From assembly GCA_020851455.1 (NCBI GenBank), contig JADZCT010000033.1, forward strand, positions 124,001 through 188,000: DNA of 64,000 nucleotides, given 5' to 3'. The DNA comes from Gemmatimonadaceae bacterium (lineage in GTDB: Bacteria > Gemmatimonadota > Gemmatimonadetes > Gemmatimonadales > Gemmatimonadaceae). This document shows, piece by piece, positions 1 to 64,000 of the stretch. Below the pieces are notes generated by a model that was given only the letters and a program-made list of their open reading frames with translations, was not told the origin of the DNA and made no database searches. Positions within the stretch are counted from its first letter, which is position 1, and each line of letters opens with the position of its first letter. The position numbers and the translations under genes were made by a program.

Positions 1-31
1 AACGGTGGTAGCCATATGGGGAGCCGGTGGG

Positions 32-1369
32 TCAGGGAAGGTCGGTAATGGTGCCCTGGGCGCGAGCGAGCGATACGCGCGCGAGCTGCAGCGACGCGCG
101 GGCGTCTATCGCCTGCGTGCGCGCGGCGTTGAGGGCGAGTTGTGCGGTGATCACGTCGGCGTTGCCGGTGACTCCGGCACTGAACCTGTCGCGCGCCTGC
201 GAGAGTTCCTGCCCGGCCAGGGAGACGCGTTCTTCGGAGGCAACGAGCAACTCGCTTGCCGCCTTGAGGTCGAGCAGCGCGGAACTGACGTCGGCGGCAA
301 CCTGCTCTTCGAGGTCGCGCCGCTGGACGTCCGCCTGCCGCACGGCCAGCCGGGCTTCGTCGTTCCTGCTCGTCCGGCGGAAGCCGTCGAAGACCGGAAC
401 GGAGAGTTGCAACCCCCACGTGTAAGTGGAGAGCATGTGCTGCGTGGCCTTGCCGGTGACGCCCTGGTCAACGTAGAGCGAGAGGGCAGGGAGCGCGTCG
501 GCGCGCGCGGCCTGCAGCGAACGTTCGGCGGCGAGCGCTTCAGCGTTTGCGGCGGCCAGGTCGGCGCGCGAGGCGGAGGCGGTACGCATGGCCGCGGTGG
601 CGTCCGGAAGTTCCGTGACGGCGGCCGCGGGCAGTGAATCGGCCAGCGCGATCGTGGTGCCGAGCGGGAGTCCCGCGGCGCGGGCCAGGCTGATCTGGTT
701 GCGGTCGCGCTCGGCGCGCGCGGCGATCAACTGGCTGTGGGTCACGGAGAGCTGTGCCTGCGCGCGCGTGACGTCGAGCGCCACGCCGACTCCGGCGTCG
801 AGTTGCGCCCGCGCGATGCCGAGGAGGTCAGCTGCGAGCGATGAATCGGCCGAGAGCGCTGCGAGGAGCGCCTCGGCGTGCGCTGCGCGCACGTAAGCCG
901 CCGCGGCGGCAGCCGCTGCCTGTTGCGCGACGCTGTTTGCCTGTTGCGCGCTCGCGTCGTGCGATGCTTCCGCTGCCCGCAGCCGCGCAAAGGCGGACGG
1001 GTTCAGGAGCGACTGCTGCAGCGAACCGCGCAGATCCCATGTCTTGACTGGCCCAAGCACCTGGCCGTTCGGGTCGAACATTGACTTGCCCGTCGCCGGG
1101 TCGGCGAACGAAATGCCGAAGCTCGCGCTGTTGAATGTGCGCTCGCCGTCGCTCGCGACTGCGCCAACGTTGGGGAGGAAACTCGCTTTCTGCTGACGGA
1201 CGCGTTGGGCGGCCTGGTCGCGCCGGAGGCGCGCTGCTTCGGGCCCCGCGGTTCGTTCGACGGCCATTCGCGCCGCGCCGCCCATGGTGAGCGTAACGGG
1301 CGTTTGTGCCACCGCGGCGGTAGCGAGCAGCGCCGTGGCCGTGATCGAGAGGATGAGTGTTCGCGTCAT
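32..1369 (-). CDS. TolC-family outer membrane efflux protein
   Basis: Outer membrane channel component of a tripartite efflux or type I secretion system. The 445-residue protein starts with a signal peptide (about residues 1-21, ending AVA-Q). Long Ala/Gln/Arg-rich helical stretches typical of the paired OEP repeats follow, with a LxxxVxxARAQL-like heptad segment near the middle. The length is normal for TolC/OprM-type proteins. Its ATG overlaps the stop of the upstream tetR gene by 4 bp, so the two are translationally coupled. Transcription runs off the left edge of the window, where an adaptor and pump gene would be expected. The substrate is unknown. Confidence 0.88.
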   Translation of the reverse strand: MTRTLILSITATALLATAAVAQTPVTLTMGGAARMAVERTAGPEAARLRRDQAAQRVRQQKASFLPNVGAVASDGERTFNSASFGISFADPATGKSMFDPNGQVLGPVKTWDLRGSLQQSLLNPSAFARLRAAEASHDASAQQANSVAQQAAAAAAAAYVRAAHAEALLAALSADSSLAADLLGIARAQLDAGVGVALDVTRAQAQLSVTHSQLIAARAERDRNQISLARAAGLPLGTTIALADSLPAAAVTELPDATAAMRTASASRADLAAANAEALAAERSLQAARADALPALSLYVDQGVTGKATQHMLSTYTWGLQLSVPVFDGFRRTSRNDEARLAVRQADVQRRDLEEQVAADVSSALLDLKAASELLVASEERVSLAGQELSQARDRFSAGVTGNADVITAQLALNAARTQAIDARASLQLARVSLARAQGTITDLP

Positions 1370-2040
1370 TGATTGGCGTCCGGCTCCGGGCGCAGGGCAT
1401 GGAAGACGAAGTCAACTATTGCGTCGGCGTGGGTGGCGCGGCTGATCTCGACGCCGGAACTCGTGGGCAGCGGGGTATGCGACCAAAGCGTGGTGGTGAG
1501 GATGATCGCCTTGATGATCGAGAGTGCCTCGGCCGGATCCAGTCTCCTGAACTCGCCTATATCCATGCCGCGTCGAAGAATTCCGCCAAGTACCGAGTTG
1601 CCCGCGCTGATCACCTCGTCGTAATAGAAGGCGGCGAGGTCCCGGTGTTTGTGGAGTTCAGTCATCACGAGGCGGATCCATCCCGCCGCGCCCGGGTGCG
1701 CGTGGTGCGTGAGCTGTAAGCGGATGTAGCGCTCGAGCTGTTCGCGCGGCGTGCCCGTGTCGAGGGCGCGTTCGACTTCGCGCATCCGGGGCACCAGCAG
1801 TTGGCGGACGACTTCGCGGAACAGGTCTTCCTTGCTCTGAAAGTAGAGGTAGATGGTGCCCTTCGAGACGCCCGCGCGCGCCGCGATGTCTTCGAGCTTG
1901 GCGCCTGCGATCCCGTTCTCTCCGAACGCTTCGATGGCGGCGACGAGGATCTGTTGCGGGCGTTCTTCCGGGAGCCGCCGCCACTTGGGGTCGGCGGTGG
2001 TTACTGGTGGTATGGAGGGCCTGACTGACTTTTCAGTCAT
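1366..2040 (-). CDS. TetR/AcrR-family transcriptional regulator
   Basis: Probable local repressor of the efflux operon. The 224-residue protein has an N-terminal TetR-type helix-turn-helix (about residues 31-77) with the family signature GVSKGTIYLYFQSKEDL. The C-terminal part is a helical ligand-binding and dimerisation domain. The gene overlaps the following tolC-like gene by 4 bp. The ATG lies inside a strong palindrome (2022-2039), so the first codons double as a probable operator, which suggests autoregulation. No effector can be assigned. Confidence 0.88.
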   Translation of the reverse strand: MTEKSVRPSIPPVTTADPKWRRLPEERPQQILVAAIEAFGENGIAGAKLEDIAARAGVSKGTIYLYFQSKEDLFREVVRQLLVPRMREVERALDTGTPREQLERYIRLQLTHHAHPGAAGWIRLVMTELHKHRDLAAFYYDEVISAGNSVLGGILRRGMDIGEFRRLDPAEALSIIKAIILTTTLWSHTPLPTSSGVEISRATHADAIVDFVFHALRPEPDANQ

Positions 2041-2053
2041 TTCGTAATGAAAT
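2022..2053. promoter_or_regulatory. Two adjacent palindromes at the tetR start, probable TetR operator
   Basis: TGACTGA (2022-2028), CTTT, TCAGTCA (2033-2039) is a perfect 7-bp inverted repeat. It is followed at once by ATTTC-GTAAT-GAAAT (2039-2053). The first repeat includes the tetR start codon. Symmetric sites of this kind are typical TetR-family operators. Binding here would block initiation of the regulator-efflux operon. Only the symmetry is directly seen; function is inferred. Confidence 0.5.
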
Positions 2054-2254
2054 AAACGACACGAACATAGAGCCAGGATGAACGGTAACTTACCGTCCGG
2101 CCGTTTATTGGATGAAATGGCGACGAATCCTATGGATGCGGGCTACGGGACCGAGGAAGGCGGCCCGGCAGAAGGACTGGGGCCGATCCAGCGGGCAGGA
2201 GGCGTGCCCGGCTCTTCTGATGAGGAACCAGGCGCGCCAGCTTTGGGGCAGCCG

Positions 2255-3505
2255 CTACCGCTTTGCGCCCGCTGGTTGGTGAAGCGTCCAGTGGGCCGCC
2301 CACGCAGCCAACCCCTCCTCCGGCATCGGCTTGGCGATGAAGTAGCCCTGCATCCGGTCGCACCCGAGACTCTGGAGCAGGTCCCAGTCGTCGCGCTGCT
2401 GCACGCCCTCGGCCACCGAAGTCATTCCAAGGTTGCGGGCGAGCGCGATGCTGGCTTCGGCGACCGATCGCTTACTGGGCGATTGCGCCGCGCCGTTGGC
2501 GAACTGCTTGTCGATCTTGAGCACGTCGAACGGGAGGCGGCGGAGCTGGGTCAGCCCCGAATGGCCGGTGCCGAAGTCGTCTATCGCGAGCGAGAAGCCC
2601 TTGAGGCGGAGCCGGGTTGCGACGTCGAGCATGCGCAGCGCGTCGTTCGCTATGGATCGCTCGGTGAGCTCGAGCGTCACCTGGGTGGCCTCCACTCCTG
2701 CTGCCTGAACCTCGGCGAGCAGTCGCTCCGGGAGGTCAACGCGGTCGAACGCCTTGGCGTGCACATTGATCGAGACGTGGATCGGCTGCCCGCCAGTGCT
2801 CCATCGGCCGGCAAACGCGAGAACCTCGCGGAGGGAAGTGGCCAGCAGCCACTCGCCGAGGGTATCGGACTCCTCGCAGATACCGGTGAACACGTCGGGC
2901 CCCACCAGGCCGTGCGCAGGGTGTGACCAGCGAACCAGCGCCTCCACGCCGGTGAAGTCGCCGGACTTCATGCCGATGATGGGTTGGTACAGCACCTGCA
3001 GCTTTCCCTCGGTGAGCAGCCGGCGGAGCGTATCGTGCGAGATGTGCGGCGGTGCTGGCGCGTCGGCGCGTGACTCTTCGACGGCGGCGAGCAACAGAGG
3101 GCGCAGCTTGTCTGCGTTGAGCGGCTTCGCCACGGTTCCCAGCACCCGCAGTCCGAGCTCAGAAGCGAACATCGCCGACGTCTCCAGCACCCGGTCGCCT
3201 TCCATGGTCGAAATGATGACCGCGGCCTGCGCCCGTACTGCCGACAGCGCGCGAAGGAACTCGACGCCGTCAATGTTCGGCATCTTGAGGTCGCAGATGA
3301 TGACGTCGAACTCCGCGCCTGGTTCGGTTACGAGGGCGAGCGCGGAACGGCCGTCCTCTGCTTCCGACACCCGTGTAACCTCGAACTGGCCGAGTGTCCG
3401 GCGAATCCACTTGCGAACGTGCTCCTGGTCGTCCACGACGAGGACGCGCAGCGTGCTGAAGCGGAGCTGCTGGTCGGGGTTGGCGTCGAGCGTGGCTACC
3501 GTCAT
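2255..3505 (-). CDS. Response regulator with EAL domain, c-di-GMP phosphodiesterase
   Basis: Cytoplasmic two-domain protein of 416 residues from the ATG at 3505; a TTG at 3559 would add 18 residues. The receiver domain (about 16-140) has the acidic pair D25/D26 and phospho-acceptor D72 in CDLKMPN. The EAL domain (about 155-400) keeps EALVRW, the Asn in INVHAKAF, LELTERS, IDDFGTGHS, LKIDKQF and VAEGVQ. Metal-binding and catalytic residues therefore look intact, and c-di-GMP hydrolysis is likely. It sits divergently from the chemotaxis block and has a sigma-28-like promoter, so it may lower c-di-GMP in motile cells. The cognate kinase is unknown; neighbours at 3.7 and 13 kb are candidates. Confidence 0.87.
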   Translation of the reverse strand: MTVATLDANPDQQLRFSTLRVLVVDDQEHVRKWIRRTLGQFEVTRVSEAEDGRSALALVTEPGAEFDVIICDLKMPNIDGVEFLRALSAVRAQAAVIISTMEGDRVLETSAMFASELGLRVLGTVAKPLNADKLRPLLLAAVEESRADAPAPPHISHDTLRRLLTEGKLQVLYQPIIGMKSGDFTGVEALVRWSHPAHGLVGPDVFTGICEESDTLGEWLLATSLREVLAFAGRWSTGGQPIHVSINVHAKAFDRVDLPERLLAEVQAAGVEATQVTLELTERSIANDALRMLDVATRLRLKGFSLAIDDFGTGHSGLTQLRRLPFDVLKIDKQFANGAAQSPSKRSVAEASIALARNLGMTSVAEGVQQRDDWDLLQSLGCDRMQGYFIAKPMPEEGLAAWAAHWTLHQPAGAKR

Positions 3506-3586
3506 GTAAGCATTCCCGCGGAAGGCCGCAACGGCGGGTGCCTTGCCATCTTGCGGCAATGAAGGCGATGGAGGATCCTGCGTCGA

Positions 3587-3613
3587 GTATCGGCAGGGAT
3601 CGCCAGCGGGTTA
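3587..3613 (-). promoter_or_regulatory. Sigma-28-like promoter for the REC-EAL gene
   Basis: On the minus strand, TAACCCGC (3613-3606), an 11-base spacer and GCCGATAC (3594-3587) match the spacing of FliA promoters. The -10 element matches 7 of 8 bases of GCCGATAA. The predicted start near 3580 leaves a leader of about 75 nt before the ATG at 3505. Confidence 0.5.
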
Positions 3614-3648
3614 ACAGCTGGGTACGCCAGCGGGTTGACAGCGGGGTC
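3601..3648. repeat. Two-copy 24-bp tandem direct repeat between divergent genes
   Basis: Units at 3601-3624 and 3625-3648 both begin CGCCAGCGGGTT and differ at only three positions. The first unit contains part of the spacer and the -35 region of the sigma-28-like promoter reading to the left. The second unit duplicates that -35 half without a -10. It could be a regulator-binding site or a simple duplication. Confidence 0.6.
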
Positions 3649-3676
3649 CGCCTGCCAGCGGCCGATGCTAAGGGCA

Positions 3677-4771
3677 ATGGCACCAGATACGATGGCTGCT
3701 GCCGGACTGCCCGAAGCGCTTGTCCGCGAGGCGCCGGTGGCGGTTCTCGTGTACGACGTGGAGAGTGGCGCCTGTACGGCGACGAGCCGCGGGGCGGATG
3801 CGATGCTCGGCGTAGGTGCAGATGGGCTCACGGCCCCACCGCTCGTGGCTGGGGCGTGGTGGAAGCCGCCCGCGCTGATTGATGCCATGCGCGACTCGTT
3901 GGCGTCCGGCACTACCGTGGCGCACGTCGAGGGCGTGACTGCTCCGGGAGGCGCGGCCATGATCCTGTCCTACCGCATCCAGCCAGCCGCCGCGGATGGC
4001 CGCGCGTTGCTGTTCACATGGGTAGAGGACGTTACGCATCGCGATGATTGCGGTGAATGGCGGATCGCGGCTGAACGAAATGACGTTGTCGTCGGGGTGG
4101 TCGGCGACATCGCCCATCAGTTCGACAACCTGCTGACGGTGATCACGAGCTACGGCGGCCTGATGCGCCATGCGATGCCGGCCGACGATCCATCGCGAGC
4201 GGACCTGGATGAGATCCTGAGCGCGGCCGAGTCGGCAATCGCGCTGTCGGCGGAGTTCAGGACACTGCGGCGCACGCGCGGGGGGCGTGTCGAGCCGGTG
4301 GATCTTGGCGAAGTCGTCCTGCGGGTCGTGCGCATCCTGAAGCGGCTGGCCGGGCCGGGCGCGTCGCTGCGGGTGCAGCCGCCGCCCGGCGGCGGTTGCG
4401 TCGTTGAGGCCAACCCTGCGGACGTCGAGCATGCACTCGTCAATGCGCTGCTGCTGGCAAGGGAACTCGCTGACGGGCAAGGCGTGCTGGATCTGTCGGT
4501 GCAACGCCGCGAGGGAGGCCAGGGCGGCGAATGCTGCGTGTTGATCGGCCTCCCGCAGCCGGTTGCGGCTCCGGGCGATACGTCGCGACTGAATGGCCTT
4601 GCGGCCTCGTTCCTGCGGGGGCCAGCGTCGGCCAGCAGGTACGGTAGCGGGTTATCGCTTGCGGAGCGGGTCGTGCGCGGGTGCGGCGGAAGTCTGCGCA
4701 TCGCGGCGCCTTCAGGCGCTGCAGCGACGGTGGAACTGGCGTTTCCGGCGGAACTGCCGCGGGGGCGCTGA
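3677..4771 (+). CDS. Degenerate sensor histidine kinase-like protein
   Basis: About 364 residues from the ATG at 3677; alternatives are ATG 3665, ATG 3692 and TTG 3635. The N-terminal region (about 100 residues) is PAS-like. It is followed by an H-box, DIAHQFDNLLTVI, of the HisKA type shared with HDFNNLLT kinases. The rest should be the ATP-binding domain, but the N-box region reads HALVNALLLAREL and no clear DxGxG box is visible. ATP binding may therefore be lost or altered. It precedes cheA by 128 bp. It may serve as a phosphotransfer or scaffold protein for nearby response regulators. Confidence 0.6.
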   Translation: MAPDTMAAAGLPEALVREAPVAVLVYDVESGACTATSRGADAMLGVGADGLTAPPLVAGAWWKPPALIDAMRDSLASGTTVAHVEGVTAPGGAAMILSYRIQPAAADGRALLFTWVEDVTHRDDCGEWRIAAERNDVVVGVVGDIAHQFDNLLTVITSYGGLMRHAMPADDPSRADLDEILSAAESAIALSAEFRTLRRTRGGRVEPVDLGEVVLRVVRILKRLAGPGASLRVQPPPGGGCVVEANPADVEHALVNALLLARELADGQGVLDLSVQRREGGQGGECCVLIGLPQPVAAPGDTSRLNGLAASFLRGPASASRYGSGLSLAERVVRGCGGSLRIAAPSGAAATVELAFPAELPRGR

Positions 4772-4798
4772 GCCACCGCGGCAGGACGCGGCCGCCGG

Positions 4799-4826
4799 TC
4801 AAGTTTGGGGAACCCCGTGCCGATGC
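4799..4826 (+). promoter_or_regulatory. Sigma-28-like promoter upstream of cheA
   Basis: TCAAGTTT (4799-4806), a 12-base spacer containing GGGGAACCCC, and GCCGATGC (4819-4826). The -35 matches 7 of 8 bases of TAAAGTTT and the -10 matches 6 of 8. The predicted start is near 4833, about 67-73 nt before the cheA start. It would place the chemotaxis operon in the late, FliA-dependent class. Confidence 0.6.
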
Positions 4827-4899
4827 TTCCGGGTGATGGTCTTGCGCTCAGCGCGCCGCAGGAGGAACGCGGCGCATCACCTCCGGATGGCCTGGCACA

Positions 4900-7140
4900 G
4901 TGGACATGGACGCTTCCCTGGACAACAGCGACATCGTCAAGGATTTCCTGATCGAGAGCTACGAAGGGCTCGACCAGGTTGACCGCGATCTTGTGGCACT
5001 CGAAGACCTGCCCTCCGATACGGAACTGCTGAACCGCATCTTCCGATGCGTTCACACCGTCAAGGGAACCTGCGGGTTCCTGGGGTTCTCGAAGCTCGAG
5101 GCGGTGACGCACGTTGGCGAGAGCCTGCTCTCGAAGCTGCGCGACGGCGTGCTGGTCGTGACGCCCGGGCTTGCGAGTGCGCTTCTCTCGCTCGTTGATG
5201 CGATTCGCGAGATGCTCGGGCACATCGAGGCCGACGGCTCGGAAGGCGACGGGGACTACATCGCGCTGACTACGGAGCTGAATCGGTTCCTCGCCGCGGC
5301 CGCTCCGCCAAACCCGCAGCAGGCGCAATCAGCGAGCCCGCCTTCGGCGGCGCCGGATCTGCCGTCTGTGGCGTCAACGCACGCCGTTGGCACCCCGCAA
5401 GCGCCGGCGCGCGCGTCAACCGCGGTTCACGACGCCGCTGAAGCCGGAGCAGATGGCAAGAGTGGCGGCGTCGCGGACACGAGCATTCGCGTTGACGTCG
5501 GCCTGCTCGACAAGCTGATGACGGCGGTCGGTGAGCTGGTGCTCGCGCGCAACCAGATCCTTCAATACGCCGCGGCCAGCTCCCAGGGGACGGCTTTCCT
5601 CGCAGCCACGCAACGGCTGAACCTGCTGACCACGGAGCTGCAGGAAGGGGTGATGAAGACCCGGATGCAGCCCATCGGGAATATCTGGAGCAAGCTCCCG
5701 CGGGTCGTGCGCGACCTATCGGTTGCGTGCGGCAAGCAGATGCGCCTCGAGATGGACGGCCAGGAGACCGAGCTCGACAAGACTATAATCGAAGCCATCA
5801 AGGATCCGCTCACGCATATCGTCCGCAACGCAGTGGATCACGGGATCGAAGCGCCGTCCGAGCGTGTGGAGCGCGGCAAGGCTGCGGAGGGCGTGCTGCA
5901 ACTGCGCGCCTTCCATGAGGGCGGGCAGGTCAACATCGAGATCACGGACGATGGGCGCGGACTCGATCCCGAGCGGCTCAAGGCCAAGGCGGTTGAAAAG
6001 GGTTTCCTCGGCGCCGAGCATGCGCAGAGACTGAGCGACCGCGAGGCGTTGAATCTCATCTTTGCCGCCGGCTTCTCGACGGCAGCGAAGGTCACGAACA
6101 TTTCCGGGCGTGGCGCGGGAATGGACGTAGTTCGCTCGAACATCGAGCGCATCGGTGGGACGGTTGACGTCCAGAGCGTACTCGGCCAGGGCGCCACCGT
6201 GCGGATCAAGATTCCACTCACGCTCGCCATCATCCCGGCGCTCGTAGTGTCGTGCTCAGGCGCGCGCTACGCGATTCCGCAGGTGAATCTCGTCGAACTG
6301 GTGCGGCACGAGGCGCGCGATGGTGGTTTGGGCCTGGAGCGCATTCACGGCGCGCCTGTGTACCGGCTGCGCGACAACCTCTTGCCGCTCGTGTTTCTGC
6401 GGAGCGCCCTCGGCGCGGACGCCAATGAGGCGGAGGCGCTCAACATCGTCGTGCTCCAGGCCGACGGGCACATCTTCGGGCTCGTCGTGGACCAGATCAA
6501 TGACACTACCGAGATCGTCGTGAAGCCGCTCAGCAAGCACTTGCAGGGAATCGCGACCTTTGCGGGCGCGACAATCATGGGTGACGGGCGGGTTGCGCTG
6601 ATTCTCGACACGATGGGCCTTGCGCAGAACGGTCACGTCATCGCCGACAGCACAGATCGCGCGGTGCGCGAGCAGGCGTGCAAGGTCGAAGAGGGCGCCT
6701 CGCGTCAGACGCTGCTCATCTGTGGCAGCGGCGATGGGCGGCGTGTTGCGATCCCGCTCTCGAGCGTCGCGCGACTGGAGATCTTCCGCCGTTCGCTCAT
6801 CGAGTGGACCGGCGAGAACGAGGTGGTGCAGTATCGGAATCAGATTCTGCCGCTCCTGCCTCTCTCGCGCCTCGTGGGCCTCACGGCGAACATCTCCGAT
6901 GCGGAATCGGTGCCCGTTGTGGTGTATGGCGATTCAGGGCGCGCGGTGGGGCTCAAGGTGGACAGCATCCTCGACATCGTGGAGGAGTCCGTCAACCTCG
7001 AGCACGCGATTGGACGCGAAGGAGTTCTGGGTGCTGCAGTCGTGCAAGCGAAGGTCACGGACGTGCTCGACATCGCGGGCATCGTGCGGCGAGGGGCGCC
7101 GTGGCTCGAAGACAACACCGATCAGCGTGAGGTCGCCTGA
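4900..7140 (+). CDS. cheA: Chemotaxis histidine kinase CheA with two CheW-like domains
   Basis: Central kinase of the chemoreceptor array, 746 residues from the GTG at 4900 (an in-frame ATG lies at 4906). The P1/HPt domain carries phospho-acceptor H52 in VHTVKGTCGFLGF. An Ala/Pro-rich linker covers about 130-190. The P3 dimerisation domain is at about 198-255. The P4 ATPase (about 256-440) has HIVRNAVDHGIE, DDGRGLD and ISGRGAGMD. Two CheW-like modules follow, at about 441-578 and 603-732, where most CheA proteins have one. No separate P2 domain is obvious. It heads cheA-cheW-MCP-cheY-cheB-cheR-cheX and would phosphorylate CheY and CheB. Confidence 0.97.
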   Translation: MDMDASLDNSDIVKDFLIESYEGLDQVDRDLVALEDLPSDTELLNRIFRCVHTVKGTCGFLGFSKLEAVTHVGESLLSKLRDGVLVVTPGLASALLSLVDAIREMLGHIEADGSEGDGDYIALTTELNRFLAAAAPPNPQQAQSASPPSAAPDLPSVASTHAVGTPQAPARASTAVHDAAEAGADGKSGGVADTSIRVDVGLLDKLMTAVGELVLARNQILQYAAASSQGTAFLAATQRLNLLTTELQEGVMKTRMQPIGNIWSKLPRVVRDLSVACGKQMRLEMDGQETELDKTIIEAIKDPLTHIVRNAVDHGIEAPSERVERGKAAEGVLQLRAFHEGGQVNIEITDDGRGLDPERLKAKAVEKGFLGAEHAQRLSDREALNLIFAAGFSTAAKVTNISGRGAGMDVVRSNIERIGGTVDVQSVLGQGATVRIKIPLTLAIIPALVVSCSGARYAIPQVNLVELVRHEARDGGLGLERIHGAPVYRLRDNLLPLVFLRSALGADANEAEALNIVVLQADGHIFGLVVDQINDTTEIVVKPLSKHLQGIATFAGATIMGDGRVALILDTMGLAQNGHVIADSTDRAVREQACKVEEGASRQTLLICGSGDGRRVAIPLSSVARLEIFRRSLIEWTGENEVVQYRNQILPLLPLSRLVGLTANISDAESVPVVVYGDSGRAVGLKVDSILDIVEESVNLEHAIGREGVLGAAVVQAKVTDVLDIAGIVRRGAPWLEDNTDQREVA

Positions 7141-7142
7141 CA

Positions 7143-7598
7143 ATGTCCGACATGCAGCAATACTGCACGTTCGTGCTCGACGACTTCCTCGTGGGCGTGG
7201 AAGTGGGGCGGGTCCAGGAGATCATCCGCTACCAGGAGATGACGCCCGTGCCACTGGCGCACCGCGTTGTCCAGGGCTTGATCAACCTGCGCGGGCAAAT
7301 CGTCACGGCGCTCGATCTGCGCCGCCGCCTCGGGCTGCGCGAGCGGCCTGCTGGCCGGCACCCCACGAACGTCGTGGTGCGCACCACTGACGGCGCGGTC
7401 AGCTTCCTGGTGGATGAAATCGGGGATGTAGTCGAGGTGGACGACGGCTCATTCGAACGGCCGCCCGAGACGCTGGGTGGTATCGCACGCCAGTTGATAG
7501 TTGGTGCGCACAAGCTGCGCGACCGCCTGCTGCTGGTACTCGATGCCGACCGCGCTGCGAACCTCCGCGTGGACGGAGAGGAGGAACGCTCTGGCTAG
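7143..7598 (+). CDS. cheW: Chemotaxis coupling protein CheW
   Basis: Adaptor of 151 residues linking chemoreceptors to CheA. It is a single CheW domain: the N-terminal strand CTFVLDDFLVGVEVGRVQEI, then GLINLRGQIVTALDLR, FLVDEIGDVVEV and LLLVLDADR are the usual blocks. It starts 2 bp after the cheA stop and 72 bp before the MCP gene, so the three form one transcription unit. The size is normal for the family. Confidence 0.95.
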   Translation: MSDMQQYCTFVLDDFLVGVEVGRVQEIIRYQEMTPVPLAHRVVQGLINLRGQIVTALDLRRRLGLRERPAGRHPTNVVVRTTDGAVSFLVDEIGDVVEVDDGSFERPPETLGGIARQLIVGAHKLRDRLLLVLDADRAANLRVDGEEERSG

Positions 7599-7670
7599 AA
7601 CGCATGCCAACCCGGTCGCCTGGCGTAGTCCCTTCTTCTGTTCGCAACCCTTCAATCACGGTAGAGATCA

Positions 7671-9332
7671 ATGAAGCTCTCCATTCGACAGCAACTCCTT
7701 GGCGCGTTCGGGGTGACTCTCGCGGTCTTGCTCGGCGTGTCGCTCTTCCAGATACAGAAGATCCGCAGTGGGAACGAGAAGGCGGGAGTACTGCAGGCAA
7801 ACGTGGCAAAGCAGGATCTTACCGGCACGATCGCGACCAATTTCGCCCTTGGACGCCTCGCGATCTACCGAGCCCTGGCATCGGCGCCCGCGCAATATGA
7901 GGGGTTGGGCAGAGAGCTCGACAGTCTATCGCGCGCCACGCAAGCCAACATTGATTCACTGGCGAAGATTACGACGGGCGAAACCGCGGTATCGGTGAAG
8001 GAACTGGCGCCCGCCTGGAAGACATACGCGGACGCGCGCGGCGAGGGAATGCGGCTGATTCGCGCGGGCAGGCCTGACGAAGCCAAGAAAGTGATAACTG
8101 GCGCGGCGGCGGCCGCGTTTGCCATCGTAAACGAGAAGAACGCGAAGGTTACCCTCGCGATCACCAAAGACGCGGCAGACACATACGCGGCGGTGCAGGC
8201 AGAGGCGACGCGTGTCCTCTGGACCGTGACGATTGTCATCGCCCTGGTTGTCGTTGGCGTGATCGTCCTTGCCCTCTGGACCGCCGGGAAGATCACGAGG
8301 CCCCTGAACGAGACCGTGAACGTCCTCCAGCACGTCGCCGACGGCGACCTCACCCCCCGCCTCGTCGTGCGCTCCGAAGACGAAATCGGGCAGATGGGCG
8401 TGGCGCTCAACACGGCGCTCGAGTCCGTAAGCACGGCGATGGCGGCAATCGGGCAGAACGCGCAGGCACTGGCTTCATCGTCCGAAGAGCTGAGCGCCGT
8501 AAGCACGCAGATGGGCGGCAACGCAACTGAAACCTCCTCTCAGGCGAGCGTGGTGAGCGCCGCCGCCGAGCAGGTGAGCCGGAACGTGCAGACGGTGGCG
8601 ACCGGCACGGAGGAAATGAGCGCCAGCATCCGGGAGATCGCAAAGCACGCGACCGACGCCGCCAAGGTGGCCAACGCGGCGGTGACCGTAGCCGAGAGCA
8701 CGAACGCCAGCATCGGGAAGCTCGGCGAGTCGAGTGTCGAGATCGGCAACGTCATCAAGGTGATCACATCCATCGCGCAGCAGACGAACCTCCTCGCGCT
8801 GAACGCGACCATCGAAGCGGCGCGTGCCGGTGAGGCTGGCAAGGGCTTCGCGGTAGTGGCGAACGAAGTGAAGGAACTGGCCAAGGAGACAGCCAAGGCC
8901 ACGGAGGACATCAGCCAGAAGATCGAAGTGATTCAGGGCGATACGAAGTCGGCGATCGAGGCAATCACGCAGATCACCACGATCATCGCGCAGATCAACG
9001 ACGCGCAGACGACGATCGCGGGCGCCGTCGAAGAGCAGACAGCCACGACGAACGAGATGGCTCGCAACGTGGAGGAGGCGGCCAAGGGGAGCGCCGAGAT
9101 TGCGCAGAACATCACCGGGGTGGCGCAGGCAGCGGAGAGCACCTCGAGCGGAGCGGGCAACTCGCAGGTCGCGGCCAATGAGCTCGCGCGGATGGCAGCG
9201 GAGCTGCACGAGATCGTATCGCGGTTCAAGTTCGACCAGCAGGTGAAGGCCACGGCGCAGGCCGACGTGGTAGACCTGCGGTCACGGAAGGCCTCGGCCG
9301 GGGCAGCGCCAGCCGCGCGCCGCGCGGCGTAG
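7671..9332 (+). CDS. Methyl-accepting chemotaxis protein
   Basis: Transmembrane chemoreceptor of 553 residues. TM1 is at about residues 8-28, and a short periplasmic helical sensor (about 29-183) resembles the four-helix-bundle type. TM2 is at about 184-204, HAMP at about 205-257, and the coiled-coil signalling domain fills the rest. The hairpin tip [19 protein letters not shown] and the [14 protein letters not shown] segment are canonical. No C-terminal pentapeptide for CheR/CheB tethering is visible; the protein ends in an Ala/Arg tail. It is the only receptor gene in the window. The ligand is unknown. Confidence 0.95.
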
Positions 9333-9504
9333 GCGGAGCGGTTGATGCACCTGAGTTCACAACAGGCCCGGGGCGGCCGGCGCGGATGCGTGAGCGTTCG
9401 CGCCGGCTGCCCCCGGCAGCTGGTCGCCGTTCGAGGCCGGCCTCGCCCGGCGCTGGCAGCCGTTGGACCGCGGACTCTACGTCGAACCTGTGGATGGTGC
9501 CCCG

Positions 9505-9876
9505 ATGCGCGCACTGATCGTTGACGACTCGCGGGCCGTCCGTGCCATGATTGGCCGGATAGTACGCGAACTGGGCTTCTCGGTTGTGGAGGCAGGCAAC
9601 GGAGCCGAGGCGCTTGCCAGGCTGGCCGAAAGCGGCACGGCGGATGTGGCGCTGGTGGACTGGAACATGCCCGAGATGAACGGGGTCGAGTTCGTCGTCG
9701 CGGCGCGCGCGGTGCCTGCGTACGCGTCCATGCGCATCGTGATGGTGACCTCCGAGAGCGAGATGGGGCGCGTAGCGTCCGCGCTGGACGCCGGCGCCAA
9801 CGAGTACCTGATGAAGCCGTTCGATGCCGAAGCGCTCCGGGAGAAGCTGGCGCTCGTGGGCGTCGGGGCGGCCTGA
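9505..9876 (+). CDS. cheY: CheY-type single-domain response regulator
   Basis: Receiver-only protein of 123 residues from the ATG at 9505; a GTG at 9463 would add 14 residues. It has D7/D8, phospho-acceptor D52 in VDWNMPEMNG, the conserved Thr in MVTSES and Lys in YLMKPF. There is no output domain, as expected for the CheY that binds FliM. It lies 130 bp after the MCP gene and 3 bp before cheB, with CheX and a CheZ-like protein downstream as candidate phosphatases. Confidence 0.9.
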   Translation: MRALIVDDSRAVRAMIGRIVRELGFSVVEAGNGAEALARLAESGTADVALVDWNMPEMNGVEFVVAARAVPAYASMRIVMVTSESEMGRVASALDAGANEYLMKPFDAEALREKLALVGVGAA

Positions 9877-9879
9877 ACC

Positions 9880-11028
9880 GTGCCGCGGATCCGCGTCCTG
9901 GTGGTTGACGATGCTGTCGTGGTGCGGCGCGTCGTGACCGGTGCGCTGGCGGAAGACCCTGACATCGAGGTGGTGGGCGCCGCGGCGAACGGACGCATAG
10001 CGCTTGCCAAGATCGAGCAGGTGAACCCCGATGTCGTGACGATGGACATTGAGATGCCGGAGATGTCGGGGCTCGAGGCGCTGCGTGAACTGCGCAAGAC
10101 GCACCCGGCGCTCCCGGTGATCATGTTCAGCACGCTCACCGAGCGTGGCGCAACCGCAACGCTCGAAGCGCTGGCCCTCGGCGCCAGCGACTATGTCACG
10201 AAGCCGGCGAACGTCGGGAGCGTCGCCGCGGCGCAGCAGCGCATCCGGGAGGATCTGATCCCGAAGATGAAGGCGTTGTGCGCGCGCAAGCTCCTCCTGG
10301 TGTCGCGCGCCGTAGGCGGTCCCGCCGCCGCGGGAATGCGCCCGACGCCAACCGGCCAGCCACGCATACAGCCGGCAGCACGCAGCGGACTCGCGCCTCA
10401 GCGTGTTGACGTGGTTGCGATCGGCGTGTCCACCGGCGGGCCGAACGCGCTCTCGACATTGCTGTCCGGCCTGCCCGGGAATCTGCCGGTCCCGATCGTG
10501 ATCGTGCAGCATATGCCACCGCTGTTCACCAGGCTTCTTGCCGACCGCCTGCGCCAGTCGTCGCGGCTGGATGTTCGCGAAGGCGTGAACGGCGGCGCTC
10601 TGGCTCCGGGCAGGGTATGGATCGCGCCGGGCGATCATCATATGACCGTGCGGCTCAGCGGTGGTGGGGTGCGGCTGGCGCTGAACCAGGAGCCACCGGA
10701 AAACTCCTGCCGCCCAGCGGTTGACCCGCTCTTCCGATCCGTTGGCGCGACATACGGGGCGAACGCGCTTGGCGTCATCCTCACCGGGATGGGCAAGGAT
10801 GGATTGCGGGGCTGCGAGGAGTTCGTGGAGCGTGGCGCCGCCGTGATTGCGCAGGACGAGGCCACGTCGGTGGTGTGGGGGATGCCCGGATTCGTCGCAA
10901 ACGCGGGCCTGGCTGACCGTGTGCTGCCGTTGCATGAGATCGCCGGCGAGATCGCGCGGCGTACGTTGGCGGGGCGTGGCGGCAACGCCGCGGTCGAGCC
11001 CGTTGCGGCGGGAACCACTGCCCGATGA
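9880..11028 (+). CDS. cheB: Chemoreceptor methylesterase CheB
   Basis: Receptor glutamate methylesterase and deamidase, 382 residues, GTG start. An N-terminal receiver domain (D10/D11, phospho-acceptor D56 in MDIEMPEMSG) is followed by a linker and the catalytic domain. The catalytic Ser is in IGVSTGGP, His in VIVQHMPP and Asp in ILTGMGKDG. It overlaps cheR by 4 bp, so methylation and demethylation enzymes are made together. CheA would activate it by phosphorylation. Confidence 0.96.
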   Translation: MPRIRVLVVDDAVVVRRVVTGALAEDPDIEVVGAAANGRIALAKIEQVNPDVVTMDIEMPEMSGLEALRELRKTHPALPVIMFSTLTERGATATLEALALGASDYVTKPANVGSVAAAQQRIREDLIPKMKALCARKLLLVSRAVGGPAAAGMRPTPTGQPRIQPAARSGLAPQRVDVVAIGVSTGGPNALSTLLSGLPGNLPVPIVIVQHMPPLFTRLLADRLRQSSRLDVREGVNGGALAPGRVWIAPGDHHMTVRLSGGGVRLALNQEPPENSCRPAVDPLFRSVGATYGANALGVILTGMGKDGLRGCEEFVERGAAVIAQDEATSVVWGMPGFVANAGLADRVLPLHEIAGEIARRTLAGRGGNAAVEPVAAGTTAR

Positions 11029-11873
11029 CGACGACAACGCCCATCGCCGACGCGGACTTCGACTTCGTGCGGGCCATCGTCCGCGCAGACTCGGCAATTG
11101 CGCTCGAGGCAGGGAAGGAGTACCTCGTCGAGTCGCGGCTGCTGACCCTGGCGCGGAGCCAGGGGCTCGATTCGGTGGGTGCGCTCGTTGCGCAGCTCCG
11201 GCAGCGGCCTGCCAGCGACCTGAGGTACAAGGTTGTCGAGGCAATGACAACCAACGAGACGTCGTTCTTTCGCGACATTACTCCGTTCGACGCGCTTCGC
11301 ACGCACATCATCCCCGATCTGCTCGTTCGCCGGGCGCAGTGCCAGCAGATCCGCATCTGGTGCGGCGCGGCCTCGACGGGCCAGGAACCGTACAGCCTTG
11401 CGATGCTCCTGCGCGAGCACTTTCCCGCGCTGAGTTCGTGGAAAGTGCAGATCACCGCGACCGACATCTCGCGGGAAGTGCTCGAGAAGGCAAGGGCTGG
11501 TCGCTACGGCCAACTGGAGGTCAACCGCGGACTCCCCGCGCCGCTCCTCCTGAAGTATTTCGAGCGTGACGGAGTGCATTGGCAGATCAAGCCGGTGCTG
11601 AAGAGCATGGTGTCGTTTCGCGAGATGAACCTTGTCGGGCCGTGGATGATCGGGGAAGCCGATATTGTGCTGCTGCGAAACGTCCTCATCTACTTCGAAG
11701 TGGACGTCAAGCGCCAGATCCTCGGGAACATCAGGCGCGTAATGCGGCCCGACGGCTACCTGCTGCTCGGCAGCGCGGAGTCCACGATGAACATTGACGA
11801 CAACTACAAGCGGGTGCCGGTGGGCCGGGCCAATGCATATCAGGCCGCGGCGGCACAGGAGCGGGCAGCATGA
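11025..11873 (+). CDS. cheR: Chemotaxis methyltransferase CheR
   Basis: SAM-dependent methyltransferase that methylates receptor glutamates, 282 residues. The N-terminal helical CheR domain contains TTNETSFFRD. The Rossmann domain has IRIWCGAASTGQEPYSLAM for SAM binding and later NVLIYFE, YLLLGSAES. The length and block order are canonical. It overlaps cheB upstream and cheX downstream by 4 bp each. Confidence 0.96.
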   Translation: MTTTTPIADADFDFVRAIVRADSAIALEAGKEYLVESRLLTLARSQGLDSVGALVAQLRQRPASDLRYKVVEAMTTNETSFFRDITPFDALRTHIIPDLLVRRAQCQQIRIWCGAASTGQEPYSLAMLLREHFPALSSWKVQITATDISREVLEKARAGRYGQLEVNRGLPAPLLLKYFERDGVHWQIKPVLKSMVSFREMNLVGPWMIGEADIVLLRNVLIYFEVDVKRQILGNIRRVMRPDGYLLLGSAESTMNIDDNYKRVPVGRANAYQAAAAQERAA

Positions 11874-12322
11874 CCGACCTGCAGAGCGCGATCACCCCGA
11901 CGATTGCCGACATCTGGGAGTCGGTGCTTGGCCTCGCGGTGGCGCAGGTGGACGACGCCGTAGAGCCCGGGTTTGCCGCCGTCGCCGGTTGTGTGCACCT
12001 GACCTCGGATCCGCCAGCGGCAATCGTTATAGAGTGCGACGAGCCATTCGCGCGGCTCATCGCATCGCGCATGTTCGGCGCACCCGAAGATTCGCTCGCC
12101 GACGCCGATGTATACGATGCGATCGGCGAGATGGCGAACATGGCGGCCGGGAACCTCAAGGCGGCGCTGGCCATCTCCGCGAACGTCTCGCTGCCGATCG
12201 TGACCCACGGCACGGGTATCGCGACGCGCCTGCCGAATGGCAACTGCGCTGCGCAGCAAGGGTTCCGCTGCGGCGAGGCGAAGTTCACGGTGCGTGTGTT
12301 AGAGGGCCCGGCGTCTGCATGA
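11870..12322 (+). CDS. cheX: CheX-like CheY-P phosphatase
   Basis: Predicted phosphatase that removes phosphate from CheY-P, 150 residues, matching CheX in size and pattern. The family signature, acidic-hydrophobic-Gly-Glu-x-x-Asn, is present as DAIGEMANMAAGNLK; Glu and Asn are the catalytic pair in CheX/CheC. The C-terminal SLPIVTHGTG also fits. It overlaps cheR by 4 bp. A second, unrelated candidate phosphatase (CheZ-like) lies at 18 kb. Confidence 0.8.
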   Translation: MTDLQSAITPTIADIWESVLGLAVAQVDDAVEPGFAAVAGCVHLTSDPPAAIVIECDEPFARLIASRMFGAPEDSLADADVYDAIGEMANMAAGNLKAALAISANVSLPIVTHGTGIATRLPNGNCAAQQGFRCGEAKFTVRVLEGPASA

Positions 12323-12465
12323 TCCCGATACGCACACGGCAGGTCGTGCGGCTAATGCCGCGCCGCGCCGCGGACGACAATCAAGTACGCATGGGGCAGC
12401 GTGTGTCGTGACGACGGCACCGGGGTGCGTCGTTGCGGCTCACGGATTCATCGGGAGGGGACGCG

Positions 12466-12987
12466 ATGGGCCGCCACAGGAGTGACGGAACCCAACCCGC
12501 GCTGCGGCTCGTGGGCGGTGGGCTGGGTGGGCCGGACGGTACGCCGCCGTCGCCCACCCGCAAGAGGTGCGCGCTGGTGGTGGACGACGAGCGTCAGGTG
12601 ATGGTGGTCATCTGCCGGATCGTCGAGAGCATGGGCTGGGCCGCGGCGGGGTTTCGCGATCCCCGCCTTGCGCTCGCCTCGCTGGAGCGCAATCCTGGCG
12701 CGTACGACATCATCCTTACCGACCTGCGGCTCGGTGACGGAAACGGCCTCGATGTGGCGGCTGGGGCAGTGCGACTGTGCCCGGCCATGCCCGTTGTGCT
12801 GCTGTCTGGCGCGCCGCTTCCGGCTACCGCCTGGGAGGTAGCCGCGGACGCGGGCGTCCGGATGGTCATCTACAAGCCCTTTCGCATCCATGAGGTGATG
12901 GATGCCGTCCGGAGCCTCGCCGGAGGCGGCGAGGATCGGCCGCCGTCAGGAGCGAACGTTGCCGTCGTCGGTTCGCGGAAGCAGTGA
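12466..12987 (+). CDS. Single-domain response regulator
   Basis: A receiver domain (about residues 35-150) inside a 173-residue protein, starting at the ATG at 12466 behind GGGAGGGG. An upstream in-frame start at 12433 is less likely. It has VVDDE, phospho-acceptor Asp in ILTDLRLGDGNG and Lys in IYKPF. There is no DNA-binding output domain; the N- and C-terminal tails are low complexity. It lies directly upstream of a hybrid kinase and is probably its partner. Confidence 0.8.
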   Translation: MGRHRSDGTQPALRLVGGGLGGPDGTPPSPTRKRCALVVDDERQVMVVICRIVESMGWAAAGFRDPRLALASLERNPGAYDIILTDLRLGDGNGLDVAAGAVRLCPAMPVVLLSGAPLPATAWEVAADAGVRMVIYKPFRIHEVMDAVRSLAGGGEDRPPSGANVAVVGSRKQ

Positions 12988-12991
12988 CGCC

Positions 12992-14263
12992 GTGGCGCAC
13001 GGGTTGACACTCACCGGCGCTGTACGCCACCAGGCCGCGACTGACGCGGCTGGCGTGGCGACCCCGGACGATGGCATCCGCGACGCGGCGCGGCTGCAGC
13101 ACCGGATCGGCGAACTCGAGCGCCAGCTGCAGCAGAGCCAGCGGCTCGAGATACTCGGCCGGCTGGCCGGCGGCGTAGCGCACGACTTCAACAACCTCCT
13201 CACGATCATCACCGGCCATGTCGAGTTGCTGGCGCTCGCGCCATCGCTGCCGCCCGACGTGCGGGACGCACTCGAGCAGGTGCGCGAGGCCGCCGGAAGG
13301 GCGGCTCAGCTCACGGGCCAGCTCCTCGCGTTCAGCAGGCAGAGCGCCGCCGAGTCGGAGTCCGTGGATGTGAACCGCCTCGTGCGCAGCGAGAGCAGCA
13401 TGCTGCGGAGGGTCGTTGACGAAGACATCCACATCCATACGCACCTCGAAGATGAACTGCCCGAGGTGCGCTGCGATGGCGGCCGGTTGGCGCAGGTGAT
13501 AATGAACCTCGTGCTCAATGCGCGCGATGCCATGCCGTCGGGCGGCACGCTCTCCGTTTCCACTGCAGTCGTAACGGTGCGGCAGGACGACGCGAGGCAT
13601 CCGGGCGTGTTGCAGCCAGGCGAGTACGTCCTCCTGACCGTTGGCGACACCGGCGTCGGGATGTCCGAAGAGGAGAGAGCGCGCGCCTTCGAGCCGTTCT
13701 TCACGACCAAGGGCGAGGGTCGCGGAACGGGGCTTGGCATGGCGACCGTTCAGGCAATCGTGAGGGAAAGCGACGGATACATCACCCTCGCGAGCGCCGT
13801 TGGCGCTGGCACGACGGTGCTCGTCTATCTCCCGGTCGGGGAGCGACACGACCGGGCGGTGGGGGCAGGCGAGGAGCCGCAAGAAGCCGCGGGCCGCGGC
13901 GAGACCGTGCTGCTCGTCGAGGACGACGCCGCCGTGCGCGCGTTCGTGGGCGCCATCCTTACGGATCACGGGTATAGCGTGATTGCCGCCGCGGACGGGG
14001 CGGAGGCGTTCGGTCAGCTCGACTCTGCGCTCGCCCGGGTGGACCTGGTGGTGACCGATGTCGTCATGCCCCACAGGAGCGGTCGCGCCGTCGTCGCGCA
14101 CGCGCAGCGGCTGAACCCGCGCGTACGTGCGCTGTACGTCAGCGGGCACACGGAAGACGCAATCGTGCGTCAGGGAATCCTGCGCGACGACGTGGTGCTG
14201 CTGCAGAAGCCGTTTTCTCCGTCAACCCTGCTGCGCGCGGTGCGCGAGGCGTTGGGCCCGTGA
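12992..14263 (+). CDS. Hybrid sensor histidine kinase with C-terminal receiver
   Basis: Two-component kinase of about 423 residues from the GTG at 12992; an ORF start at 12902 overlaps the previous gene and looks less natural. The N-terminus is short and has no membrane segment, so it is probably cytoplasmic. The H-box is GVAHDFNNLLTIITGH, the N-box NLVLNARDAM, the G1 box DTGVGM, the F-box FEPFFTTK and the G2 box GTGLGM. A receiver domain (VEDDAA, VVTDVVMPHRSG, LQKPFSP) occupies the last 120 residues. The following caspase-like gene overlaps its stop as TGATG, tying that gene to this signalling operon. Confidence 0.87.
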   Translation: MAHGLTLTGAVRHQAATDAAGVATPDDGIRDAARLQHRIGELERQLQQSQRLEILGRLAGGVAHDFNNLLTIITGHVELLALAPSLPPDVRDALEQVREAAGRAAQLTGQLLAFSRQSAAESESVDVNRLVRSESSMLRRVVDEDIHIHTHLEDELPEVRCDGGRLAQVIMNLVLNARDAMPSGGTLSVSTAVVTVRQDDARHPGVLQPGEYVLLTVGDTGVGMSEEERARAFEPFFTTKGEGRGTGLGMATVQAIVRESDGYITLASAVGAGTTVLVYLPVGERHDRAVGAGEEPQEAAGRGETVLLVEDDAAVRAFVGAILTDHGYSVIAAADGAEAFGQLDSALARVDLVVTDVVMPHRSGRAVVAHAQRLNPRVRALYVSGHTEDAIVRQGILRDDVVLLQKPFSPSTLLRAVREALGP

Positions 14264-16422
14264 TGCGCGCGGGGCCGGCCGTGATACGCCGCGAGGGCAG
14301 GGCCTGGCTCTCCATCGCACTGACGCTGGCCGGGCTCTGCGGCGCACGGTCCGATGTTCGCGCCCAACGTTCGCCGGGCCAGCAGCGGGGTCGCGATGCT
14401 CCCGGATGGACACTGGGCTCGACAGCCGAAGAGGTGCGCCGTGCCGAAGGGGAAGCGGACCGGGTGGACCTGCTCGCTTCGCTCGGATACCAGGCCTGGC
14501 ACTACGGCCAGGCGTGGGTGCGCATCGCGCTTTCAGGCGATACCGTCATCGGGTGGTGGAATCCCGGTGCGCGTCTCGCTGTGTACCTGCGGCCGGGGGC
14601 CGACACGGGCGTCGGCATCGGCGTTGCGCGCGCGTCCACACTGAGTGACGTCGTGCGGCTGCGCGGCACGCCGGACGGTTACACGCCGGACCGTCTGCGT
14701 GGCGCCATAGTCCTGCGCTACGGGGTGACGTCGCTCGTGATTGACGCGGCGACCCGCAGAGTCGTTGGACCGGATGCTCCGGAGGGCGGTGCGAGCGAAG
14801 GTGTTGGGCTGACGGGTGAAGCGCGTTCGAAGGACCCGCCGCGCGGGCCCGCAACGCTGAGGGCGCAGGCCACGCTTGCAACCGCGGGCCGTGACGGCCG
14901 GGTGGATGCCGACGGATCCATGGCCCTCGACATCACCGTCTCCAATGGCGGCCCGGCCACGGCGCGGATGCTGGCGCTGAGCGTGAAGGGCGCTGGCGCC
15001 GCGATCCAGCCGGATGGCGCATGGCCATCGCTCGACTCCCTTGCCGCCGGCGCGGCGTACACGTTCCGTCTTGCGCTCATGGTGAGCGACGTTCCGCGCG
15101 ACACCGTCCTCGACATCGCCATCGCCATCAGCGAAGCCGGGCGATTCGATCTGGACCCGCCGCTTCGGGTGCGCGTGCCGCTGCGGCCAGCGCTACCGCC
15201 CCGTCTGGTCCTGAAGGAAGTGGCGGTCGAGGGTCGTCCCGGCGAGAGCCGGATCGAGCCGCGCCAGGTGGTGGACATTGCGGTTCGTATCGAGAACGCA
15301 GGGGAAGGGCAGGCGCGCGACGTGAGGGCGATCGTCGTGCCCGGTGCCGGCATTCACCTTGTGCCGGGCGCGCGCGACGACTCGATCCTGGGCGCGATGG
15401 CTCCGGGCGACGCCCGCGAACTGCGCTTCTCGGCGTTCAGCGATTCCCGCGCGGCCGGGTTCCCCGTCACTGTAATCGTGCGCGAGGCACGCGCACGATT
15501 CGACACCAGCTTCACGCTTCCGCTCGTGCTCGACCGGACGACGCGGTCGCGGGTTGAGCTCCTCCGTCCGCGCGACAGCCCGCTGGATGCACGCCCGACG
15601 GCGCCGGCCCTCGTATCGAGCGTTGACACAGGGGTGCCGCGCGCGGCGCTCCGGCCCGGTACGGTCGCGGTCGTGCTGGGTGTCGAGCAGTATGAGCACG
15701 CGCCGGCCGCGCGCTTCGCGCAACGTGACGCGGCCGTGTTTCGTGAGTACGCGCAGGCTCTGTTCGGCACCGGCGACGACGCGTCACGGCTGTTCTACGG
15801 GGTCAACGAAGAGGTGTCGCTCAGCACGATGCGCAAGCTGTTCGACCCCGGCGGCTGGTTAGCGCGAAGGGCCGATGCGACTACCGACGTCGTGGTGTTC
15901 ATCGCATCGCATGGAACGGTGGACGTCAAGGCGAGGGCGGCGTACCTGCTTCCGAGCGACGCCGACCCGGCGTATCCCGCGCAGACAGGAGTGGCGCTCG
16001 ACTCGCTGCTCGACCGGCTCGGGGCGCTCCCGGCGCGGTCGGTGACCGTCTTCCTCGATGCGTGCTTCAGCGGAACGACGCGCGATGGATCCTCACTGGT
16101 TCCGTGGACCCGTGACGTAAGCGTCAGCATCGAACACCCCGCCCTCAAGTACCCGAACATGGTCGTCCTGGCGGCAGCAGGCGCGGGCGAGACAGCCATG
16201 GAGTGGGCTCAGCAGCGCCATGGCCTCTTCACCTATTGGCTGCTCGACGGCATGCGGGGCGCCGCGGACGCCAACGCCGACGGCATCGTGGACGCTGGCG
16301 AGCTGGGTGACTATGTAGCGCGCCGGGTGCGCACGACTGCCGCGGAGATCGGTCGCGAGCAGTCGCCGCAGCTCATCACGCGCAACCGCCGCATGCCGCT
16401 AGTATGGCTGCCGCCGGGATGA
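14263..16422 (+). CDS. Secreted caspase-family (C14-like) cysteine protease
   Basis: Predicted exported caspase-fold protease of 719 residues from the ATG at 14263. A signal or anchor segment lies near residues 15-35. A unique N-terminal region runs to about 195. Two CARDB/Ig-like beta domains follow (about 200-310 and 315-425). The caspase domain (about 465-715) begins VAVVLGVEQYEH. The His-Cys dyad is in FIASHGTVD (H550) and FLDACFSG (C601). An EF-hand-like loop, DANADGIVDAGEL, lies near 669-681, as in other bacterial caspase-type proteins. It is coupled to the hybrid kinase upstream and to a DUF4384-like gene downstream. The substrate is unknown. Confidence 0.85.
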   Translation: MRAGPAVIRREGRAWLSIALTLAGLCGARSDVRAQRSPGQQRGRDAPGWTLGSTAEEVRRAEGEADRVDLLASLGYQAWHYGQAWVRIALSGDTVIGWWNPGARLAVYLRPGADTGVGIGVARASTLSDVVRLRGTPDGYTPDRLRGAIVLRYGVTSLVIDAATRRVVGPDAPEGGASEGVGLTGEARSKDPPRGPATLRAQATLATAGRDGRVDADGSMALDITVSNGGPATARMLALSVKGAGAAIQPDGAWPSLDSLAAGAAYTFRLALMVSDVPRDTVLDIAIAISEAGRFDLDPPLRVRVPLRPALPPRLVLKEVAVEGRPGESRIEPRQVVDIAVRIENAGEGQARDVRAIVVPGAGIHLVPGARDDSILGAMAPGDARELRFSAFSDSRAAGFPVTVIVREARARFDTSFTLPLVLDRTTRSRVELLRPRDSPLDARPTAPALVSSVDTGVPRAALRPGTVAVVLGVEQYEHAPAARFAQRDAAVFREYAQALFGTGDDASRLFYGVNEEVSLSTMRKLFDPGGWLARRADATTDVVVFIASHGTVDVKARAAYLLPSDADPAYPAQTGVALDSLLDRLGALPARSVTVFLDACFSGTTRDGSSLVPWTRDVSVSIEHPALKYPNMVVLAAAGAGETAMEWAQQRHGLFTYWLLDGMRGAADANADGIVDAGELGDYVARRVRTTAAEIGREQSPQLITRNRRMPLVWLPPG

Positions 16423-17354
16423 CTTGCGTGTTTGGCTGGCTTCCGACGCTTCCTGGCGCGCGGCTCACCTTGGTGGCGTACGCCGTGCTCGGCTGTGCCG
16501 CGGTGGGAGCGCCGGCCGGACAGCGTGCAGCCCCGGCTTCGGCGCCCGTGCCTCCAGGCGACAGCGTGTGGGTAGTGGTGGAGCGCGAGGCCGCGCTGGG
16601 GAGCGATGGCGTCGCCGCTGAGGTCAGCCGAAGCGCGCTGTACGGCGCACTCGCCGACGCGGTCGCGCAAGCGGGCGGCGCCATCGTGCAGAGCAGTTCG
16701 GTAGCGGTACGCAGCGATTCCGGCGGCGGCATCCACGATGCGTACGTGAGGTCGCTTCACGTGGAAGGCCGCGGCATCGCGATCGGGTGGACCGTGCTGT
16801 CGGAGGGATGGAGGGTGCGGCGAACAGCGGGCGGCGCCGGCGTGCCCACGTACGCCATCCGCGTGCGCGTGCTCGTCAGGCGCGAACGCGACGGCCCTGA
16901 CCCCGCGTTCACCGCGTCCCTGCGGCTGTCGTCGCCGACGTGCGTCGTGCGCGGGCCGGCGCTCACAGATGGCGAGGAGATTCAGGTTGCCGTGGCGGCG
17001 AGCGCCGATGCGAAGTGGATCATCCTGAGCATGGCCGACGACTCCGTCAGCATCCTCGCGCCCAATGGCATCGAGCGCGAGGTGGCGAGCGAAGCCGGCG
17101 AGTGGCGGGCCGTCCCGGCCGACTCGTTGCGTGCCATCGGCCTGCGGTTCCGCTGTTCGCTCGATCCATCGCGGAGCGCGAGCCATGAGTCCATCATTGC
17201 CGTGGCAACGCGCGCCCTTGTGGCGCCACCGGTGGCTGGGGAAGGCGCGCGGCGGAAGGTTGGCCTGGAGGAGTTCAACCGGTGGCTTGCGGCGATCCCG
17301 CCCAGGGAGCGGTCGCTGGCCACGGCCAGCCTCGAGGTACGGAAACAGCCATGA
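16419..17354 (+). CDS. DUF4384-like exported protein
   Basis: Protein of 311 residues with a hydrophobic N-terminal signal (about 5-30, Cys-containing, ending near APAGQ). The start is placed at the ATG overlapping the caspase stop by 4 bp. The segment from about 180-215 (DGEEIQVAVAASADAKWIIL...SILAPN) has the DUF4384 pattern: a polar request, an uncharged beta strand, then a phrase ending in a proline-asparagine. The function of DUF4384 is not established. The gene is sandwiched between a caspase and an LPP20-type lipoprotein, which suggests one envelope-associated module. Confidence 0.6.
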   Translation: MTCVFGWLPTLPGARLTLVAYAVLGCAAVGAPAGQRAAPASAPVPPGDSVWVVVEREAALGSDGVAAEVSRSALYGALADAVAQAGGAIVQSSSVAVRSDSGGGIHDAYVRSLHVEGRGIAIGWTVLSEGWRVRRTAGGAGVPTYAIRVRVLVRRERDGPDPAFTASLRLSSPTCVVRGPALTDGEEIQVAVAASADAKWIILSMADDSVSILAPNGIEREVASEAGEWRAVPADSLRAIGLRFRCSLDPSRSASHESIIAVATRALVAPPVAGEGARRKVGLEEFNRWLAAIPPRERSLATASLEVRKQP

Positions 17355-17385
17355 GGGCCGATACTGGGAGTCAGGGGAACTGTCC

Positions 17386-17964
17386 ATGAGACTCCGCTTA
17401 GCCCTTGCAACGACGGTGGCCGCGTGCGTGACGTCGGCCTGTGGCGCCGCGCGCACCGGCGGCCCGGCAGCTGCGAGCCGTGCGCCGCTGCGTGACATGC
17501 CCGGCTGGTATCGTTCGCCGCCGAAGTCCGACGGCGACTGGGTCTTTGCGCCGGCAACGGCAACGTCGAAGGATCTGCAGATGGCCTTCGATCGCGCCGA
17601 GATGGAAGGCCGCCTTGGCATTGCGACGCAGCTCGAGGTCAAGTATGCGGCGCTTACGAGGCGCTTCTCCGAAGAGACGGGGCTTGCCAGCGACGCTGAA
17701 TTGCTCAAGGAGTATGAGCAATCGTACAAGGCGGTCGTTAGCCAGGTGCTCGTCGGCAGCCGCTCGCGCGAGCGCAAACTGGTGCTGGAGGGTAGCGTGT
17801 ACCGCGCGTGGGTGTTGATGGAGATGCCAGTGGGCGAAGCCAGCAGGCAACTCGTCGAACGCATGGCGCAGCAGCAGGCCGCGTACGCGCGCCTGCGCGC
17901 AACCGAGGCCTATAAGGAACTGACGCGGGAAGTGGAGAAGTACGAGGCATCGCGGAAGAAGTGA
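17386..17964 (+). CDS. LPP20-like lipoprotein
   Basis: Small predicted lipoprotein, 192 residues from the ATG at 17386. The N-terminus MRLRLALATTVAACVTSACG has a plausible signal and lipobox Cys at about 19. The mature part begins PGWYRSPPKSDGDWVFAPAT, the usual opening of LPP20-type domains, then AxAxAxxxLA-like helices and a long C-terminal coiled coil. The FlgP proteins of Vibrio and Campylobacter, needed for outer-membrane flagellar structures, are LPP20-type, so a motility role is possible. A longer upstream reading frame exists but lacks a signal and overlaps the previous gene. Confidence 0.7.
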   Translation: MRLRLALATTVAACVTSACGAARTGGPAAASRAPLRDMPGWYRSPPKSDGDWVFAPATATSKDLQMAFDRAEMEGRLGIATQLEVKYAALTRRFSEETGLASDAELLKEYEQSYKAVVSQVLVGSRSRERKLVLEGSVYRAWVLMEMPVGEASRQLVERMAQQQAAYARLRATEAYKELTREVEKYEASRKK

Positions 17965-18011
17965 CGAACGCGTGCGGGCGGCATCGCACACAATTGCATC
18001 CACGTGGAGGA

Positions 18012-18581
18012 ATGATGCTGTTCGAGCCCGGCGGAACGGAGTGCTCTTCGGGTGCGCTGATGCAGGCGTACACCGAGATTCGGGTGATGCTCGAGAACCT
18101 CAGGCATAGCCGCGATTCCCTCCGTCAGGCGGCGAGCGAACGCCTCCGTCACACTACAGAAAAGTTGCGCGAGGTGACCTCCGTTACCGAACAGGCCGCC
18201 ACCGACATACTGGACCGCCTGGACGGCGCGTTGCGGCTCGTTGACGAACTGGACGGACTGGACACCGGCGGCAGTGAGGCGGCAGCCGCGGCGCGCAACC
18301 GGCTGCGTGACGAACTCTACGTTGCCCAGGGCGGGCTGCAGTTTCAGGATATCGCGGCGCAGCAACTGGCGCATGCCACGCAGATGATCGAGCAAATCGA
18401 GGTGCGGCTTGCGTCGGTCGCCGAACTCCTCGATCCGCGCGCGCTGGTGGCGTCCAGTCCGGCGCTGCCGGCCGAGCCGGCAGACTCGAGGTCGCTGGCA
18501 TTCGCGCCAACGGCAACCATGTCGAACCCCGAGGCCCGCCAAGCCCTTGCTGACAGGATCTTCGAGGCGCCCGCGGCCTGA
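18012..18581 (+). CDS. cheZ: CheZ-like CheY-P phosphatase
   Basis: Helical protein of 189 residues, starting at ATG 18012 or 18015 behind GGAGG; a GTG at 17961 overlaps the lipoprotein gene. The central helix reads GGLQFQDIAAQQLAHATQ. Asp113 and Gln117 occupy the spacing of the catalytic Asp143 and Gln147 of E. coli CheZ (QDFQDLTGQ). The long amphipathic helices before it fit the CheZ hairpin. No clear C-terminal CheY-binding helix is seen. Its presence with cheX gives the locus two candidate CheY phosphatases. Confidence 0.72.
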   Translation: MMLFEPGGTECSSGALMQAYTEIRVMLENLRHSRDSLRQAASERLRHTTEKLREVTSVTEQAATDILDRLDGALRLVDELDGLDTGGSEAAAAARNRLRDELYVAQGGLQFQDIAAQQLAHATQMIEQIEVRLASVAELLDPRALVASSPALPAEPADSRSLAFAPTATMSNPEARQALADRIFEAPAA

Positions 18582-18623
18582 CGACCAGAGGGCGGCGCAA
18601 TTCCGGGGACGTACGCGACTTCC

Positions 18624-19814
18624 ATGTACCTGACGCGGAGCCCGCTCTTCGACGACCGGTTTCGGCTGGCTGGCTGCGCACTGGCTGGCAGCCCGGCCGA
18701 CGGCACGGCTAATTGCCAGGCCTCCTTTCCGCCGCTGAGCGCGCTGACGCCTGAAGTCGTCGCTGACTATGGCGGCGGCAGCCGCATCTGGGTGCCGCTC
18801 GCGCCGGACGCGCTCTACGACCGCGCATTCGTCCCCGGGCTGCGCGATGCCACGGTGCTCGAGGTGCCCGCGTCGCTGGCTGCCGACGGGCAGGCGGTCG
18901 CGGCATGCCGCGACTGGAGCGACGCAGGGTTCCGCATTGCCGTGCGCGCGGCCCAGAGGGGCGGAAGGCAGGAACAGCTCTACTCGCTGGCTTACGCAAT
19001 ATCGTTCGACGCGGGGGGTTGCTGCCGCGAAGCCGCGGACGGATTCGCCAAGGAGTTGACCGGACTGGGGCGGCCGCTGGCGGCCGTTGGCGTTGATTCG
19101 CTGACGGAGCACGCCACTCTTCGCAATGCGGGCGTGCGGTACTTCACGGGCCGCTTCTACACGACGCCGGAAGCGGCACCGTCCATGCAGCTCTCAGTCA
19201 GCCTCGGGACCGCCGCGAAGCTCATGGGCATGCTCGCGAGGCCTGATCTGAGCGATCGGGCCATCGAGAAGGAACTGCGCTCCGACCCGGCGCTGAGTTA
19301 CAATCTGCTCCGAATGGCGAATGCCGCCTCCACGGGCCTGGGAGCAATCGGCTCCATCCTGCATGCGATTCAGATCGTGGGCCGCAACGGGCTCCAGCGA
19401 TGGTGCGCGCTGCTCGCCGTGGGCAACAGCGCGGCGAGCACGCCGATGGAGCGCGAGCGCCGTATGTTCGTGCTCGAGCGCGCCCGGCTCTGCGAGCTCA
19501 TAGCCGAGGGCACCGCGTTGCGCCGTCATGCGAGCTCGCTCTTCCTTACCGGCATGCTCTCCGCCATGCTGCCGATGGTTGGCAAACCGAACGATGGCGT
19601 TGTTGACGGCATCGCGGTCAACAGTGACGTCGCGCGCGCCCTCGCAGGCGACAACGGCCTGTACACTCCCGTCCTGAGCCTTGCCAGCGCCTACTCGTAT
19701 GGCAACTGGACCGAGGCCGAGGCCATCGGTCGGCAACTGGACGTCCTTCATCAGCTCCCGCAGTGGGCCCACGCCGCAGTCAAGTGGGCGCGTGAGGCGC
19801 TGGCCCGCGGGTGA
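18624..19814 (+). CDS. Degenerate EAL-HDOD signalling protein
   Basis: Protein of 396 residues. The C-terminal half (about 185-390) is an HDOD domain, with LSDRAIEKELRSDPALSYNLLRMANAAS and AIQIVGRNGLQRWCALL as landmarks. The N-terminal 180 residues align in position with an EAL domain but show no EAL motif and no metal ligands, so c-di-GMP hydrolysis is not expected. It closes the plus-strand chemotaxis block and converges on motB with an 18-bp gap. A better conserved relative lies at 57.5 kb. Confidence 0.78.
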   Translation: MYLTRSPLFDDRFRLAGCALAGSPADGTANCQASFPPLSALTPEVVADYGGGSRIWVPLAPDALYDRAFVPGLRDATVLEVPASLAADGQAVAACRDWSDAGFRIAVRAAQRGGRQEQLYSLAYAISFDAGGCCREAADGFAKELTGLGRPLAAVGVDSLTEHATLRNAGVRYFTGRFYTTPEAAPSMQLSVSLGTAAKLMGMLARPDLSDRAIEKELRSDPALSYNLLRMANAASTGLGAIGSILHAIQIVGRNGLQRWCALLAVGNSAASTPMERERRMFVLERARLCELIAEGTALRRHASSLFLTGMLSAMLPMVGKPNDGVVDGIAVNSDVARALAGDNGLYTPVLSLASAYSYGNWTEAEAIGRQLDVLHQLPQWAHAAVKWAREALARG

Positions 19815-19832
19815 CCTCCGCAACGTCGGCGC

Positions 19833-20645
19833 TCAGTCTGATTCGGACGCTGAGGCGCGCGGCTCGGGATCCGCGATGGGCGAGAAGGGAAGCATGATCG
19901 TGATGCGGCGGTTGACGGCCGCCGAGGGATCGCTCCGCAAGCGGGGCTGGCGCGCGGCAAAGCCACGTACCTCAGCGATGCGCCCAGGCGAGACGCCCGA
20001 GGCCTCGAGCTCGCGCCGCGCCGCGTTCGCGCGGTCGGTGCTCAGCTCCCAGTTGGAGTAAGCCGGATCGCCGTACGGAATCGCGTCGGTATGGCCCTCG
20101 ACGACGATCGGGTTTCTCAGCGATATCAGCTCGCCGGCCACGAGCGAGAGCGCGACCTGACCGAGCGGTCGGAGCGCGGCCGATCCACGGTTGAAGAACA
20201 CGTCCGACGCGCCCCCGTCAATGAGCTCGATGCGCAGCCCGCCTTCCACCACGTGGACCTCGATCGCGGCACTGCCGAGCATGCCGCGCAGGGAGTCGGC
20301 TTTCTCGCGGAGGCGCTGCGCCATCGCATCGAACGCGCGCTGCTCCGCCTGGTGCACGATCAGGCGGAACTGCTTCGTCCGCATCTCGGTCGGGGTCGTG
20401 CCGGCGCTGATCGGGGACGCGCCCGCACCGTACCCGCGCTTGTAGCCAGCGGGATTCGAGAAGTACCCTTCGATGGCCTGCTTGGTCTTGTCGTCCATCC
20501 CGACGATCCACATGACGAGGAAGAACGCCATCATGGCCGTGACGAAATCGGCGTATGCCACCTTCCATGAGCCGCCGTGGTGCCCGTGCCCCTTCTTCAC
20601 CACGCGCTTCACTATGACCGGAGCGTCCCCCCGCTTGCCGGTCAT
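19833..20645 (-). CDS. motB: Flagellar stator protein MotB
   Basis: Peptidoglycan-anchored stator subunit of 270 residues. A short basic cytoplasmic tail is followed by one TM segment (about 30-50) with the ion-binding Asp33 in VAYADFVTAMMAFFLVMW. A plug and linker follow, then an OmpA-like peptidoglycan-binding domain with VEGHTDAIPYGDPAYSNWELS and the Arg of STDRANAARRELEASG. The ATG overlaps the motA stop by 4 bp. The stator is probably H+-driven, but the sequence alone does not settle that. Confidence 0.96.
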   Translation of the reverse strand: MTGKRGDAPVIVKRVVKKGHGHHGGSWKVAYADFVTAMMAFFLVMWIVGMDDKTKQAIEGYFSNPAGYKRGYGAGASPISAGTTPTEMRTKQFRLIVHQAEQRAFDAMAQRLREKADSLRGMLGSAAIEVHVVEGGLRIELIDGGASDVFFNRGSAALRPLGQVALSLVAGELISLRNPIVVEGHTDAIPYGDPAYSNWELSTDRANAARRELEASGVSPGRIAEVRGFAARQPRLRSDPSAAVNRRITIMLPFSPIADPEPRASASESD

Positions 20646-21499
20646 GCGCCCTTTCCGCGCACGAGCGCTTCCATGTCCGTGAAGCTTGGCCTGTCGTCGG
20701 GCTGGATGTTACGGCGTGCGAATTCGATTGCCGACATCGGCGCATCTCCGCGGGCGAATGCCAGCAGGGCGGTCTTGATGACGAGCATGTACTCGTGCTC
20801 GGAGTTGACGCGCCCTTCTATTGCCTGCGCCACGGGCCCGAGGACGCCATATGAGAGCAGGATCCCCAGGAAGGTGCCGATCAGGGCTGCCGCGACTTTC
20901 TCTCCCACCTCGGTCGCCGAGCCGCCGATTGCCCCCATCGTTATCACGACGCCCAGCACGGCCGCGACGATGCCGAAGCCAGGCATCGCATCCGCCACCT
21001 TCGCGATCGCGGACGGTCCGCCAAGGGCCTCGTGGTGGTGCCGGTCGAGGTCGAGTGTAAGGATATCATCCAGATGATGATTCTCCACGGTTCCTGTCAG
21101 GAGCACCTTGATAGTGTCGCACAACATCGCGACAGCGTGGTGGTTGTGCAGAAAGCGCGGGTGCTCGTTGAACAGCGTGCTTGCCTCGGGGTCCTCGACG
21201 TGCGACTCGATGCCCATCAGCCCTTCCTTCCTGGCTTTCTGGAAGACCTTGAAGAGGAGGTGCAGCAGGTCGGAGTAGGATTCGACGCCGTATGGAGACG
21301 GCTTCAGCAGGCCCAGTGCCTGCCTCGTGGCGCGCTTCAGAGTGCCTGGCGAGTTGCCGACGACCATGGAGCCCAGGCCCGCGCCTCCGATGATCAGGAA
21401 CTCGTTCGGCTGGAAGAGCACGAGGAGGTTGCCATGGTGCATCACGTAGCCACCGATGACACTTCCGAGCACGAGTACGGCGCCAATGATAAGAAACAC
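20642..21499 (-). CDS. motA: Flagellar stator protein MotA
   Basis: Stator subunit of 285 residues that uses ion flow to drive torque on FliG. Four membrane segments are expected: two near residues 1-50 (beginning MFLIIGAVLVLGSVIGGYV) and two near 160-220 (PGFGIVAAVLGVVITMG; KVAAALIGTFLGILLSYG). The large cytoplasmic loop between them carries the conserved basic and acidic residues. A sigma-28-type -10 element lies 56 bp upstream. motA and motB form an isolated two-gene operon convergent with the chemotaxis block. Confidence 0.96.
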   Translation of the reverse strand: MFLIIGAVLVLGSVIGGYVMHHGNLLVLFQPNEFLIIGGAGLGSMVVGNSPGTLKRATRQALGLLKPSPYGVESYSDLLHLLFKVFQKARKEGLMGIESHVEDPEASTLFNEHPRFLHNHHAVAMLCDTIKVLLTGTVENHHLDDILTLDLDRHHHEALGGPSAIAKVADAMPGFGIVAAVLGVVITMGAIGGSATEVGEKVAAALIGTFLGILLSYGVLGPVAQAIEGRVNSEHEYMLVIKTALLAFARGDAPMSAIEFARRNIQPDDRPSFTDMEALVRGKGA

Positions 21500-21554
21500 C
21501 GGGATGCAGACGATAATTGAGGGAGCAGGAAACGGCGCGGATATCCACTATTGA

Positions 21555-21562
21555 GTATCGGC
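21555..21562 (-). promoter_or_regulatory. Sigma-28-type -10 element upstream of motA
   Basis: GCCGATAC on the minus strand, identical to the -10 of the REC-EAL promoter. The -35 position (GTCTGGAG) fits poorly, so this may be a weak or activator-assisted promoter. The predicted start is near 21548, about 49 nt before the motA ATG. Confidence 0.35.
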
Positions 21563-21599
21563 CGCTGCCGCGCCTCCAGACCACTTATCCTTCTTCTCC

Positions 21600-22259
21600 A
21601 TGACAGGGCCCTTTCGGGCAGGTGCGCACTATGCCCTCGGCGGAGACCCATGGGCAATCGTGCACGACGCCGTCTTTGCCGGCCTCAACCATGCCCTGAG
21701 CAATCGCGTGATGGGCATGGAGGGTGTCATCGCGATCGGCCAGCGCCGCGGCGCGGTGGACTGGCCCAGCATACTGGCGGAGCAGGAGCGCTCGACGCAG
21801 CTTCTTCAGTTGTACCGGCTTCTGGAAGCCGTGCCGGATGAGCGCGCAGAGCCGATGCACGTGTCGGAGCCCGTTGCCGACGCAACCAGTCTCCTGAGGC
21901 ACCATCTGGCGCTGCGGGACGTCATCATCGGCAGCGAGATCGCGCCCGAGAACGCGGTGGTCACTCTCCCGAGGCGCAGCGCCGTGCGGGCCTTTCTCGT
22001 CCTGCTGCACGAGGCGGCGCGGCGCGCTGAGCGCGGCGGAGGCGGCGTGCTGTGGCGCTACGAGGTCGGGGCGGGCGACGTGACCGTGATGGCCACGACA
22101 CGGCCAGGTGTTGACGCCGATGCCGACGCCGTACTCGTACAGCGCGCGGCGCAGTTCGTCGGGCGGCCGGCGCCCGATGCATGGTGCGTCCTCGACCCGG
22201 GCAGGTCGTACATCGCCGCGCTGCGTCTACCGCTCGTCGCGGCTCGCCACCGCTCCTGA
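21600..22259 (+). CDS. Orphan histidine-kinase dimerisation (ChpT-like) protein
   Basis: Cytoplasmic protein of 219 residues with no sensor, receiver or membrane segment. The helix AGLNHALSNRVMGMEGVI resembles a histidine-kinase dimerisation helix with a phosphorylatable His31. A second helix (about 55-80) and an alpha/beta region follow, where AVVTLPRRSAVRAFLVLLHEAARRA sits at the place of an N-box. No ATP-binding G-boxes are present, so it probably relays rather than makes phosphate. It is divergent from motA, and its 3' end overlaps csrA by 33 bp on the other strand. The function is inferred from pattern only. Confidence 0.5.
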   Translation: MTGPFRAGAHYALGGDPWAIVHDAVFAGLNHALSNRVMGMEGVIAIGQRRGAVDWPSILAEQERSTQLLQLYRLLEAVPDERAEPMHVSEPVADATSLLRHHLALRDVIIGSEIAPENAVVTLPRRSAVRAFLVLLHEAARRAERGGGGVLWRYEVGAGDVTVMATTRPGVDADADAVLVQRAAQFVGRPAPDAWCVLDPGRSYIAALRLPLVAARHRS

Positions 22260-22496
22260 AGGTGCGGGCCGCGGAGCGACGAGGCCGCGCCCTTCACTTG
22301 CGTGGCGCGGCAGTGAGGCCGTTGCCCGAATGTTCTCCTCGGCGATGTCTGCGACGAGCTCGCTGCGCAGGATCCGTACTCCGGCCGGGGCTTCGATGCC
22401 GACGCGCACCCCGCGGCGATCGGCATCGAGGATCACCACGCGGATTCCGCCGTCAATGAGGATTGACTGGCCCTCTGCGCGGGAAAGGATCAGCAC
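22227..22496 (-). CDS. csrA: Translational regulator CsrA
   Basis: RNA-binding post-transcriptional regulator. The 89-residue protein starts with the canonical MLILSRAEGQSILIDGGIRV, followed by VVILDADRRGVRVGIEAP and VRILRSELVADIAEEN. It is about 25 residues longer than typical CsrA because of a Pro/Arg-rich tail. It is last in the minus-strand flagellar operon, 8 bp after flgK. Together with fliW at 62 kb and the GGA hairpin in the fliC leader it probably restrains flagellin synthesis until hook completion. Confidence 0.95.
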   Translation of the reverse strand: MLILSRAEGQSILIDGGIRVVILDADRRGVRVGIEAPAGVRILRSELVADIAEENIRATASLPRHASEGRGLVAPRPAPSGAVASRDER

Positions 22497-22504
22497 CTGG
22501 CGCC

Positions 22505-23911
22505 TTAGCGGCCAATGGACATGAGCGCGTCGTACAGGCCGCGGGCCGTGTCTATGATTCGCGCGGACGCTGCATAGGCCTGCTGTCGCCTGATCAGGTC
22601 AACCAATTCTTCGTCGGTGCTCACTCCCGTGCGCGAGTCGAGGCGTGCCTGGGCCTGTGCGGACAGGGTCGAGGCGACCTCCGCGTCATTCCTGGCCGCG
22701 CTCAAACCGCCGGCGATCTGCGCTACCAGCGACTGGAATTCGCTACCAAACGTCCCGAATGGCGATCCCGGCGCGTCGGTGCGAAGGGCTGCAATCGCGA
22801 GCGAAATCCGGTTGTTGCCAGGAGCGTCGAGGGCATCGCCCGTGGCGATGGCCGATGCGTCGGCGGCGACGGCCTGCGAGAGGCGCATGCCCCGCGCGGT
22901 GACGCCGGCCGGGTCGAAGAAGGCAACGCCCGACCCCGTCGCACCCATGAGCGGATCCCAGTTTCCGCCAGCGCCAGCCGTGGGCGACCACCCCGTCACG
23001 TGCACGGCGTTGACGGCCGTCACCATCCCGCTGCTCAACTGGTCGAGCGCAGCCACCGCCCGTGGAATGTCGGTTGCGAGGAACTCGAATCGCGCCTGGA
23101 GCGACCCGCTGCCGAGGCGCACGGTTCCGGCGCCGCCGACAAACGTCGCGCCGGGAGGCGACGTGGACGACATGGCAATCGTCTTCGCGACGCTGCCGTC
23201 CACAACCGGCATGCCGCCGATCAGCACCGCGTCCGTGCCATCGGAGCGGTCGAGCACGGTAACGCTGGCGATGGTGGCCATCTCATTGATGAGCCGGTCG
23301 CGGGCATCGCGAAGGTCGCTTGCTTCGTGACCGCCGGCCTCGGCGGGCACGATCTGGCCATTGATTGACGCGACCTGGGCGGCGAGCTCGTTGATCCGCT
23401 GCACGTCACGCGACGCGGCGGCTCGTGTATCGGCCTCCAGTTCGGCGAGCTGCGTGGCCTTTGCGTTGAACTGACGCGCGAGCGCGTCGCCGCGCTGCTG
23501 CACGACTACGCGCGCCGCACGGTCCGTGGGCGCGTTGGAAAGGTCCGACCATGCATTCCAGAACGCGTCCATTGCCGAGGCAAGCCCGGAGTCCGATGGC
23601 TCCCCAAAGATGGATTCCACCCGGTCGAGGAGATCGCTCCGGACGCCCGCGCCGCCGGAGGTGCTGCCCGTGGTCCGGGCGGCCTGCGTGAGGAGCGCGT
23701 CGCGGTTGCCGCGGACGTTGGTCACGTCCACGCCCCTGCCGAACACTCCGACCGGGGTGCGAAGCGCCGGCGCCGGCGAGAGTACGGCCACCTGTCGCGT
23801 GTATCCCGGGGTACCCGCGTTCGCGATGTTGTGGCCGATCGTGTCGATTGCGGCCTGCTGCGCCATGATCCCTGAGCGCGCAATGCTGAGCAAACTCTCG
23901 ATTGACGGCAT
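22505..23911 (-). CDS. flgK: Hook-filament junction protein FlgK (HAP1)
   Basis: Exported hook-associated protein of 468 residues from the ATG at 23911; the reading frame is open further upstream but that region belongs to flgN. The N-terminal block IESLLSIARSGIMAQQAAIDTIGHNIANAGTPGYTRQ and the C-terminal heptads ending in YAASARIIDTARGLYDALMSIGR are typical. It joins hook to filament. Its ATG overlaps the flgN stop as TGATG, coupling the chaperone to its client. Confidence 0.95.
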   Translation of the reverse strand: MPSIESLLSIARSGIMAQQAAIDTIGHNIANAGTPGYTRQVAVLSPAPALRTPVGVFGRGVDVTNVRGNRDALLTQAARTTGSTSGGAGVRSDLLDRVESIFGEPSDSGLASAMDAFWNAWSDLSNAPTDRAARVVVQQRGDALARQFNAKATQLAELEADTRAAASRDVQRINELAAQVASINGQIVPAEAGGHEASDLRDARDRLINEMATIASVTVLDRSDGTDAVLIGGMPVVDGSVAKTIAMSSTSPPGATFVGGAGTVRLGSGSLQARFEFLATDIPRAVAALDQLSSGMVTAVNAVHVTGWSPTAGAGGNWDPLMGATGSGVAFFDPAGVTARGMRLSQAVAADASAIATGDALDAPGNNRISLAIAALRTDAPGSPFGTFGSEFQSLVAQIAGGLSAARNDAEVASTLSAQAQARLDSRTGVSTDEELVDLIRRQQAYAASARIIDTARGLYDALMSIGR

Positions 23912-24435
23912 CAGCCCTTCCGGTCCACGAGTACGCTCCGGCCTGCGCAGGGTTCGGGCGACGCCTGGTACTGGATGGCCGGGGCCGCAACGGCGCCGAG
24001 CAGCATCCTCACCTCGCGGTCGGTTGACGCGGAGACGGCGCGCAGAACTTGCTGGTTCACGAGCAGTTCGTCGTCCAGCACCCGCGCCACATGCGCAAGT
24101 TGCAACACGGCTGCCTCGAGTGCAGTTGGCGCGGCCCCACCGAACCACTCTGCTATCGCACTCAGGCGCAGGTCCGCCGATTCACCGAGCTGCTCGTTCA
24201 GCGTGCTGCGGTATCGCTTCGCCTCGCCGAGCGTCGTCAGCACGCGGTGCGCGGCGCCGTTCTCGGCTTCGAGCGCTTCGACGTCGCCACGCGCAACCGC
24301 AGCCCGCTGGCGCTTCATCACGTCGAGAAGTTTCGTCACGAGGCGCGCTTCCGTGTCGAGCGCGGCAACGAGCATTGCGACGAGTTGCGACATCGCAGGC
24401 GCCTTCGCAGGCGCCACGGTATGGAGCGCGGTCAC
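23911..24435 (-). CDS. flgN: FlgN-like export chaperone for FlgK/FlgL
   Basis: Helical cytoplasmic protein of 174 residues. The pattern of an N-terminal helix with LVAALDTEARLVTKLLDVMKRQRAAV, then VEALEAENGAAHRVLTTLGEAKRYR, is that of FlgN-family chaperones. It sits immediately before flgK with a 1-bp overlap, the classic chaperone-client arrangement. It would keep FlgK and FlgL competent for export. Primary sequence conservation in this family is low, so context supports much of the call. Confidence 0.78.
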   Translation of the reverse strand: MTALHTVAPAKAPAMSQLVAMLVAALDTEARLVTKLLDVMKRQRAAVARGDVEALEAENGAAHRVLTTLGEAKRYRSTLNEQLGESADLRLSAIAEWFGGAAPTALEAAVLQLAHVARVLDDELLVNQQVLRAVSASTDREVRMLLGAVAAPAIQYQASPEPCAGRSVLVDRKG

Positions 24436-24701
24436 GCCCGCCTCCCGAGCTGACGCGTGATTGCATCGGCGACTCCGCGCGACAACCCGCGCGCAACCGC
24501 TTCGGAGATGCGGCCATCCATCATCGCCGTGAAGATCTCCTCGCCGGCGCCCCCGCGGGCGTCGCCTTCGGCAGGCACGGTAGCCCGCATTGCCTTGAAC
24601 ATCTCCGCGACGAACACGCCTTCGATCTGCGTGGCGACGTCGCGTAGCCGGCGCTGGTCGCCGGAAGCGGGTGCTGGCCCGGCGGCGACGATGCGCGTCA
24701 C
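24432..24701 (-). CDS. flgJ: Rod-binding protein FlgJ, N-terminal domain only
   Basis: Protein of 89 residues corresponding to the rod-cap domain of FlgJ: ATQIEGVFVAEMFKAMRATVP, then the helix EEIFTAMMDGRISEAVARG. The C-terminal muramidase domain found in enterobacterial FlgJ (about 300 residues in total) is missing. A separate enzyme is therefore needed to open peptidoglycan for the rod; the peptidase domain inside FliK is a candidate. It overlaps flgI and flgN by 4 bp each. Confidence 0.9.
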   Translation of the reverse strand: MTRIVAAGPAPASGDQRRLRDVATQIEGVFVAEMFKAMRATVPAEGDARGGAGEEIFTAMMDGRISEAVARGLSRGVADAITRQLGRRA

Positions 24702-25765
24702 CTTACGACAACCTCCGCGGCCAGCGCGCCGGCGTCATGCAGGGCAGCGAGCACCGCGCCGATTTCCTGCGCGGTCGCGCGCATTCCGTGCAACGCTGCT
24801 ACGACGGCCTGGACAGTCGCGCCGCTACGCAGACGAACGCCTGGCGCGCTGCCTGTGCTGTCGGGCGCGTCGCCAACCATGATCGTGAGCCCGCCGTGGC
24901 TGATCGCGCCTTCGCCAACGGCCAGTGCGCCGCCGGCGATCACGGTGCCGCTGCGAGCGTCAATGACGACGCGCGCGGTGCCGGGGCTTCTGACGCGGGC
25001 ATCGAGTACCCGCGCTAACCACGAGGAGAGGCCGCCAGTCGTATCGCGCGGTGTGAGCCTGATGGAGCCGGGATCCTCAACCACTGCATTTCCGCGTCCG
25101 CCTATGAGCGAGTCAATGGCCGTCGCGATGCGCGTGGCAGTGCCGGCATCCGGCACGCGCAAGGCGAGGCGCGACATCGCCGACGGCTCGGGTCGCTGCA
25201 ACTCGGCCTCGAGGACGCCGCCACCCGGTATGACGCCGGCGTTCGCCGGCTTCAGGTAACTGCGGTACTCGTTACCCGTTCCCTCGGACGTGAGCAGCGA
25301 CCCCTGCGCACCGCCAAGCGGACTGCCGCCAGCATCGGCAACAAGCGGGGTCATCCAGAGCGTGCCGCCGCGCAATGAGCGTGCGTCGCCGATTGACGAC
25401 ACGCTGACGTCGAAGCGCCCGCCGGGGCGCAGGTACGGCGATACCTCCGCCGTGACGAGTACCGCCGCCACGTTGCGCACACGCAGCGCGGAAGCGGGAA
25501 CGTCCACGCCGAAGCGCCGCAGGAGGTTCGCGACGGACTGCACCGTGTGCCGCGCGCCCACATTTGTCGTCGCGCGGTCGCCAGTGCCGGTGAGGCCGGT
25601 CACGAGTCCGTACCCCATCAGGCGCACGGGCGCAGCCCCGCCCACGACCACCAGGTCACGAATGGCCGCGTCCTGCGCCCGCAATGCGCGCGGGTCGGCG
25701 CTCAGGCACGCGGCGGCCGTGCCGATCACCAGGACGAGGGCGCGCGGCGTCACGGCCAGACCCAT
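24698..25765 (-). CDS. flgI: Flagellar P-ring protein FlgI
   Basis: Periplasmic P-ring subunit of 355 residues with a signal peptide (about 1-30, ending RALRAQ). Landmark blocks are IRDLVVVGGAAPVRLMGYGLVTGLTGTGD, RNVAAVLVTAEV, and the C-terminal VVAALHGMRATAQEIGAVLAALHDAGALAAEVVVR. The length is typical. Together with FlgH it shows that the flagellum crosses an outer membrane. The start overlaps the end of flgH by 16 bp. Confidence 0.96.
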   Translation of the reverse strand: MGLAVTPRALVLVIGTAAACLSADPRALRAQDAAIRDLVVVGGAAPVRLMGYGLVTGLTGTGDRATTNVGARHTVQSVANLLRRFGVDVPASALRVRNVAAVLVTAEVSPYLRPGGRFDVSVSSIGDARSLRGGTLWMTPLVADAGGSPLGGAQGSLLTSEGTGNEYRSYLKPANAGVIPGGGVLEAELQRPEPSAMSRLALRVPDAGTATRIATAIDSLIGGRGNAVVEDPGSIRLTPRDTTGGLSSWLARVLDARVRSPGTARVVIDARSGTVIAGGALAVGEGAISHGGLTIMVGDAPDSTGSAPGVRLRSGATVQAVVAALHGMRATAQEIGAVLAALHDAGALAAEVVVR

Positions 25766-26463
25766 CCCAGGATTCGCGAAACGATGCCCGCGGACGGCTT
25801 GCCGAGGCTTCCCTTGCGCGTGTAGTTGATCGAAGCGTCGGCGATACGCGACGACTCGACGGTATTGGCGCCCGGCGTGATATCCTGCGGCCGGACCCAG
25901 CCGGTCACGCTTACCTCCTGCACGTTGCGGTCAACGTTGAGCATCGAGCGCCCCTCGATGCGCAGCATGCCCGTCGGCGAGATGGCGGTAACGCGCGCGC
26001 TCACCGTTGTCCGGAAGTCGGCGCCGCGCAGCATCTCACCGGTACGCCGCGAGTTTCCGTCCTGGTCGAAGCTTACCTTGGCGGTCATCGGCACCGACGG
26101 GCCGGCTTCTCCCGCGGGCGGCCGCACGTCGGCGCCAAGCTTCTTGTCGCGGGATTCCGCCGCGATGTCGCGGGAGTTGGCCGTGGCGCTGGTGCGGTTT
26201 ACCACGAGCACGGTCACTATGTCGCCCAGCGCGTATTGCGTTCCGTCAGATGTCCACGAACGCCGGCGGGGTTGTGCCGTGGCTGACGAGTCGAGTACGC
26301 GCTGTGCGGGGACGGCGGTTCTTCCCTGCGCTGCGACGGCGTACGGCGCTGCGGTGACGAGCGCACTGGACGCTGCCGCCGCGATGACAAGCGCTCCGCG
26401 CAGGCGCGCGCGAGGGCGTGTGGGCGAGCGACTGGCGCCTCGGTGCGGTGCGCGGGCCCTCAT
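25750..26463 (-). CDS. flgH: Flagellar L-ring protein FlgH
   Basis: Outer-membrane L-ring subunit of 237 residues from the ATG at 26463, which overlaps the flgA stop by 4 bp; the frame is open further upstream but within flgA. There is an Arg-rich N-terminus and a hydrophobic signal ending AVAAQ. Typical blocks are YALGDIVTVLVVNRTSATA, FRTTVSARVTAISPTGMLRIEG and VTGWVRPQDITPGANTVESSRIADASI. I see no clear lipobox Cys, although FlgH is usually a lipoprotein. Confidence 0.93.
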   Translation of the reverse strand: MRARAPHRGASRSPTRPRARLRGALVIAAAASSALVTAAPYAVAAQGRTAVPAQRVLDSSATAQPRRRSWTSDGTQYALGDIVTVLVVNRTSATANSRDIAAESRDKKLGADVRPPAGEAGPSVPMTAKVSFDQDGNSRRTGEMLRGADFRTTVSARVTAISPTGMLRIEGRSMLNVDRNVQEVSVTGWVRPQDITPGANTVESSRIADASINYTRKGSLGKPSAGIVSRILGWVWP

Positions 26464-26936
26464 GGTACCGCCGCCTCCGCCGGCCCGGTCACGCTGGCCA
26501 CGACGATGCGCGCTCCTTCCATGCGAACGCGGATACGCTCGCCCAACGCCCCGCCGGAGAGCGCAGTGCCAGTCCATTTCACGCTGACGCCTTCGTGTGA
26601 CGAAAGCACTGTGACCTCCATTCCTGGTGAAACGAGCGCGCGATGGCCGATCGCAGGAGAGCGGAGCGCTTCGCCCATCCGGATTCGGCGGCGAGCCACC
26701 CAGCCAGCCAGGGAGTCCGCGGCCGCCGAGTCCCCAGCAACGTCGGCGCGACCGAGCACCGTGCCGCGCGCGATATCGCGGGCCGCCTGGGGAGTAGAAG
26801 GGCTTGCCGCGGGCATCGCCGCCGCGGGAGGGCCGGCTGCCGGTACGGTCGCTGGCGGTGATTGCGCCAGCAGCGCTGGCGCTCCGCCGAGCAGCATGCC
26901 CGGGAGCAGCAACGCGTGCGTGAAACGCCGTGTCAT
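26460..26936 (-). CDS. flgA: P-ring assembly chaperone FlgA
   Basis: Periplasmic chaperone that helps FlgI polymerise around the rod. The 158-residue protein has a signal peptide (about 1-25, ALLAQ) and a SAF-like domain with AARDIARGTVLGRADV and RRRIRMGEALRSPAI. A C-terminal beta domain follows with GMEVTVLSSHEGVSVKWTGTAL. It is somewhat shorter than E. coli FlgA. It lies between flgG and flgH with 4-bp overlaps on both sides, matching its role in ring assembly. Confidence 0.88.
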   Translation of the reverse strand: MTRRFTHALLLPGMLLGGAPALLAQSPPATVPAAGPPAAAMPAASPSTPQAARDIARGTVLGRADVAGDSAAADSLAGWVARRRIRMGEALRSPAIGHRALVSPGMEVTVLSSHEGVSVKWTGTALSGGALGERIRVRMEGARIVVASVTGPAEAAVP

Positions 26937-27721
26937 CGGATGAGATTGTTGGCGATCTCTGCCATTGACTCGCTGTTCTTGACGGCCTTCGAGGTGATCT
27001 CGTAGGCGCGCATTGCGCTGATCATGTCCACCATTTCCTGCACGACTTCGACGTTGCTCGATTCCAGGTAGCCCTGCTCTATCTGACCCAGCCCTTCGTC
27101 GAGCGGCAGTCCCGCGGCTGGCTCGCCGGATGCAGGCGTCGCCTGGTAGAGGTTCGAGCCAAGCGCCTGGAGCCCCGCGGGGTTCAGGAAACGCGCGAGC
27201 TCGATCGTACCGAGCTCCACGGGCTGCGTTGACTGGGCCGGGGTGCAGGTGACGATGCCCGCGGGAGAGATCGCGATATTGGCGGCGTCAGGCGGGATCT
27301 GGATGCCCGGGGCGACTGCATAGCCCTCGGACGTCGAGAGCATCCCCTGGTCGGATACATGAAAGGATCCGTCACGCGTGTACGCGACCTGGCCGCTTGG
27401 CAACTGAACCTGGAAATAGCCGTCGCCGTTGATTGCGAGGTCGAGCGTTCGGTTGGTCTGCTCCAGCGCCCCTTGCGTCTCGAGGCGCTGCACACCCGCG
27501 AGCCGCGTGCCGCGTCCGACCTGGATTGCAGGCACCACTCCCGCGTCGTGCCCTGCGACGACGCTGGGCGCCTGTATCGTCTGGTACAGCAGGTCAACGA
27601 AGTGCGCGCGGCTGCGCTTGAATGCCGTGGTGTTCACGTTGGCCAGGTTGTTCGCGATGACTTCGGTGCGAAGCTGCTGGGCCATCATGCCAGTGGCGGC
27701 GGTGCGGAGTGCTGGATCCAT
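26933..27721 (-). CDS. flgG: Distal rod protein FlgG
   Basis: Axial rod protein of 262 residues exported by the flagellar type III system. The N-terminus MDPALRTAATGMMAQQLRTEVIANNLANVNTTAFKRSR and the C-terminus YLESSNVEVVQEMVDMISAMRAYEITSKAVKNSESM are canonical for FlgG. The length fits the distal-rod homologue. It follows flgF by 35 bp and overlaps flgA by 4 bp. Confidence 0.96.
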   Translation of the reverse strand: MDPALRTAATGMMAQQLRTEVIANNLANVNTTAFKRSRAHFVDLLYQTIQAPSVVAGHDAGVVPAIQVGRGTRLAGVQRLETQGALEQTNRTLDLAINGDGYFQVQLPSGQVAYTRDGSFHVSDQGMLSTSEGYAVAPGIQIPPDAANIAISPAGIVTCTPAQSTQPVELGTIELARFLNPAGLQALGSNLYQATPASGEPAAGLPLDEGLGQIEQGYLESSNVEVVQEMVDMISAMRAYEITSKAVKNSESMAEIANNLIR

Positions 27722-27756
27722 TGGAGCGTCCCGGTCGTTGCGAGTGGCTGGAGTGG

Positions 27757-28488
27757 TTAGAGTGGCTTGCCGATTTCGGAGATGGCGATGCCGCGCGCCG
27801 AATCCACGGCGCTGAGAGCCCTCTGCGCCGATGCGTAGAGGCGCTGCACGTTGATCATCTGCACCAGCGTGTCCACGGCCGACACGTTGCTCTCCTCGAT
27901 GGCGCCCTGCCGTACCGCGCGCTGCGGGAAGTCAACAGCCACAGACGCCGGCGTCGTGGCAGCGAGCCCACCGGCCTCCTGACGTGTGATCGCGCCTTCC
28001 GGCGCGCGATGTATGGCAAGCTCGCCGACGGCGATGCCATCGGCGTGCACCGAGCCGCTTGCGGTAATGACGATTTCGGCGGTACCCGACGGAATCCGGA
28101 TCGGATGCCGCTCGGATGGCGTGGGGCCGGCGCCAAGGACCGTGAACCCGTTGCGGTCCACCAGTTCGCCGTCTCCGTTCACGCCGAACTGGCCTGCCCT
28201 CGTCAGGCGCTCTCCCTGTGGCGTGCGAACCAGGAAGCTGCCGTCGCCGAGTATCGCCACGTCAAGCGGGTTGCCCGTCGTCGCGAGGGCGCCGGGCCGG
28301 AAGTCAATGGCGGATTCCAGCGCGGGCGTCGCTCCGTCGGCCATCAGGGACGTGAAACTCATTGCCCCCTTGAACCCGACGGTCGAGGTGTTCGCGAGGT
28401 TGTTTGCGATGATGGCCTGCCGGCCTTCGAGCACCGACAGCGCGGCTGCGAGCCGCTCGTTCGTCGCTGGGGGAATGCCGGCTGTCAT
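27757..28488 (-). CDS. flgF: Proximal rod protein FlgF
   Basis: Rod protein of 243 residues from the ATG at 28488; an upstream in-frame start at 28521 would add an Arg-rich 11-residue extension. The block GRQAIIANNLANTSTVGFKGAM and the C-terminal IEESNVSAVDTLVQMINVQRLYASAQRAL define the rod/hook basal-body family. FlgF is favoured over FlgG by its shorter length and its position before flgG. Confidence 0.9.
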   Translation of the reverse strand: MTAGIPPATNERLAAALSVLEGRQAIIANNLANTSTVGFKGAMSFTSLMADGATPALESAIDFRPGALATTGNPLDVAILGDGSFLVRTPQGERLTRAGQFGVNGDGELVDRNGFTVLGAGPTPSERHPIRIPSGTAEIVITASGSVHADGIAVGELAIHRAPEGAITRQEAGGLAATTPASVAVDFPQRAVRQGAIEESNVSAVDTLVQMINVQRLYASAQRALSAVDSARGIAISEIGKPL

Positions 28489-28540
28489 GTGGCGGCTCCG
28501 GGCGTGCGCCCGCGGCGGCATGCTGCGTGGCTCATCGCGG

Positions 28541-28873
28541 TCATCTCGCAGCCGTCCGGACGACGCGCAGAGCCGCGGGCTTTCGCTGCGCGCGTGTCGG
28601 CAGGAGCTCCGGTTTCACTCGTGCCGGTTCCCCGCGGGCGGGCAGCCGCTGTGCCGGCGCGGGCTGGCCGGGCGCGCGGAGCGCGCTTCGGACTACGTCC
28701 TGGGGCAGGCCCGTCCTACGGGCGATGTCGCGAAGCGGCACGTTGCGGCGTGCCATGGATCGTATCCTGTGCAGCGGGGACCGGGCGAAGCGGGCGCCGA
28801 GCGTCGCCATCGCGACACCGCCGAGCGCGATGGCTGCGAGCGTGGCGATGGTGAGCGGCGATGCTGATGGCAT
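28541..28873 (-). CDS. Small membrane protein with helix-turn-helix-like tail (DUF2802-like)
   Basis: Unrecognised 110-residue protein. There is one N-terminal membrane segment (about 5-28). A predicted two-helix segment SMARRNVPLRDIARRTGLPQ (about 39-58) follows, and an Arg/Pro/Ala-rich tail. The combination of one TM helix and a short HTH-like stretch resembles DUF2802 proteins found after fliA in gammaproteobacterial motility clusters. It sits 12 bp after fliA. The function of that family is not established. Confidence 0.6.
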   Translation of the reverse strand: MPSASPLTIATLAAIALGGVAMATLGARFARSPLHRIRSMARRNVPLRDIARRTGLPQDVVRSALRAPGQPAPAQRLPARGEPARVKPELLPTRAQRKPAALRVVRTAAR

Positions 28874-28885
28874 TGCGTTTCCCTC

Positions 28886-29620
28886 CTACCGGACCCTGGC
28901 AAGCGTCTTTCGGAGCTTGCCGAGCGCGCGGGTGCGGATCTGCGACACGCGGCTCTCGGTGAGTTCGAGAACCTCCGCGATCTCGCGCAGGCGCAGGTCT
29001 TCGTAGTAGTTCAGGGTGATTACGACGCGTTCGGTCTCGTTCAGCTCCATGATCGCGGACTTCATGATCTCGACCTGGCGTTCGCGGGTCAGCCGGTCCT
29101 CGACACCCTCGGCGTCGTCGGCTCCAATGGTTTCCTGGAGATGGGGCAGCGAGTCGGATTCGTCGTCGAGGTGGTCCAGCGAGACCTGTATCCCGCCTTC
29201 CACTTCGCGTTCCCAATGCCAGAATGTCGCGATGTCCACGTTCATCGCCATCGCCACCTCACGCGACGTAGGCGTGCTGCCCTTCTGCGATGCGAGCTGG
29301 CTGCGGGCAGTGGCGATGGCGCGGGCCTTCTGGCGCGTAGAGCGCGATGAGGGCGCCTGTCGGCGAAGTTCATCGAGCATTGCGCCGCGAATGCGGGGAA
29401 CGGCGAATGTGCTGAACGCGAGCCCGCGGGATGCGTCGAACGCGTCCACCGCAGACATCAGCCCCAGCGCCCCAGCGCTGACGAGTTCGTCGGTATCAAC
29501 TTCCGCGGAGAGCGAGCGCGCCACCTGGCGCGCCACATGATGGACCAGCGCGATGTGGTCGTGCATGAGCCGCTGGCGGCTGTCGTCGGCTTGGCTTGCC
29601 GTGCTTGGCTGAGGAGGCAT
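28886..29620 (-). CDS. fliA: Flagellar sigma factor FliA (sigma-28)
   Basis: Alternative sigma factor of 244 residues for late flagellar and chemotaxis genes. Region 2 is at about 20-95 (DELVSAGALGLMSAVDAFD and FSTFAVPRIRGAMLDELRR), region 3 at about 105-160, and region 4 at about 185-240 (TLNYYEDLRLREIAEVLELT, RVSQIRTRALGKLRKTL). The length fits FliA/WhiG. FlgM at the right edge is its anti-sigma factor. It lies in the fliL operon, so it would be made under sigma-54/FlrC control. Confidence 0.95.
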   Translation of the reverse strand: MPPQPSTASQADDSRQRLMHDHIALVHHVARQVARSLSAEVDTDELVSAGALGLMSAVDAFDASRGLAFSTFAVPRIRGAMLDELRRQAPSSRSTRQKARAIATARSQLASQKGSTPTSREVAMAMNVDIATFWHWEREVEGGIQVSLDHLDDESDSLPHLQETIGADDAEGVEDRLTRERQVEIMKSAIMELNETERVVITLNYYEDLRLREIAEVLELTESRVSQIRTRALGKLRKTLARVR

Positions 29621-29633
29621 GGTCGCTGGTGGA

Positions 29634-30467
29634 TCAGGCGTTGGCGGCAGCGGGCATCAGCGCTGCCTCGACTTGAAGTGACATCAGGATCGAGCGCATC
29701 ATCGGTTCGACGGCATCCATGGCTGCGCATTGCGCGAACGCGGCAGGCGATTCAGCAGATGTCACCCCGGCGCAGTCCGGTATGCATCCCGCGAGGCCGA
29801 TGGGTCGGCTCAGGAACCTCTGGGTTGCGGCCGCGAGGCGCGAGAATGCATGCGCCGCCGGCTGCGGGCCGACGCGGTTGAACACCGCGCGCAGGGGGAT
29901 CCCCCGCGACTGTCCGTCAACCACCTTGGCCATGGCAAACGATGCGGCGAGGGCGATGGGGTCATGGCCGGCAACGAGCAGCACCTGCTGCGTCGGACGC
30001 GAAGTTGCGGCCAGGACGCGCGCAATCGTCGCCCCGGCGTCCACGATCACGCAATCGTACTCGGCGTAGAGCGGTTCGCACCGGGCAACGAACGCGCGAT
30101 GGTCAACGTGCGGCATTGACCCTGGGTTGTCGCGCACTGCCGAGCCGCCGGAAATGAGCGACAACTGCGGGGCGATGGGCAACACCGCTTCGGCGAGCGG
30201 AACGGCGCCGTTGGCAACGGCGTCAAGGCTGTGGGTTGCTTCCAGCCCCGCCATGCGGTGCAGGCTGCCGCTCAGTTCATCGGTGTCCATGAGCAACGTG
30301 TTGTAGCCCGCGCGCGAAGCCGCGATGCCGAGCAGAAAGGTGACCGTGGATGCGCCCACGCCGCCTTTGCCGCTTGCAACGACGATCCGTCGGCTGCGCG
30401 AGGCGGTCCATGGACGGCCGACGCGCGCGGCAACGAATCGCCGAAGCCCCTTGAGCTGCCCGCTCAC
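29634..30467 (-). CDS. flhG: MinD-like ATPase FlhG (FleN/YlxH)
   Basis: ParA/MinD-family ATPase of 277 residues that controls flagellar number and placement. The deviant Walker A motif is ASGKGGVGASTVTFLLG, the switch region DTDELSGS and Walker B YDCVIVDAGATI. The N-terminal SGQLKGLRRFV resembles the activator helix (DQAxxLR) by which FlhG stimulates the FlhF GTPase. It overlaps flhF by 4 bp. The C-terminal membrane helix is not strongly marked. Confidence 0.92.
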   Translation of the reverse strand: MSGQLKGLRRFVAARVGRPWTASRSRRIVVASGKGGVGASTVTFLLGIAASRAGYNTLLMDTDELSGSLHRMAGLEATHSLDAVANGAVPLAEAVLPIAPQLSLISGGSAVRDNPGSMPHVDHRAFVARCEPLYAEYDCVIVDAGATIARVLAATSRPTQQVLLVAGHDPIALAASFAMAKVVDGQSRGIPLRAVFNRVGPQPAAHAFSRLAAATQRFLSRPIGLAGCIPDCAGVTSAESPAAFAQCAAMDAVEPMMRSILMSLQVEAALMPAAANA

Positions 30468-31282
30468 TTCGCCACCGCCTCTGCCTGGCCCCGGCCCACG
30501 AGGAGCATGTCGGACGCCATGTGAAAGTCCGCCGGCACGCGCTGGCCGTCGGCGACCCAGCGGACGGGCAGGGACAGCGTGCTGGCGGCTTCGATGGCGA
30601 TTGCGGTATCGGCGACTTCATCCAGCTTGGTGAGCAGGACGTGCGTCGGTTTGCACGCATTCTCGGCCTGCAGCGCCGTGGCAAGCACTTCCGTGCGCGT
30701 CGTGCTCGACGCAACGAAGTGCGTCTCGTCGGGCGCTATTGCGCGGAAGATATCGCGCCATGCGTCGTCCATGGCGTCGCGGCGCGGGCTGCGTCCCGGG
30801 GTGTCCACGAGCACGACGTCGCACGATGCGAGCCGCCGCATGGCAGATGGCAGCTCGCGGCGATCATGGACCACCTCGAACGGGACGCCCGCAATGTCCG
30901 CGTACGCCTGCAGCTGCTCCGTTCCGCCGGCACGGTATGTGTCGAGCGTCATGAACCCGGCGCGCATGCGCCCGAAGGCGGCGTCGCTCACCGCGAGCTT
31001 CGCCGCGGTCGTCGTCTTGCCAGCGCCGGTGGGGCCGACGAGCGCCACGCAGTACGGGCCGCGGCGCGCAGACTTCCTCGGCGCCGGCGGCGGCGCGCCG
31101 GGGCTGATCAGTTCGCGCAGCCGGTCCACGTCTTCCGCCGCGCCCGCGACTACCTCGATCATCGGCACCGACTCGATCGTCGTCGTCCGGGAATGAAGGA
31201 TCATGGCGTCGTCGCCAAACTCGCGCCGCGCTGCCGCGGCGACGGAGCGCATGTCGCGGCCCCGGATCGTCTCAAGCCGCAT
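30464..31282 (-). CDS. flhF: SRP-type GTPase FlhF, short form
   Basis: SRP-family GTPase of 272 residues that sets the site of flagellar assembly. The first 60 residues form the B domain (RLETIRGRDMRSVAAAARREFGDDA). The G domain has GPTGAGKTTT (G1), DTYRAGGTEQLQAYA (G2), DTPGR (G3) and LTKLDE (G4). Known FlhF proteins run to about 360-450 residues; the region between the B and G domains is only about 30 residues here, so most of the N domain is absent. It overlaps flhA by 11 bp and flhG by 4 bp. Confidence 0.93.
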   Translation of the reverse strand: MRLETIRGRDMRSVAAAARREFGDDAMILHSRTTTIESVPMIEVVAGAAEDVDRLRELISPGAPPPAPRKSARRGPYCVALVGPTGAGKTTTAAKLAVSDAAFGRMRAGFMTLDTYRAGGTEQLQAYADIAGVPFEVVHDRRELPSAMRRLASCDVVLVDTPGRSPRRDAMDDAWRDIFRAIAPDETHFVASSTTRTEVLATALQAENACKPTHVLLTKLDEVADTAIAIEAASTLSLPVRWVADGQRVPADFHMASDMLLVGRGQAEAVAK

Positions 31283-33338
31283 GGTGAACCTCCCATACTC
31301 CGGTGCTGCGCAGGTTGGCGCTGACGGGAAGTTCCGCGAGCGACAGGACGGGCAACGCCGGCATGACCGGCTCCACGAGGCGGCGGACTCCGACCCTGAG
31401 CCCCGGGGGCACGATGAGCGGTACCGGCGCGCCGCTGGGCCCCGACGCGCTCATCGCCTGGAGGTCCCCAAGCAGTGCCGCGAGCGAGTCCGCCGTGAGC
31501 GCGCCAGCGCCAGTCATTCCGTTACGCGGAGAGAAGAGAGCCATCAGGGATGCCTCCAGTCGTGGCCCAAGGGTGATCCCGGAGATCACGTTGTCCGGCC
31601 CTGTCCATTGCCTTGCAATCACCGGGCCAAGCGCCCGCCGCGCGTGCTCGACGAGCTGTTCCGGATCCTTGGTCTGGTCAATCGCATCGCCCACGGCCTC
31701 CAGGATCGTCACCAGGTCACGAATCGGAACTCGTTCGCGCAAAAGGCGTTGCAGCACCCTGTGGAGCGTACCGATGGCGAGCCGCGTCGGGATCAATTCA
31801 TTGACCAGCGCGGGGTGCGTCTTCTTGACGATGTCCACCATGTCCTGCACATCCTGCCGCCCCAGCAACTCGGCAGCATTTTCCCGCAGGGTCTCCATGA
31901 GGTGCGTCGCGATCATGGTGGTCGCATCCACGACGACGTAGCCAAGCGCCTCGGCCTCGTCGCGGAGCCCGGGTGCGATCCATCTGGCCGGCAGGCCGAA
32001 GCTCGGATCCCGCCCCTCCACCCCGTCCACGAACCCGGCCGCACTTCCCGTATCAAGCGCCAGCAGATGGCGTGGCATGACGTCAGCGTGACCCACTTCG
32101 TGGCCGCGGAGCTTGATCGCGTACTCGGTGGCCGGGAGCCGGATGTCGTCCCGGATCCGCACTGGCGGCACGAGTATGCCCGCGTCCAGCGCGGCCTGCT
32201 TCCGGAGCTGGCTGATCCGGCCGAGCAGATCGCCGCCGAGCGACTCGTCAACGAGCGGAACGAGGGCATAGCCCACTTCGATCTCGATGGGATCCATCTG
32301 CAGCAGTTCCTGCAGCGGAGTGGGTCCCGAGGCAGCTTCCGGCACGCTGCCGGCCTTCGCCACGCCTTCGGCATCAGCGCGTCTGCGCCCGGCGTCTGCC
32401 GCCATGCGCCCGAGAACGCCAAGCACGCCGCCAAGGGCGAGAAACGGAACCGTGGGAAGCCCGGGGATGAGGGCGAGCGTTGCCAGGGCTCCGGCGGCGA
32501 TGTACAGCGCGCGTGGCTGTGCTCCAAGTTGGCTCGCCAGGACGCGGCTGATGCGCGCACCGCCCGCGGCATGCGTGACGACGAGGCCGGCGGCGGTTGA
32601 AACGATCAGCGCCGGGATCTGGGCGACGAGCCCCTCGCCGACGGTGAGCACCGTGTACGTTGACGCGGCCTGCGAGAGCGTCATGCCGCGTTGCGCGACG
32701 GCGATCACGATTCCGCCGACGATGTTGATTCCGGTGATCAGCAGGCTGGCTATCGCGTCGCCCTTCACAAACTTGGAAGCGCCGTCCATTGCTCCGTAGA
32801 AGTCCGCCTGCCGCGAGATCACGGCGCGGCGCTCGCGCGCGGTTGCCTCGTCAATGAGCCCTGCCCCGAGGTCGGCATCGATCGCCATCTGGCGGCCTGG
32901 CATGGCGTCGAGCGTGAAGCGCGCGGCAACCTCCGCCACGCGGCCCGCGCCTTTCGTGATGACAATGAAGTTGATGCCCACCAGGATCAGGAAGAGCACC
33001 AGCCCAACGATGTAGTTCCCGCCGATGACGAACTGCCCGAATACCTGGATGACCTCGCCTGCGTGCCCTCGCGAAAGGATGAGGCGGGTGGAACTGACGT
33101 TCAGCGCCAGCCGGAACAGGGTGAGCAGCAGGAGCAGCGAAGGGAACGAGCTGAACTCGAGCGGATCCGTCGTGTAGAGGGCAACCAGCAGCACCACAAG
33201 CGAGGCGCCGATTGACAGCGATATGAAGAGGTCGAGCAGCACCGGCGGGAGCGGGAGTATGAGCAGCACGACCACGCTCACGATTACGAGCGTGACGCTC
33301 AACTCGACCGCCCGGGAGCGGTCGGAACCCGGAGCCAT
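31272..33338 (-). CDS. flhA: Flagellar export gate protein FlhA
   Basis: Largest membrane component of the flagellar type III export gate. From the ATG at 33338 it has 688 residues. A GTG at 33359 overlapping the flhB stop would give 695 and is equally plausible; the long open frame upstream is within flhB. Eight TM helices occupy about residues 10-310. The conserved cytoplasmic FHIPEP block is INFIVITKGAGRVAEVAARF, TLDAMPGRQMAIDADL and DFYGAMDGASKFVKGDAIA. The C-terminal domain that binds chaperone-substrate complexes fills the rest. Confidence 0.96.
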   Translation of the reverse strand: MAPGSDRSRAVELSVTLVIVSVVVLLILPLPPVLLDLFISLSIGASLVVLLVALYTTDPLEFSSFPSLLLLLTLFRLALNVSSTRLILSRGHAGEVIQVFGQFVIGGNYIVGLVLFLILVGINFIVITKGAGRVAEVAARFTLDAMPGRQMAIDADLGAGLIDEATARERRAVISRQADFYGAMDGASKFVKGDAIASLLITGINIVGGIVIAVAQRGMTLSQAASTYTVLTVGEGLVAQIPALIVSTAAGLVVTHAAGGARISRVLASQLGAQPRALYIAAGALATLALIPGLPTVPFLALGGVLGVLGRMAADAGRRRADAEGVAKAGSVPEAASGPTPLQELLQMDPIEIEVGYALVPLVDESLGGDLLGRISQLRKQAALDAGILVPPVRIRDDIRLPATEYAIKLRGHEVGHADVMPRHLLALDTGSAAGFVDGVEGRDPSFGLPARWIAPGLRDEAEALGYVVVDATTMIATHLMETLRENAAELLGRQDVQDMVDIVKKTHPALVNELIPTRLAIGTLHRVLQRLLRERVPIRDLVTILEAVGDAIDQTKDPEQLVEHARRALGPVIARQWTGPDNVISGITLGPRLEASLMALFSPRNGMTGAGALTADSLAALLGDLQAMSASGPSGAPVPLIVPPGLRVGVRRLVEPVMPALPVLSLAELPVSANLRSTGVWEVHHAA

Positions 33339-33355
33339 GGGCAGCACGCCGCTGG

Positions 33356-34438
33356 TCACCGGGCGCCCGTGTGCTGCGCGCGCGCTGCACGCGCGCGGAA
33401 GACGAATGCGAGCACCTCGGCCACGGCGGCGTACAGCTCTGCCGGGACTACCGAGCCGACGCGTGTTGACCGCAGCAAGGCGCGTGCAAGCGTAACGTTC
33501 TGGACGATCGCGATGCCATGGGCCTCGGCGATCTCGCGGATGCGCTGCGCGACCAGGCGCTCGCCCATTGCGAGTACGAGTGGAGCCGGGGCCACGGCGG
33601 GGTCGTAGCGCAGGGCGATTGCGACGTGCGTCGGATTGACGATCACGACGTCGGCCTTCGGGACATCCTGCATCATCCGGCGCCGCACGCGGCTTCGCGC
33701 AATCGCCCGGATGCGGGCCTTGAGCGTGGGATCGCCTTCCTGGCGGCGGATCTCCTCGCGCACTTCTGCCTTGGTCATGCGCAGCCCCTGGTTGTGGCGG
33801 CGCAACTGCCACGCATAGTCCAGGGCCGCGAGGCCGAGGTATGCGAGGCCGACGTTGCGGAGCAGCGTGACGCCCACAACGTTGACCGTCGAGAGCAGGG
33901 CAACGGGGCCGCGTGCCGCGAGCTGCGACAGCTCGAGCCAGTGCGCGCTGAGCACCTGCCACGCCACGCCGCCTACGATTGCGAGCTTGAACAGCGACCG
34001 GATGAGTTCCACCGGCGCCGACCCGCCAAGCACGCGCCGCACGTTGGCGAGCGAGAATATCCGGCTTGCCTGCGGGGTCAGGGGCGACATGCTTAGCACC
34101 CCTCGCGCCTGCACCGCGCCTATTGCGACAGCGCCGAGCGCGATCGTACCGCAGGCCAGCACTGCCGCGCCGATGGCGGTCCGCGCGCTGGCCTGGAGCA
34201 TCGGAACCAGCTGGTTGGCGTCAACTGCGGCGTCGAACGCATGGAGCGACGACCGGAACGACGAGCCAAGGCCGGGGCCGGCAGCGGATCCGAGCCGCTG
34301 CAGCACCGCAGCGCCTCCGAGGAAGAGGATCGCCGTCATCAGTTCCGCGGAACGTGCGACGCGGCCTTCCTTCCGCGCGTCGTCGCGTCGGCGTTGTGTG
34401 GGCTCTTCGGTGCGTTCGAGGTCGGAGTTTTCGCTCAT
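33356..34438 (-). CDS. flhB: Flagellar export switch protein FlhB
   Basis: Export gate and substrate-specificity switch of 360 residues. The N-terminal half has four membrane segments. The cytoplasmic domain carries the autocleavage motif NPTH (in VIVNPTHVAIALRYD, near residue 275). FliK normally triggers the change from rod/hook to filament export through this domain, which matters because FliK here is unusual. It lies 3 bp after fliR. Confidence 0.96.
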   Translation of the reverse strand: MSENSDLERTEEPTQRRRDDARKEGRVARSAELMTAILFLGGAAVLQRLGSAAGPGLGSSFRSSLHAFDAAVDANQLVPMLQASARTAIGAAVLACGTIALGAVAIGAVQARGVLSMSPLTPQASRIFSLANVRRVLGGSAPVELIRSLFKLAIVGGVAWQVLSAHWLELSQLAARGPVALLSTVNVVGVTLLRNVGLAYLGLAALDYAWQLRRHNQGLRMTKAEVREEIRRQEGDPTLKARIRAIARSRVRRRMMQDVPKADVVIVNPTHVAIALRYDPAVAPAPLVLAMGERLVAQRIREIAEAHGIAIVQNVTLARALLRSTRVGSVVPAELYAAVAEVLAFVFRARAARAQHTGAR

Positions 34439-34441
34439 GGC

Positions 34442-35227
34442 CTACGGCGCCGTAACCTGGAAGAGGATCCGCCCGACGAGGTCGCGATATGGGCCCTGCC
34501 ACTGGCGGAGCATGTAGCTCATTGCCGTCAAGGCTGCGCCGGTGGCGACGAGACCCGCCCCGGTCTGAATGGGAAAGGCGATGGCAAACGCGTTCAGTTG
34601 CGGCGCCGCGCGCGTGAGCAGCGCAAGCGTGAGTGTGGCGAGCAGGGCCGAGGCAATTACCGGGGCCGCGAATTGAATCCCCAGCGCGAACAGGACGCTT
34701 GCGCTCCGGAGCGCCGCGTCAACGCTCCCAACCAGATGGCCCGGCGTGCCCAGCGGTACGGCTTCGAGCGACTGCCGAAGGGCCGCCAGCATGACGGCGT
34801 GCAGGTTGAGCGATAGCAGGAGCGTCAGCGCGGCAATCCGAATCAGCGGCGTCAGCACGAGCGTGGACGTGCCCTGCAGCGGGTCGAGCAATGCAGCTCC
34901 GCTGAGGCCTGAGTGGATGCTCATCGCGTCGCCAGCGACTTCCGCGGCAACGATGAGCACGGCCGCTCCGCCGCCGAGCAGCAACCCGACCGCCGCTTCC
35001 GTAGCCATCCCCGGGAGTGTGATTGCAGCACCCTCGGCGCCGGTGGCGAGCGACGGCAGCATGAGGCCCGTGAGCAGAACCGCGAGCGCGATGCGGACGC
35101 GGCGCGGCACGACCCGTACCGATACGGCCGGCGCCACGAGGAGCATGGCGCTGATGCGCGTGCCAAGCAGCACTGCGCACACGGCCGTGCCTTGAGACAG
35201 GAAGTTGGCGGCTGCCGGTGCCGTCAC
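34442..35227 (-). CDS. fliR: Flagellar export gate protein FliR
   Basis: Integral membrane gate subunit of 261 residues with about five or six hydrophobic segments. Blocks such as RISAMLLVAPAVSVRVVPRRVRIALAVLLTGLM and FALGIQFAAPVIASALLATLTLALLTRAAPQLNAFAIAFP follow the FliR pattern. It forms the FliPQR helical pore complex. The start overlaps the end of fliQ by 4 bp, and flhB follows directly. Confidence 0.94.
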   Translation of the reverse strand: MTAPAAANFLSQGTAVCAVLLGTRISAMLLVAPAVSVRVVPRRVRIALAVLLTGLMLPSLATGAEGAAITLPGMATEAAVGLLLGGGAAVLIVAAEVAGDAMSIHSGLSGAALLDPLQGTSTLVLTPLIRIAALTLLLSLNLHAVMLAALRQSLEAVPLGTPGHLVGSVDAALRSASVLFALGIQFAAPVIASALLATLTLALLTRAAPQLNAFAIAFPIQTGAGLVATGAALTAMSYMLRQWQGPYRDLVGRILFQVTAP

Positions 35228-35493
35228 GACGCGAGCCCCGGCAGGCTGCGCAGGATCTCAGTCGCGTACTTGACCGCCGTCTGGATGAGCCAGGGCAGCG
35301 CGATGAGCGCCACGCCGGCGACCGCGAGGAGCTTGGGAACGAAGCTGAGAGTCGCTTCCTGAACCTGCGTGACGGCTTGCAGGACGCTCACCGCGATCCC
35401 GACCAGCAGCGCCGCGACCAGCATCGGCGCGGCGAGGAGCAGCGCCATGCTCATGGCATGCCGGGCAAGCGCAACGATTGCCGCGTCCGACAT
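35224..35493 (-). CDS. fliQ: Flagellar export gate protein FliQ
   Basis: Small membrane gate subunit of 89 residues from the ATG at 35493, exactly the usual size. Two hydrophobic hairpin helices (about 15-40 and 50-75) carry the family pattern AIVALARHAMSMALLLAAPM and SVLQAVTQVQEATLSFVPKL. A longer frame reaching 35535 lies within fliP. The ATG overlaps the fliP stop by one base (TGATG). Confidence 0.96.
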   Translation of the reverse strand: MSDAAIVALARHAMSMALLLAAPMLVAALLVGIAVSVLQAVTQVQEATLSFVPKLLAVAGVALIALPWLIQTAVKYATEILRSLPGLAS

Positions 35494-36746
35494 CAGTGAA
35501 AGCTCCGGATCAGGCCCTGCACGACCAGGTTCCACCCGTCCACGAGCACGAACAACAGGAGCTTGAACGGGAGCGAAACCATCGTCGGCGGGAGCATCAT
35601 CATGCCCATGGACATCAGCACTGACGCGACGACGATGTCTATGACGAGGAAGGGCAGGAACAACGCAAAGCCCATCTGGAAGGCAACGCGGATCTCGCTC
35701 GTCACGAACGCCGTCATGAGCACCGGCAACGGGATGTCGCGCGCTTCCGCCACCGGCGGATGATCCGCGAGGGAGAGGTAGAGCTGCACGTCCGACGGGC
35801 GCGTTTCGCGCAGCATGAACTCCCGGAAAGGCTGTACCCCGGCGGAAAGCATCTGCGCCTGCTCGATCTTGCCGTCGAGCCAGGGAGTGAGCGCGGCGCG
35901 GTTGGCCTCGCTGAGCGTGGGCGCCATCACGAAGCTCGTTATCAGGAGCGCCATCGCGGTGACCACCTGCGGCGGTGGAACGTTCTGGGCGCCGAGTGCC
36001 TGCCTCAGCAGCTGCAGCACGATGAGGACGCGCGTGAAGCTCGTCATGAGCAGCACCAGCATGGGCAGCAGCGTGAGGAGCCCCAGCATGACGACCACGC
36101 CCACGGTGCCTGAGAGGCGGAGGCCGCCGCCGGCGCCGCCGCTGGACAGCGAGAGGTCGAGCCGCGGGGCAAGACGCGCGAGCGCGGAATCGGCGCGCGG
36201 CATGACCTGGGCAGCGGCGCGGGCGGCGCGGACTCCCTGACGCGGCGGCACAGCGCCGGCAGTCACGCGTCCGGAAGAGTCGGCCGCGAGAACGGGGTTG
36301 CCGCGCGCCGGCGCGTCGGCGCCTGTCGCCTGCGCGAAGGCGGGATGTGCGGCGTACAACAGGCCGATTGCGATGGCCGCCGCGCCGGCGGCCCGGCGCA
36401 TCGCGTTCGCCAGCGCGCGCGGCAGAGCCGGCAGCAGGCCGGCCTGTTGCACGCGCGCTTCGGGCAACTCGTCGCGCTCCAGCTCGGCGAGTACGCGTAC
36501 GCCGCCTTCGCCAACGGAAAGCGCCAGGATGCGATCGCCTATCTCCACCAGCACGATTCCCTGGCGCGGGCCAAGCGCAACGCGTCCGATCACCTTGAGC
36601 CCTTGCGTGCTGCCGGCCGCGCGAATGCCCGGAAACGAGCGCAACGCGGCCATCAGCAGCACCACGAGCCCGGCGATCAGCGCCGTGGCGCCGACCACTC
36701 CGCCCACGGAAGTCATCACGCTCGCGGGGCGGTCATGCCGTCGCAT
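35493..36746 (-). CDS. fliP: FliO-FliP fusion, flagellar export gate
   Basis: A single 417-residue frame joins two proteins that are usually separate. Residues 1-100 look like FliO: one TM helix (about 12-35) and a beta domain with LKVIGRVALGPRQGIVLVEIGDRILALSV. Residues from about 116 restart with MRRAAGAAAIAIGLLYAAHPAFAQA, a FliP-type cleavable signal peptide, then the FliP core (VVMLGLLTLLPMLVLLMTSFTRVLIVLQLLRQALG; FREFMLRETR; MMMLPPTMVSLPFKLLLFVLVDGW). FliP may also be made from the internal ATG at 36401. It overlaps fliN by 14 bp. Confidence 0.93.
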   Translation of the reverse strand: MRRHDRPASVMTSVGGVVGATALIAGLVVLLMAALRSFPGIRAAGSTQGLKVIGRVALGPRQGIVLVEIGDRILALSVGEGGVRVLAELERDELPEARVQQAGLLPALPRALANAMRRAAGAAAIAIGLLYAAHPAFAQATGADAPARGNPVLAADSSGRVTAGAVPPRQGVRAARAAAQVMPRADSALARLAPRLDLSLSSGGAGGGLRLSGTVGVVVMLGLLTLLPMLVLLMTSFTRVLIVLQLLRQALGAQNVPPPQVVTAMALLITSFVMAPTLSEANRAALTPWLDGKIEQAQMLSAGVQPFREFMLRETRPSDVQLYLSLADHPPVAEARDIPLPVLMTAFVTSEIRVAFQMGFALFLPFLVIDIVVASVLMSMGMMMLPPTMVSLPFKLLLFVLVDGWNLVVQGLIRSFH

Positions 36747-37074
36747 CCGGCGACGGCGTCCGCGGGATGAGCCGCGTGATGCGAATACCGAAGTGCTCGT
36801 TTATTACGACCACTTCGCCCTCGCCGAAACGCCGGTCGCCAACGATGATGTCAACCGGCTCGCCCGCCATTCGCTCGAGCTGGATCACCGACCCTCGCCC
36901 AAGCCGCAGGATGTCCTGCACGGTCATACGCGTCTTGCCGAGCTCTATGGTCACGGGGATCGGGAGGTCGAGCAAGGTATGGAACGGATTCTCGCGGCTC
37001 GCGTCCGTGGCGCTGTCGAAATCCGCAAGGGAAGGAGGCGCCGCGGCGGCAGCATCTGCGTGCGGAATAGTCAT
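36733..37074 (-). CDS. fliN: Flagellar motor switch protein FliN
   Basis: C-ring protein of 113 residues. The C-terminal SpoA domain (about 32-105) contains LLDLPIPVTIELGKTRMTVQDILRLGRGSVIQL and GEVVVINEHFGIRITRLI, typical of FliN. The N-terminal 30 residues are variable. It forms the lower rim of the switch complex with FliM and helps load export substrates. It lies 15 bp after fliM. Confidence 0.96.
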   Translation of the reverse strand: MTIPHADAAAAAPPSLADFDSATDASRENPFHTLLDLPIPVTIELGKTRMTVQDILRLGRGSVIQLERMAGEPVDIIVGDRRFGEGEVVVINEHFGIRITRLIPRTPSPDATA

Positions 37075-37089
37075 CGGTGGCTTCCTTGG

Positions 37090-38091
37090 TCAGGCCGTCG
37101 GTGGCAGGTTGGTCTCGATGGACTCGTGCGGATCCAGTATCCGGACCGCGATCTGGGTGTTGACGCGGCCTGGAGATGCATGAAAGCGAAGGTTTTCCGA
37201 GACGAAGACCTCGAGGCGCGCGTGGGCCGGTATGTTGGTGCGCAGGACCTGGCCGGGCACCGCCCGCAGGAGTTCCGCCATGCGGACCCTGGTCGCCGGA
37301 AGGCGCGCGGCCACGTCGAGCGACGTTCGCCGCAGCGATGCCTCGATCAGCACGTGGTTCGCCTGCTGCTCCTCGAGCGACAGCTTCCGCCCCTGTATGC
37401 CGGCTTCCTCGCCCGGCGAGAAGAAGCTGTCGAGGGCGAGGAACGGCAGACAGACGATGAGGAGCGAGCTCGCGCCGTCGCAACTCACCTCCAGCGTCGC
37501 CACGAGCACCGGCTCCTCGCGATTCATCAGCTGAACCATGTCCGGCGAGAACTCGAACCCCGCGATTTCGCATGGCAAGCGGACGTAATCCCGCCAGACT
37601 TCAGTCAGCGCTCCAATCACGTGCTCTACGAACGTCCGGATCGCGAGCCGCTCGATCGGCGTGAGCCCGCGCGAGATGTCCAGCGGCGCGCCGCTGCCGC
37701 CGAACAGACGGTCCACGAGCAGCGATGCCAGCGAGTAGCCGACGTCAACTGCGCCCCTGTGACCGTTGCCGTCGCGCACGTCGAATCCGAACGTCGCGCA
37801 GGGCGCGGGGAGAGACAGGGTGAACTCCCCGAAGCTGCACTGTTCCACGCCCACCAGGCGTGTTTCGACTGGACGCCGCACGCGACCGAGCAGCCACGCG
37901 TCCAGCGCTTTGGCGAAGCGGTCGTAGATGCCCTCGAGCGTACGCTGCCGCTCCTTGGATACGCGGCGCGGACGCCGGAAGTCGTAGAGTTGCGCGTCCG
38001 CATGCGCAGCTTGCCGCGGCGCTGCCTCGGCGCTCAGCCCCTTCGAGAGCAGCAGGTCAATGTCGGTCTGCGACAGACTTTCGTCAGCCAC
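37090..38091 (-). CDS. fliM: Flagellar motor switch protein FliM
   Basis: C-ring protein of 333 residues that receives CheY-P. The N-terminal motif LSQTDIDLLLSKG matches the CheY-binding LSQxEIDALL peptide. The middle CheC-like domain has YDRFAKALDAWLLGRVRRPVETRLVGVEQ and a GGSGAP turn. The C-terminal SpoA domain ends at NLPPTA. The retained peptide means CheY from this locus can bind the switch in the classic way. Confidence 0.96.
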   Translation of the reverse strand: MADESLSQTDIDLLLSKGLSAEAAPRQAAHADAQLYDFRRPRRVSKERQRTLEGIYDRFAKALDAWLLGRVRRPVETRLVGVEQCSFGEFTLSLPAPCATFGFDVRDGNGHRGAVDVGYSLASLLVDRLFGGSGAPLDISRGLTPIERLAIRTFVEHVIGALTEVWRDYVRLPCEIAGFEFSPDMVQLMNREEPVLVATLEVSCDGASSLLIVCLPFLALDSFFSPGEEAGIQGRKLSLEEQQANHVLIEASLRRTSLDVAARLPATRVRMAELLRAVPGQVLRTNIPAHARLEVFVSENLRFHASPGRVNTQIAVRILDPHESIETNLPPTA

Positions 38092-38106
38092 GGCGCTGTC
38101 TCTGCT

Positions 38107-38652
38107 CTATTGGATGACGAACTGCGGGAAGTACACGGCGGCGACGATGCGGGCGCCGGCAAGCGAGTCAACGCCCACCTGGATCCTCGCCCGGAGGTCG
38201 CCGCGCCTGGCAATGTCGGTAAGGTCCTCCACAGTTAACGACCCGAGGATGCCCAGCACCATGTCGCGGAGGGCGGCGTCGCGCGCCTTGACGGTACCAA
38301 GCGCACTCTCGCTCGTCAATTGCAACGCGACGGAGATGAGGAGGAACCTGGAACCGCCGCTCTCGGCCGGGTTGAGGACCATGTTGTCCAGAAGGTGGAC
38401 CGGCCCGGCTTCTGCCGACGACGCGGTGTCGTGCGGCGCTGCAGGCGCCGGATGAGCCGCGGCGCGCCGCGCGATGAGCGGCGCTCCAACGAACCATCCG
38501 CCGCCAATGCCAAGCGCGATTCCCGCCGCCGCGGCAATAGCCACCTTCAACACCTTCCCCTTTGCGGGTTGCTGGACAGCGGCTTCGTCGGGCTGCGCGT
38601 CGTCCGCGGCGGGAAGGGTGGTATCGGCCTGTGTCGTCGCTTCGGCTGGCAT
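38107..38652 (-). CDS. fliL: Flagellar basal-body protein FliL
   Basis: Single-pass inner-membrane protein of 181 residues from the ATG at 38652; an upstream start at 38682 would lie at or before the predicted transcription start. A polar cytoplasmic N-terminus is followed by a TM segment (about 38-58, AIAAAAGIALGIGGGWFVG). The periplasmic domain has VHLLDNMVLNPAESGGSRFLLISVALQL and ends AVYFPQFVIQ, the usual FliL C-terminus. It supports stators around the motor and is first in the fliL operon. Confidence 0.93.
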   Translation of the reverse strand: MPAEATTQADTTLPAADDAQPDEAAVQQPAKGKVLKVAIAAAAGIALGIGGGWFVGAPLIARRAAAHPAPAAPHDTASSAEAGPVHLLDNMVLNPAESGGSRFLLISVALQLTSESALGTVKARDAALRDMVLGILGSLTVEDLTDIARRGDLRARIQVGVDSLAGARIVAAVYFPQFVIQ

Positions 38653-38688
38653 GCGTGGCGGTGGGTTGGAAGTCGCCCACATGCCATT

Positions 38689-38703
38689 GCACGTCGCGTG
38701 CCA
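38689..38703 (-). promoter_or_regulatory. Sigma-54 promoter of the fliL operon
   Basis: Minus-strand TGGCAC-GCGAC-GTGC has the invariant GG and GC at the required spacing, and the perfect -24 half TGGCAC. The predicted start near 38677 leaves a 25-nt leader before the fliL ATG at 38652. It lies just downstream of a hairpin that could end the flgB-flgE unit. Confidence 0.68.
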
Positions 38704-38758
38704 CTCCGCTCAGCGCGAGCGCCGGCGAGCCCGGCGCTCCGGCCGGCACAATGCAAGC

Positions 38759-38793
38759 GCGTCATGGGCCGGCGCTGAGCCAGCCCATGACGC
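38759..38793 (-). terminator. Perfect inverted repeat after flgE
   Basis: GCGTCATGGGC (38759-38769) pairs perfectly with GCCCATGACGC (38783-38793) around a 13-base loop. It starts 20 bp after the flgE stop and precedes the fliL promoter. No U-tract follows on the minus strand, so it may be a weak terminator, a processing site or an mRNA-stabilising structure. Confidence 0.5.
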
Positions 38794-38812
38794 TGCCACT
38801 GCCATGTCCGGA

Positions 38813-40138
38813 TCAGCGCTTGAGGTTCACCAGCTCCTGCAGCATCTCGTCGCTCGTGGTGATGACCTTGCTGTTGGCCTGGAAGCCGCGCTGCGCGACG
38901 ATCATCGCGGTAAACTCATTCGCGAGATCCACGTTCGACATCTCGAGCGCGCCGCTCGTCAGTACCGACTGGCTGCCCTCGAGCGCGTAGCCGAGCACCG
39001 CCCCGCCAGAGTTCCCGGACTCCTGGTACATGTTGTCGCCGATCCGCAGAAGGCCCGCCGGGTTGTTGAAGTCCGCGAGGACGATCTGCGCGAGCGAAAC
39101 GTTGACGCCATTGGTGAAGGAACCTGTAATGACGCCGGCCCGGTCTATCGTGAAGTTCTGCAGCGTGCCGGATGTGTACCCATTCTGGTCACGCAGCACA
39201 GCGTTGGTGGTGGACGAGAACTGGCTCAGCCCGTCCACGCCGCTGCCGAAGTCGAGCGTGACGCTCATGTCGCTGGCTCCCGGCGGCGAAAATGATATCG
39301 TGCCGGAAGCTGTTGCCGGGTCAAGTGTGCCGTCATCCCGGAACGTCAGGGTTCCGCTGCCGTTGATGGAACCGGACGGCACCCCCGCGGCCACGAGACT
39401 CGTGTCGTCCATCTGCCACTCCCACGTCCCGGGGCCGGACTTGTAGATCTGGATCCTCAGGTCGTACTTCGTGCCGAGCGAATCATACACAGTGATCGCT
39501 GCTTCAGTCCACGATGCCTTGTTCGCCGCCACACCCTGTGTGTCGGGGCCAAATCCGCCCGTCAGCGGGCCGGCGCCGTCCGGGTCGCTGAGATCGAACT
39601 CCGGCGCGGCGGCATCGAGGTTGCCACGCAGCTTCACGCTGGTGGTCTGCTTTGCCGGCGTCTTCTGCCCGAACGGAAGCTGGATGTCCTGCACGCTGTT
39701 CTCGAGCACACCGTTCACCGCGCGCCGGCCCTGCACGATGAATCCGTTGGTCGGCGACACCAGTTTGCCGTCTGCGTCAACCTGGAAGTTGCCCGATCGG
39801 GTGTAATAGCTCTGGTTCCCCTTGCGTACGACGAAGAACGAATCGCCCTGGATCGCCACGTCTGTGTTCAGGCCAGTCGTCTCGAGGTTGCCCTGCGACA
39901 TCAGCGTGTCAACGGAGCCGATCTGCATTCCCAGCCCGACCTGGATCGGGTTGATGCCGCCCTGGTTGCCCGGTGGCCGGCTCGCGCCCTGCAGCAACTG
40001 GGCGAAGCCTTCTTTGAAGGTGACGCGCCCGGACTTGAATGCCACGGTATTCACGTTTGCGATGTTGTTGCCGATCACGTCGAGCCGTGCCTGATGGTTC
40101 CGAAGACCGGAGACGCCGGCGAAGAGCGAGCGAAGCAT
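38813..40138 (-). CDS. flgE: Flagellar hook protein FlgE
   Basis: Hook subunit of 441 residues. The N-terminus MLRSLFAGVSGLRNHQARLDVIGNNIANVNTVAFKSGRV and the C-terminus MSNVDLANEFTAMIVAQRGFQANSKVITTSDEML are canonical. The variable middle (about 150-330) forms the exposed hook domains. The length is typical of a medium-sized FlgE. It is last in the flgB unit and follows flgD by 17 bp. Confidence 0.97.
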   Translation of the reverse strand: MLRSLFAGVSGLRNHQARLDVIGNNIANVNTVAFKSGRVTFKEGFAQLLQGASRPPGNQGGINPIQVGLGMQIGSVDTLMSQGNLETTGLNTDVAIQGDSFFVVRKGNQSYYTRSGNFQVDADGKLVSPTNGFIVQGRRAVNGVLENSVQDIQLPFGQKTPAKQTTSVKLRGNLDAAAPEFDLSDPDGAGPLTGGFGPDTQGVAANKASWTEAAITVYDSLGTKYDLRIQIYKSGPGTWEWQMDDTSLVAAGVPSGSINGSGTLTFRDDGTLDPATASGTISFSPPGASDMSVTLDFGSGVDGLSQFSSTTNAVLRDQNGYTSGTLQNFTIDRAGVITGSFTNGVNVSLAQIVLADFNNPAGLLRIGDNMYQESGNSGGAVLGYALEGSQSVLTSGALEMSNVDLANEFTAMIVAQRGFQANSKVITTSDEMLQELVNLKR

Positions 40139-40155
40139 CGGGTTCTCCCTGCAGG

Positions 40156-40824
40156 TTAGGGGTGAGCCGTCACGGAGCGGACGGCCGTAAGGGGGTACGT
40201 GCGGTCGCCCGATGTGAACACGAGCGTTCCATCCTGGAATCCGATTCCGTCAATGGTGACCGGGACGGAGGCAGCGGGGTGTGTTGTTGCCTTGCCGGAG
40301 GAGAAGTCGAACTCCACGCGGTACCGGCCCGCGGGAAGGCCGCGCGTGATCGCGTCCAGGGGGACGCGCAGCGGGCCAGCGCCCACGGCGCCAAAATCGT
40401 GTGTCGCCACGGTCTTGCCGGCGTCGTCCACGAGGCGTAGCGAGAGCGACCCGCCGGAGCCTTCCACGGTGGCGGACACCCATGGAGTGGCGCCGTCTCC
40501 CGCTACGATCTCGTCGCTGTCCACTACCGCCGTCTTGCCAACCATCGCGAGTGCGGTGGACCGGTCAATCGCCGCGCTCAGACCACTCGACTCAGCCGAC
40601 TGCGCCCTCAGGATGTTCCCGATGTCAACCAGCTGCTCCAGCGAGGAGAACTGCGCCAACTGCGTTGCCATTGCCGTACCGTCCGACGGGTTCAGCGGAT
40701 CCTGGTGACGAAGCTGCGCCACCAGGAGCTTCATGAAGGCGTCCTGCCCGAGCGCACCGCCAGGCGCGGCGGGAGCCGCCGGCTGCTGTGCAGCTGTTTG
40801 CGAAGACTGGACTGCCGCGATCAT
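40156..40824 (-). CDS. flgD: Hook cap protein FlgD
   Basis: Hook-assembly scaffold of 222 residues. The N-terminal export region contains GGALGQDAFMKLLVAQLRHQDPLNPSDGTAMATQLAQFSSLEQL, which is diagnostic for FlgD. A FlgD Ig-like/Tudor region follows (about 95-215) with LPAGRYRVEFDFSS. It caps the growing hook and is discarded later. The ATG overlaps the fliK stop by 4 bp. Confidence 0.95.
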   Translation of the reverse strand: MIAAVQSSQTAAQQPAAPAAPGGALGQDAFMKLLVAQLRHQDPLNPSDGTAMATQLAQFSSLEQLVDIGNILRAQSAESSGLSAAIDRSTALAMVGKTAVVDSDEIVAGDGATPWVSATVEGSGGSLSLRLVDDAGKTVATHDFGAVGAGPLRVPLDAITRGLPAGRYRVEFDFSSGKATTHPAASVPVTIDGIGFQDGTLVFTSGDRTYPLTAVRSVTAHP

Positions 40825-42728
40825 TCACGCTCCTGGTATTGGTCACGCCTGGGCCGGTGGCGGTTGCGGCTCTCCGCCGCCTGGTGCCGGAGCGGAGGTC
40901 GGTCGTCATCGGCGCCTGATGATTCATGCCTTCCCCCTGCGAAGATCATGCCAGCGGTATGCTCGCGGTCCGCGAGCGCGCTGGACGCCGATACGACCTG
41001 TCCCTGCATGCGTTCCCTCGTTGCAGGCCCCGAGTCAACCGACGTCGCCGCATGCCGGATGGTGATCGCATCGGCGCGCAGCCCAAGGTCTGCCAGCGCT
41101 TCGTGCAATTGCCCGCTCGCTGAGGAAAGTTCTGCCGCATGTGCTGAACTTGCCGTTCGAATCGCGGCCTGTAACGCGCTTCCACGCAGGCTTACGACAA
41201 TTCGGGTGAGGTCGCCGTTGGCATCCGCTGCGTGCATCGTAATGGACGACGGCGATGCGACGTTGCGAGCTGTGAGCAGCTCGCTTACCCGCGCAACGCG
41301 CTGCACTACGTCCGCCCGCGGCAGTGGCTGGGCGGGAAGCGCGGCGTCCGGAACGGCCGCTGGGCGTGGCGCGGCCACGCGCGTCGCGTCAGCGGGCGCA
41401 AACGGTGCTGCGGGCTGCCGCGCAAGTTCTACGTGCCCGGGGTCCCTTGGGCCCAGCGTGCGCAATCCTTCGTCAGCCGCGATTGCGTGCATGCGCTCAT
41501 AGGCCCGCGCGCTGCCCTCGGGCCCGTCAACGATGAGGTCAGCCGCAGCGCCGCTCCGGTGGCGTGAGTTGCGCGTCCATGTGACGATTGGCCCTGGATC
41601 TGTGCGGCCCTGGGCATACAGTGCCTCCTGCCGACCCTGCGTGCGCGTCGTCTCCGCAACGCGCACCTGGATGCCTTCTTCCCTCAGACGTGAGATCACT
41701 CGGGTAAGCGGACGGCGGAAAGCAGGGTCGAGCGCATCCATGTCGCGCACCACCGCATCCGGACGCATCCGCCCACTGCTATGCGCGCTAGGTGGCGCAT
41801 CGCGCGACGCATTCGCGATTGCTGGCGCGGGCGCGGCCGCCCTGCCCGGCTTGGCTCGAATGACATCGGCTCCAAGCGGCTCGCTCCGCCCGCCTTCGCG
41901 GGTCGGCGCGGCCGGCCCGCCTTCACCCGCAGGCACACCCGGTCCCGTTGCCGTTGCGGCAGCCGACGTGCCCGATATCAGCGCAGCCGTGAGCGCACCC
42001 GTAAGCGTAGCGGTGGTGGCAGCGGTGGTTCCAGCCGAGAGCGCACCTACTGGTGCATTCGCGGGTGTAGCTACTGGTGCGTTCGCGGGTATAGCTGCTG
42101 GCGCGGCCGCCGGGACGACGCCGCTCCACACATCGCCTTCCGTCATCACGCCTGCATCGTCCCGGCGCGAGTCATCCGGCATGAGCTCCCGGCTTGTCGC
42201 AGACGGCTCGTCATCGCCGACGCGCACTGCCGCACCCGGCTCCTTCGGTGCGGCGAAAACCGCGTACGCGCGCGGCGCGTTCCCGGATGCGCGCGGCGTA
42301 TTCGCGGATGCGCTCCGTCGCGGTGGATCGTCGGCGCGTCGAGTGGCTACCTCGGTAGCACCACCGGCGGCAGCATCGGCAGTGCGGCTATCGGCGTCCG
42401 ATTCGCCAGCGCCATCCTCAGCGAACGACGCAGGAGCCGCAAGGCCTGCGGAGGGCGCGGGCTGCAGTGCCTGCGCCACGAACGCGCACAGCGGCGGCCC
42501 GGCCGCACTGCGCTCCGCGAATCGCGTCCCCGCGCGGCTATCGGTTCGTCCTTCTGCGTCCGCGCTCTCTGTACGCTCTTCGCCAGCCACGCGCTCGAAT
42601 ACGGCGAGGAAGCTCGCCGCTTCGCCTGCGCGCGCCGCGAACTGCCCAGCGGCGTCGCCGAACGTGCGGCCGACGGCATCCGCAACGGGGAAGAGCCCGG
42701 GCGGCAGCAGGCCGATGCTGTCGCTCAC
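40821..42728 (-). CDS. fliK: Hook-length control protein FliK with embedded M15-type zinc peptidase domain
   Basis: 635-residue protein. Residues 1-310 are low-complexity Ala/Pro/Thr-rich, as in FliK rulers. Residues about 330-440 match M15 L-Ala-D-Glu/D-Ala-D-Ala peptidases: FRRPLTRVISRLREEGIQVRV, then TRTQGRQEALYAQGRTDPGP, SRHRSGAAAD (zinc ligands H390, D397) and RDPGHVEL (D429, H432). Residues about 475-560 form the FliK C-terminal domain (ADANGDLTRIVVSLRG; LHEALADLGLRADAITI) that contacts FlhB. All catalytic residues appear intact. Such a domain is not part of known FliK proteins I am aware of. It lies between motE and flgD; FlgJ here lacks a muramidase domain. Confidence 0.85.
   Translation of the reverse strand: MSDSIGLLPPGLFPVADAVGRTFGDAAGQFAARAGEAASFLAVFERVAGEERTESADAEGRTDSRAGTRFAERSAAGPPLCAFVAQALQPAPSAGLAAPASFAEDGAGESDADSRTADAAAGGATEVATRRADDPPRRSASANTPRASGNAPRAYAVFAAPKEPGAAVRVGDDEPSATSRELMPDDSRRDDAGVMTEGDVWSGVVPAAAPAAIPANAPVATPANAPVGALSAGTTAATTATLTGALTAALISGTSAAATATGPGVPAGEGGPAAPTREGGRSEPLGADVIRAKPGRAAAPAPAIANASRDAPPSAHSSGRMRPDAVVRDMDALDPAFRRPLTRVISRLREEGIQVRVAETTRTQGRQEALYAQGRTDPGPIVTWTRNSRHRSGAAADLIVDGPEGSARAYERMHAIAADEGLRTLGPRDPGHVELARQPAAPFAPADATRVAAPRPAAVPDAALPAQPLPRADVVQRVARVSELLTARNVASPSSITMHAADANGDLTRIVVSLRGSALQAAIRTASSAHAAELSSASGQLHEALADLGLRADAITIRHAATSVDSGPATRERMQGQVVSASSALADREHTAGMIFAGGRHESSGADDDRPPLRHQAAESRNRHRPRRDQYQERE
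42047..42094. repeat. Two-copy 24-bp in-frame repeat in fliK
   Basis: Units 42047-42070 and 42071-42094 begin CTACTGGTGC and differ at two positions, with a partial third unit after them. Each encodes eight residues of the PANAPVA type in the low-complexity ruler region of FliK. Unequal exchange here could change ruler length in steps of eight residues. Confidence 0.65.
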
Positions 42729-42732
42729 GCGA

Positions 42733-43356
42733 CTACTTGCCTGCCGGCCGAATGAGGCCGCGGCTTACCGCCGCGGCCCTGTCGGGCGGTAGAAACGCGA
42801 GTATCTCGCCGGCCTTGCGCTCGGACAGCGAAACCAGGATGGTGCGTGCATCGGCATCGTCCATGCGCGCAAGCACCTGCGCGGCGGCCTTTGGCTCCAT
42901 CGCGCTGAACATCTTCGACAGCCGGTTGCCCATCACCACCGCAGACGGACTCTCGCCCGCGGCACAGCCGGACGCCGCGCAGGTGCTGTCGGTTCGTGCG
43001 GAGGACTGAGGCATGCTTGCGGCCACGCCACGCGCAGGTGCGGCCGCCGTTGCTGCAAGTGAGGGCGTGGCTGTCGCAGCAGCGGCCGTGGGCAATGCGG
43101 GCGCGGCCGCTACTGCCGCAAGAGCCGGGCGGGCCACGGCGGCGCTCGCCGGCTGCGCAGCGGAATCGGGGGCGTGCTGCACTGCGGCCGCTTCGCCCTC
43201 CGGTGGCGCCGCCGGAGCGGACGCGGCCGTGGAGTCGCCGTGGGTCACACCCGCTGCAGCCGCCTCGTCCGCAACGGCCCGTCGTCCAGCGACTATGGAC
43301 GTCCCGGCTGCTGCAAGAACGAACGCGACGACGAACGGAATCAGCAGCCGGATCAT
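42733..43356 (-). CDS. motE: MotE-like flagellar protein (MgtE-N-type domain)
   Basis: Protein of 207 residues with one N-terminal membrane segment (about 1-22). A long Ala-rich linker (about 30-120) follows, then a C-terminal helical domain with LSKMFSAMEPKAAAQVLARMDDADARTILVSLSERKAGEILAFLPPDRAA. That repeated hydrophobic pattern is the MgtE N-domain type found in MotE, a MotC/stator-associated chaperone of alphaproteobacteria, and in similar proteins next to fliJ. It lies between fliJ and fliK. The motility role is inferred from family and position. Confidence 0.78.
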   Translation of the reverse strand: MIRLLIPFVVAFVLAAAGTSIVAGRRAVADEAAAAGVTHGDSTAASAPAAPPEGEAAAVQHAPDSAAQPASAAVARPALAAVAAAPALPTAAAATATPSLAATAAAPARGVAASMPQSSARTDSTCAASGCAAGESPSAVVMGNRLSKMFSAMEPKAAAQVLARMDDADARTILVSLSERKAGEILAFLPPDRAAAVSRGLIRPAGK

Positions 43357-43375
43357 TGCACGACCTCCACGGTGG

Positions 43376-43825
43376 CTATTCCTCCACGTCGCGCAAGAAC
43401 CGTGCCTGCGCGGCGTCGTCAGTCACGGCCTGGTCGCTGCGCGCTGCCTCGACCTGCCACGCCTCCCGGCGCTTGTCTTCCAGTCGTTCCAGCACACGGC
43501 TGGCGCTCGAGCACGCCTGCAGTCTGGCGATGCGGCGCTGGAGTTCATCCGACTGTGCCGCCACGGCTGCCTGCGACAGCTCGAGGTGGCGCATCAGCGA
43601 ATCCCGGAGCACCGACGCCTGGCGGAGCGTTGACACCTGGGCCTGGGAGTCAAGCGCGGGCTGCATCATGGAGCGGGCGGCATCGCATTCCTGGGCAACC
43701 GCATCGCGCGCCTCTTCTGCTTCGGTCAGCAGCGCGCGCGCCTGCGCCGCCTGCGCCGCGGCATCGCGCTTGACGCGCTGGCGCAGCGCAAGCAGCCGGG
43801 CGAGCGAAAACCGGAACTGACTCAC
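43376..43825 (-). CDS. fliJ: Flagellar export protein FliJ
   Basis: Small coiled-coil protein of 149 residues that acts as the central stalk of the FliI ATPase ring. The start FRFSLARLLALRQRVKRDAAAQAAQA and the continuous heptad pattern with many Gln/Arg residues fit FliJ. The length is typical. Its ATG overlaps the fliI stop by 4 bp. Confidence 0.92.
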   Translation of the reverse strand: MSQFRFSLARLLALRQRVKRDAAAQAAQARALLTEAEEARDAVAQECDAARSMMQPALDSQAQVSTLRQASVLRDSLMRHLELSQAAVAAQSDELQRRIARLQACSSASRVLERLEDKRREAWQVEAARSDQAVTDDAAQARFLRDVEE

Positions 43826-45165
43826 TGGGCTCCTGCCTTGACGAGCGGCAACGCTGTCTGGAGCTCATGCGCGACTCCCTGCACGCCGCGCACGGTCGTC
43901 GCGAACTGTGTGAAGTCGGTCGGCTGCTGCTGCAGGAACCCGAGCATCGCCGGCCGGCAGTGCAGCGCCGAATCCATGACAGGGTCCGAGCCGCGTTGGT
44001 ATGCGCCAACGAGCACGAGATCCTCCTTCTCTCGGTACGCAGCTTCGGCGCGCAGGAAACGCTGCGCGGCGGAGAGATGGTTCGGCGCAATCACGTGATC
44101 GCGTACGCGGCTCTTGCTCTCGAGGACGTCAATCGCCGGGTAATGCCCGGCCGCCGCCAGCTTCCTGCTCAGCACGAAATGGCCGTCCAGGATGGATCTG
44201 GCGGCGTCGGCCACGGGCTCATTGAAGTCGTCGCCGTCCACGAGCACGGTGTAGAGGCCGGTAATGCCGCCGTGGCTCGAGTTGCCCGCGCGCTCGAGCA
44301 GGCGCGGGAGCGAGGCAAACACGCTCGGCGGGTAGCCCTTGGTCGTCGGCGGTTCGCCAACGGCCAGGCCGATCTCGCGCCACGCCATCGCGACGCGAGT
44401 GATCGAGTCAACCATGAGCAGGACGTGCTTGCCCGCGTCGCGAAAGTACTCCGCGATCGCTGTCGCCACGAGAGCGCCGCGCGCACGCACGAGGGCGGCT
44501 TCGTTGCCGGTCGCGACGACCAGCACAGACCGCGCCAGGCCCTCGGCGCCGAGCGACTGGTGGATGAAGTCGCGTACTTCGCGCCCGCGCTCGCCAAGCA
44601 GGGCAATCACGTTCACGTCCGCATGCGCATGCCGCGCGATCATGCCCAGCAACGTGCTCTTGCCGACGCCTGAGCCCGCGAATATCCCGACCCGCTGGCC
44701 TCGGCCAATCGTGAGCATCCCGTCTATCGCGCGTACTCCGGTCTCCAGGGGCGAGTCTATCGTGCGGCGGTGCAGGGGGTTCGGGGGTGTGGCGGATAGC
44801 GGCATGCGATCCTCGAACCGGATCGGAGGGCCGCCGTCTATTGCCTCGCCAAGCCCGTTGAACACGCGCCCGAGCATCCCCGGGCCAACGCGCACGTCGA
44901 ACGCCCGGCCCATCGGCACGACCATCGCGCCCGGGTGCACGCCATCCAGTTCGCCAAGCGCCATCAGGAGCACCGCGCCATCGTGGAACCCGCAGGCCTC
45001 GGCAAGCACTTCCCTGCCGCCGGCAAGCGGCGTTATTCCGCAGATCTCCCCGATGCCGACTTCGATGCCGGCTGCCTCCACCACGAGTCCGGTGATGCGG
45101 GTGACGCGGCCGTAGCGCGCGAGCCGCGATACCTGGCCTACTCGCCGCTCGAGGATGTCACGCAT
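43822..45165 (-). CDS. fliI: Flagellar export ATPase FliI
   Basis: F1-type ATPase of 447 residues from the ATG at 45165; the frame continues upstream inside fliH. The Walker A motif is GIFAGSGVGKSTLLGM, Walker B is HVLLMVDSITRVAMAWREIGLAVGEPPTTKGYPPSVFASLPRLLERAG, and the family signature around DGDDFNEPVADAARSILDGHFVLSR is present. It releases substrates from chaperones at the export gate. It overlaps fliH by 8 bp and fliJ by 4 bp. Confidence 0.97.
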   Translation of the reverse strand: MRDILERRVGQVSRLARYGRVTRITGLVVEAAGIEVGIGEICGITPLAGGREVLAEACGFHDGAVLLMALGELDGVHPGAMVVPMGRAFDVRVGPGMLGRVFNGLGEAIDGGPPIRFEDRMPLSATPPNPLHRRTIDSPLETGVRAIDGMLTIGRGQRVGIFAGSGVGKSTLLGMIARHAHADVNVIALLGERGREVRDFIHQSLGAEGLARSVLVVATGNEAALVRARGALVATAIAEYFRDAGKHVLLMVDSITRVAMAWREIGLAVGEPPTTKGYPPSVFASLPRLLERAGNSSHGGITGLYTVLVDGDDFNEPVADAARSILDGHFVLSRKLAAAGHYPAIDVLESKSRVRDHVIAPNHLSAAQRFLRAEAAYREKEDLVLVGAYQRGSDPVMDSALHCRPAMLGFLQQQPTDFTQFATTVRGVQGVAHELQTALPLVKAGAQ

Positions 45166-45790
45166 GCTGGCGAACCAGCCGGCGATAGACGCGCTCGAGA
45201 GCTGTGTCCACCCGCCCGTCAATGATGCGCTGCCGCCCTTGCAGGATGCATCCTCCGGGAACAACGTGCGGGTCGGCTACCCACTGGCACCGCTCCTTGG
45301 TGGCGAGCTCGCCAGCGCCGTCATCGTCAATGGTAGCTCGAAGCGCGGAAAGATCGTCGGGATTGAGGCGCACCTGCACTGGCTCGTCCACCGTATACTC
45401 CGTGAGCGCCTGCGCAACCAGCCCCCTGACGATCCCCGTGTCGCTCGTCAGCTCACGATCCACGATTAGCCGCGCGATGGCGACCGCGAGCGCCGCTATG
45501 TTCTCCTCGAGGGCCGACGTCCAGCCCGCCGATGCCTCGCCGAACACTTCCACCGCCTCGTCGAGCGCCCGCATGCTGCTCTGCAGCCGCGCCCGCTCGG
45601 TGGCTACCCCATCGGCTAGCCCGGCCGCGAAGCCATCGTCGTACGCCTGATTGACCTCGTCCATACGCCGATCGTTCTCCGCTTCGACCGCATCGTGAGC
45701 TGCCTTGGCCAGGTCGGCGGGAAGCCACGCACTCGCGCCGGTGTCGCGAGTGGCGGGGAAGGCGATGCCGTCAGACCATAAGTGCATCAT
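45158..45790 (-). CDS. fliH: Flagellar export regulator FliH
   Basis: Peripheral stalk protein of 210 residues that binds FliI and links it to FliN. The Asp/Ala-rich N-terminus is followed by AYDDGFAAGLADGVATERARL, a GxxxG-like helix typical of FliH, and a C-terminal V-ATPase E-subunit-like domain (AVAIARLIVDRELTSDTGIVRGLVAQAL; VQVRLNPDDL). The start overlaps fliG by 20 bp. An alternative ATG lies one codon downstream. Confidence 0.92.
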   Translation of the reverse strand: MMHLWSDGIAFPATRDTGASAWLPADLAKAAHDAVEAENDRRMDEVNQAYDDGFAAGLADGVATERARLQSSMRALDEAVEVFGEASAGWTSALEENIAALAVAIARLIVDRELTSDTGIVRGLVAQALTEYTVDEPVQVRLNPDDLSALRATIDDDGAGELATKERCQWVADPHVVPGGCILQGRQRIIDGRVDTALERVYRRLVRQHA

Positions 45791-46811
45791 CGCCGCCTCC
45801 GCCGAGCACTACCTCGCCCGATTCCTCGAGCGCCCTGATTGCCGCGATGATGTTGGCCTGCGCGGCCTCCACGTCGCGGACACGCGTCGGGCCCAGCATC
45901 TCCATCTCTTCGTTGAGAGCCCGGCTCGCGCGCTGCGACATCTGCGAGAGCACGCGGTTGCGCAGCTCGGCACTTGCCCCCTTGAGCGCGAGCGCCAGCG
46001 ACTTCGTCTCCACGTCGCGGAGCACGCGCTGCAATGAACGGTCGTCCAGGCCACGCATATCCTCGAACGTGAACATCAGGTTCTTGATCTGCTCGGCAAG
46101 CGTTCCGTCGGCCTGCGACACGATATCGAGAATCTGCCGCTCCGCCGATGCCTGCATCAGGTTCAGCATTGCCGCAACCGACGCCGGCCCGCCCGCCGTC
46201 GCCATGCCGCGCTGGAACTCGAGCGCCGAATCCGTGCCGATCGACTTGTCAATCAGCAGAAGCATGTCGGGCGACACCTTCTCCATGCGCGCGATCCGCA
46301 CGATCAGGTCGGCGGCGACGGGCGGATCGAATGCCTTGAGCACGGCCGCTGCCTGCGGTGCCGCGAGGTGGGCCAGGACCAGGGCCGTGGTCTGCGGGTA
46401 CTCGTTCCGGAACATCGTCGCGAGTTGCTGACCGTCCACATTCCGAAGCCGCTGCAACCCCTCGGTGTCGGCAAGCTGGCCAATCACCCGCTTGAGGATG
46501 GACGATGCCTTCTGGGGTGCGAACGCCTTCTCGAGGATTTCGCGCGCGTAGTCCACGCCCCCCGACGATAGCGCCGTGCTCGCGAGGATGGACTCGACCC
46601 ACTCCACGAGCACCAGCTCGGCCGTGGCAGGATCGAGCCGCTCCAGCCGGGCGATCTCGTAGGAGATGATCTCCGCTTCGTCGTTCGAAAGCTTCTGGGT
46701 TATCTGCGCCGCATTCTCCGCCCCGAGCGCAAGGCACAGGATCGCGGCCTTCTGCCGGCCGGTGAATTGTTCAACAGGCATGAGGGTGGCCGTAGCCGTC
46801 GAAGCAGCCAT
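45771..46811 (-). CDS. fliG: Flagellar motor switch protein FliG
   Basis: C-ring protein of 346 residues that contacts the MS ring and MotA. The N-terminal domain has FTGRQKAAILCLALGAENAAQITQKLS. The middle domain contains EYPQTTALVLAHLAAPQAAAVLKAF (an EHPQ-like motif with EYPQ). The C-terminal torque domain has FTFEDMRGLDDRSLQRVLRDVETKSLALALKGAS with the expected charged residues. It lies 1 bp after fliF. Confidence 0.97.
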   Translation of the reverse strand: MAASTATATLMPVEQFTGRQKAAILCLALGAENAAQITQKLSNDEAEIISYEIARLERLDPATAELVLVEWVESILASTALSSGGVDYAREILEKAFAPQKASSILKRVIGQLADTEGLQRLRNVDGQQLATMFRNEYPQTTALVLAHLAAPQAAAVLKAFDPPVAADLIVRIARMEKVSPDMLLLIDKSIGTDSALEFQRGMATAGGPASVAAMLNLMQASAERQILDIVSQADGTLAEQIKNLMFTFEDMRGLDDRSLQRVLRDVETKSLALALKGASAELRNRVLSQMSQRASRALNEEMEMLGPTRVRDVEAAQANIIAAIRALEESGEVVLGGGGDDALMV

Positions 46812-46812
46812 G

Positions 46813-48372
46813 CTACGGTCCCTTCAGCCACGCCTTCACCAGGCGCGTCGCTGCCTCGGGATGCTCGGCAACCGTGGCGACCACCTTGTCGCGCATCTCG
46901 GTGTCAGCTTCCCTGAATGAGAACCGCGGCGCGCTGGCGCTGTTATCGGTCACGGGGAACGCCGCCGGTGTGCGTGCCGCGATGCTCGCCGGAGGCGCCG
47001 CGGCACCATCGGACGGCGCGGCGCCGTTGCCCGCCAGCGCAACCGCTGCGCGTGCCTTTGCGGGCGCCGGGCGAATCATGCCGAGCGTGCGATACATGAG
47101 CGCAAATGCCAGCAGCAGGCCGAGGACCGTGATGAATGGCTGGATGAATGGACGCACCCGATCCATCGTGGAGACTGGTGCCGGCCTTGCCGTCGCCACC
47201 CGCGGCAGGTCGAAGCGCAAGCTGACGACGCTGACCTGGTCTCCCCTGGTTCCGTCGGCGCCAACCGCCGTGCGAACGAGGGTGTCAATACGCGCCAGCT
47301 CGGCGGTGGAGCGCGGAACGAAGCGGGGAATGGTGTCGTCAGGGCCGGCAGGCGCCTGGCGCTGCTCGTTTACGAGCACCGCCACCGAGAGGCGCTGCAG
47401 CCGGCCCACGGAGCCGGAGAAGGTCTCGGTGCTGCGCGTGTTCTCATACGTCCGCGCCGTCGCCGAGGACGCCACGCCGCCGTCCGCGCCCGGTGTGGAT
47501 TCCGACTTCTGCTCGCTTGCCAGCGACTGCCGGTCCGGGTCAACGCTCTGCGTGGTCCGCGCCAGCCGGTCGAAATTCAGCACTGCGCTGACTTTGACGC
47601 GCGAGTTGCCTTCGCCCACCACGCCCGCCAGCAGCCCCGCGACCTTCTGCTCCAGGCTGCGCTCCACTTCCGTCTGGGTGCGCAGTTGGACGCTCGTCAT
47701 TCCGGCGGCGGAACCCGACTCCGCGCGTTCCGACCATTCCCGCCCCGTCTCATCGTGGATGCTCACGTGGTCCGCTGAGAGGCCGTCCACGCTCGACGAG
47801 ACGAGGTTGGCGATCCCGCGAACCACTTCCGCGGCGGGAGAAGCGCCGCTCTGCAGCGCGATGAGCACCGATGCCGTGGCCGGCCGCCTGTCGGTCCGTC
47901 GGTACGACGCCTCCTCCGGCAGCCCGAGGTGCACCTCCGCCCGCTCGATTCCCGTCATCCGGCCGATCGTCCGCTCGAGTTCGCCCTCGAGCGCACGACG
48001 GTAGTTGACGCGCTCCGTAAACTCGTTCCATCCCCACGTGGGGCGGTCGAACAGTTCAAGCCCGGGACGTCCGGTTCCGGGCAGCCCGTCCTTTGCAAGC
48101 GTCACGCGCGCCCGCGCCAGGTCTGTCTCTGCGACCTCTATCTCCGTTCCGCCCCGTGCGAGCCGGTACGTTATTCCGCCGGATGACAGCCGTTCCGTCA
48201 GAGCTGACGCATGTTCGATCGGCACGTTCGACACGGCCGGAACCCATGTGGGGGCCGAGGCCATTCGTGACGCGGCGAATACCGCGGCCGAGAGACCAAG
48301 TCCCGCCGCGAGGAGCAGCGCACGGCGTCCGCCGCCAAGACGCTCGGTGATGCGTATCAGGAAGTCGTTCAT
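46813..48372 (-). CDS. fliF: MS-ring protein FliF
   Basis: Inner-membrane ring protein of 519 residues, the base of the flagellum. TM1 is at about residues 17-36, a periplasmic RBM domain contains VPIEHASALTERLSSGGITYRLARGGTEIEV and a second region VQLRTQTEVERSLEQKVAGLLAGVVGEGNSRVKV. TM2 is at about 405-425, and a cytoplasmic FliG-binding tail ends in DKVVATVAEHPEAATRLVKAWL. The length is typical. It overlaps fliE by 4 bp. Confidence 0.97.
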   Translation of the reverse strand: MNDFLIRITERLGGGRRALLLAAGLGLSAAVFAASRMASAPTWVPAVSNVPIEHASALTERLSSGGITYRLARGGTEIEVAETDLARARVTLAKDGLPGTGRPGLELFDRPTWGWNEFTERVNYRRALEGELERTIGRMTGIERAEVHLGLPEEASYRRTDRRPATASVLIALQSGASPAAEVVRGIANLVSSSVDGLSADHVSIHDETGREWSERAESGSAAGMTSVQLRTQTEVERSLEQKVAGLLAGVVGEGNSRVKVSAVLNFDRLARTTQSVDPDRQSLASEQKSESTPGADGGVASSATARTYENTRSTETFSGSVGRLQRLSVAVLVNEQRQAPAGPDDTIPRFVPRSTAELARIDTLVRTAVGADGTRGDQVSVVSLRFDLPRVATARPAPVSTMDRVRPFIQPFITVLGLLLAFALMYRTLGMIRPAPAKARAAVALAGNGAAPSDGAAAPPASIAARTPAAFPVTDNSASAPRFSFREADTEMRDKVVATVAEHPEAATRLVKAWLKGP

Positions 48373-48731
48373 CCTTGCATGTTCGACAGGATGCGGTACG
48401 CCTCGATGAACTTGTTGCGTACCTGCACGAGGAGCTCCAGCGACAGCTGTGCTTCTTCGGCGGCCGCAACGACCGCGTGAACTTCCACGTCGTCACCGCG
48501 CAGGTACGCCGAGATCGCGTCATTGGCGCGAGTCTGGCCGTCGGATACGGAATTCAGCGAACGCACGAGCGTATCGGCAAACGACGTCGCGTTCTCATCG
48601 TCCGTCGCGGGCAGCACCGGCACTTGCCGGATCGGGCTGTCAATGCCGCCACCTTGGCCGCCGATGAGAGGCCGCGTGGTGTATCCGTTGATCCCCATCT
48701 GGCCTGCGAGCGCCCCGATCGGGTCGGCCAT
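48369..48731 (-). CDS. fliE: MS ring-rod junction protein FliE
   Basis: Rod base protein of 120 residues. The C-terminal half carries the FliE pattern SFADTLVRSLNSVSDGQTRANDAISAYLRGDDVEVHAVVAAAEEAQLSLELLVQVRNKFIEAYRILSNMQ, with its conserved Asn-Lys-x-x-x-Ala-Tyr segment. The N-terminal 45 residues are variable and Gly-rich. It is separated from flgC by a gene of unknown function, whereas flgB-flgC-fliE are usually contiguous. Confidence 0.95.
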   Translation of the reverse strand: MADPIGALAGQMGINGYTTRPLIGGQGGGIDSPIRQVPVLPATDDENATSFADTLVRSLNSVSDGQTRANDAISAYLRGDDVEVHAVVAAAEEAQLSLELLVQVRNKFIEAYRILSNMQG

Positions 48732-48732
48732 G

Positions 48733-49083
48733 TCAGCCTCGCACGTCGAGGCGCCCGCCGCGCGCCACCGGAGGGGCGGCGGCGCGGCTCGGCGACATCA
48801 CGCGCATGTACGTCAACGGACCGTTTGCCGCCGTTGTCGCGAAGAACGCGCGCTCGTCCGCCGTGAGGATGCTCCATAGCTGTGGATCAGTGCCCGGCGG
48901 CGGTTCAACGGGTATTGCTTGCCGCTGAGGCGCGATCACCGCGGCCTCGCCCGCGTCGCGCGGCGTGGCAGGCCTCGTGGCGCGCGCAGGTGCCTGCGCC
49001 GCGCCGGGCCGCGGCGCATGAGGGCGCAAGGAATGAACGGCGCCGCCTGCGTTGGTTGGAAGTGACGATCCGTCAATCCTCAT
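48733..49083 (-). CDS. Unknown small protein between fliE and flgC
   Basis: Unrecognised protein of 116 residues, 1 bp after fliE and 8 bp after flgC in the reading direction. The N-terminal 60 residues are Pro/Ala-rich and probably disordered. The block PPGTDPQLWSILTADERAFF, about 61-80, followed by a short GPLTYM stretch, is the only compact part. There is no signal peptide, TM helix or Cys. The position inside the rod genes and tight spacing argue for a real flagellar protein, perhaps a rod-export accessory. No function can be assigned. Confidence 0.65.
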   Translation of the reverse strand: MRIDGSSLPTNAGGAVHSLRPHAPRPGAAQAPARATRPATPRDAGEAAVIAPQRQAIPVEPPPGTDPQLWSILTADERAFFATTAANGPLTYMRVMSPSRAAAPPVARGGRLDVRG

Positions 49084-49091
49084 CGGTCACC

Positions 49092-49598
49092 CTATATGTC
49101 AATGGCGCGCCGAAGCATCGCCTTGACTGCCTGAAAGACCATCGCGTTTGCTTCGAACAGGCGTCGCGCGCCCATCATGTCAACCGTCTCCTGCGTGACG
49201 CTCACGTTCGGGTACCGCACGTATCCGTCCGCGTCGGCGTCGGGATGCCCGGGCTCGTAGATGCGCGGGCCTTCCGATGGATCCTCCACGATCCCCGTAA
49301 CGCGCGCACCTTGCTGCAACTCCGCGGCCGGGCCGCCGACCAGGACCCCGTTGCGGCCGGTGACGGGTCGGGGCGCTGCCTGACCCGGCGGTTCGCCGCC
49401 CGCGCTGACCTGCACTACGCGGCGACGATACGGGCCGCCGCCTTCGGTGCGCGTCGTCTCAGCATTCGCGATGTTCGTCGCAATCGTCTCCATGCGCTGC
49501 CGCTGCACGCTCATGCCGCTGGCGGCGATTTCGAGCGCGCGATGGCGCAGCGGCGGCGCGCCTGCTGCCGGGCCAATGCCGCCGCCTGGGATCGTCAT
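49092..49598 (-). CDS. flgC: Proximal rod protein FlgC
   Basis: Rod protein of 168 residues, slightly longer than the usual 134-150. The block LEIAASGMSVQRQRMETIATNIANAETTRTEGGGPYRRR and the C-terminus YVRYPNVSVTQETVDMMGARRLFEANAMVFQAVKAMLRRAIDI are canonical. A Gly/Pro/Ala-rich leader of about 20 residues precedes the domain. The start overlaps the flgB stop by 4 bp. Confidence 0.95.
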   Translation of the reverse strand: MTIPGGGIGPAAGAPPLRHRALEIAASGMSVQRQRMETIATNIANAETTRTEGGGPYRRRVVQVSAGGEPPGQAAPRPVTGRNGVLVGGPAAELQQGARVTGIVEDPSEGPRIYEPGHPDADADGYVRYPNVSVTQETVDMMGARRLFEANAMVFQAVKAMLRRAIDI

Positions 49599-49885
49599 CC
49601 TGCGGACTCGCGCATGCTCGCACGCAGGCCGGCGTACGCCTTCGAGAGGAGACGAGCCGTGGTCTCGTATCGCGCCTGCTCGTCGGCGAGGCGAGCCATC
49701 TCGGTCTCGACATCAATCGGCTCGGAGGCCGACTGTGCGCCATTCGCAGGCAGCGCGAACGACCCCGCGGGCGTGGATGCATTCGCCACGCGATCGGCAA
49801 TGGACCGCATGCGCGTTGACGACGCGTCCAGCCCGTGCTTGAGCGCGCCTGCCATCGTCGTCCGATCAATCACGTTCACCTGCAT
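49595..49885 (-). CDS. flgB: Proximal rod protein FlgB
   Basis: First gene of the rod/MS-ring operon, 96 residues from the ATG at 49885, preceded by GAGGA at good spacing. The frame opens at 49912 but that start lies at or before the predicted sigma-54 transcription start. ALKHGLDASSTRMRSIADRVANASTPA is a diverged FlgB N-block, with AxRVAN for the usual NIANxxTPGY. The C-terminus RYETTARLLSKAYAGLRASMRE is typical. It is shorter than most FlgB proteins (about 130). Confidence 0.9.
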   Translation of the reverse strand: MQVNVIDRTTMAGALKHGLDASSTRMRSIADRVANASTPAGSFALPANGAQSASEPIDVETEMARLADEQARYETTARLLSKAYAGLRASMRESAG

Positions 49886-49919
49886 CGCATCCTCGTCAAT
49901 GGCTTGACCCACTGAACAA

Positions 49920-49934
49920 GCAATACCGATGCCA
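49920..49934 (-). promoter_or_regulatory. Sigma-54 promoter of the flgB-flgE operon
   Basis: Minus-strand TGGCAT-CGGTA-TTGC, followed by T, is a near-consensus sigma-54 element with correct GG-GC spacing. The predicted start near 49908 gives a 23-nt leader before the flgB ATG at 49885. The FlrC gene that would activate it lies immediately upstream on the same strand. The rest of the 200-bp region between flgB and flrC shows no other gene. Confidence 0.72.
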
Positions 49935-50132
49935 GCCCGCCGTACGGCTTGCGCCGCGGCGCGACCGCGTTGTGGCTGAATGAGTTAGGCGTTCTGGTCC
50001 CGGTGTGCGGCCGTTGCCGCGCGGTGGCCGTGCGCACCGGCAAAGGCTGCCGGCGGACAAGGCTGCCTGCGAACGCCGCCGGGTTGCCCGCTTCTCCGCC
50101 AATAGACGGAGGAGCCTGCTCCCCATTGCGCC

Positions 50133-51614
50133 CTATGCTTCGGGCTGCTGGTCTTCTTCGCCGGTCGAGTTCAGCTTGTTGCGCAGCGTGCGCACGCTGA
50201 TTCCGAGCAGGTCGGCCGCCCGTGTGCGGTTGCCGCTCGCCGCTGCGAGCGCTCGCTCGATCAGCAAACGCTCGGCGTCCGCAACATTAAAGGATGAGAA
50301 CACCACCGGCTCTGACGCGCCCGGCTGGGGTATGCCGATCCGTCCGGTGCCAGGCGACGGTGGCGATGCCGCCCGCCGTTTCTGCGGAGCGGTGGCTGGT
50401 GTTGACTCCGGTGGCGTAACCGGGGAGATCCCGTGGGACGGTGTCAGCCCGTACCGTGCGCCCTCGAACGTCTGCATCTGAAGCGTCGGCTCCGTCGCGA
50501 AGATCACCGCGCGCTCCACCGCGTGCTGCAACTCGCGCACGTTGCCCGGCCACGGCTGCTGCTTGAGGTAGTCCAGGGCGTCCGGGGCTATGCCATCTAC
50601 TTCCTTCCCGATATCGGCCGCCGCCCGGACCGCGAATCGGTGCGCCAGCAGGGGAATATCCTCCGGCCGCTCGCGCAGCGGCGGGATCAGCATCGGGATG
50701 ACGCTCAGCCGATAGTACAGGTCCTGGCGGAACTTACCCTGCGCGACCTCCGCGCCGAGGTCGCGATTCGTCGTGGCAACGATGCGGACATCCACCCGGA
50801 CCGGCGAAGTGCCTCCCACCCGCTCGAACTCGCGCTCCTGCAGCACGCGAAGCAGCTTCGCCTGCAGGTCGAGCCGCATTTCGCTGATCTCGTCCAGGAG
50901 CAGCGTTCCTCCATGCGCGCGTTCGAACGCCCCCTCCACACGCCTGATCGCGCCGGTGAAGGCTCCCCGTTCGTGGCCGAACAGCGCGCTCTCGATCAAT
51001 CCCTCGGGCAGTGCAGCGCAGTTCAACTGGATGAACGGACGATCGCGCCGGTCGCTCTGCTCATGGATCGCGCGCGCAAAAAGCTCCTTGCCAGTGCCGC
51101 TCTCGCCTTGCAGGAGGACGGTTGCCTTCGTTGGCGCCGCCATTGCCACCGTGCGCAGCAGGCGGCGGATGGGCTCCGAGTCGCCGACAATCTGCCGCTC
51201 GCTCCGCAGCTCCATCACTTCGCGCCTGAGAGCTTCGTTCTCCCGCTTGAGCTGCACCAGCTCCAGCGCCTGGCTGACCGCCAGTTCCAGTTGCTGAGGC
51301 CGTAGCGGCTTCGTGATGTAATCCACCGCGCCTGCGCGGATGCTCGCCACCGCGTGCTCGATGCTGGCGTACCCTGTGAGCATGATCACGGGCACGTCGC
51401 ACCCGTCCCGCCGGAGCATGTCGAGCAACTCGAGCCCCGTCAGTCCCGGCATCCGGTAGTCCGAGATGATCAGGTCAATGCTGTCCTTGGCCAGCACCTG
51501 CAGCGCCTCCGGCACGCTCTGCACTCCAACAACCATGTGGCCTGCCTGGGTGAGGGCATCCTCCACCACAAGTGCGACCGAAGGTTCGTCGTCAACGCAG
51601 AGAATGGTAGCCAT
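50133..51614 (-). CDS. flrC: Sigma-54-dependent flagellar response regulator (FlrC/FlgR type)
   Basis: NtrC-family activator of 493 residues from the ATG at 51614. The receiver domain (about 1-120) has VDDEPS and phospho-acceptor Asp in IISDYRMPGLTG. The AAA+ domain (about 135-370) has Walker A GESGTGKEL, the sigma-54 contact loop GAFTGA in HERGAFTGA and a GGTLLLDEIS Walker B. A C-terminal Fis-type HTH (about 445-485) contains NRTRAADLLGISVRTLRNKL. It probably drives the flgB, fliL and flgL promoters. Its cognate kinase is not adjacent; no obvious FlrB is present. Confidence 0.93.
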   Translation of the reverse strand: MATILCVDDEPSVALVVEDALTQAGHMVVGVQSVPEALQVLAKDSIDLIISDYRMPGLTGLELLDMLRRDGCDVPVIMLTGYASIEHAVASIRAGAVDYITKPLRPQQLELAVSQALELVQLKRENEALRREVMELRSERQIVGDSEPIRRLLRTVAMAAPTKATVLLQGESGTGKELFARAIHEQSDRRDRPFIQLNCAALPEGLIESALFGHERGAFTGAIRRVEGAFERAHGGTLLLDEISEMRLDLQAKLLRVLQEREFERVGGTSPVRVDVRIVATTNRDLGAEVAQGKFRQDLYYRLSVIPMLIPPLRERPEDIPLLAHRFAVRAAADIGKEVDGIAPDALDYLKQQPWPGNVRELQHAVERAVIFATEPTLQMQTFEGARYGLTPSHGISPVTPPESTPATAPQKRRAASPPSPGTGRIGIPQPGASEPVVFSSFNVADAERLLIERALAAASGNRTRAADLLGISVRTLRNKLNSTGEEDQQPEA

Positions 51615-51619
51615 GGATC

Positions 51620-51647
51620 GGTATAGGCGCTGGTGCGAATCTTGCAA
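51620..51647 (-). promoter_or_regulatory. Possible housekeeping promoter of flrC
   Basis: Minus-strand TTGCAA (51647-51642), a 16-base spacer and TATACC (51625-51620). It would start transcription at or next to the flrC ATG at 51614, giving a nearly leaderless mRNA. Its -35 coincides with the -12 box of the plus-strand sigma-54 promoter because TTGCAA is self-complementary. Confidence 0.35.
51631..51645 (+). promoter_or_regulatory. Sigma-54 promoter of the divergent glycosyltransferase gene
   Basis: TGGTGC-GAATC-TTGC followed by AA has the invariant GG and GC at sigma-54 spacing; only the centre of the -24 half deviates from TGGCAC. The predicted start near 51657 rules out the in-frame GTG 51633 and ATG 51651 as starts and supports ATG 51663 or 51699. 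Confidence 0.6.
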
Positions 51648-51698
51648 TATATGGCCGATGGAATGACTGTCCGCAATCCGGAACAACCGCTGGAGGCC

Positions 51699-52745
51699 AT
51701 GTCGCCGGCCGGCCGGAAGATCCTCGTGATGAACTGTCACGAGGCGTGGATCCACCAGTTGCGGCATATCGCCGCCGAACTGCACATCGTCGTTGGTCTG
51801 GCTGGAAGGAAGGTGCGGGGCTGGGACTGGCGGATGCGACCGCTGCCGTCAAACGGCCGGATCACATCCCTCGAGCGCGCACTTGCCGCCGGGCCGGATA
51901 CGTACGACCTCGCCGTGTGCCACAACATCACCGACCTGCTGGACCTTGCAGTCCTGCGGGTTCCCAAGCTGCTCGTCCTGCACGAGACACTGCACGGGCG
52001 CATGGCGCAACAAGGGGCGACCTTCGACCCTCAGTCCATGTCGGCAATGCTGGCGACGTACCTGGAGTCGGTCGGGGGCCATGCCGTGGGCGTGACGCCA
52101 GCCAAGGGCGAATCGTGGGGTGTCCACGGAGAGCCACTCTACTGCTGTGCCGATCCGGCCGACTACTACGAGCCAACCTACGCAGCAGCGGCGGGGATTC
52201 GCGTTGCGAACCACGTCACGTCAAAGCGGGTCTTCCTCGCCTGGGACTTTCACGCGGAAGCGTTCGGTTCCGTCGGGCTTACGCTGGTGGGGCACAACCC
52301 GGAGCTTGGTGTTTCGGCGGCGAGGGACTGGGACGACCTGAGGGCAATGTTCGCGTGCCATCGCTTTCAGGTGCACACAGCCGATCCGGCGTATGAGGAC
52401 GGCTTCAACATGGCTGTGGTCGAGGGTCTCGCCGCCGGCCTTCCCCTCATCACCAACGTGCACCCCACATCCCCCGTGGTGCACGGCGTCAATGGCTTTC
52501 AGGCCCGTACTCCGACGGAGGCGCGTGAATACGCACAATGTCTGGTTGACGACATCGCCCTCGCACGACGCATGGGACGCATGGCGCGCGACACGGTGCG
52601 CCGCCTCTTTTCGGTCGCGGCATTTCGTGAGCGATTCGAGCGTGCGTGGCGTGCGGCCGCCGAGTCGTTCGGGCGAAGCGCCGGCGGAGCCGCGGTCCTG
52701 CCGCGTTCAGCAGAGCCGGTCTACGATGCTTGCGTGGGCCGTTGA
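51699..52745 (+). CDS. Glycosyltransferase, GT4-like
   Basis: Retaining-type glycosyltransferase of 348 residues from the ATG at 51699 behind GGAGG; ATG 51663 would add 12 residues. The N-terminal Rossmann-like half begins RKILVMNCHEAWIHQLRHI. The C-terminal half has the E-x7-E type region YEDGFNMAVVEGLAAGLPLITN, as in GT4 enzymes. It is divergent from flrC with a sigma-54 promoter between them, which points to modification of flagellin or another flagellar protein. Its 3' end overlaps the fliT-like gene on the opposite strand by 39 bp. Confidence 0.75.
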   Translation: MSPAGRKILVMNCHEAWIHQLRHIAAELHIVVGLAGRKVRGWDWRMRPLPSNGRITSLERALAAGPDTYDLAVCHNITDLLDLAVLRVPKLLVLHETLHGRMAQQGATFDPQSMSAMLATYLESVGGHAVGVTPAKGESWGVHGEPLYCCADPADYYEPTYAAAAGIRVANHVTSKRVFLAWDFHAEAFGSVGLTLVGHNPELGVSAARDWDDLRAMFACHRFQVHTADPAYEDGFNMAVVEGLAAGLPLITNVHPTSPVVHGVNGFQARTPTEAREYAQCLVDDIALARRMGRMARDTVRRLFSVAAFRERFERAWRAAAESFGRSAGGAAVLPRSAEPVYDACVGR

Positions 52746-53060
52746 CAGCCCGCCGTAGCGCAACACGGCCTGCGCCACGGCTTCGAGTTCGGCGCGTTCG
52801 TCGCGTAGCGACGCGGCGCGCCCTTCCAGCACGTGCACAAGCTCGGCGTGGCTGCGCCGAACGCGCTCGGCCGCCGCTTGCGTGCGGGTGTCCACGGGCG
52901 CGCCTTCCAGCCTGAGGCGCTGGGTGACGCGCTCCACCATGCGATCCACGGAGTCCAGCAGCCCCGCTGCGCTCTCGATGTCGTCGCTGACCTTGTCGCG
53001 GGCGGCGTCGAGCACGCCCGCGAGGTGCTCGAATTGGTCGGCGGCGGAGCGACCGTCCAT
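52707..53060 (-). CDS. FliT-like helical protein after fliS
   Basis: Protein of 117 residues, almost entirely predicted helix with heptads (AAGLLDSVDRMVERVTQRLRLEG; HVLEGRAASLRDERAELEAVAQAVL). Its ATG overlaps the fliS stop as TAATG. Position and helical character suggest the FliT chaperone for FliD, but sequence similarity is not clear enough to be sure. It could also be another filament-export accessory. No Cys-rich, TM or signal segment is present except one C-terminal Cys. Confidence 0.55.
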   Translation of the reverse strand: MDGRSAADQFEHLAGVLDAARDKVSDDIESAAGLLDSVDRMVERVTQRLRLEGAPVDTRTQAAAERVRRSHAELVHVLEGRAASLRDERAELEAVAQAVLRYGGLSTAHASIVDRLC

Positions 53061-53452
53061 TACGCCGCCGCGATGCCAGCGCGGGCCTGCGCTGCGTCGG
53101 CGAACGCATCACGCAGCTGGCGGAACATGCTGATGATCCTGTCCAGCCGGCTGAGGTTCGGGTGAACGCCAAGTTCCGTCAGTTCGCCCAGCGAATACAC
53201 GTACATTGACGCCAGGCTTCCGGCTATCTCGCCGCCGCGATCGCGATCGAGCGATGCGAGCAGATCCCCGATGAGCAGGCGGCCCTTGTCGAGTGCTGGA
53301 AGTGACACGTCGTCGTTTGCCATCGTGAATCCGGATCGCGCGCGCGTTAGCGCGCCCAGGATGGCATCGAACGTGATGACGACGAGTCGCCCGGGAGATG
53401 CAGACAGCACCTCCATCTCTCGGTACGCCTGGGCACTTGCTGGCAGGGGCAT
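53060..53452 (-). CDS. fliS: Flagellin export chaperone FliS
   Basis: Chaperone of 130 residues from the ATG at 53452 behind GGAG; a GTG at 53476 would add 8 residues. The N-terminus AQAYREMEVLSASPGRLVVITFDAILGALTRA matches the FliS pattern, with the conserved Tyr at about position 10. Later, MYVYSLGELTELGVHPNLSRLDRIISMFRQLRDAF fits too. It binds the flagellin C-terminus and delivers it to FlhA. It may have its own weak sigma-28 element upstream. Confidence 0.92.
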   Translation of the reverse strand: MPLPASAQAYREMEVLSASPGRLVVITFDAILGALTRARSGFTMANDDVSLPALDKGRLLIGDLLASLDRDRGGEIAGSLASMYVYSLGELTELGVHPNLSRLDRIISMFRQLRDAFADAAQARAGIAAA

Positions 53453-53481
53453 CAACTGTGTCTCCGTGGTGGTCACCCTGA

Positions 53482-53489
53482 GTATCGGC
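53482..53489 (-). promoter_or_regulatory. Sigma-28-type -10 element before fliS
   Basis: Minus-strand GCCGATAC lies between fliD and fliS. The expected -35 position reads GCAGAAGT, a poor match, so the element may be weak or accidental. The predicted start near 53475 supports the downstream ATG at 53452 as the fliS start. Confidence 0.3.
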
Positions 53490-53498
53490 GCGCTCCGA

Positions 53499-56183
53499 CT
53501 ACTTCTGCATGGCGTTGAACTGGCTGCTCAACGCGAGTCCCAGTGACTGCGCCTTGGCCATTGCCGCTTCCATGGCCACGAACTGTCGCGTCAGCGCCGC
53601 CCGGCGCGCTGCCAGGAGGGTCTCTGCCCGCGATGCGCGGTTGCCGAGGCCATCCGCGCGGGAAGAAAGCGCCTGCAGTTGCTGGTCTATGCTGCCTCCT
53701 CCGGCGGCGACTATCGCCTCGGCAAGCTGCTTGATGACCCCACCCACTCCGAGGCTGACCCGCACCGTGCCCATCGCGCCCGTCGCCGCGCCCGTATAGC
53801 GGAGCGCAAGCCCTTCGGTGGCGTCCCCGGCTGCTCCGGTTAGAACCTGTCCTCTTCCGGTCGCGGCGGCGCCATTGATGGAACCGGCTACGTCCAGACC
53901 GCTGTACGCGCGTGCGGCAATGCCGAGTGAAGCCGTGCCGTCGCCCGTGCCCGGCACGTACGCGACCGTGAAGCCGCCGGTGGATCCGTAGTCGCTGGAC
54001 TCGAGCTTCAGCCGTGAAGCGCTGACCGATGCGGTGAGGCGCACTCCGGACGATGCGAACGCGGCATTCAGCCGCGCTGCGACCGTCGCGATCCCATCCC
54101 CGTTCCGCAACTCGACGTTCGCGGACTTGCCGGTTGCCGCATCGAGTATTGTCATGGTATCGGGCGTGCCCGCCGTGGAGTAGCTCGCCCACGCGGCGCC
54201 CGTGACGCCCGCAAGCGTAGCCGCCTGCGTGATGTTCACGTCGTACGGCGTCTCGCTTGCCTTCGTGCCTGGCCCAGTCGCCTCGAACGACACGTAGGAA
54301 CTCGACGGTACGACCCGTGTGGACAGCACCGCGCGCGCGCTGTCGAAGTCGGCGGCGAGCGCAGCCGCCAGCGCTCCTTCGTTCAGCGCCAGCACTCCGT
54401 TCGCGTCGTGCTGCATGCCAAGCATCGCGGCAGTCGTGTACGAACCGCTCAGGCCGGCAACCGGCCCGGTGAGGCTGGATGTCAGCGAGCTTGCGATGGC
54501 GCGGATGGTGGTGTTGTTGGCCAGTGACCCGCCCGACGCCGTCGCCGTCTTGACGAATGAACGCAGCGCGTTGTACGCCGAGGCGAACTCCTTGACGAGC
54601 CCGCTGATCCCTGCTGTGTCGAGGCCGACCGACACTGTCAGCGGCTCGCCGGGCGCGGCGCCCAGGAGACTCAGCGTCACGCCTGCAACCGCGTCCGTCA
54701 CCGTATTCGAGTTCCCCTGGACGCGCTGTCCGTCAATCCAGACCTCTGCATCGGTGCCAGCTACGAGGACGCGGCTGCTGCCCGCCTTGCCGCCGCTGCC
54801 GGTCGTGAAGCTGCCCAGGCCGATCGCGCCGCCGCCCGCAGGCTCGACCGACATCGTCAGCGCGAGCTGTGACTCGCCCGCGGTGCCGTCGGTCAGGGTG
54901 ATCCGGCCTCCGACGAGTGATGCCGACGCGGTTCGCGTCCCCGAACCAAATCCGTCGCTGGCGTCGTTGAGCGCCGCAAGAATGTCGTCCACGGTGGTGG
55001 ACGCGGTGATGGCCACCGATTTCGCGACGACCCGCCCGTCGCCGGTGCGTCCGCTGATTCGGAGGGTGCCGCCGGCGGCGATGCCCAGTGGACTGCCGCT
55101 CACGGAAAGATCGGTAGCCAGCGTTGCGCCAGTGGCGTCCATGCCAGTGACCACATCGCCGAAGGCATTGCTCGACTGCACCACCTGCGCCGTCCCACCT
55201 TGGCCGCCCCTCAGCGCTCCGAGCAGCGTCAGCGCGCGAGTGCTGTCGGCAACGTCTCCGGACGGATCTGCATTCAATGTCACGTTGGATTCGATCCGGT
55301 ACCACGCTGCCCCGCCAATCGTCTCGGCCACCACGCGTGCGGCGCTCGCATCGCCGACCGCGGCGTTGATGCGCTCGACTATGTCGTTCAGCGAGTCGCT
55401 GGCGACGTCTATGGCGATCGTACGCCCGGCCGCGAGGATCGTGCTCGCGGCGGGGGCGTCCATGCCAAGCAGACCGGAGACCGAGGCGGATGCGCTGCGG
55501 AATCGCGCCGACTGCACTGCGCCATTGGCCCCCAGGTTCGCCGACGCAGTCCCGTCAGTGAACCCGAGTGCCGCGAGCGTCCCGGCTGCGTCGTCAATGA
55601 GGTCTATACCGGCGCGACCGGTTGCCTCGCTGGTCAGGATGAGGCGATACCCTGCCGCCGTACGCAGTATCGCGGCCCCAACGCCGCTCGGCGCATCACC
55701 GCCGTTGGCCGCTGAGAACTTGTCGCGAAGCGACGAGAGCGAGTCTCCGGCCGACACGTCTACCGCGCGGCCATTGACACCGATCGTGCCGGCAATGCCG
55801 AGTGCCGTCGTCGCTGAGTCGAACGTACCGCTCCCGAGCTTCGCGGCAGTGGCCAGACTACGGACCTCCACGGTGAACGAGCCAGGGCTCGCATCGGCCG
55901 TTGCCGTTGCGCGGACCGTCTGGATGCCGGACAGCGGTGTGCTGGCGGCGGCCGTGAAGCGGCGCAGCGAGTCCGCGCCCGCGAGGGCCGCAGCCGCCGA
56001 GGAGAGCTTCGTCGCGACGGCTCTGAAGTCGTTCCAGGCCTTCTGCGCGGCCGTAACCGAGGCCTGCGCCGTTGTGATGCTCCCCATCGTGCGCGCGCGA
56101 TCCGCCGCGCTGATCTGGTCGAGCAGGTCACGCCACTGGATGCCGCTGCTGAGGCCGCTGATCGTGCTGACTGGGTCGCCCAT
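53499..56183 (-). CDS. fliD: Filament cap protein FliD, greatly enlarged
   Basis: Filament-capping protein of 894 residues; typical FliD proteins have about 450-650. The N-terminal domain (about 1-115) has the diagnostic TISGLSSGIQWRDLLDQI. The middle (about 115-480) holds several repeats of a Gly/Ala-rich beta module, each with a SLSDIxxxINAA-like helix (SLSSLRDKFSAA, SLNDIVERINAA, TVDDILAALNDA). Another copy lies near 690-740. The C-terminal domain ends in a coiled coil with LSSRADGLGNRASRAETLLAARRAALTRQF. Extra outer domains would make a large cap. It follows fliC by 86 bp and precedes fliS. Confidence 0.92.
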   Translation of the reverse strand: MGDPVSTISGLSSGIQWRDLLDQISAADRARTMGSITTAQASVTAAQKAWNDFRAVATKLSSAAAALAGADSLRRFTAAASTPLSGIQTVRATATADASPGSFTVEVRSLATAAKLGSGTFDSATTALGIAGTIGVNGRAVDVSAGDSLSSLRDKFSAANGGDAPSGVGAAILRTAAGYRLILTSEATGRAGIDLIDDAAGTLAALGFTDGTASANLGANGAVQSARFRSASASVSGLLGMDAPAASTILAAGRTIAIDVASDSLNDIVERINAAVGDASAARVVAETIGGAAWYRIESNVTLNADPSGDVADSTRALTLLGALRGGQGGTAQVVQSSNAFGDVVTGMDATGATLATDLSVSGSPLGIAAGGTLRISGRTGDGRVVAKSVAITASTTVDDILAALNDASDGFGSGTRTASASLVGGRITLTDGTAGESQLALTMSVEPAGGGAIGLGSFTTGSGGKAGSSRVLVAGTDAEVWIDGQRVQGNSNTVTDAVAGVTLSLLGAAPGEPLTVSVGLDTAGISGLVKEFASAYNALRSFVKTATASGGSLANNTTIRAIASSLTSSLTGPVAGLSGSYTTAAMLGMQHDANGVLALNEGALAAALAADFDSARAVLSTRVVPSSSYVSFEATGPGTKASETPYDVNITQAATLAGVTGAAWASYSTAGTPDTMTILDAATGKSANVELRNGDGIATVAARLNAAFASSGVRLTASVSASRLKLESSDYGSTGGFTVAYVPGTGDGTASLGIAARAYSGLDVAGSINGAAATGRGQVLTGAAGDATEGLALRYTGAATGAMGTVRVSLGVGGVIKQLAEAIVAAGGGSIDQQLQALSSRADGLGNRASRAETLLAARRAALTRQFVAMEAAMAKAQSLGLALSSQFNAMQK

Positions 56184-56205
56184 TGTCTACTCCGGAAACG
56201 AGCCG

Positions 56206-56231
56206 CCCCGGGGCCGTGTGAGGCCCCGGGG
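56206..56231 (-). terminator. Perfect hairpin between fliC and fliD
   Basis: CCCCGGGGCC (56206-56215), loop GTGTGA, GGCCCCGGGG (56222-56231). A perfect 10-bp all-GC stem lies 38 bp after the fliC stop and 22 bp before the fliD start. No U-tract follows. It could terminate most fliC transcripts, or protect fliC mRNA, so that far less FliD than FliC is made. Confidence 0.6.
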
Positions 56232-56269
56232 GACTGCGGCGCCATGCGGCGCCGTGAAGCTGCGCGTCA

Positions 56270-57373
56270 TCAGCCGCCGAGGAGGCGCAGGACGCCTGCG
56301 CCAGACTGGTTCGCCTGGGCGAGCATCGCGATGCCGGCCTGCGAGAGGATCTGGTTCTTCGAGAAGGTCGTCATCTCTTCGGCCATGTCCGCATCGCGAA
56401 TCACACTCTCGGCCGCGGCATAGTTCTGGATCGTCGTCTTGAGGTTCGAGATCGCGTTGTCCACGCGGCTCTGGCCTGCGCCGATCACGCCGAGTGCCGT
56501 GTTCACCTTGCTGATCGCAGTGTCTATCGCCGACAAGGCCGTCGCGGCGTTGGCGCGCGTATCAACCGCCGACGCGTCCACGCCGAGGGTTGACGTCCTC
56601 AGGTCGAGGGCGCTGCCGGTGACAGTGATGACGTCGTTCGTTGTGTACGAGCCCGATGCGCCAACCAGGAAGGTTCCCGCCCCGCCGCCAACGGTGACGT
56701 TCATTCCGTTGAGCGTCGCGGCGCCTACGGTCGTGTTCGTCTGGACGGTGATCCCGAACTGCGAGAAGTTGAGTGACTGGTTCTTGCCCGCAGTGACGCC
56801 GAGAGTCTGCGAGAGCGTCCCGTTCGTCAGGGTGACGACGCTGGCTGCAGCCGAGAGCGTATAGGAACCCGTCGCGGCTCCGCTGATCTGCACGTCGTAC
56901 ACGCCCGCGGTGGCGGTGGCAATGGCCGTGGAGGCCGAGTCAACCGTCGCGCCGAAGCCGCCGTTCAGCAGCGCCTGGCCCTGGAACTTCGTGATGTTGA
57001 CGGTCCGGCCGATCTCCGCCTGCAGTGCGTTGAACTCGGCGTTGATGCGTGACCGGCCCGCGGAATCAACGCTGTCCGACGCAGCCTGGGCTGCGAGTTC
57101 CTTCATCCGCTCGAGCATGTTCTGGATCGAGCTCGCCGCGCCCTCGGCGATCGCGTACACCGAGTTCACCTGCTCCGCGTTCCTCGACGCCTGCGTGTAA
57201 GCGCGAAGGTCCGAGCGCAGGCCGTTCGCGACGCCGAGTCCGGCAGCGTCATCCGCGGCCTTGTTGATGCGGAAACCGCTCGACAGTTTCTCCGTCGAGG
57301 CGGCAAGCGCCTTGGTCACGTTGCCGAGATTGCGCGCTGCCTGCAGTGCCGAGACGTTCGTGTTGATGCGCAT
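56270..57373 (-). CDS. fliC: Flagellin FliC
   Basis: Filament subunit of 367 residues. The N-terminal D0/D1 region (about 1-140) starts MRINTNVSALQAARNLG and includes STEKLSSGFRINKAADDAAG. The C-terminal D1/D0 region (about 280-367) ends SQAGIAMLAQANQSGAGVLRLLGG. The Thr/Ala/Gly-rich centre (about 145-280) is a short variable D2 domain with many Ser/Thr residues, potential O-glycosylation sites for the nearby glycosyltransferases. This is the only flagellin gene in the window. It has a sigma-28 promoter and a leader with a CsrA-type hairpin. Confidence 0.97.
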   Translation of the reverse strand: MRINTNVSALQAARNLGNVTKALAASTEKLSSGFRINKAADDAAGLGVANGLRSDLRAYTQASRNAEQVNSVYAIAEGAASSIQNMLERMKELAAQAASDSVDSAGRSRINAEFNALQAEIGRTVNITKFQGQALLNGGFGATVDSASTAIATATAGVYDVQISGAATGSYTLSAAASVVTLTNGTLSQTLGVTAGKNQSLNFSQFGITVQTNTTVGAATLNGMNVTVGGGAGTFLVGASGSYTTNDVITVTGSALDLRTSTLGVDASAVDTRANAATALSAIDTAISKVNTALGVIGAGQSRVDNAISNLKTTIQNYAAAESVIRDADMAEEMTTFSKNQILSQAGIAMLAQANQSGAGVLRLLGG

Positions 57374-57396
57374 GGCCTACTCCATTGGCTGGTTGA

Positions 57397-57416
57397 CGGG
57401 AGAGTCCGTTCTCCCG
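57397..57416 (-). promoter_or_regulatory. CsrA-type GGA hairpin in the fliC leader
   Basis: In the minus-strand leader, CGGGAGA, loop ACGGAC, TCTCCCG forms a perfect 7-bp hairpin with GGA exposed in a six-base loop. The fliC Shine-Dalgarno GGAG (57383-57380) supplies a second GGA 6 nt before the start codon. A loop GGA plus an SD GGA is the standard two-site layout for CsrA repression. Confidence 0.65.
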
Positions 57417-57452
57417 AGCCTCTCCGCGGAAGTGCAGGGAGGACACCAATCA

Positions 57453-57479
57453 GTATCGGGGCACCATGCGGCAACTTGA
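57453..57479 (-). promoter_or_regulatory. Sigma-28 promoter of fliC
   Basis: Minus-strand TCAAGTTG (57479-57472), an 11-base spacer, and CCCGATAC (57460-57453). The -35 matches 6 of 8 and the -10 matches 6 of 8 bases of the FliA consensus. The predicted start near 57446 gives a leader of about 73 nt. Confidence 0.62.
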
Positions 57480-57494
57480 ACGGTGCGCATCTTC

Positions 57495-58739
57495 TCAGGC
57501 GAGACTGGCGCGGGTGTCAGCGGCCCATGTCGCGCTCTCGACGATTGCAGCGTGCAGCTGCGCGTCAACGCCAAGCGCGTCCGCGAGCTTGCGCGCATCG
57601 GCAAACTGGGCGCGCTCCACGGCATCCGACAGGCGCAGCACTTCTGCCATTACGCCGCCTCCCCCCAGTATCGCGTCCCTCACGTGCTGCGGCGCATGCA
57701 CGCGGTCGAGCACCGTCGCGATCGGCACGCCAATGAGCGCATCCATGCGCGATAACAGCCCCGAGAGGAAATACGCGGATGCATCTTCCGCTCCGGGGAT
57801 CCGTCCGCCGATCAGTTCACAGAAACGCGCACGCTCGAGCGCGATGCGCAGGTGCTCGTCGTCAACGCCCGAGCGGCGGGGCACGCACGCCACCAGCAGG
57901 ATTGCGAGCCACTGGTACAGCTTGCCGCGGCCAAGCAGTTGCAGCGCCTTGCGGGCGGACGTGACGTTGCGAAAACCGTAGCTGGCGCTGTTGGCGAGCT
58001 GAAGCAGCTTGATCACGAGCGTGGGGTCGGCCTGGAAGCTGGCCTCGATGTCCGCGTCCGTGGCGGAAGGGTTGCGGAGCCGCTGCATCGCGGTGGCCAC
58101 CGACGCAACGACCGGCGGCATGTCGCGGCCGCTCACCGTCTCGGCCATCCCGAAGTGCCATCCCTGGAACAGGTCGAAGCCGAGTTCGTACGCGAACTCG
58201 AAATCGTTCGGCGTCTCGACCTTCTCCGCCACGAGAAGCAGATGATGCCCGCGCCGCAGCTGGGCAACCGTACGCCTTATGAGGTCATGATCGTACGTCA
58301 TCTCGACCTTGACCATCTGCGCCTCGCCGACGAGACCGGCTGTCTTGCCGTCGGGCAGGTAATCGTCGAGTGCGAGCGAGTACCCGGCGGCGCGCGCCCG
58401 CCGCAGTGCGCTCACTACCGGCTCCGTTGGCTCCGTGGTTTCGTGCACCTCGATAACCGAGCGGCGCGGGTCGAGCGCGTGCCAGAGATCCTGCTCGAGC
58501 AGATCCTGCGGCAGGTTGATCCACGCCGGGGTCGAGCCGACGAGCGGCTCCAGGCCAATGCCGAGTACCGCGCTCGCGAGCGTCACGTGGGTCATCATCG
58601 AGAGTTCGTGCGAGTCGGCCACCGTCGCGAGTGCGTTCTCGCGATACAGCAACTCGTATCCGATGATGTCGAGCGAACGGTCGAACAGCGGCTGACGCGC
58701 AACGAGTAGGCTGGTGCCGGATTCAGTATCCGTAGGCAT
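57495..58739 (-). CDS. EAL-HDOD signalling protein
   Basis: Protein of 414 residues from the ATG at 58739; the frame is open to 58799. The N-terminal EAL-like domain (about 10-200) starts LLVARQPLFDRSLDIIGYELLYR and keeps SLALDDYL and LLVAEKVET, but the EAL motif is YELLYR, so enzymatic activity is doubtful. The C-terminal HDOD domain (about 205-400) has FQADPTLVIKLLQLANSASYGF. This architecture is the YuxH type. It has a sigma-28-like promoter and sits just upstream of fliC, so it belongs to the late motility regulon. It is a relative of the gene at 18.6 kb. Confidence 0.85.
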   Translation of the reverse strand: MPTDTESGTSLLVARQPLFDRSLDIIGYELLYRENALATVADSHELSMMTHVTLASAVLGIGLEPLVGSTPAWINLPQDLLEQDLWHALDPRRSVIEVHETTEPTEPVVSALRRARAAGYSLALDDYLPDGKTAGLVGEAQMVKVEMTYDHDLIRRTVAQLRRGHHLLLVAEKVETPNDFEFAYELGFDLFQGWHFGMAETVSGRDMPPVVASVATAMQRLRNPSATDADIEASFQADPTLVIKLLQLANSASYGFRNVTSARKALQLLGRGKLYQWLAILLVACVPRRSGVDDEHLRIALERARFCELIGGRIPGAEDASAYFLSGLLSRMDALIGVPIATVLDRVHAPQHVRDAILGGGGVMAEVLRLSDAVERAQFADARKLADALGVDAQLHAAIVESATWAADTRASLA

Positions 58740-58779
58740 GCGCAGGGCGCACCGATCCGTTAGGGTGTGGGTACCATTA

Positions 58780-58806
58780 GCATCGGCCGTTGCCGGCAAA
58801 ACGTGC
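58780..58806 (-). promoter_or_regulatory. Sigma-28-like promoter of the EAL-HDOD gene
   Basis: Minus-strand GCACGTTT (58806-58799), an 11-base spacer, and GCCGATGC (58787-58780), the latter identical to the cheA -10. The predicted start near 58773 gives a 34-nt leader before the ATG at 58739. Confidence 0.5.
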
Positions 58807-58807
58807 C

Positions 58808-58827
58808 ATCCGGCCCGGCTGCCGGAT
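58808..58827 (-). terminator. Hairpin at the end of the flgL-fliW-glycosyltransferase unit
   Basis: ATCCGGC (58808-58814), loop CCGGCT, GCCGGAT (58821-58827) sits directly at the stop codon of the TPR-glycosyltransferase gene. On the minus strand it is followed by GGCACGTTTT, a short U-run. It partly abuts the -35 of the next promoter. Confidence 0.45.
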
Positions 58828-61800
58828 CAGGAGATGCCGAGCGCTGCAACCAGCAGCTCCGCTTGGCTTTGCCACGGCAGCTCCTGCATGAGAGCAGCAG
58901 CAGTCGCACCGCGCCTCGCCGCACCGCTGCGGTCAACATACGCCGCCTCGAGATGCGCGATCAGTTCGTCCGGATCCGACTCGCCCCAGCAGAACGTTCC
59001 GGTGTACGGCGCAGGAGCCGTCGCGATCGGCGCCTGGTGTTCGAGCACGTAACAGGTGTCCGCGCCAATGAGGTTGAGGTGGCCGGTGTTGGCCGAGAGC
59101 ACGACTGGCACACCACAGGCCATGGCTTCCATCGCGACCAGGTTGGTGCCGCCTTCACACCGGTTCGGGAACACGGCGATGTCAACCTCGTGCAGCACCG
59201 AGGCAATGGTTGCGTGTGACTGCAGGCCCAGGTCCAGCACGGCGTCCCGAGGTACCCCCTGGCGCGCCAGCCACTCCGTCACGCGAAGCCGGCCATCGGC
59301 GATCTCGGGCAGGCCGTCCACGTATCCGGTGGCCTCGATCCCTGCCATCGTTTGCGGCCACATGTTGTGCCATGCGGTCACCAGCACCGCGTCGTCGTGG
59401 CGGGCGTGGAAGCGCCGGAATGCCTCGACTACGATATCCTGTCCCTTCCGGTACTCCAGCTTCCCGCCGCTGAACACCAGGAACCGGTCGCCGAGCAGGC
59501 CGGCGCGTGGGGCTGGGTGAAATACGGCAGGGTCAACGCCCTGCAGCACCAGCGAGACATTCGTAATCCCGACTGCCCTCAGGAGCTCGGCGTTCCACGT
59601 CGAGCCGGCGATGATGCCGTCGTAACTCCTGGCGCGGGCAATCGCGGCCGCATCCCATGCCGTGTCCTCGAAGAAAATGACCCCCGTGTGCGCCTTCCCG
59701 CGTGGCGTGGCCGCGCTGGAATCCCCAAGGGCATGGTTCCCGAGGGCAATGAGCCGATGCCGCGCGTTGCCCGTCGTTGACCGCGCCACGCGCAGGCGCG
59801 CCGCGGCCGCCTGCTGGATGGGCGACATCCCTCCGAATGCGGGTGCCGTCCGAAGAACCGGCTCCACGTGTTCGCTGGACCGCAGCGCCAGCGCGAGGTG
59901 CATGCCGTACGTCCCCCAGCCGGACTGCAATCCAACAGGCCAGCTGATCTCGATCTCTTCGCGCACGCTAACCGGCGCTGCGCGAACCGGCGCTGCGTCG
60001 CGAACCGGCGCTGCGCGAACCGGCGCTGCGTCGCGAAGCCGCCCGAGGTCGTCGCGTACGCTCGCGATCACCTCTCCCCATGCGCCGGGGCGCGGCTGTC
60101 GGTAGAGCCGGACCGACGAATACCACGGAGAGTCGGTCCGCCCGAGCATCCAGCGCCAATCCGGCGTGTATGGGCACAGTATCCACGTAGGAACGCCGAG
60201 CGCGCCGGCGAGGTGCGCGACCGATGTGTCAACCGTGATGACGAGGTCCAGGCCGGCCATCGCTGCGGCCGTGTCGGAGTAGTCGTGGAGGTCGTCGTCG
60301 AGGTTCAGTACGTTGCCCGGCGCATTGAGCCCCGACAGCAGCGTGGCGTCAGGGCCCTTCTGCAGGCTGACGAACGAGATGTCGCCTGAGTCGAACAATG
60401 GCCGGAGCAGGTTCAGCGGCACCGACCGGATCGCGTCCCGCTGGTGTGCCGGGTTGCCAGCCCACGCCACGCCGACGCGCAGCCGGCCACGCAGCGCCGC
60501 GACCCGCTCGCGCACCGCCCGCGCCGGGTGCGCCAGGTAACCGCCGGGATACGGTATCGTTTCGAGCGTGGTGCCGCAGAGCATCGGCAGACTCATCAGA
60601 TACGCGTACGTGTCGAAGTGCGGTACCACGTCGCCCGGCGACGCGGTGGCGTCCACGCCAGGGCAATCCTTCAGGATTCCCGCGAGCTGCGCAGGGCATT
60701 CCAGCGTCACTCGCCCGGCTCCGCGGATCTTCAACTCATTGGCGTACCTCGCAAACTGGATGACATCACCCGCGCCCTGCTCGCCCGTGATGAAGATCGA
60801 GCGGCCGTCCAGTGGCGAGCCGTCCCACTCGGGAACGTCGAACTGCCGACGCGTGAAGACGACAGAGATCAGCCGCTTCCGCGCCTCGAATGCGCGGAAC
60901 CCGTTCTCGTAGTCGCCGCGCAACAGGTCGAGCACCGCAAGGTTCCAGCTTGCGTTTCGATTGGCCGGCTCCGCGGCAAGAGCGGCGCGGTGCAGCCGCT
61001 CTGCCTCGTCGAGCGCCCCGCGTTCGAGGGCGCAGTTGCCGAGTACGTTCAGCGCTTCGGGGTGCCCCGGGCATTCGGCTTCCACTCCTGCCGCGATCGC
61101 TTCGGCCTCCGCGTGCCTGTTCATCTCCATGAGCAGGACCGCAAGGTTCACGCGGACGGTCGCGTGCCCGGGCGCCAGGGCAAGTGCTTCGTCGAACGCC
61201 GCGCGCGCAGCATCGAATCGCCGGCGCTCCTTCTCGATGATCCCCAGGTTGCTGAGCGCGTCCACGTAGGCGGGATCAACCGCCAGCGCCGCGCGCGTCG
61301 CCTCCGCGGCATCATCGAGTCGCCGCAGCCCGCGAAGCGCAATAGCGCGATTGGCCAGCGCGGTCGCGTTGCCGGGCGTGATCGCGACCGCGCGATCGTA
61401 CGCAGCCAGCGCCTCGTCACAGCGCTGCTCTCCAACAAGCACGTTGCCGAGGTCCGTCCACCACGCGGCGCGCCCCGCGTCCATGGCCACGGCGGCCGAC
61501 AGAGCCTCGACCGCTTCCGCCGGCCGCTGCAACGCTCCCATCGCCAGTCCCAGGTTGTGCTGCGCTTCCGCGTCTCCAGGGTCGAGCGCGAGCGACTCGC
61601 GAAACAGCTTCGCGGCTTCATGGTATTGCCCACCGCCCGCGAGGATCGCGCCGAGGTTGTTGAACGCTCCCGCGCACGGGGCACGCGCGAGCACCCTGCG
61701 GTAGCCGGCCACGGCGCCGTCGAGATCGCCTCTCAGGTGACATGCGATTGACTCGCGCAGGAGCGCGTCAACGTGGGGCTTTGCCACACCGATGCGGCTT

Positions 61801-61874
61801 TCGCGCGCGGCTGCCGTCCTGAACTTCTGCGTCGCGGCTTCGCTGCCGCGACGACGCTGGCGGTTGCTCGCCAT
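58827..61874 (-). CDS. TPR protein with two glycosyltransferase domains
   Basis: 1015-residue cytoplasmic protein. Residues about 35-345 are TPR repeats (for example FNNLGAILAGGGQYHEAAKLF). Residues about 355-610 are a GT9/heptosyltransferase-like domain with FITGEQGAGDVIQFARYA and VDTSVAHLAGALGVPTWIL. A linker holds two copies of RDAAPVRAAPV (614-635). Residues about 640-1012 form a GT4-type domain with FSGGKLEYRKGQDIVVEAFRRF and the E-x7-E motif CEGGTNLVAMEAM. The TPR-GT9 part resembles flagellin O-glycosylation enzymes; the added GT4 module would let one protein build a two-sugar glycan. Its ATG overlaps the fliW stop by one base. Confidence 0.85.
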   Translation of the reverse strand: MASNRQRRRGSEAATQKFRTAAARESRIGVAKPHVDALLRESIACHLRGDLDGAVAGYRRVLARAPCAGAFNNLGAILAGGGQYHEAAKLFRESLALDPGDAEAQHNLGLAMGALQRPAEAVEALSAAVAMDAGRAAWWTDLGNVLVGEQRCDEALAAYDRAVAITPGNATALANRAIALRGLRRLDDAAEATRAALAVDPAYVDALSNLGIIEKERRRFDAARAAFDEALALAPGHATVRVNLAVLLMEMNRHAEAEAIAAGVEAECPGHPEALNVLGNCALERGALDEAERLHRAALAAEPANRNASWNLAVLDLLRGDYENGFRAFEARKRLISVVFTRRQFDVPEWDGSPLDGRSIFITGEQGAGDVIQFARYANELKIRGAGRVTLECPAQLAGILKDCPGVDATASPGDVVPHFDTYAYLMSLPMLCGTTLETIPYPGGYLAHPARAVRERVAALRGRLRVGVAWAGNPAHQRDAIRSVPLNLLRPLFDSGDISFVSLQKGPDATLLSGLNAPGNVLNLDDDLHDYSDTAAAMAGLDLVITVDTSVAHLAGALGVPTWILCPYTPDWRWMLGRTDSPWYSSVRLYRQPRPGAWGEVIASVRDDLGRLRDAAPVRAAPVRDAAPVRAAPVSVREEIEISWPVGLQSGWGTYGMHLALALRSSEHVEPVLRTAPAFGGMSPIQQAAAARLRVARSTTGNARHRLIALGNHALGDSSAATPRGKAHTGVIFFEDTAWDAAAIARARSYDGIIAGSTWNAELLRAVGITNVSLVLQGVDPAVFHPAPRAGLLGDRFLVFSGGKLEYRKGQDIVVEAFRRFHARHDDAVLVTAWHNMWPQTMAGIEATGYVDGLPEIADGRLRVTEWLARQGVPRDAVLDLGLQSHATIASVLHEVDIAVFPNRCEGGTNLVAMEAMACGVPVVLSANTGHLNLIGADTCYVLEHQAPIATAPAPYTGTFCWGESDPDELIAHLEAAYVDRSGAARRGATAAALMQELPWQSQAELLVAALGIS
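59971..60036. repeat. 33-bp tandem repeat in the glycosyltransferase linker
   Basis: Two 33-bp units, 59971-60003 and 60004-60036, each made of a 15-bp and an 18-bp subunit beginning ACCGGCGCTGCG. They encode the 11-residue repeat RDAAPVRAAPV between the GT9-like and GT4-like domains. Near identity suggests recent duplication. Confidence 0.8.
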
Positions 61875-62347
61875 CAGCCGAGCCCGATCAACTCAATCGG
61901 ATGGCGCAGCCCGTACTTGCTGTCCGCGATGATCATCTGGGCGCCGAGCCGGGTACGCACGTCCAGCACCAGCGGACCCTGGAGGTTGACGGTCGCGCCT
62001 TCTCCGGCCGACCCTGGCAGCGTTGCGATGCACAGAATCGCGATGCCCTCCGATGTCGCGGTTCCCGGAAGCCGCGTCAGTTGCTCGCTGGGGAGGTCCA
62101 CGGAATAGCCAGGAATGAACAGGAACGGATCCACGACGAAAAACGTGACCATTCGCTCGCTCGTGGACTGGAGCCACGCGCACCCGGGCGATCCGGCGTC
62201 GACGAGCACCCACTCCCGGCACGCGGGAAAGCCCGGCAGTCCGTCGGGGAACCCGAAGACGCGACTCTCCGTGACAACGAGGGAGCCGAGCAGGTGAGAG
62301 TCTATCGAGCGCGTTGGCTCGGGCATGAGCTGGACGGCGGCTGTCAT
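61874..62347 (-). CDS. fliW: Flagellar assembly factor FliW
   Basis: Cytoplasmic CsrA antagonist of 157 residues. Typical blocks are VFGFPDGLPGFPACREWVLVD, VTFFVVDPFLFIPGYSVDLP, AILCIATLPGSAGEGATVNLQGPLVLD and the C-terminal QMIIADSKYGLRHPIELI, the last two diagnostic for FliW. In Bacillus, FliW is sequestered by flagellin and otherwise inhibits CsrA; the fliC leader hairpin and csrA in this window fit that scheme. It overlaps flgL by 4 bp and the glycosyltransferase gene by 1 bp. Confidence 0.95.
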   Translation of the reverse strand: MTAAVQLMPEPTRSIDSHLLGSLVVTESRVFGFPDGLPGFPACREWVLVDAGSPGCAWLQSTSERMVTFFVVDPFLFIPGYSVDLPSEQLTRLPGTATSEGIAILCIATLPGSAGEGATVNLQGPLVLDVRTRLGAQMIIADSKYGLRHPIELIGLG

Positions 62348-63249
62348 CGCAGATAGTCCGTCAGTGATGTGTTCAGTATGCGCGACGTGGCTGCCAGCGC
62401 CGCCTGGTACGCGGTCTGCCGGTTCACGAGGTCGGAGAGCGCCTCTTCCATGTTCACGTCCTGCAAGTCCGATGCGCTGGCGGCGTACTGGGTGGCCAGC
62501 GCCTGGAGGTTGTTCGACGCTACGTCGAGCGCATTGATTCTCGCGCCGGTTTCGGCCGTCATCGCCTGTGCGCCGCTCAGTGCCTGGTCTATCCCGGGCA
62601 GAGCCGCGGCGACCTGCCCGCGCCCGCCGGACTCCAGCGCGGCAGCGAGACTCTGAAGCGCCGCGAGCATCCCGCTGGAGCTGGTGCCGAATATCCGCGT
62701 TCCGTCGCTGCCAGCGGTCACGGTCTGCGATGCGCCGATTTCCACGGACCTTGTTCCGCTCGGCGCCGGCGCTGCGACACTGAACTGGACTACCGGCCCG
62801 CTCGTGTCAATGCTGTACGGGACCGTCGTCGAGCGGTCGCCACCATATATGTATTCGCCGCCGCTCTTGGTATTAGCGATCTGCACGGCTTGGGCCAGCA
62901 ACTGGCCCACTTCCGCCGCCATCGCCTTCCTGCCGGCGTCATTGACCGTATCCGTGCCGCCTGCAACTCCCAGCTCCTTGGCGCGCGTCAACAGGTCGGT
63001 TAGCTGGTCCAGCGAACCCTGTTCGAGGTTGAGCCGCGACGTCGCGGCGCCGATGTTCCTCTGGTACTGGGTCACCGCACGCGACTGCGACGCAAGCTTG
63101 ATCAGCGATCCTGCCGCTACGGGATCCTCCGATGCCTTGTCGAAGCGATGTCCAGTCGTGACACGGAGTTGGGCTGCGTCCATCCGTCCCCGCGCCGTGC
63201 TGAAAGACTCCAGCGTGTGGCTGGCCACCTGGTTGTCGGTGATTCGCAC
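62344..63249 (-). CDS. flgL: Hook-filament junction protein FlgL (HAP3)
   Basis: Hook-associated protein of 301 residues from the GTG at 63249, preceded by GAGGA; the open frame to 63558 upstream lacks FlgL features and crosses the promoter. The N-terminus VRITDNQVASHTLESFSTARGRM and the blocks GHRFDKASEDPVAAGSLIKLASQ and ALSDLVNRQTAYQAALAATSRILNTSLTDYLR are typical. It has a sigma-54 promoter 40-55 bp upstream and leads the fliW-glycosyltransferase unit. Confidence 0.95.
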   Translation of the reverse strand: MRITDNQVASHTLESFSTARGRMDAAQLRVTTGHRFDKASEDPVAAGSLIKLASQSRAVTQYQRNIGAATSRLNLEQGSLDQLTDLLTRAKELGVAGGTDTVNDAGRKAMAAEVGQLLAQAVQIANTKSGGEYIYGGDRSTTVPYSIDTSGPVVQFSVAAPAPSGTRSVEIGASQTVTAGSDGTRIFGTSSSGMLAALQSLAAALESGGRGQVAAALPGIDQALSGAQAMTAETGARINALDVASNNLQALATQYAASASDLQDVNMEEALSDLVNRQTAYQAALAATSRILNTSLTDYLR

Positions 63250-63290
63250 CGTGCTTCCTCGGGGGTTGAATTGGTCCTCGACATGTGTTC

Positions 63291-63305
63291 GCACGTTCCG
63301 TGCCA
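63291..63305 (-). promoter_or_regulatory. Sigma-54 promoter of flgL-fliW
   Basis: Minus-strand TGGCAC-GGAAC-GTGC has the perfect -24 half and invariant GC, and closely matches the fliL promoter (TGGCAC-GCGAC-GTGC). The predicted start near 63279 gives a 30-nt leader before the GTG at 63249. Confidence 0.68.
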
Positions 63306-63326
63306 GAGGGCGTCCATGCGAAGCGC

Positions 63327-63353
63327 TAAAGTCCGGCGGCGAACTGACGATGC
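63327..63353 (+). promoter_or_regulatory. Sigma-28 promoter reading towards flgM
   Basis: TAAAGTCC (63327-63334), an 11-base spacer and GACGATGC (63346-63353). The -35 has a perfect TAAAGT core; the -10 deviates at its second base. The predicted start is near 63360, 315 bp before flgM and immediately before an ATG at 63361. Confidence 0.55.
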
Positions 63354-63360
63354 TATAGCC

Positions 63361-63678
63361 ATGAGCGGCTTCCATTCGCGAAGGGCAGGAGCTCCCGTTC
63401 AACGCTGGCCCGACCTGCTGCGCCATGTCTGTGCCTCGCCCGCCAATGCTGACGCGGCAGATTCCGGGCGCGAGCAGGCTGCGTCGGCGGGACGAGGCGC
63501 GGATGGAGAGCCGGGGCGCGTGCTGGGCGATGTGCTCACCGCCGTATACCGGCGCCACGAACGGTTCGTGGCGTCACGAGTATCCGTAGCGGCAGCAGTT
63601 GGACATTACCGTCGGACGAGTCGGTGCGAGCAAGGGCGCCCGGTCCTTCCGCCACCGACGGAGGAGACTACAGGATGA
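63361..63678 (+). CDS. Possible small ORF between the sigma-28 promoter and flgM
   Basis: Unrecognised 105-residue frame occupying the space between flgL and flgM. It starts at the predicted transcription start, which would make it leaderless, and its stop overlaps the flgM ATG by 4 bp. The product is Arg/Ala-rich with one helical stretch (RVLGDVLTAVYRRHERFVASRVSVAAAVGHY). No domain is recognised. Codon GC bias is weaker than in the neighbours. It may be a real coupled gene or just an untranslated leader. Confidence 0.35.
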   Translation: MSGFHSRRAGAPVQRWPDLLRHVCASPANADAADSGREQAASAGRGADGEPGRVLGDVLTAVYRRHERFVASRVSVAAAVGHYRRTSRCEQGRPVLPPPTEETTG

Positions 63679-63968
63679 ACGTTGGGCCACGTATTTCACC
63701 AGATGCCGGCCTGGACCTCGAAGCCGCCCGCCGCCTCGAGCAGCGGAAGGCCGGGACTCAGCGCGATGCCGCATCCAACGCTGCCTCACGACCCGCCGCC
63801 GGCGACCGCGTCGAGCTGTCTCAGACGGCGCGCGCAAGGGCGCACGCGGCGTCACTGCCTGGCGAACAACTCGATGCAATACGCACCCGGATCTCGGACG
63901 GCACCTACAACGACCTTCGCGTCGTTGATGCCGTCGCCCGACGCATCCTTGCCAGCGGTGACCTTTGA
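63675..63968 (+). CDS. flgM: Anti-sigma-28 factor FlgM
   Basis: Inhibitor of FliA, 97 residues from the ATG at 63675 behind a GGAGACTACAGG ribosome-binding region; an upstream frame start at 63624 adds 17 residues without FlgM features. The C-terminal part has RVELSQTARARAHA and LDAIRTRISDGTYNDLRVVDAVARRILASGDL, the pattern of the sigma-binding helices of FlgM. It is exported once the hook is complete, which releases FliA to transcribe the promoters found before cheA and fliC. Confidence 0.88.
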   Translation: MNVGPRISPDAGLDLEAARRLEQRKAGTQRDAASNAASRPAAGDRVELSQTARARAHAASLPGEQLDAIRTRISDGTYNDLRVVDAVARRILASGDL

Positions 63969-64000
63969 TGCGACCCCTTGAGCGCGTCGAAATGGCCCCG
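63968..64000 (+). CDS. Start of a gene cut by the right edge
   Basis: The ATG at 63968 overlaps the flgM stop (TGATG), and the frame MRPLERVEMAP stays open to the end of the window. Eleven codons are too few to identify the product. flgN often follows flgM, but a flgN is already present at 24 kb. Confidence 0.35.
   Translation, partial: MRPLERVEMAP

Follow-up and report, generated by a model that had tools for sequence, protein, structure and literature searches.

A secreted caspase-fold protease, a DUF4384 protein and an LPP20-fold lipoprotein form a gene trio that tracks flagella in Gemmatimonadaceae

Here we describe a trio of neighboring genes, housed in a Gemmatimonadaceae motility island, that encode a secreted caspase-fold protease, an exported DUF4384 protein and an LPP20-fold lipoprotein, and whose long-caspase form has a strong phyletic tie to flagella; this tie holds after phylogenetic correction, and also among genomes where the trio and the motility genes are unlinked. 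Caspase-fold proteases are relatives of the animal cell-death proteases, and Gemmatimonadaceae are soil and water bacteria. Proposals for what caspase homologues do in bacteria have, to our knowledge, concerned mainly cell death, and other roles are little understood. Most likely, flagellated cells use the trio as a module for proteolysis in the envelope; a caspase-type protease may act for the swimming apparatus or for the envelope surrounding it. A conserved caspase that is exported, keeps the same envelope partners and follows flagella across the family points to a concrete and testable non-death role; additionally, the trio adds candidate envelope parts to the flagella of a phylum that has received little study.

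The trio occupies positions 14263-17964 of the window (the whole 64,000-nucleotide stretch of DNA analysed, from genome G000), in a one-strand run that leads from a hybrid kinase through the caspase, DUF4384 and LPP20 genes to a CheZ-like gene (Table 1). The stop codon of the kinase overlaps the caspase ATG (TGATG), the caspase and DUF4384 genes share a 4-bp ATGA overlap, and 31 bp separate the DUF4384 gene from the LPP20-like gene. The sequence of the window therefore bears out the original prediction of a tightly spaced trio with the kinase coupled upstream and a CheZ-like gene downstream. A GTG at 17961, if it is the start of the CheZ-like gene, gives a 4-bp overlap with the lipoprotein gene; the likelier start is the ATG at 18012, which lies behind GGAGG and leaves a gap of 47 bp. 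No rightward terminator-like sites were found within 4.5-20.7 kb of the window, at whose G+C such scans are weak. The che cluster has two types of CheY-P phosphatase, CheX (11870-12322) and the CheZ-like protein with its DxxxQ motif. Elsewhere in the window, a 378-aa reading frame upstream of cheA (3635-4771) has no Pfam match at E 0.001, and a protein with TPR repeats and glycosyltransferase domains, adjoining flagellar genes (58827-61874), is a candidate flagellin glycosyltransferase.

Table 1. The trio and its neighbors in the window.
Feature	Coordinates	Strand	Remarks
cheA, cheW, MCP, response regulator, cheB, cheR, cheX	4900..12322	+	chemotaxis genes upstream of trio
Hybrid histidine kinase, HisKA-HATPase-REC	12902..14263	+	start codon uncertain
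Secreted caspase-fold protease	14263..16422	+	719 aa; leader peptide, two BamE-like repeats, two CARDB-like domains, Peptidase_C14
Exported DUF4384 protein	16419..17354	+	311 aa; beta-alpha-alpha-beta-beta N-terminal domain and Ig-like DUF4384 beta-sandwich
LPP20-fold lipoprotein	17386..17964	+	192 aa; lipobox Cys19
CheZ-like phosphatase	17961..18581	+	DxxxQ motif (DIAAQ)

The caspase fold with an intact His-Cys dyad, proposed from the sequence at the outset, is confirmed by a Pfam Peptidase_C14 match over residues 468-706 (E 1.3e-13, 51.6 bits against a cut-off of 21.4) and by His550 and Cys601, which are invariant among the 13 orthologues aligned. The two CARDB-like domains named alongside it also hold, being weak in the window caspase (12.5 bits) and matched by CARDB in 7 of 13 orthologues (best E 2e-7). 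Two further features were absent from that earlier account. The N-terminal third carries two repeats, seen by eye, of the type WTLGSSxxEVxRxQGxPxxxERLxSLGYxxWxYGxSWVRL, which we term BamE-like because a single orthologue (1/13) has a Pfam match to BamE. Near the C-terminus, the residues of the loop DANADGIVDAGE are spaced as in an EF-hand (D-x-N-x-D-G-x-x-x-x-x-E); acidic loops resembling it occupy the same place in most orthologues, and 5/13 orthologues match EF-hand models. Scored as an EACC1-associated caspase (NF047832), the window protein reaches 66.3 bits, below the required 140 bits.

The window copy of the second protein scores 20.3 bits for DUF4384 (PF14326), below the cut-off of 27, yet all 13 of its orthologues match the family (best E 4e-9), upholding its assignment as a DUF4384-like exported protein. 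In its predicted model (pLDDT 77), a beta-alpha-alpha-beta-beta arrangement at the N-terminus precedes an Ig-like sandwich at the C-terminus; Foldseek with the whole model returned no convincing relative, and VIA-align matched the C-terminal sandwich only, a common arrangement, at Z about 7-8.5. When the LPP20 and DUF4384 alignments were compared as profiles, no similarity emerged, so a domain shared by the two proteins is suggested only by a similar order of secondary structure. The lipoprotein has no Pfam match itself; however, LPP20 (PF02169) is matched by 14/16 of its orthologues, with two family members passing the Pfam cut-off. Its profile finds Helicobacter pylori Lpp20 (5ok8) at E 3.4e-6, and the same structure is the best fold match of its AlphaFold2 model (pLDDT 84.5, Foldseek probability 1.0), so that membership in LPP20, as originally predicted, is supported. 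In that model, helices 64-98 and 104-124 are followed by strands 126-135 and 138-148. FlgP is defined by a ring-forming beta-hairpin that follows the SHS2 helix and precedes the second strand (PMC12222027); this hairpin was sought at that place and is absent from the predicted model, and for this reason we do not name the lipoprotein a FlgP. The suggested likeness to FlgP therefore extends no further than the SHS2-like fold, which is common to Lpp20, FlgP and FlgT (PMC12222027), and membership in FlgP is not supported. The leader peptides and the lipobox predict an envelope location for all three trio proteins, in agreement with the original prediction.

Across Gemmatimonadaceae the order caspase-DUF4384-LPP20 is kept, and chance adjacency of the three genes was rejected on this ground. 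The long-caspase trio lies beside che genes in 3/20 genomes, namely the window genome, G171 and G029, and in each the CheZ-like gene follows the trio. G171 (L086, genus g13) resembles the window in synteny, with che genes, kinase, trio, CheZ-like gene, HDOD, motBA and flagellar genes, while in G029 (L087) the trio and the CheZ-like gene adjoin the che genes in inverted orientation. No che or flagellar genes appear in the flanks read of the other 17 genomes, some of them short or cut by contig ends, and the neighbors there are unrelated. A hybrid kinase borders the trio in six genomes, lying upstream in G000 and G171 and downstream in G016, G017, G125 and G186; this difference in arrangement does not bear out the earlier idea that the adjacent kinase controls the trio. 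In G164 the trio is interrupted, with about 4 kb between the caspase and DUF4384 genes (L150:6265-10489). In some relatives from other phyla, caspase and DUF4384 genes lie near an LPP20 relative; a member of the Aminicenantes encodes an LPP20-DUF4384 fusion protein (L103:11717-13339) that adjoins a separate LPP20 lipoprotein, near a caspase gene.

A link to motility had first been proposed from position within the chemotaxis operon. That position proves untypical, the triplet lying mostly away from motility genes (17/20); the link itself holds through strong co-occurrence with flagella across genomes. Among 168 family genomes, LPP20 is present in 31 and FlhA in 75. The long-caspase form is found in 20 genomes, 19 of which have FlhA, the exception being G161, which is 74% complete; the short-caspase form occurs in 10 genomes, mostly of genus g23, with FlhA in two. 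Of the 18 genomes in the window's genus, all seven with FlhA (7/7) and none of those without it (0/11) carry the trio; in G017 the contig begins inside the DUF4384 gene, leaving the caspase out of view. Of the 80 genomes on an rpoB tree, 38 have neither FlhA nor the long trio, 24 have FlhA only, 18 have both and none has the trio only. The trio is thus missing from 24/42 flagellated genomes and therefore not needed for flagella in general, being at most an accessory.

Comparing four-state dependent and independent models of correlated evolution on this tree, which is built from one gene and includes many metagenome assemblies, we find dependent evolution of FlhA and the long trio (LR 28.1, p 1.2e-5). 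The dependence persists when the three che-linked genomes (p 0.003), genus g13 (p 0.032) or genus g1 (p 4e-4) are left out, and the short trio, run as a control, has no link to FlhA (p 0.65). In the fitted model the trio is lost far faster where FlhA is absent, with some rates sitting at their bounds. Independent contrasts on well-supported branches agree in 3-5 cases and oppose in none, a number too small to give significance at 0.05 in a sign test. In genus g23, the short-caspase trio is found in genomes without FlhA (L079, L151, L153, L158-L163), and the flagellated members of the genus are without it. Outside the phylum, FlhA is present in 6/12 genomes with this LPP20 type and missing in 6/12.

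The history of the window's island further joins the trio to motility genes. The FlhA and trio trees agree in their main groups, among other things in grouping G000 with G171 (100/100), in nesting G029 in the genus g1 group and in setting the other g13 genomes apart; the rpoB tree conflicts with this, as there G171 and G029 join the rest of g13 and G000 falls in g1. Indeed, G171 shares 97% of rpoB with its genus-mates and only 42-43% of the caspase, against 84% of rpoB and 63% of the caspase with the window. Since the trio and FlhA trees agree with each other and depart from rpoB for this island, the trio and the island moved together. The che-flagellar island (window 4900-63558), which groups with that of another genus (G171), was likely transferred horizontally; a binning error is a less likely cause of its grouping against rpoB. 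Because trio and island genes are physically linked in G000, G171 and G029, joint transfer is to be expected there from linkage by itself and is no proof of joint function.

We put at roughly an even chance the proposal that the trio is one envelope module, kept by flagellated Gemmatimonadaceae and lost by unflagellated ones, that works as follows. The LPP20 lipoprotein would sit on the outer membrane, facing the periplasm, as an oligomeric scaffold onto which the DUF4384 protein would dock to form a complex, and the BamE-like and CARDB domains would hold the caspase-fold protease in place. Calcium at the EF-hand-type loop would switch the protease on, and its presumed substrates would be periplasmic or envelope proteins around the flagellum, cleaved in the course of insertion, quality control or turnover, with a possible effect on motility. 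A more specific version, in which a caspase complex, anchored to the outer membrane and gated by calcium, would cut envelope or flagellar proteins while the flagellum is built or shed, we consider unlikely; if true, it would be a caspase-family protease working in bacterial motility.

The main rival to this proposal, a possible but doubtful one, is shared ecology, by which the trio would be a general envelope maintenance or stress module, lost together with flagella on a change of lifestyle and free of any mechanistic tie. The mostly unlinked position of the trio, the many flagellated genomes that do without it, and the frequent absence of FlhA beside the short trio and the relatives in other phyla all agree with such a view. 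However, the long trio depends on FlhA in a strictly one-sided way, with no FlhA-negative carrier on the tree over 11 changes of state; the short trio has no such dependence, and three genomes place the trio inside or beside che genes.

The SHS2-like fold common to FlgP and FlgT (PMC12222027), together with the phyletic link to FlhA and a weak match of one of 13 DUF4384 orthologues to FlgT_N (E 0.037), also brings to mind a flagellar structural accessory, in which the LPP20 and DUF4384 proteins would form a motor ring or disk like FlgP and FlgT and the caspase would be an assembly protease. We regard this as improbable: the FlgP hairpin is absent from the lipoprotein model, a PDB profile search (alignment A2) found no FlgT, and most flagellated relatives are without the trio. 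Even less probable is a cell-death or anti-phage effector, with the caspase killing the cell or damaging its envelope on infection or stress. The caspase fold would suit such a role, and the protein matches the PADLOC caspase model weakly (24 bits, E 4.6e-6), a weakness for which an anti-phage system was set aside as first choice. Yet the caspase has a leader peptide and two exported partners, PADLOC matched no other defence gene, the neighbors are housekeeping or che genes, and the trio is inherited with flagella rather than showing defence-like turnover. The most likely reading thus remains a module for envelope proteolysis that flagellated cells put to use.

Literature searches on DUF4384 or LPP20 together with a caspase turned up no account of such a trio. 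The window lipoprotein resembles H. pylori Lpp20 (HP1456; PDB 5ok8; PF02169) in fold, profile and lipoprotein signal and differs in sequence, with about 15% identity; caspase or DUF4384 partners of Lpp20 were not found in the literature searched. Campylobacter FlgP (basal disk) and Vibrio FlgT (H-ring) share with the trio the SHS2-like fold class, an envelope location and a flagellar link (PMC12222027), but the FlgP hairpin insert is missing from the lipoprotein model and the FlgT_N match is marginal. Closer at hand, the short-caspase trio of genus g23 and others likewise combines a caspase with LPP20, and in part of cases DUF4384, whereas it is without the long BamE-like/CARDB region and has no FlhA association. 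With the orthocaspases, the prokaryotic caspase homologues, the window caspase has in common the p20 domain, the His-Cys dyad and the Peptidase_C14 match; it differs from them in its leader peptide, its BamE-like and CARDB regions, its fixed DUF4384 and LPP20 partners and its phyletic tie to flagella.
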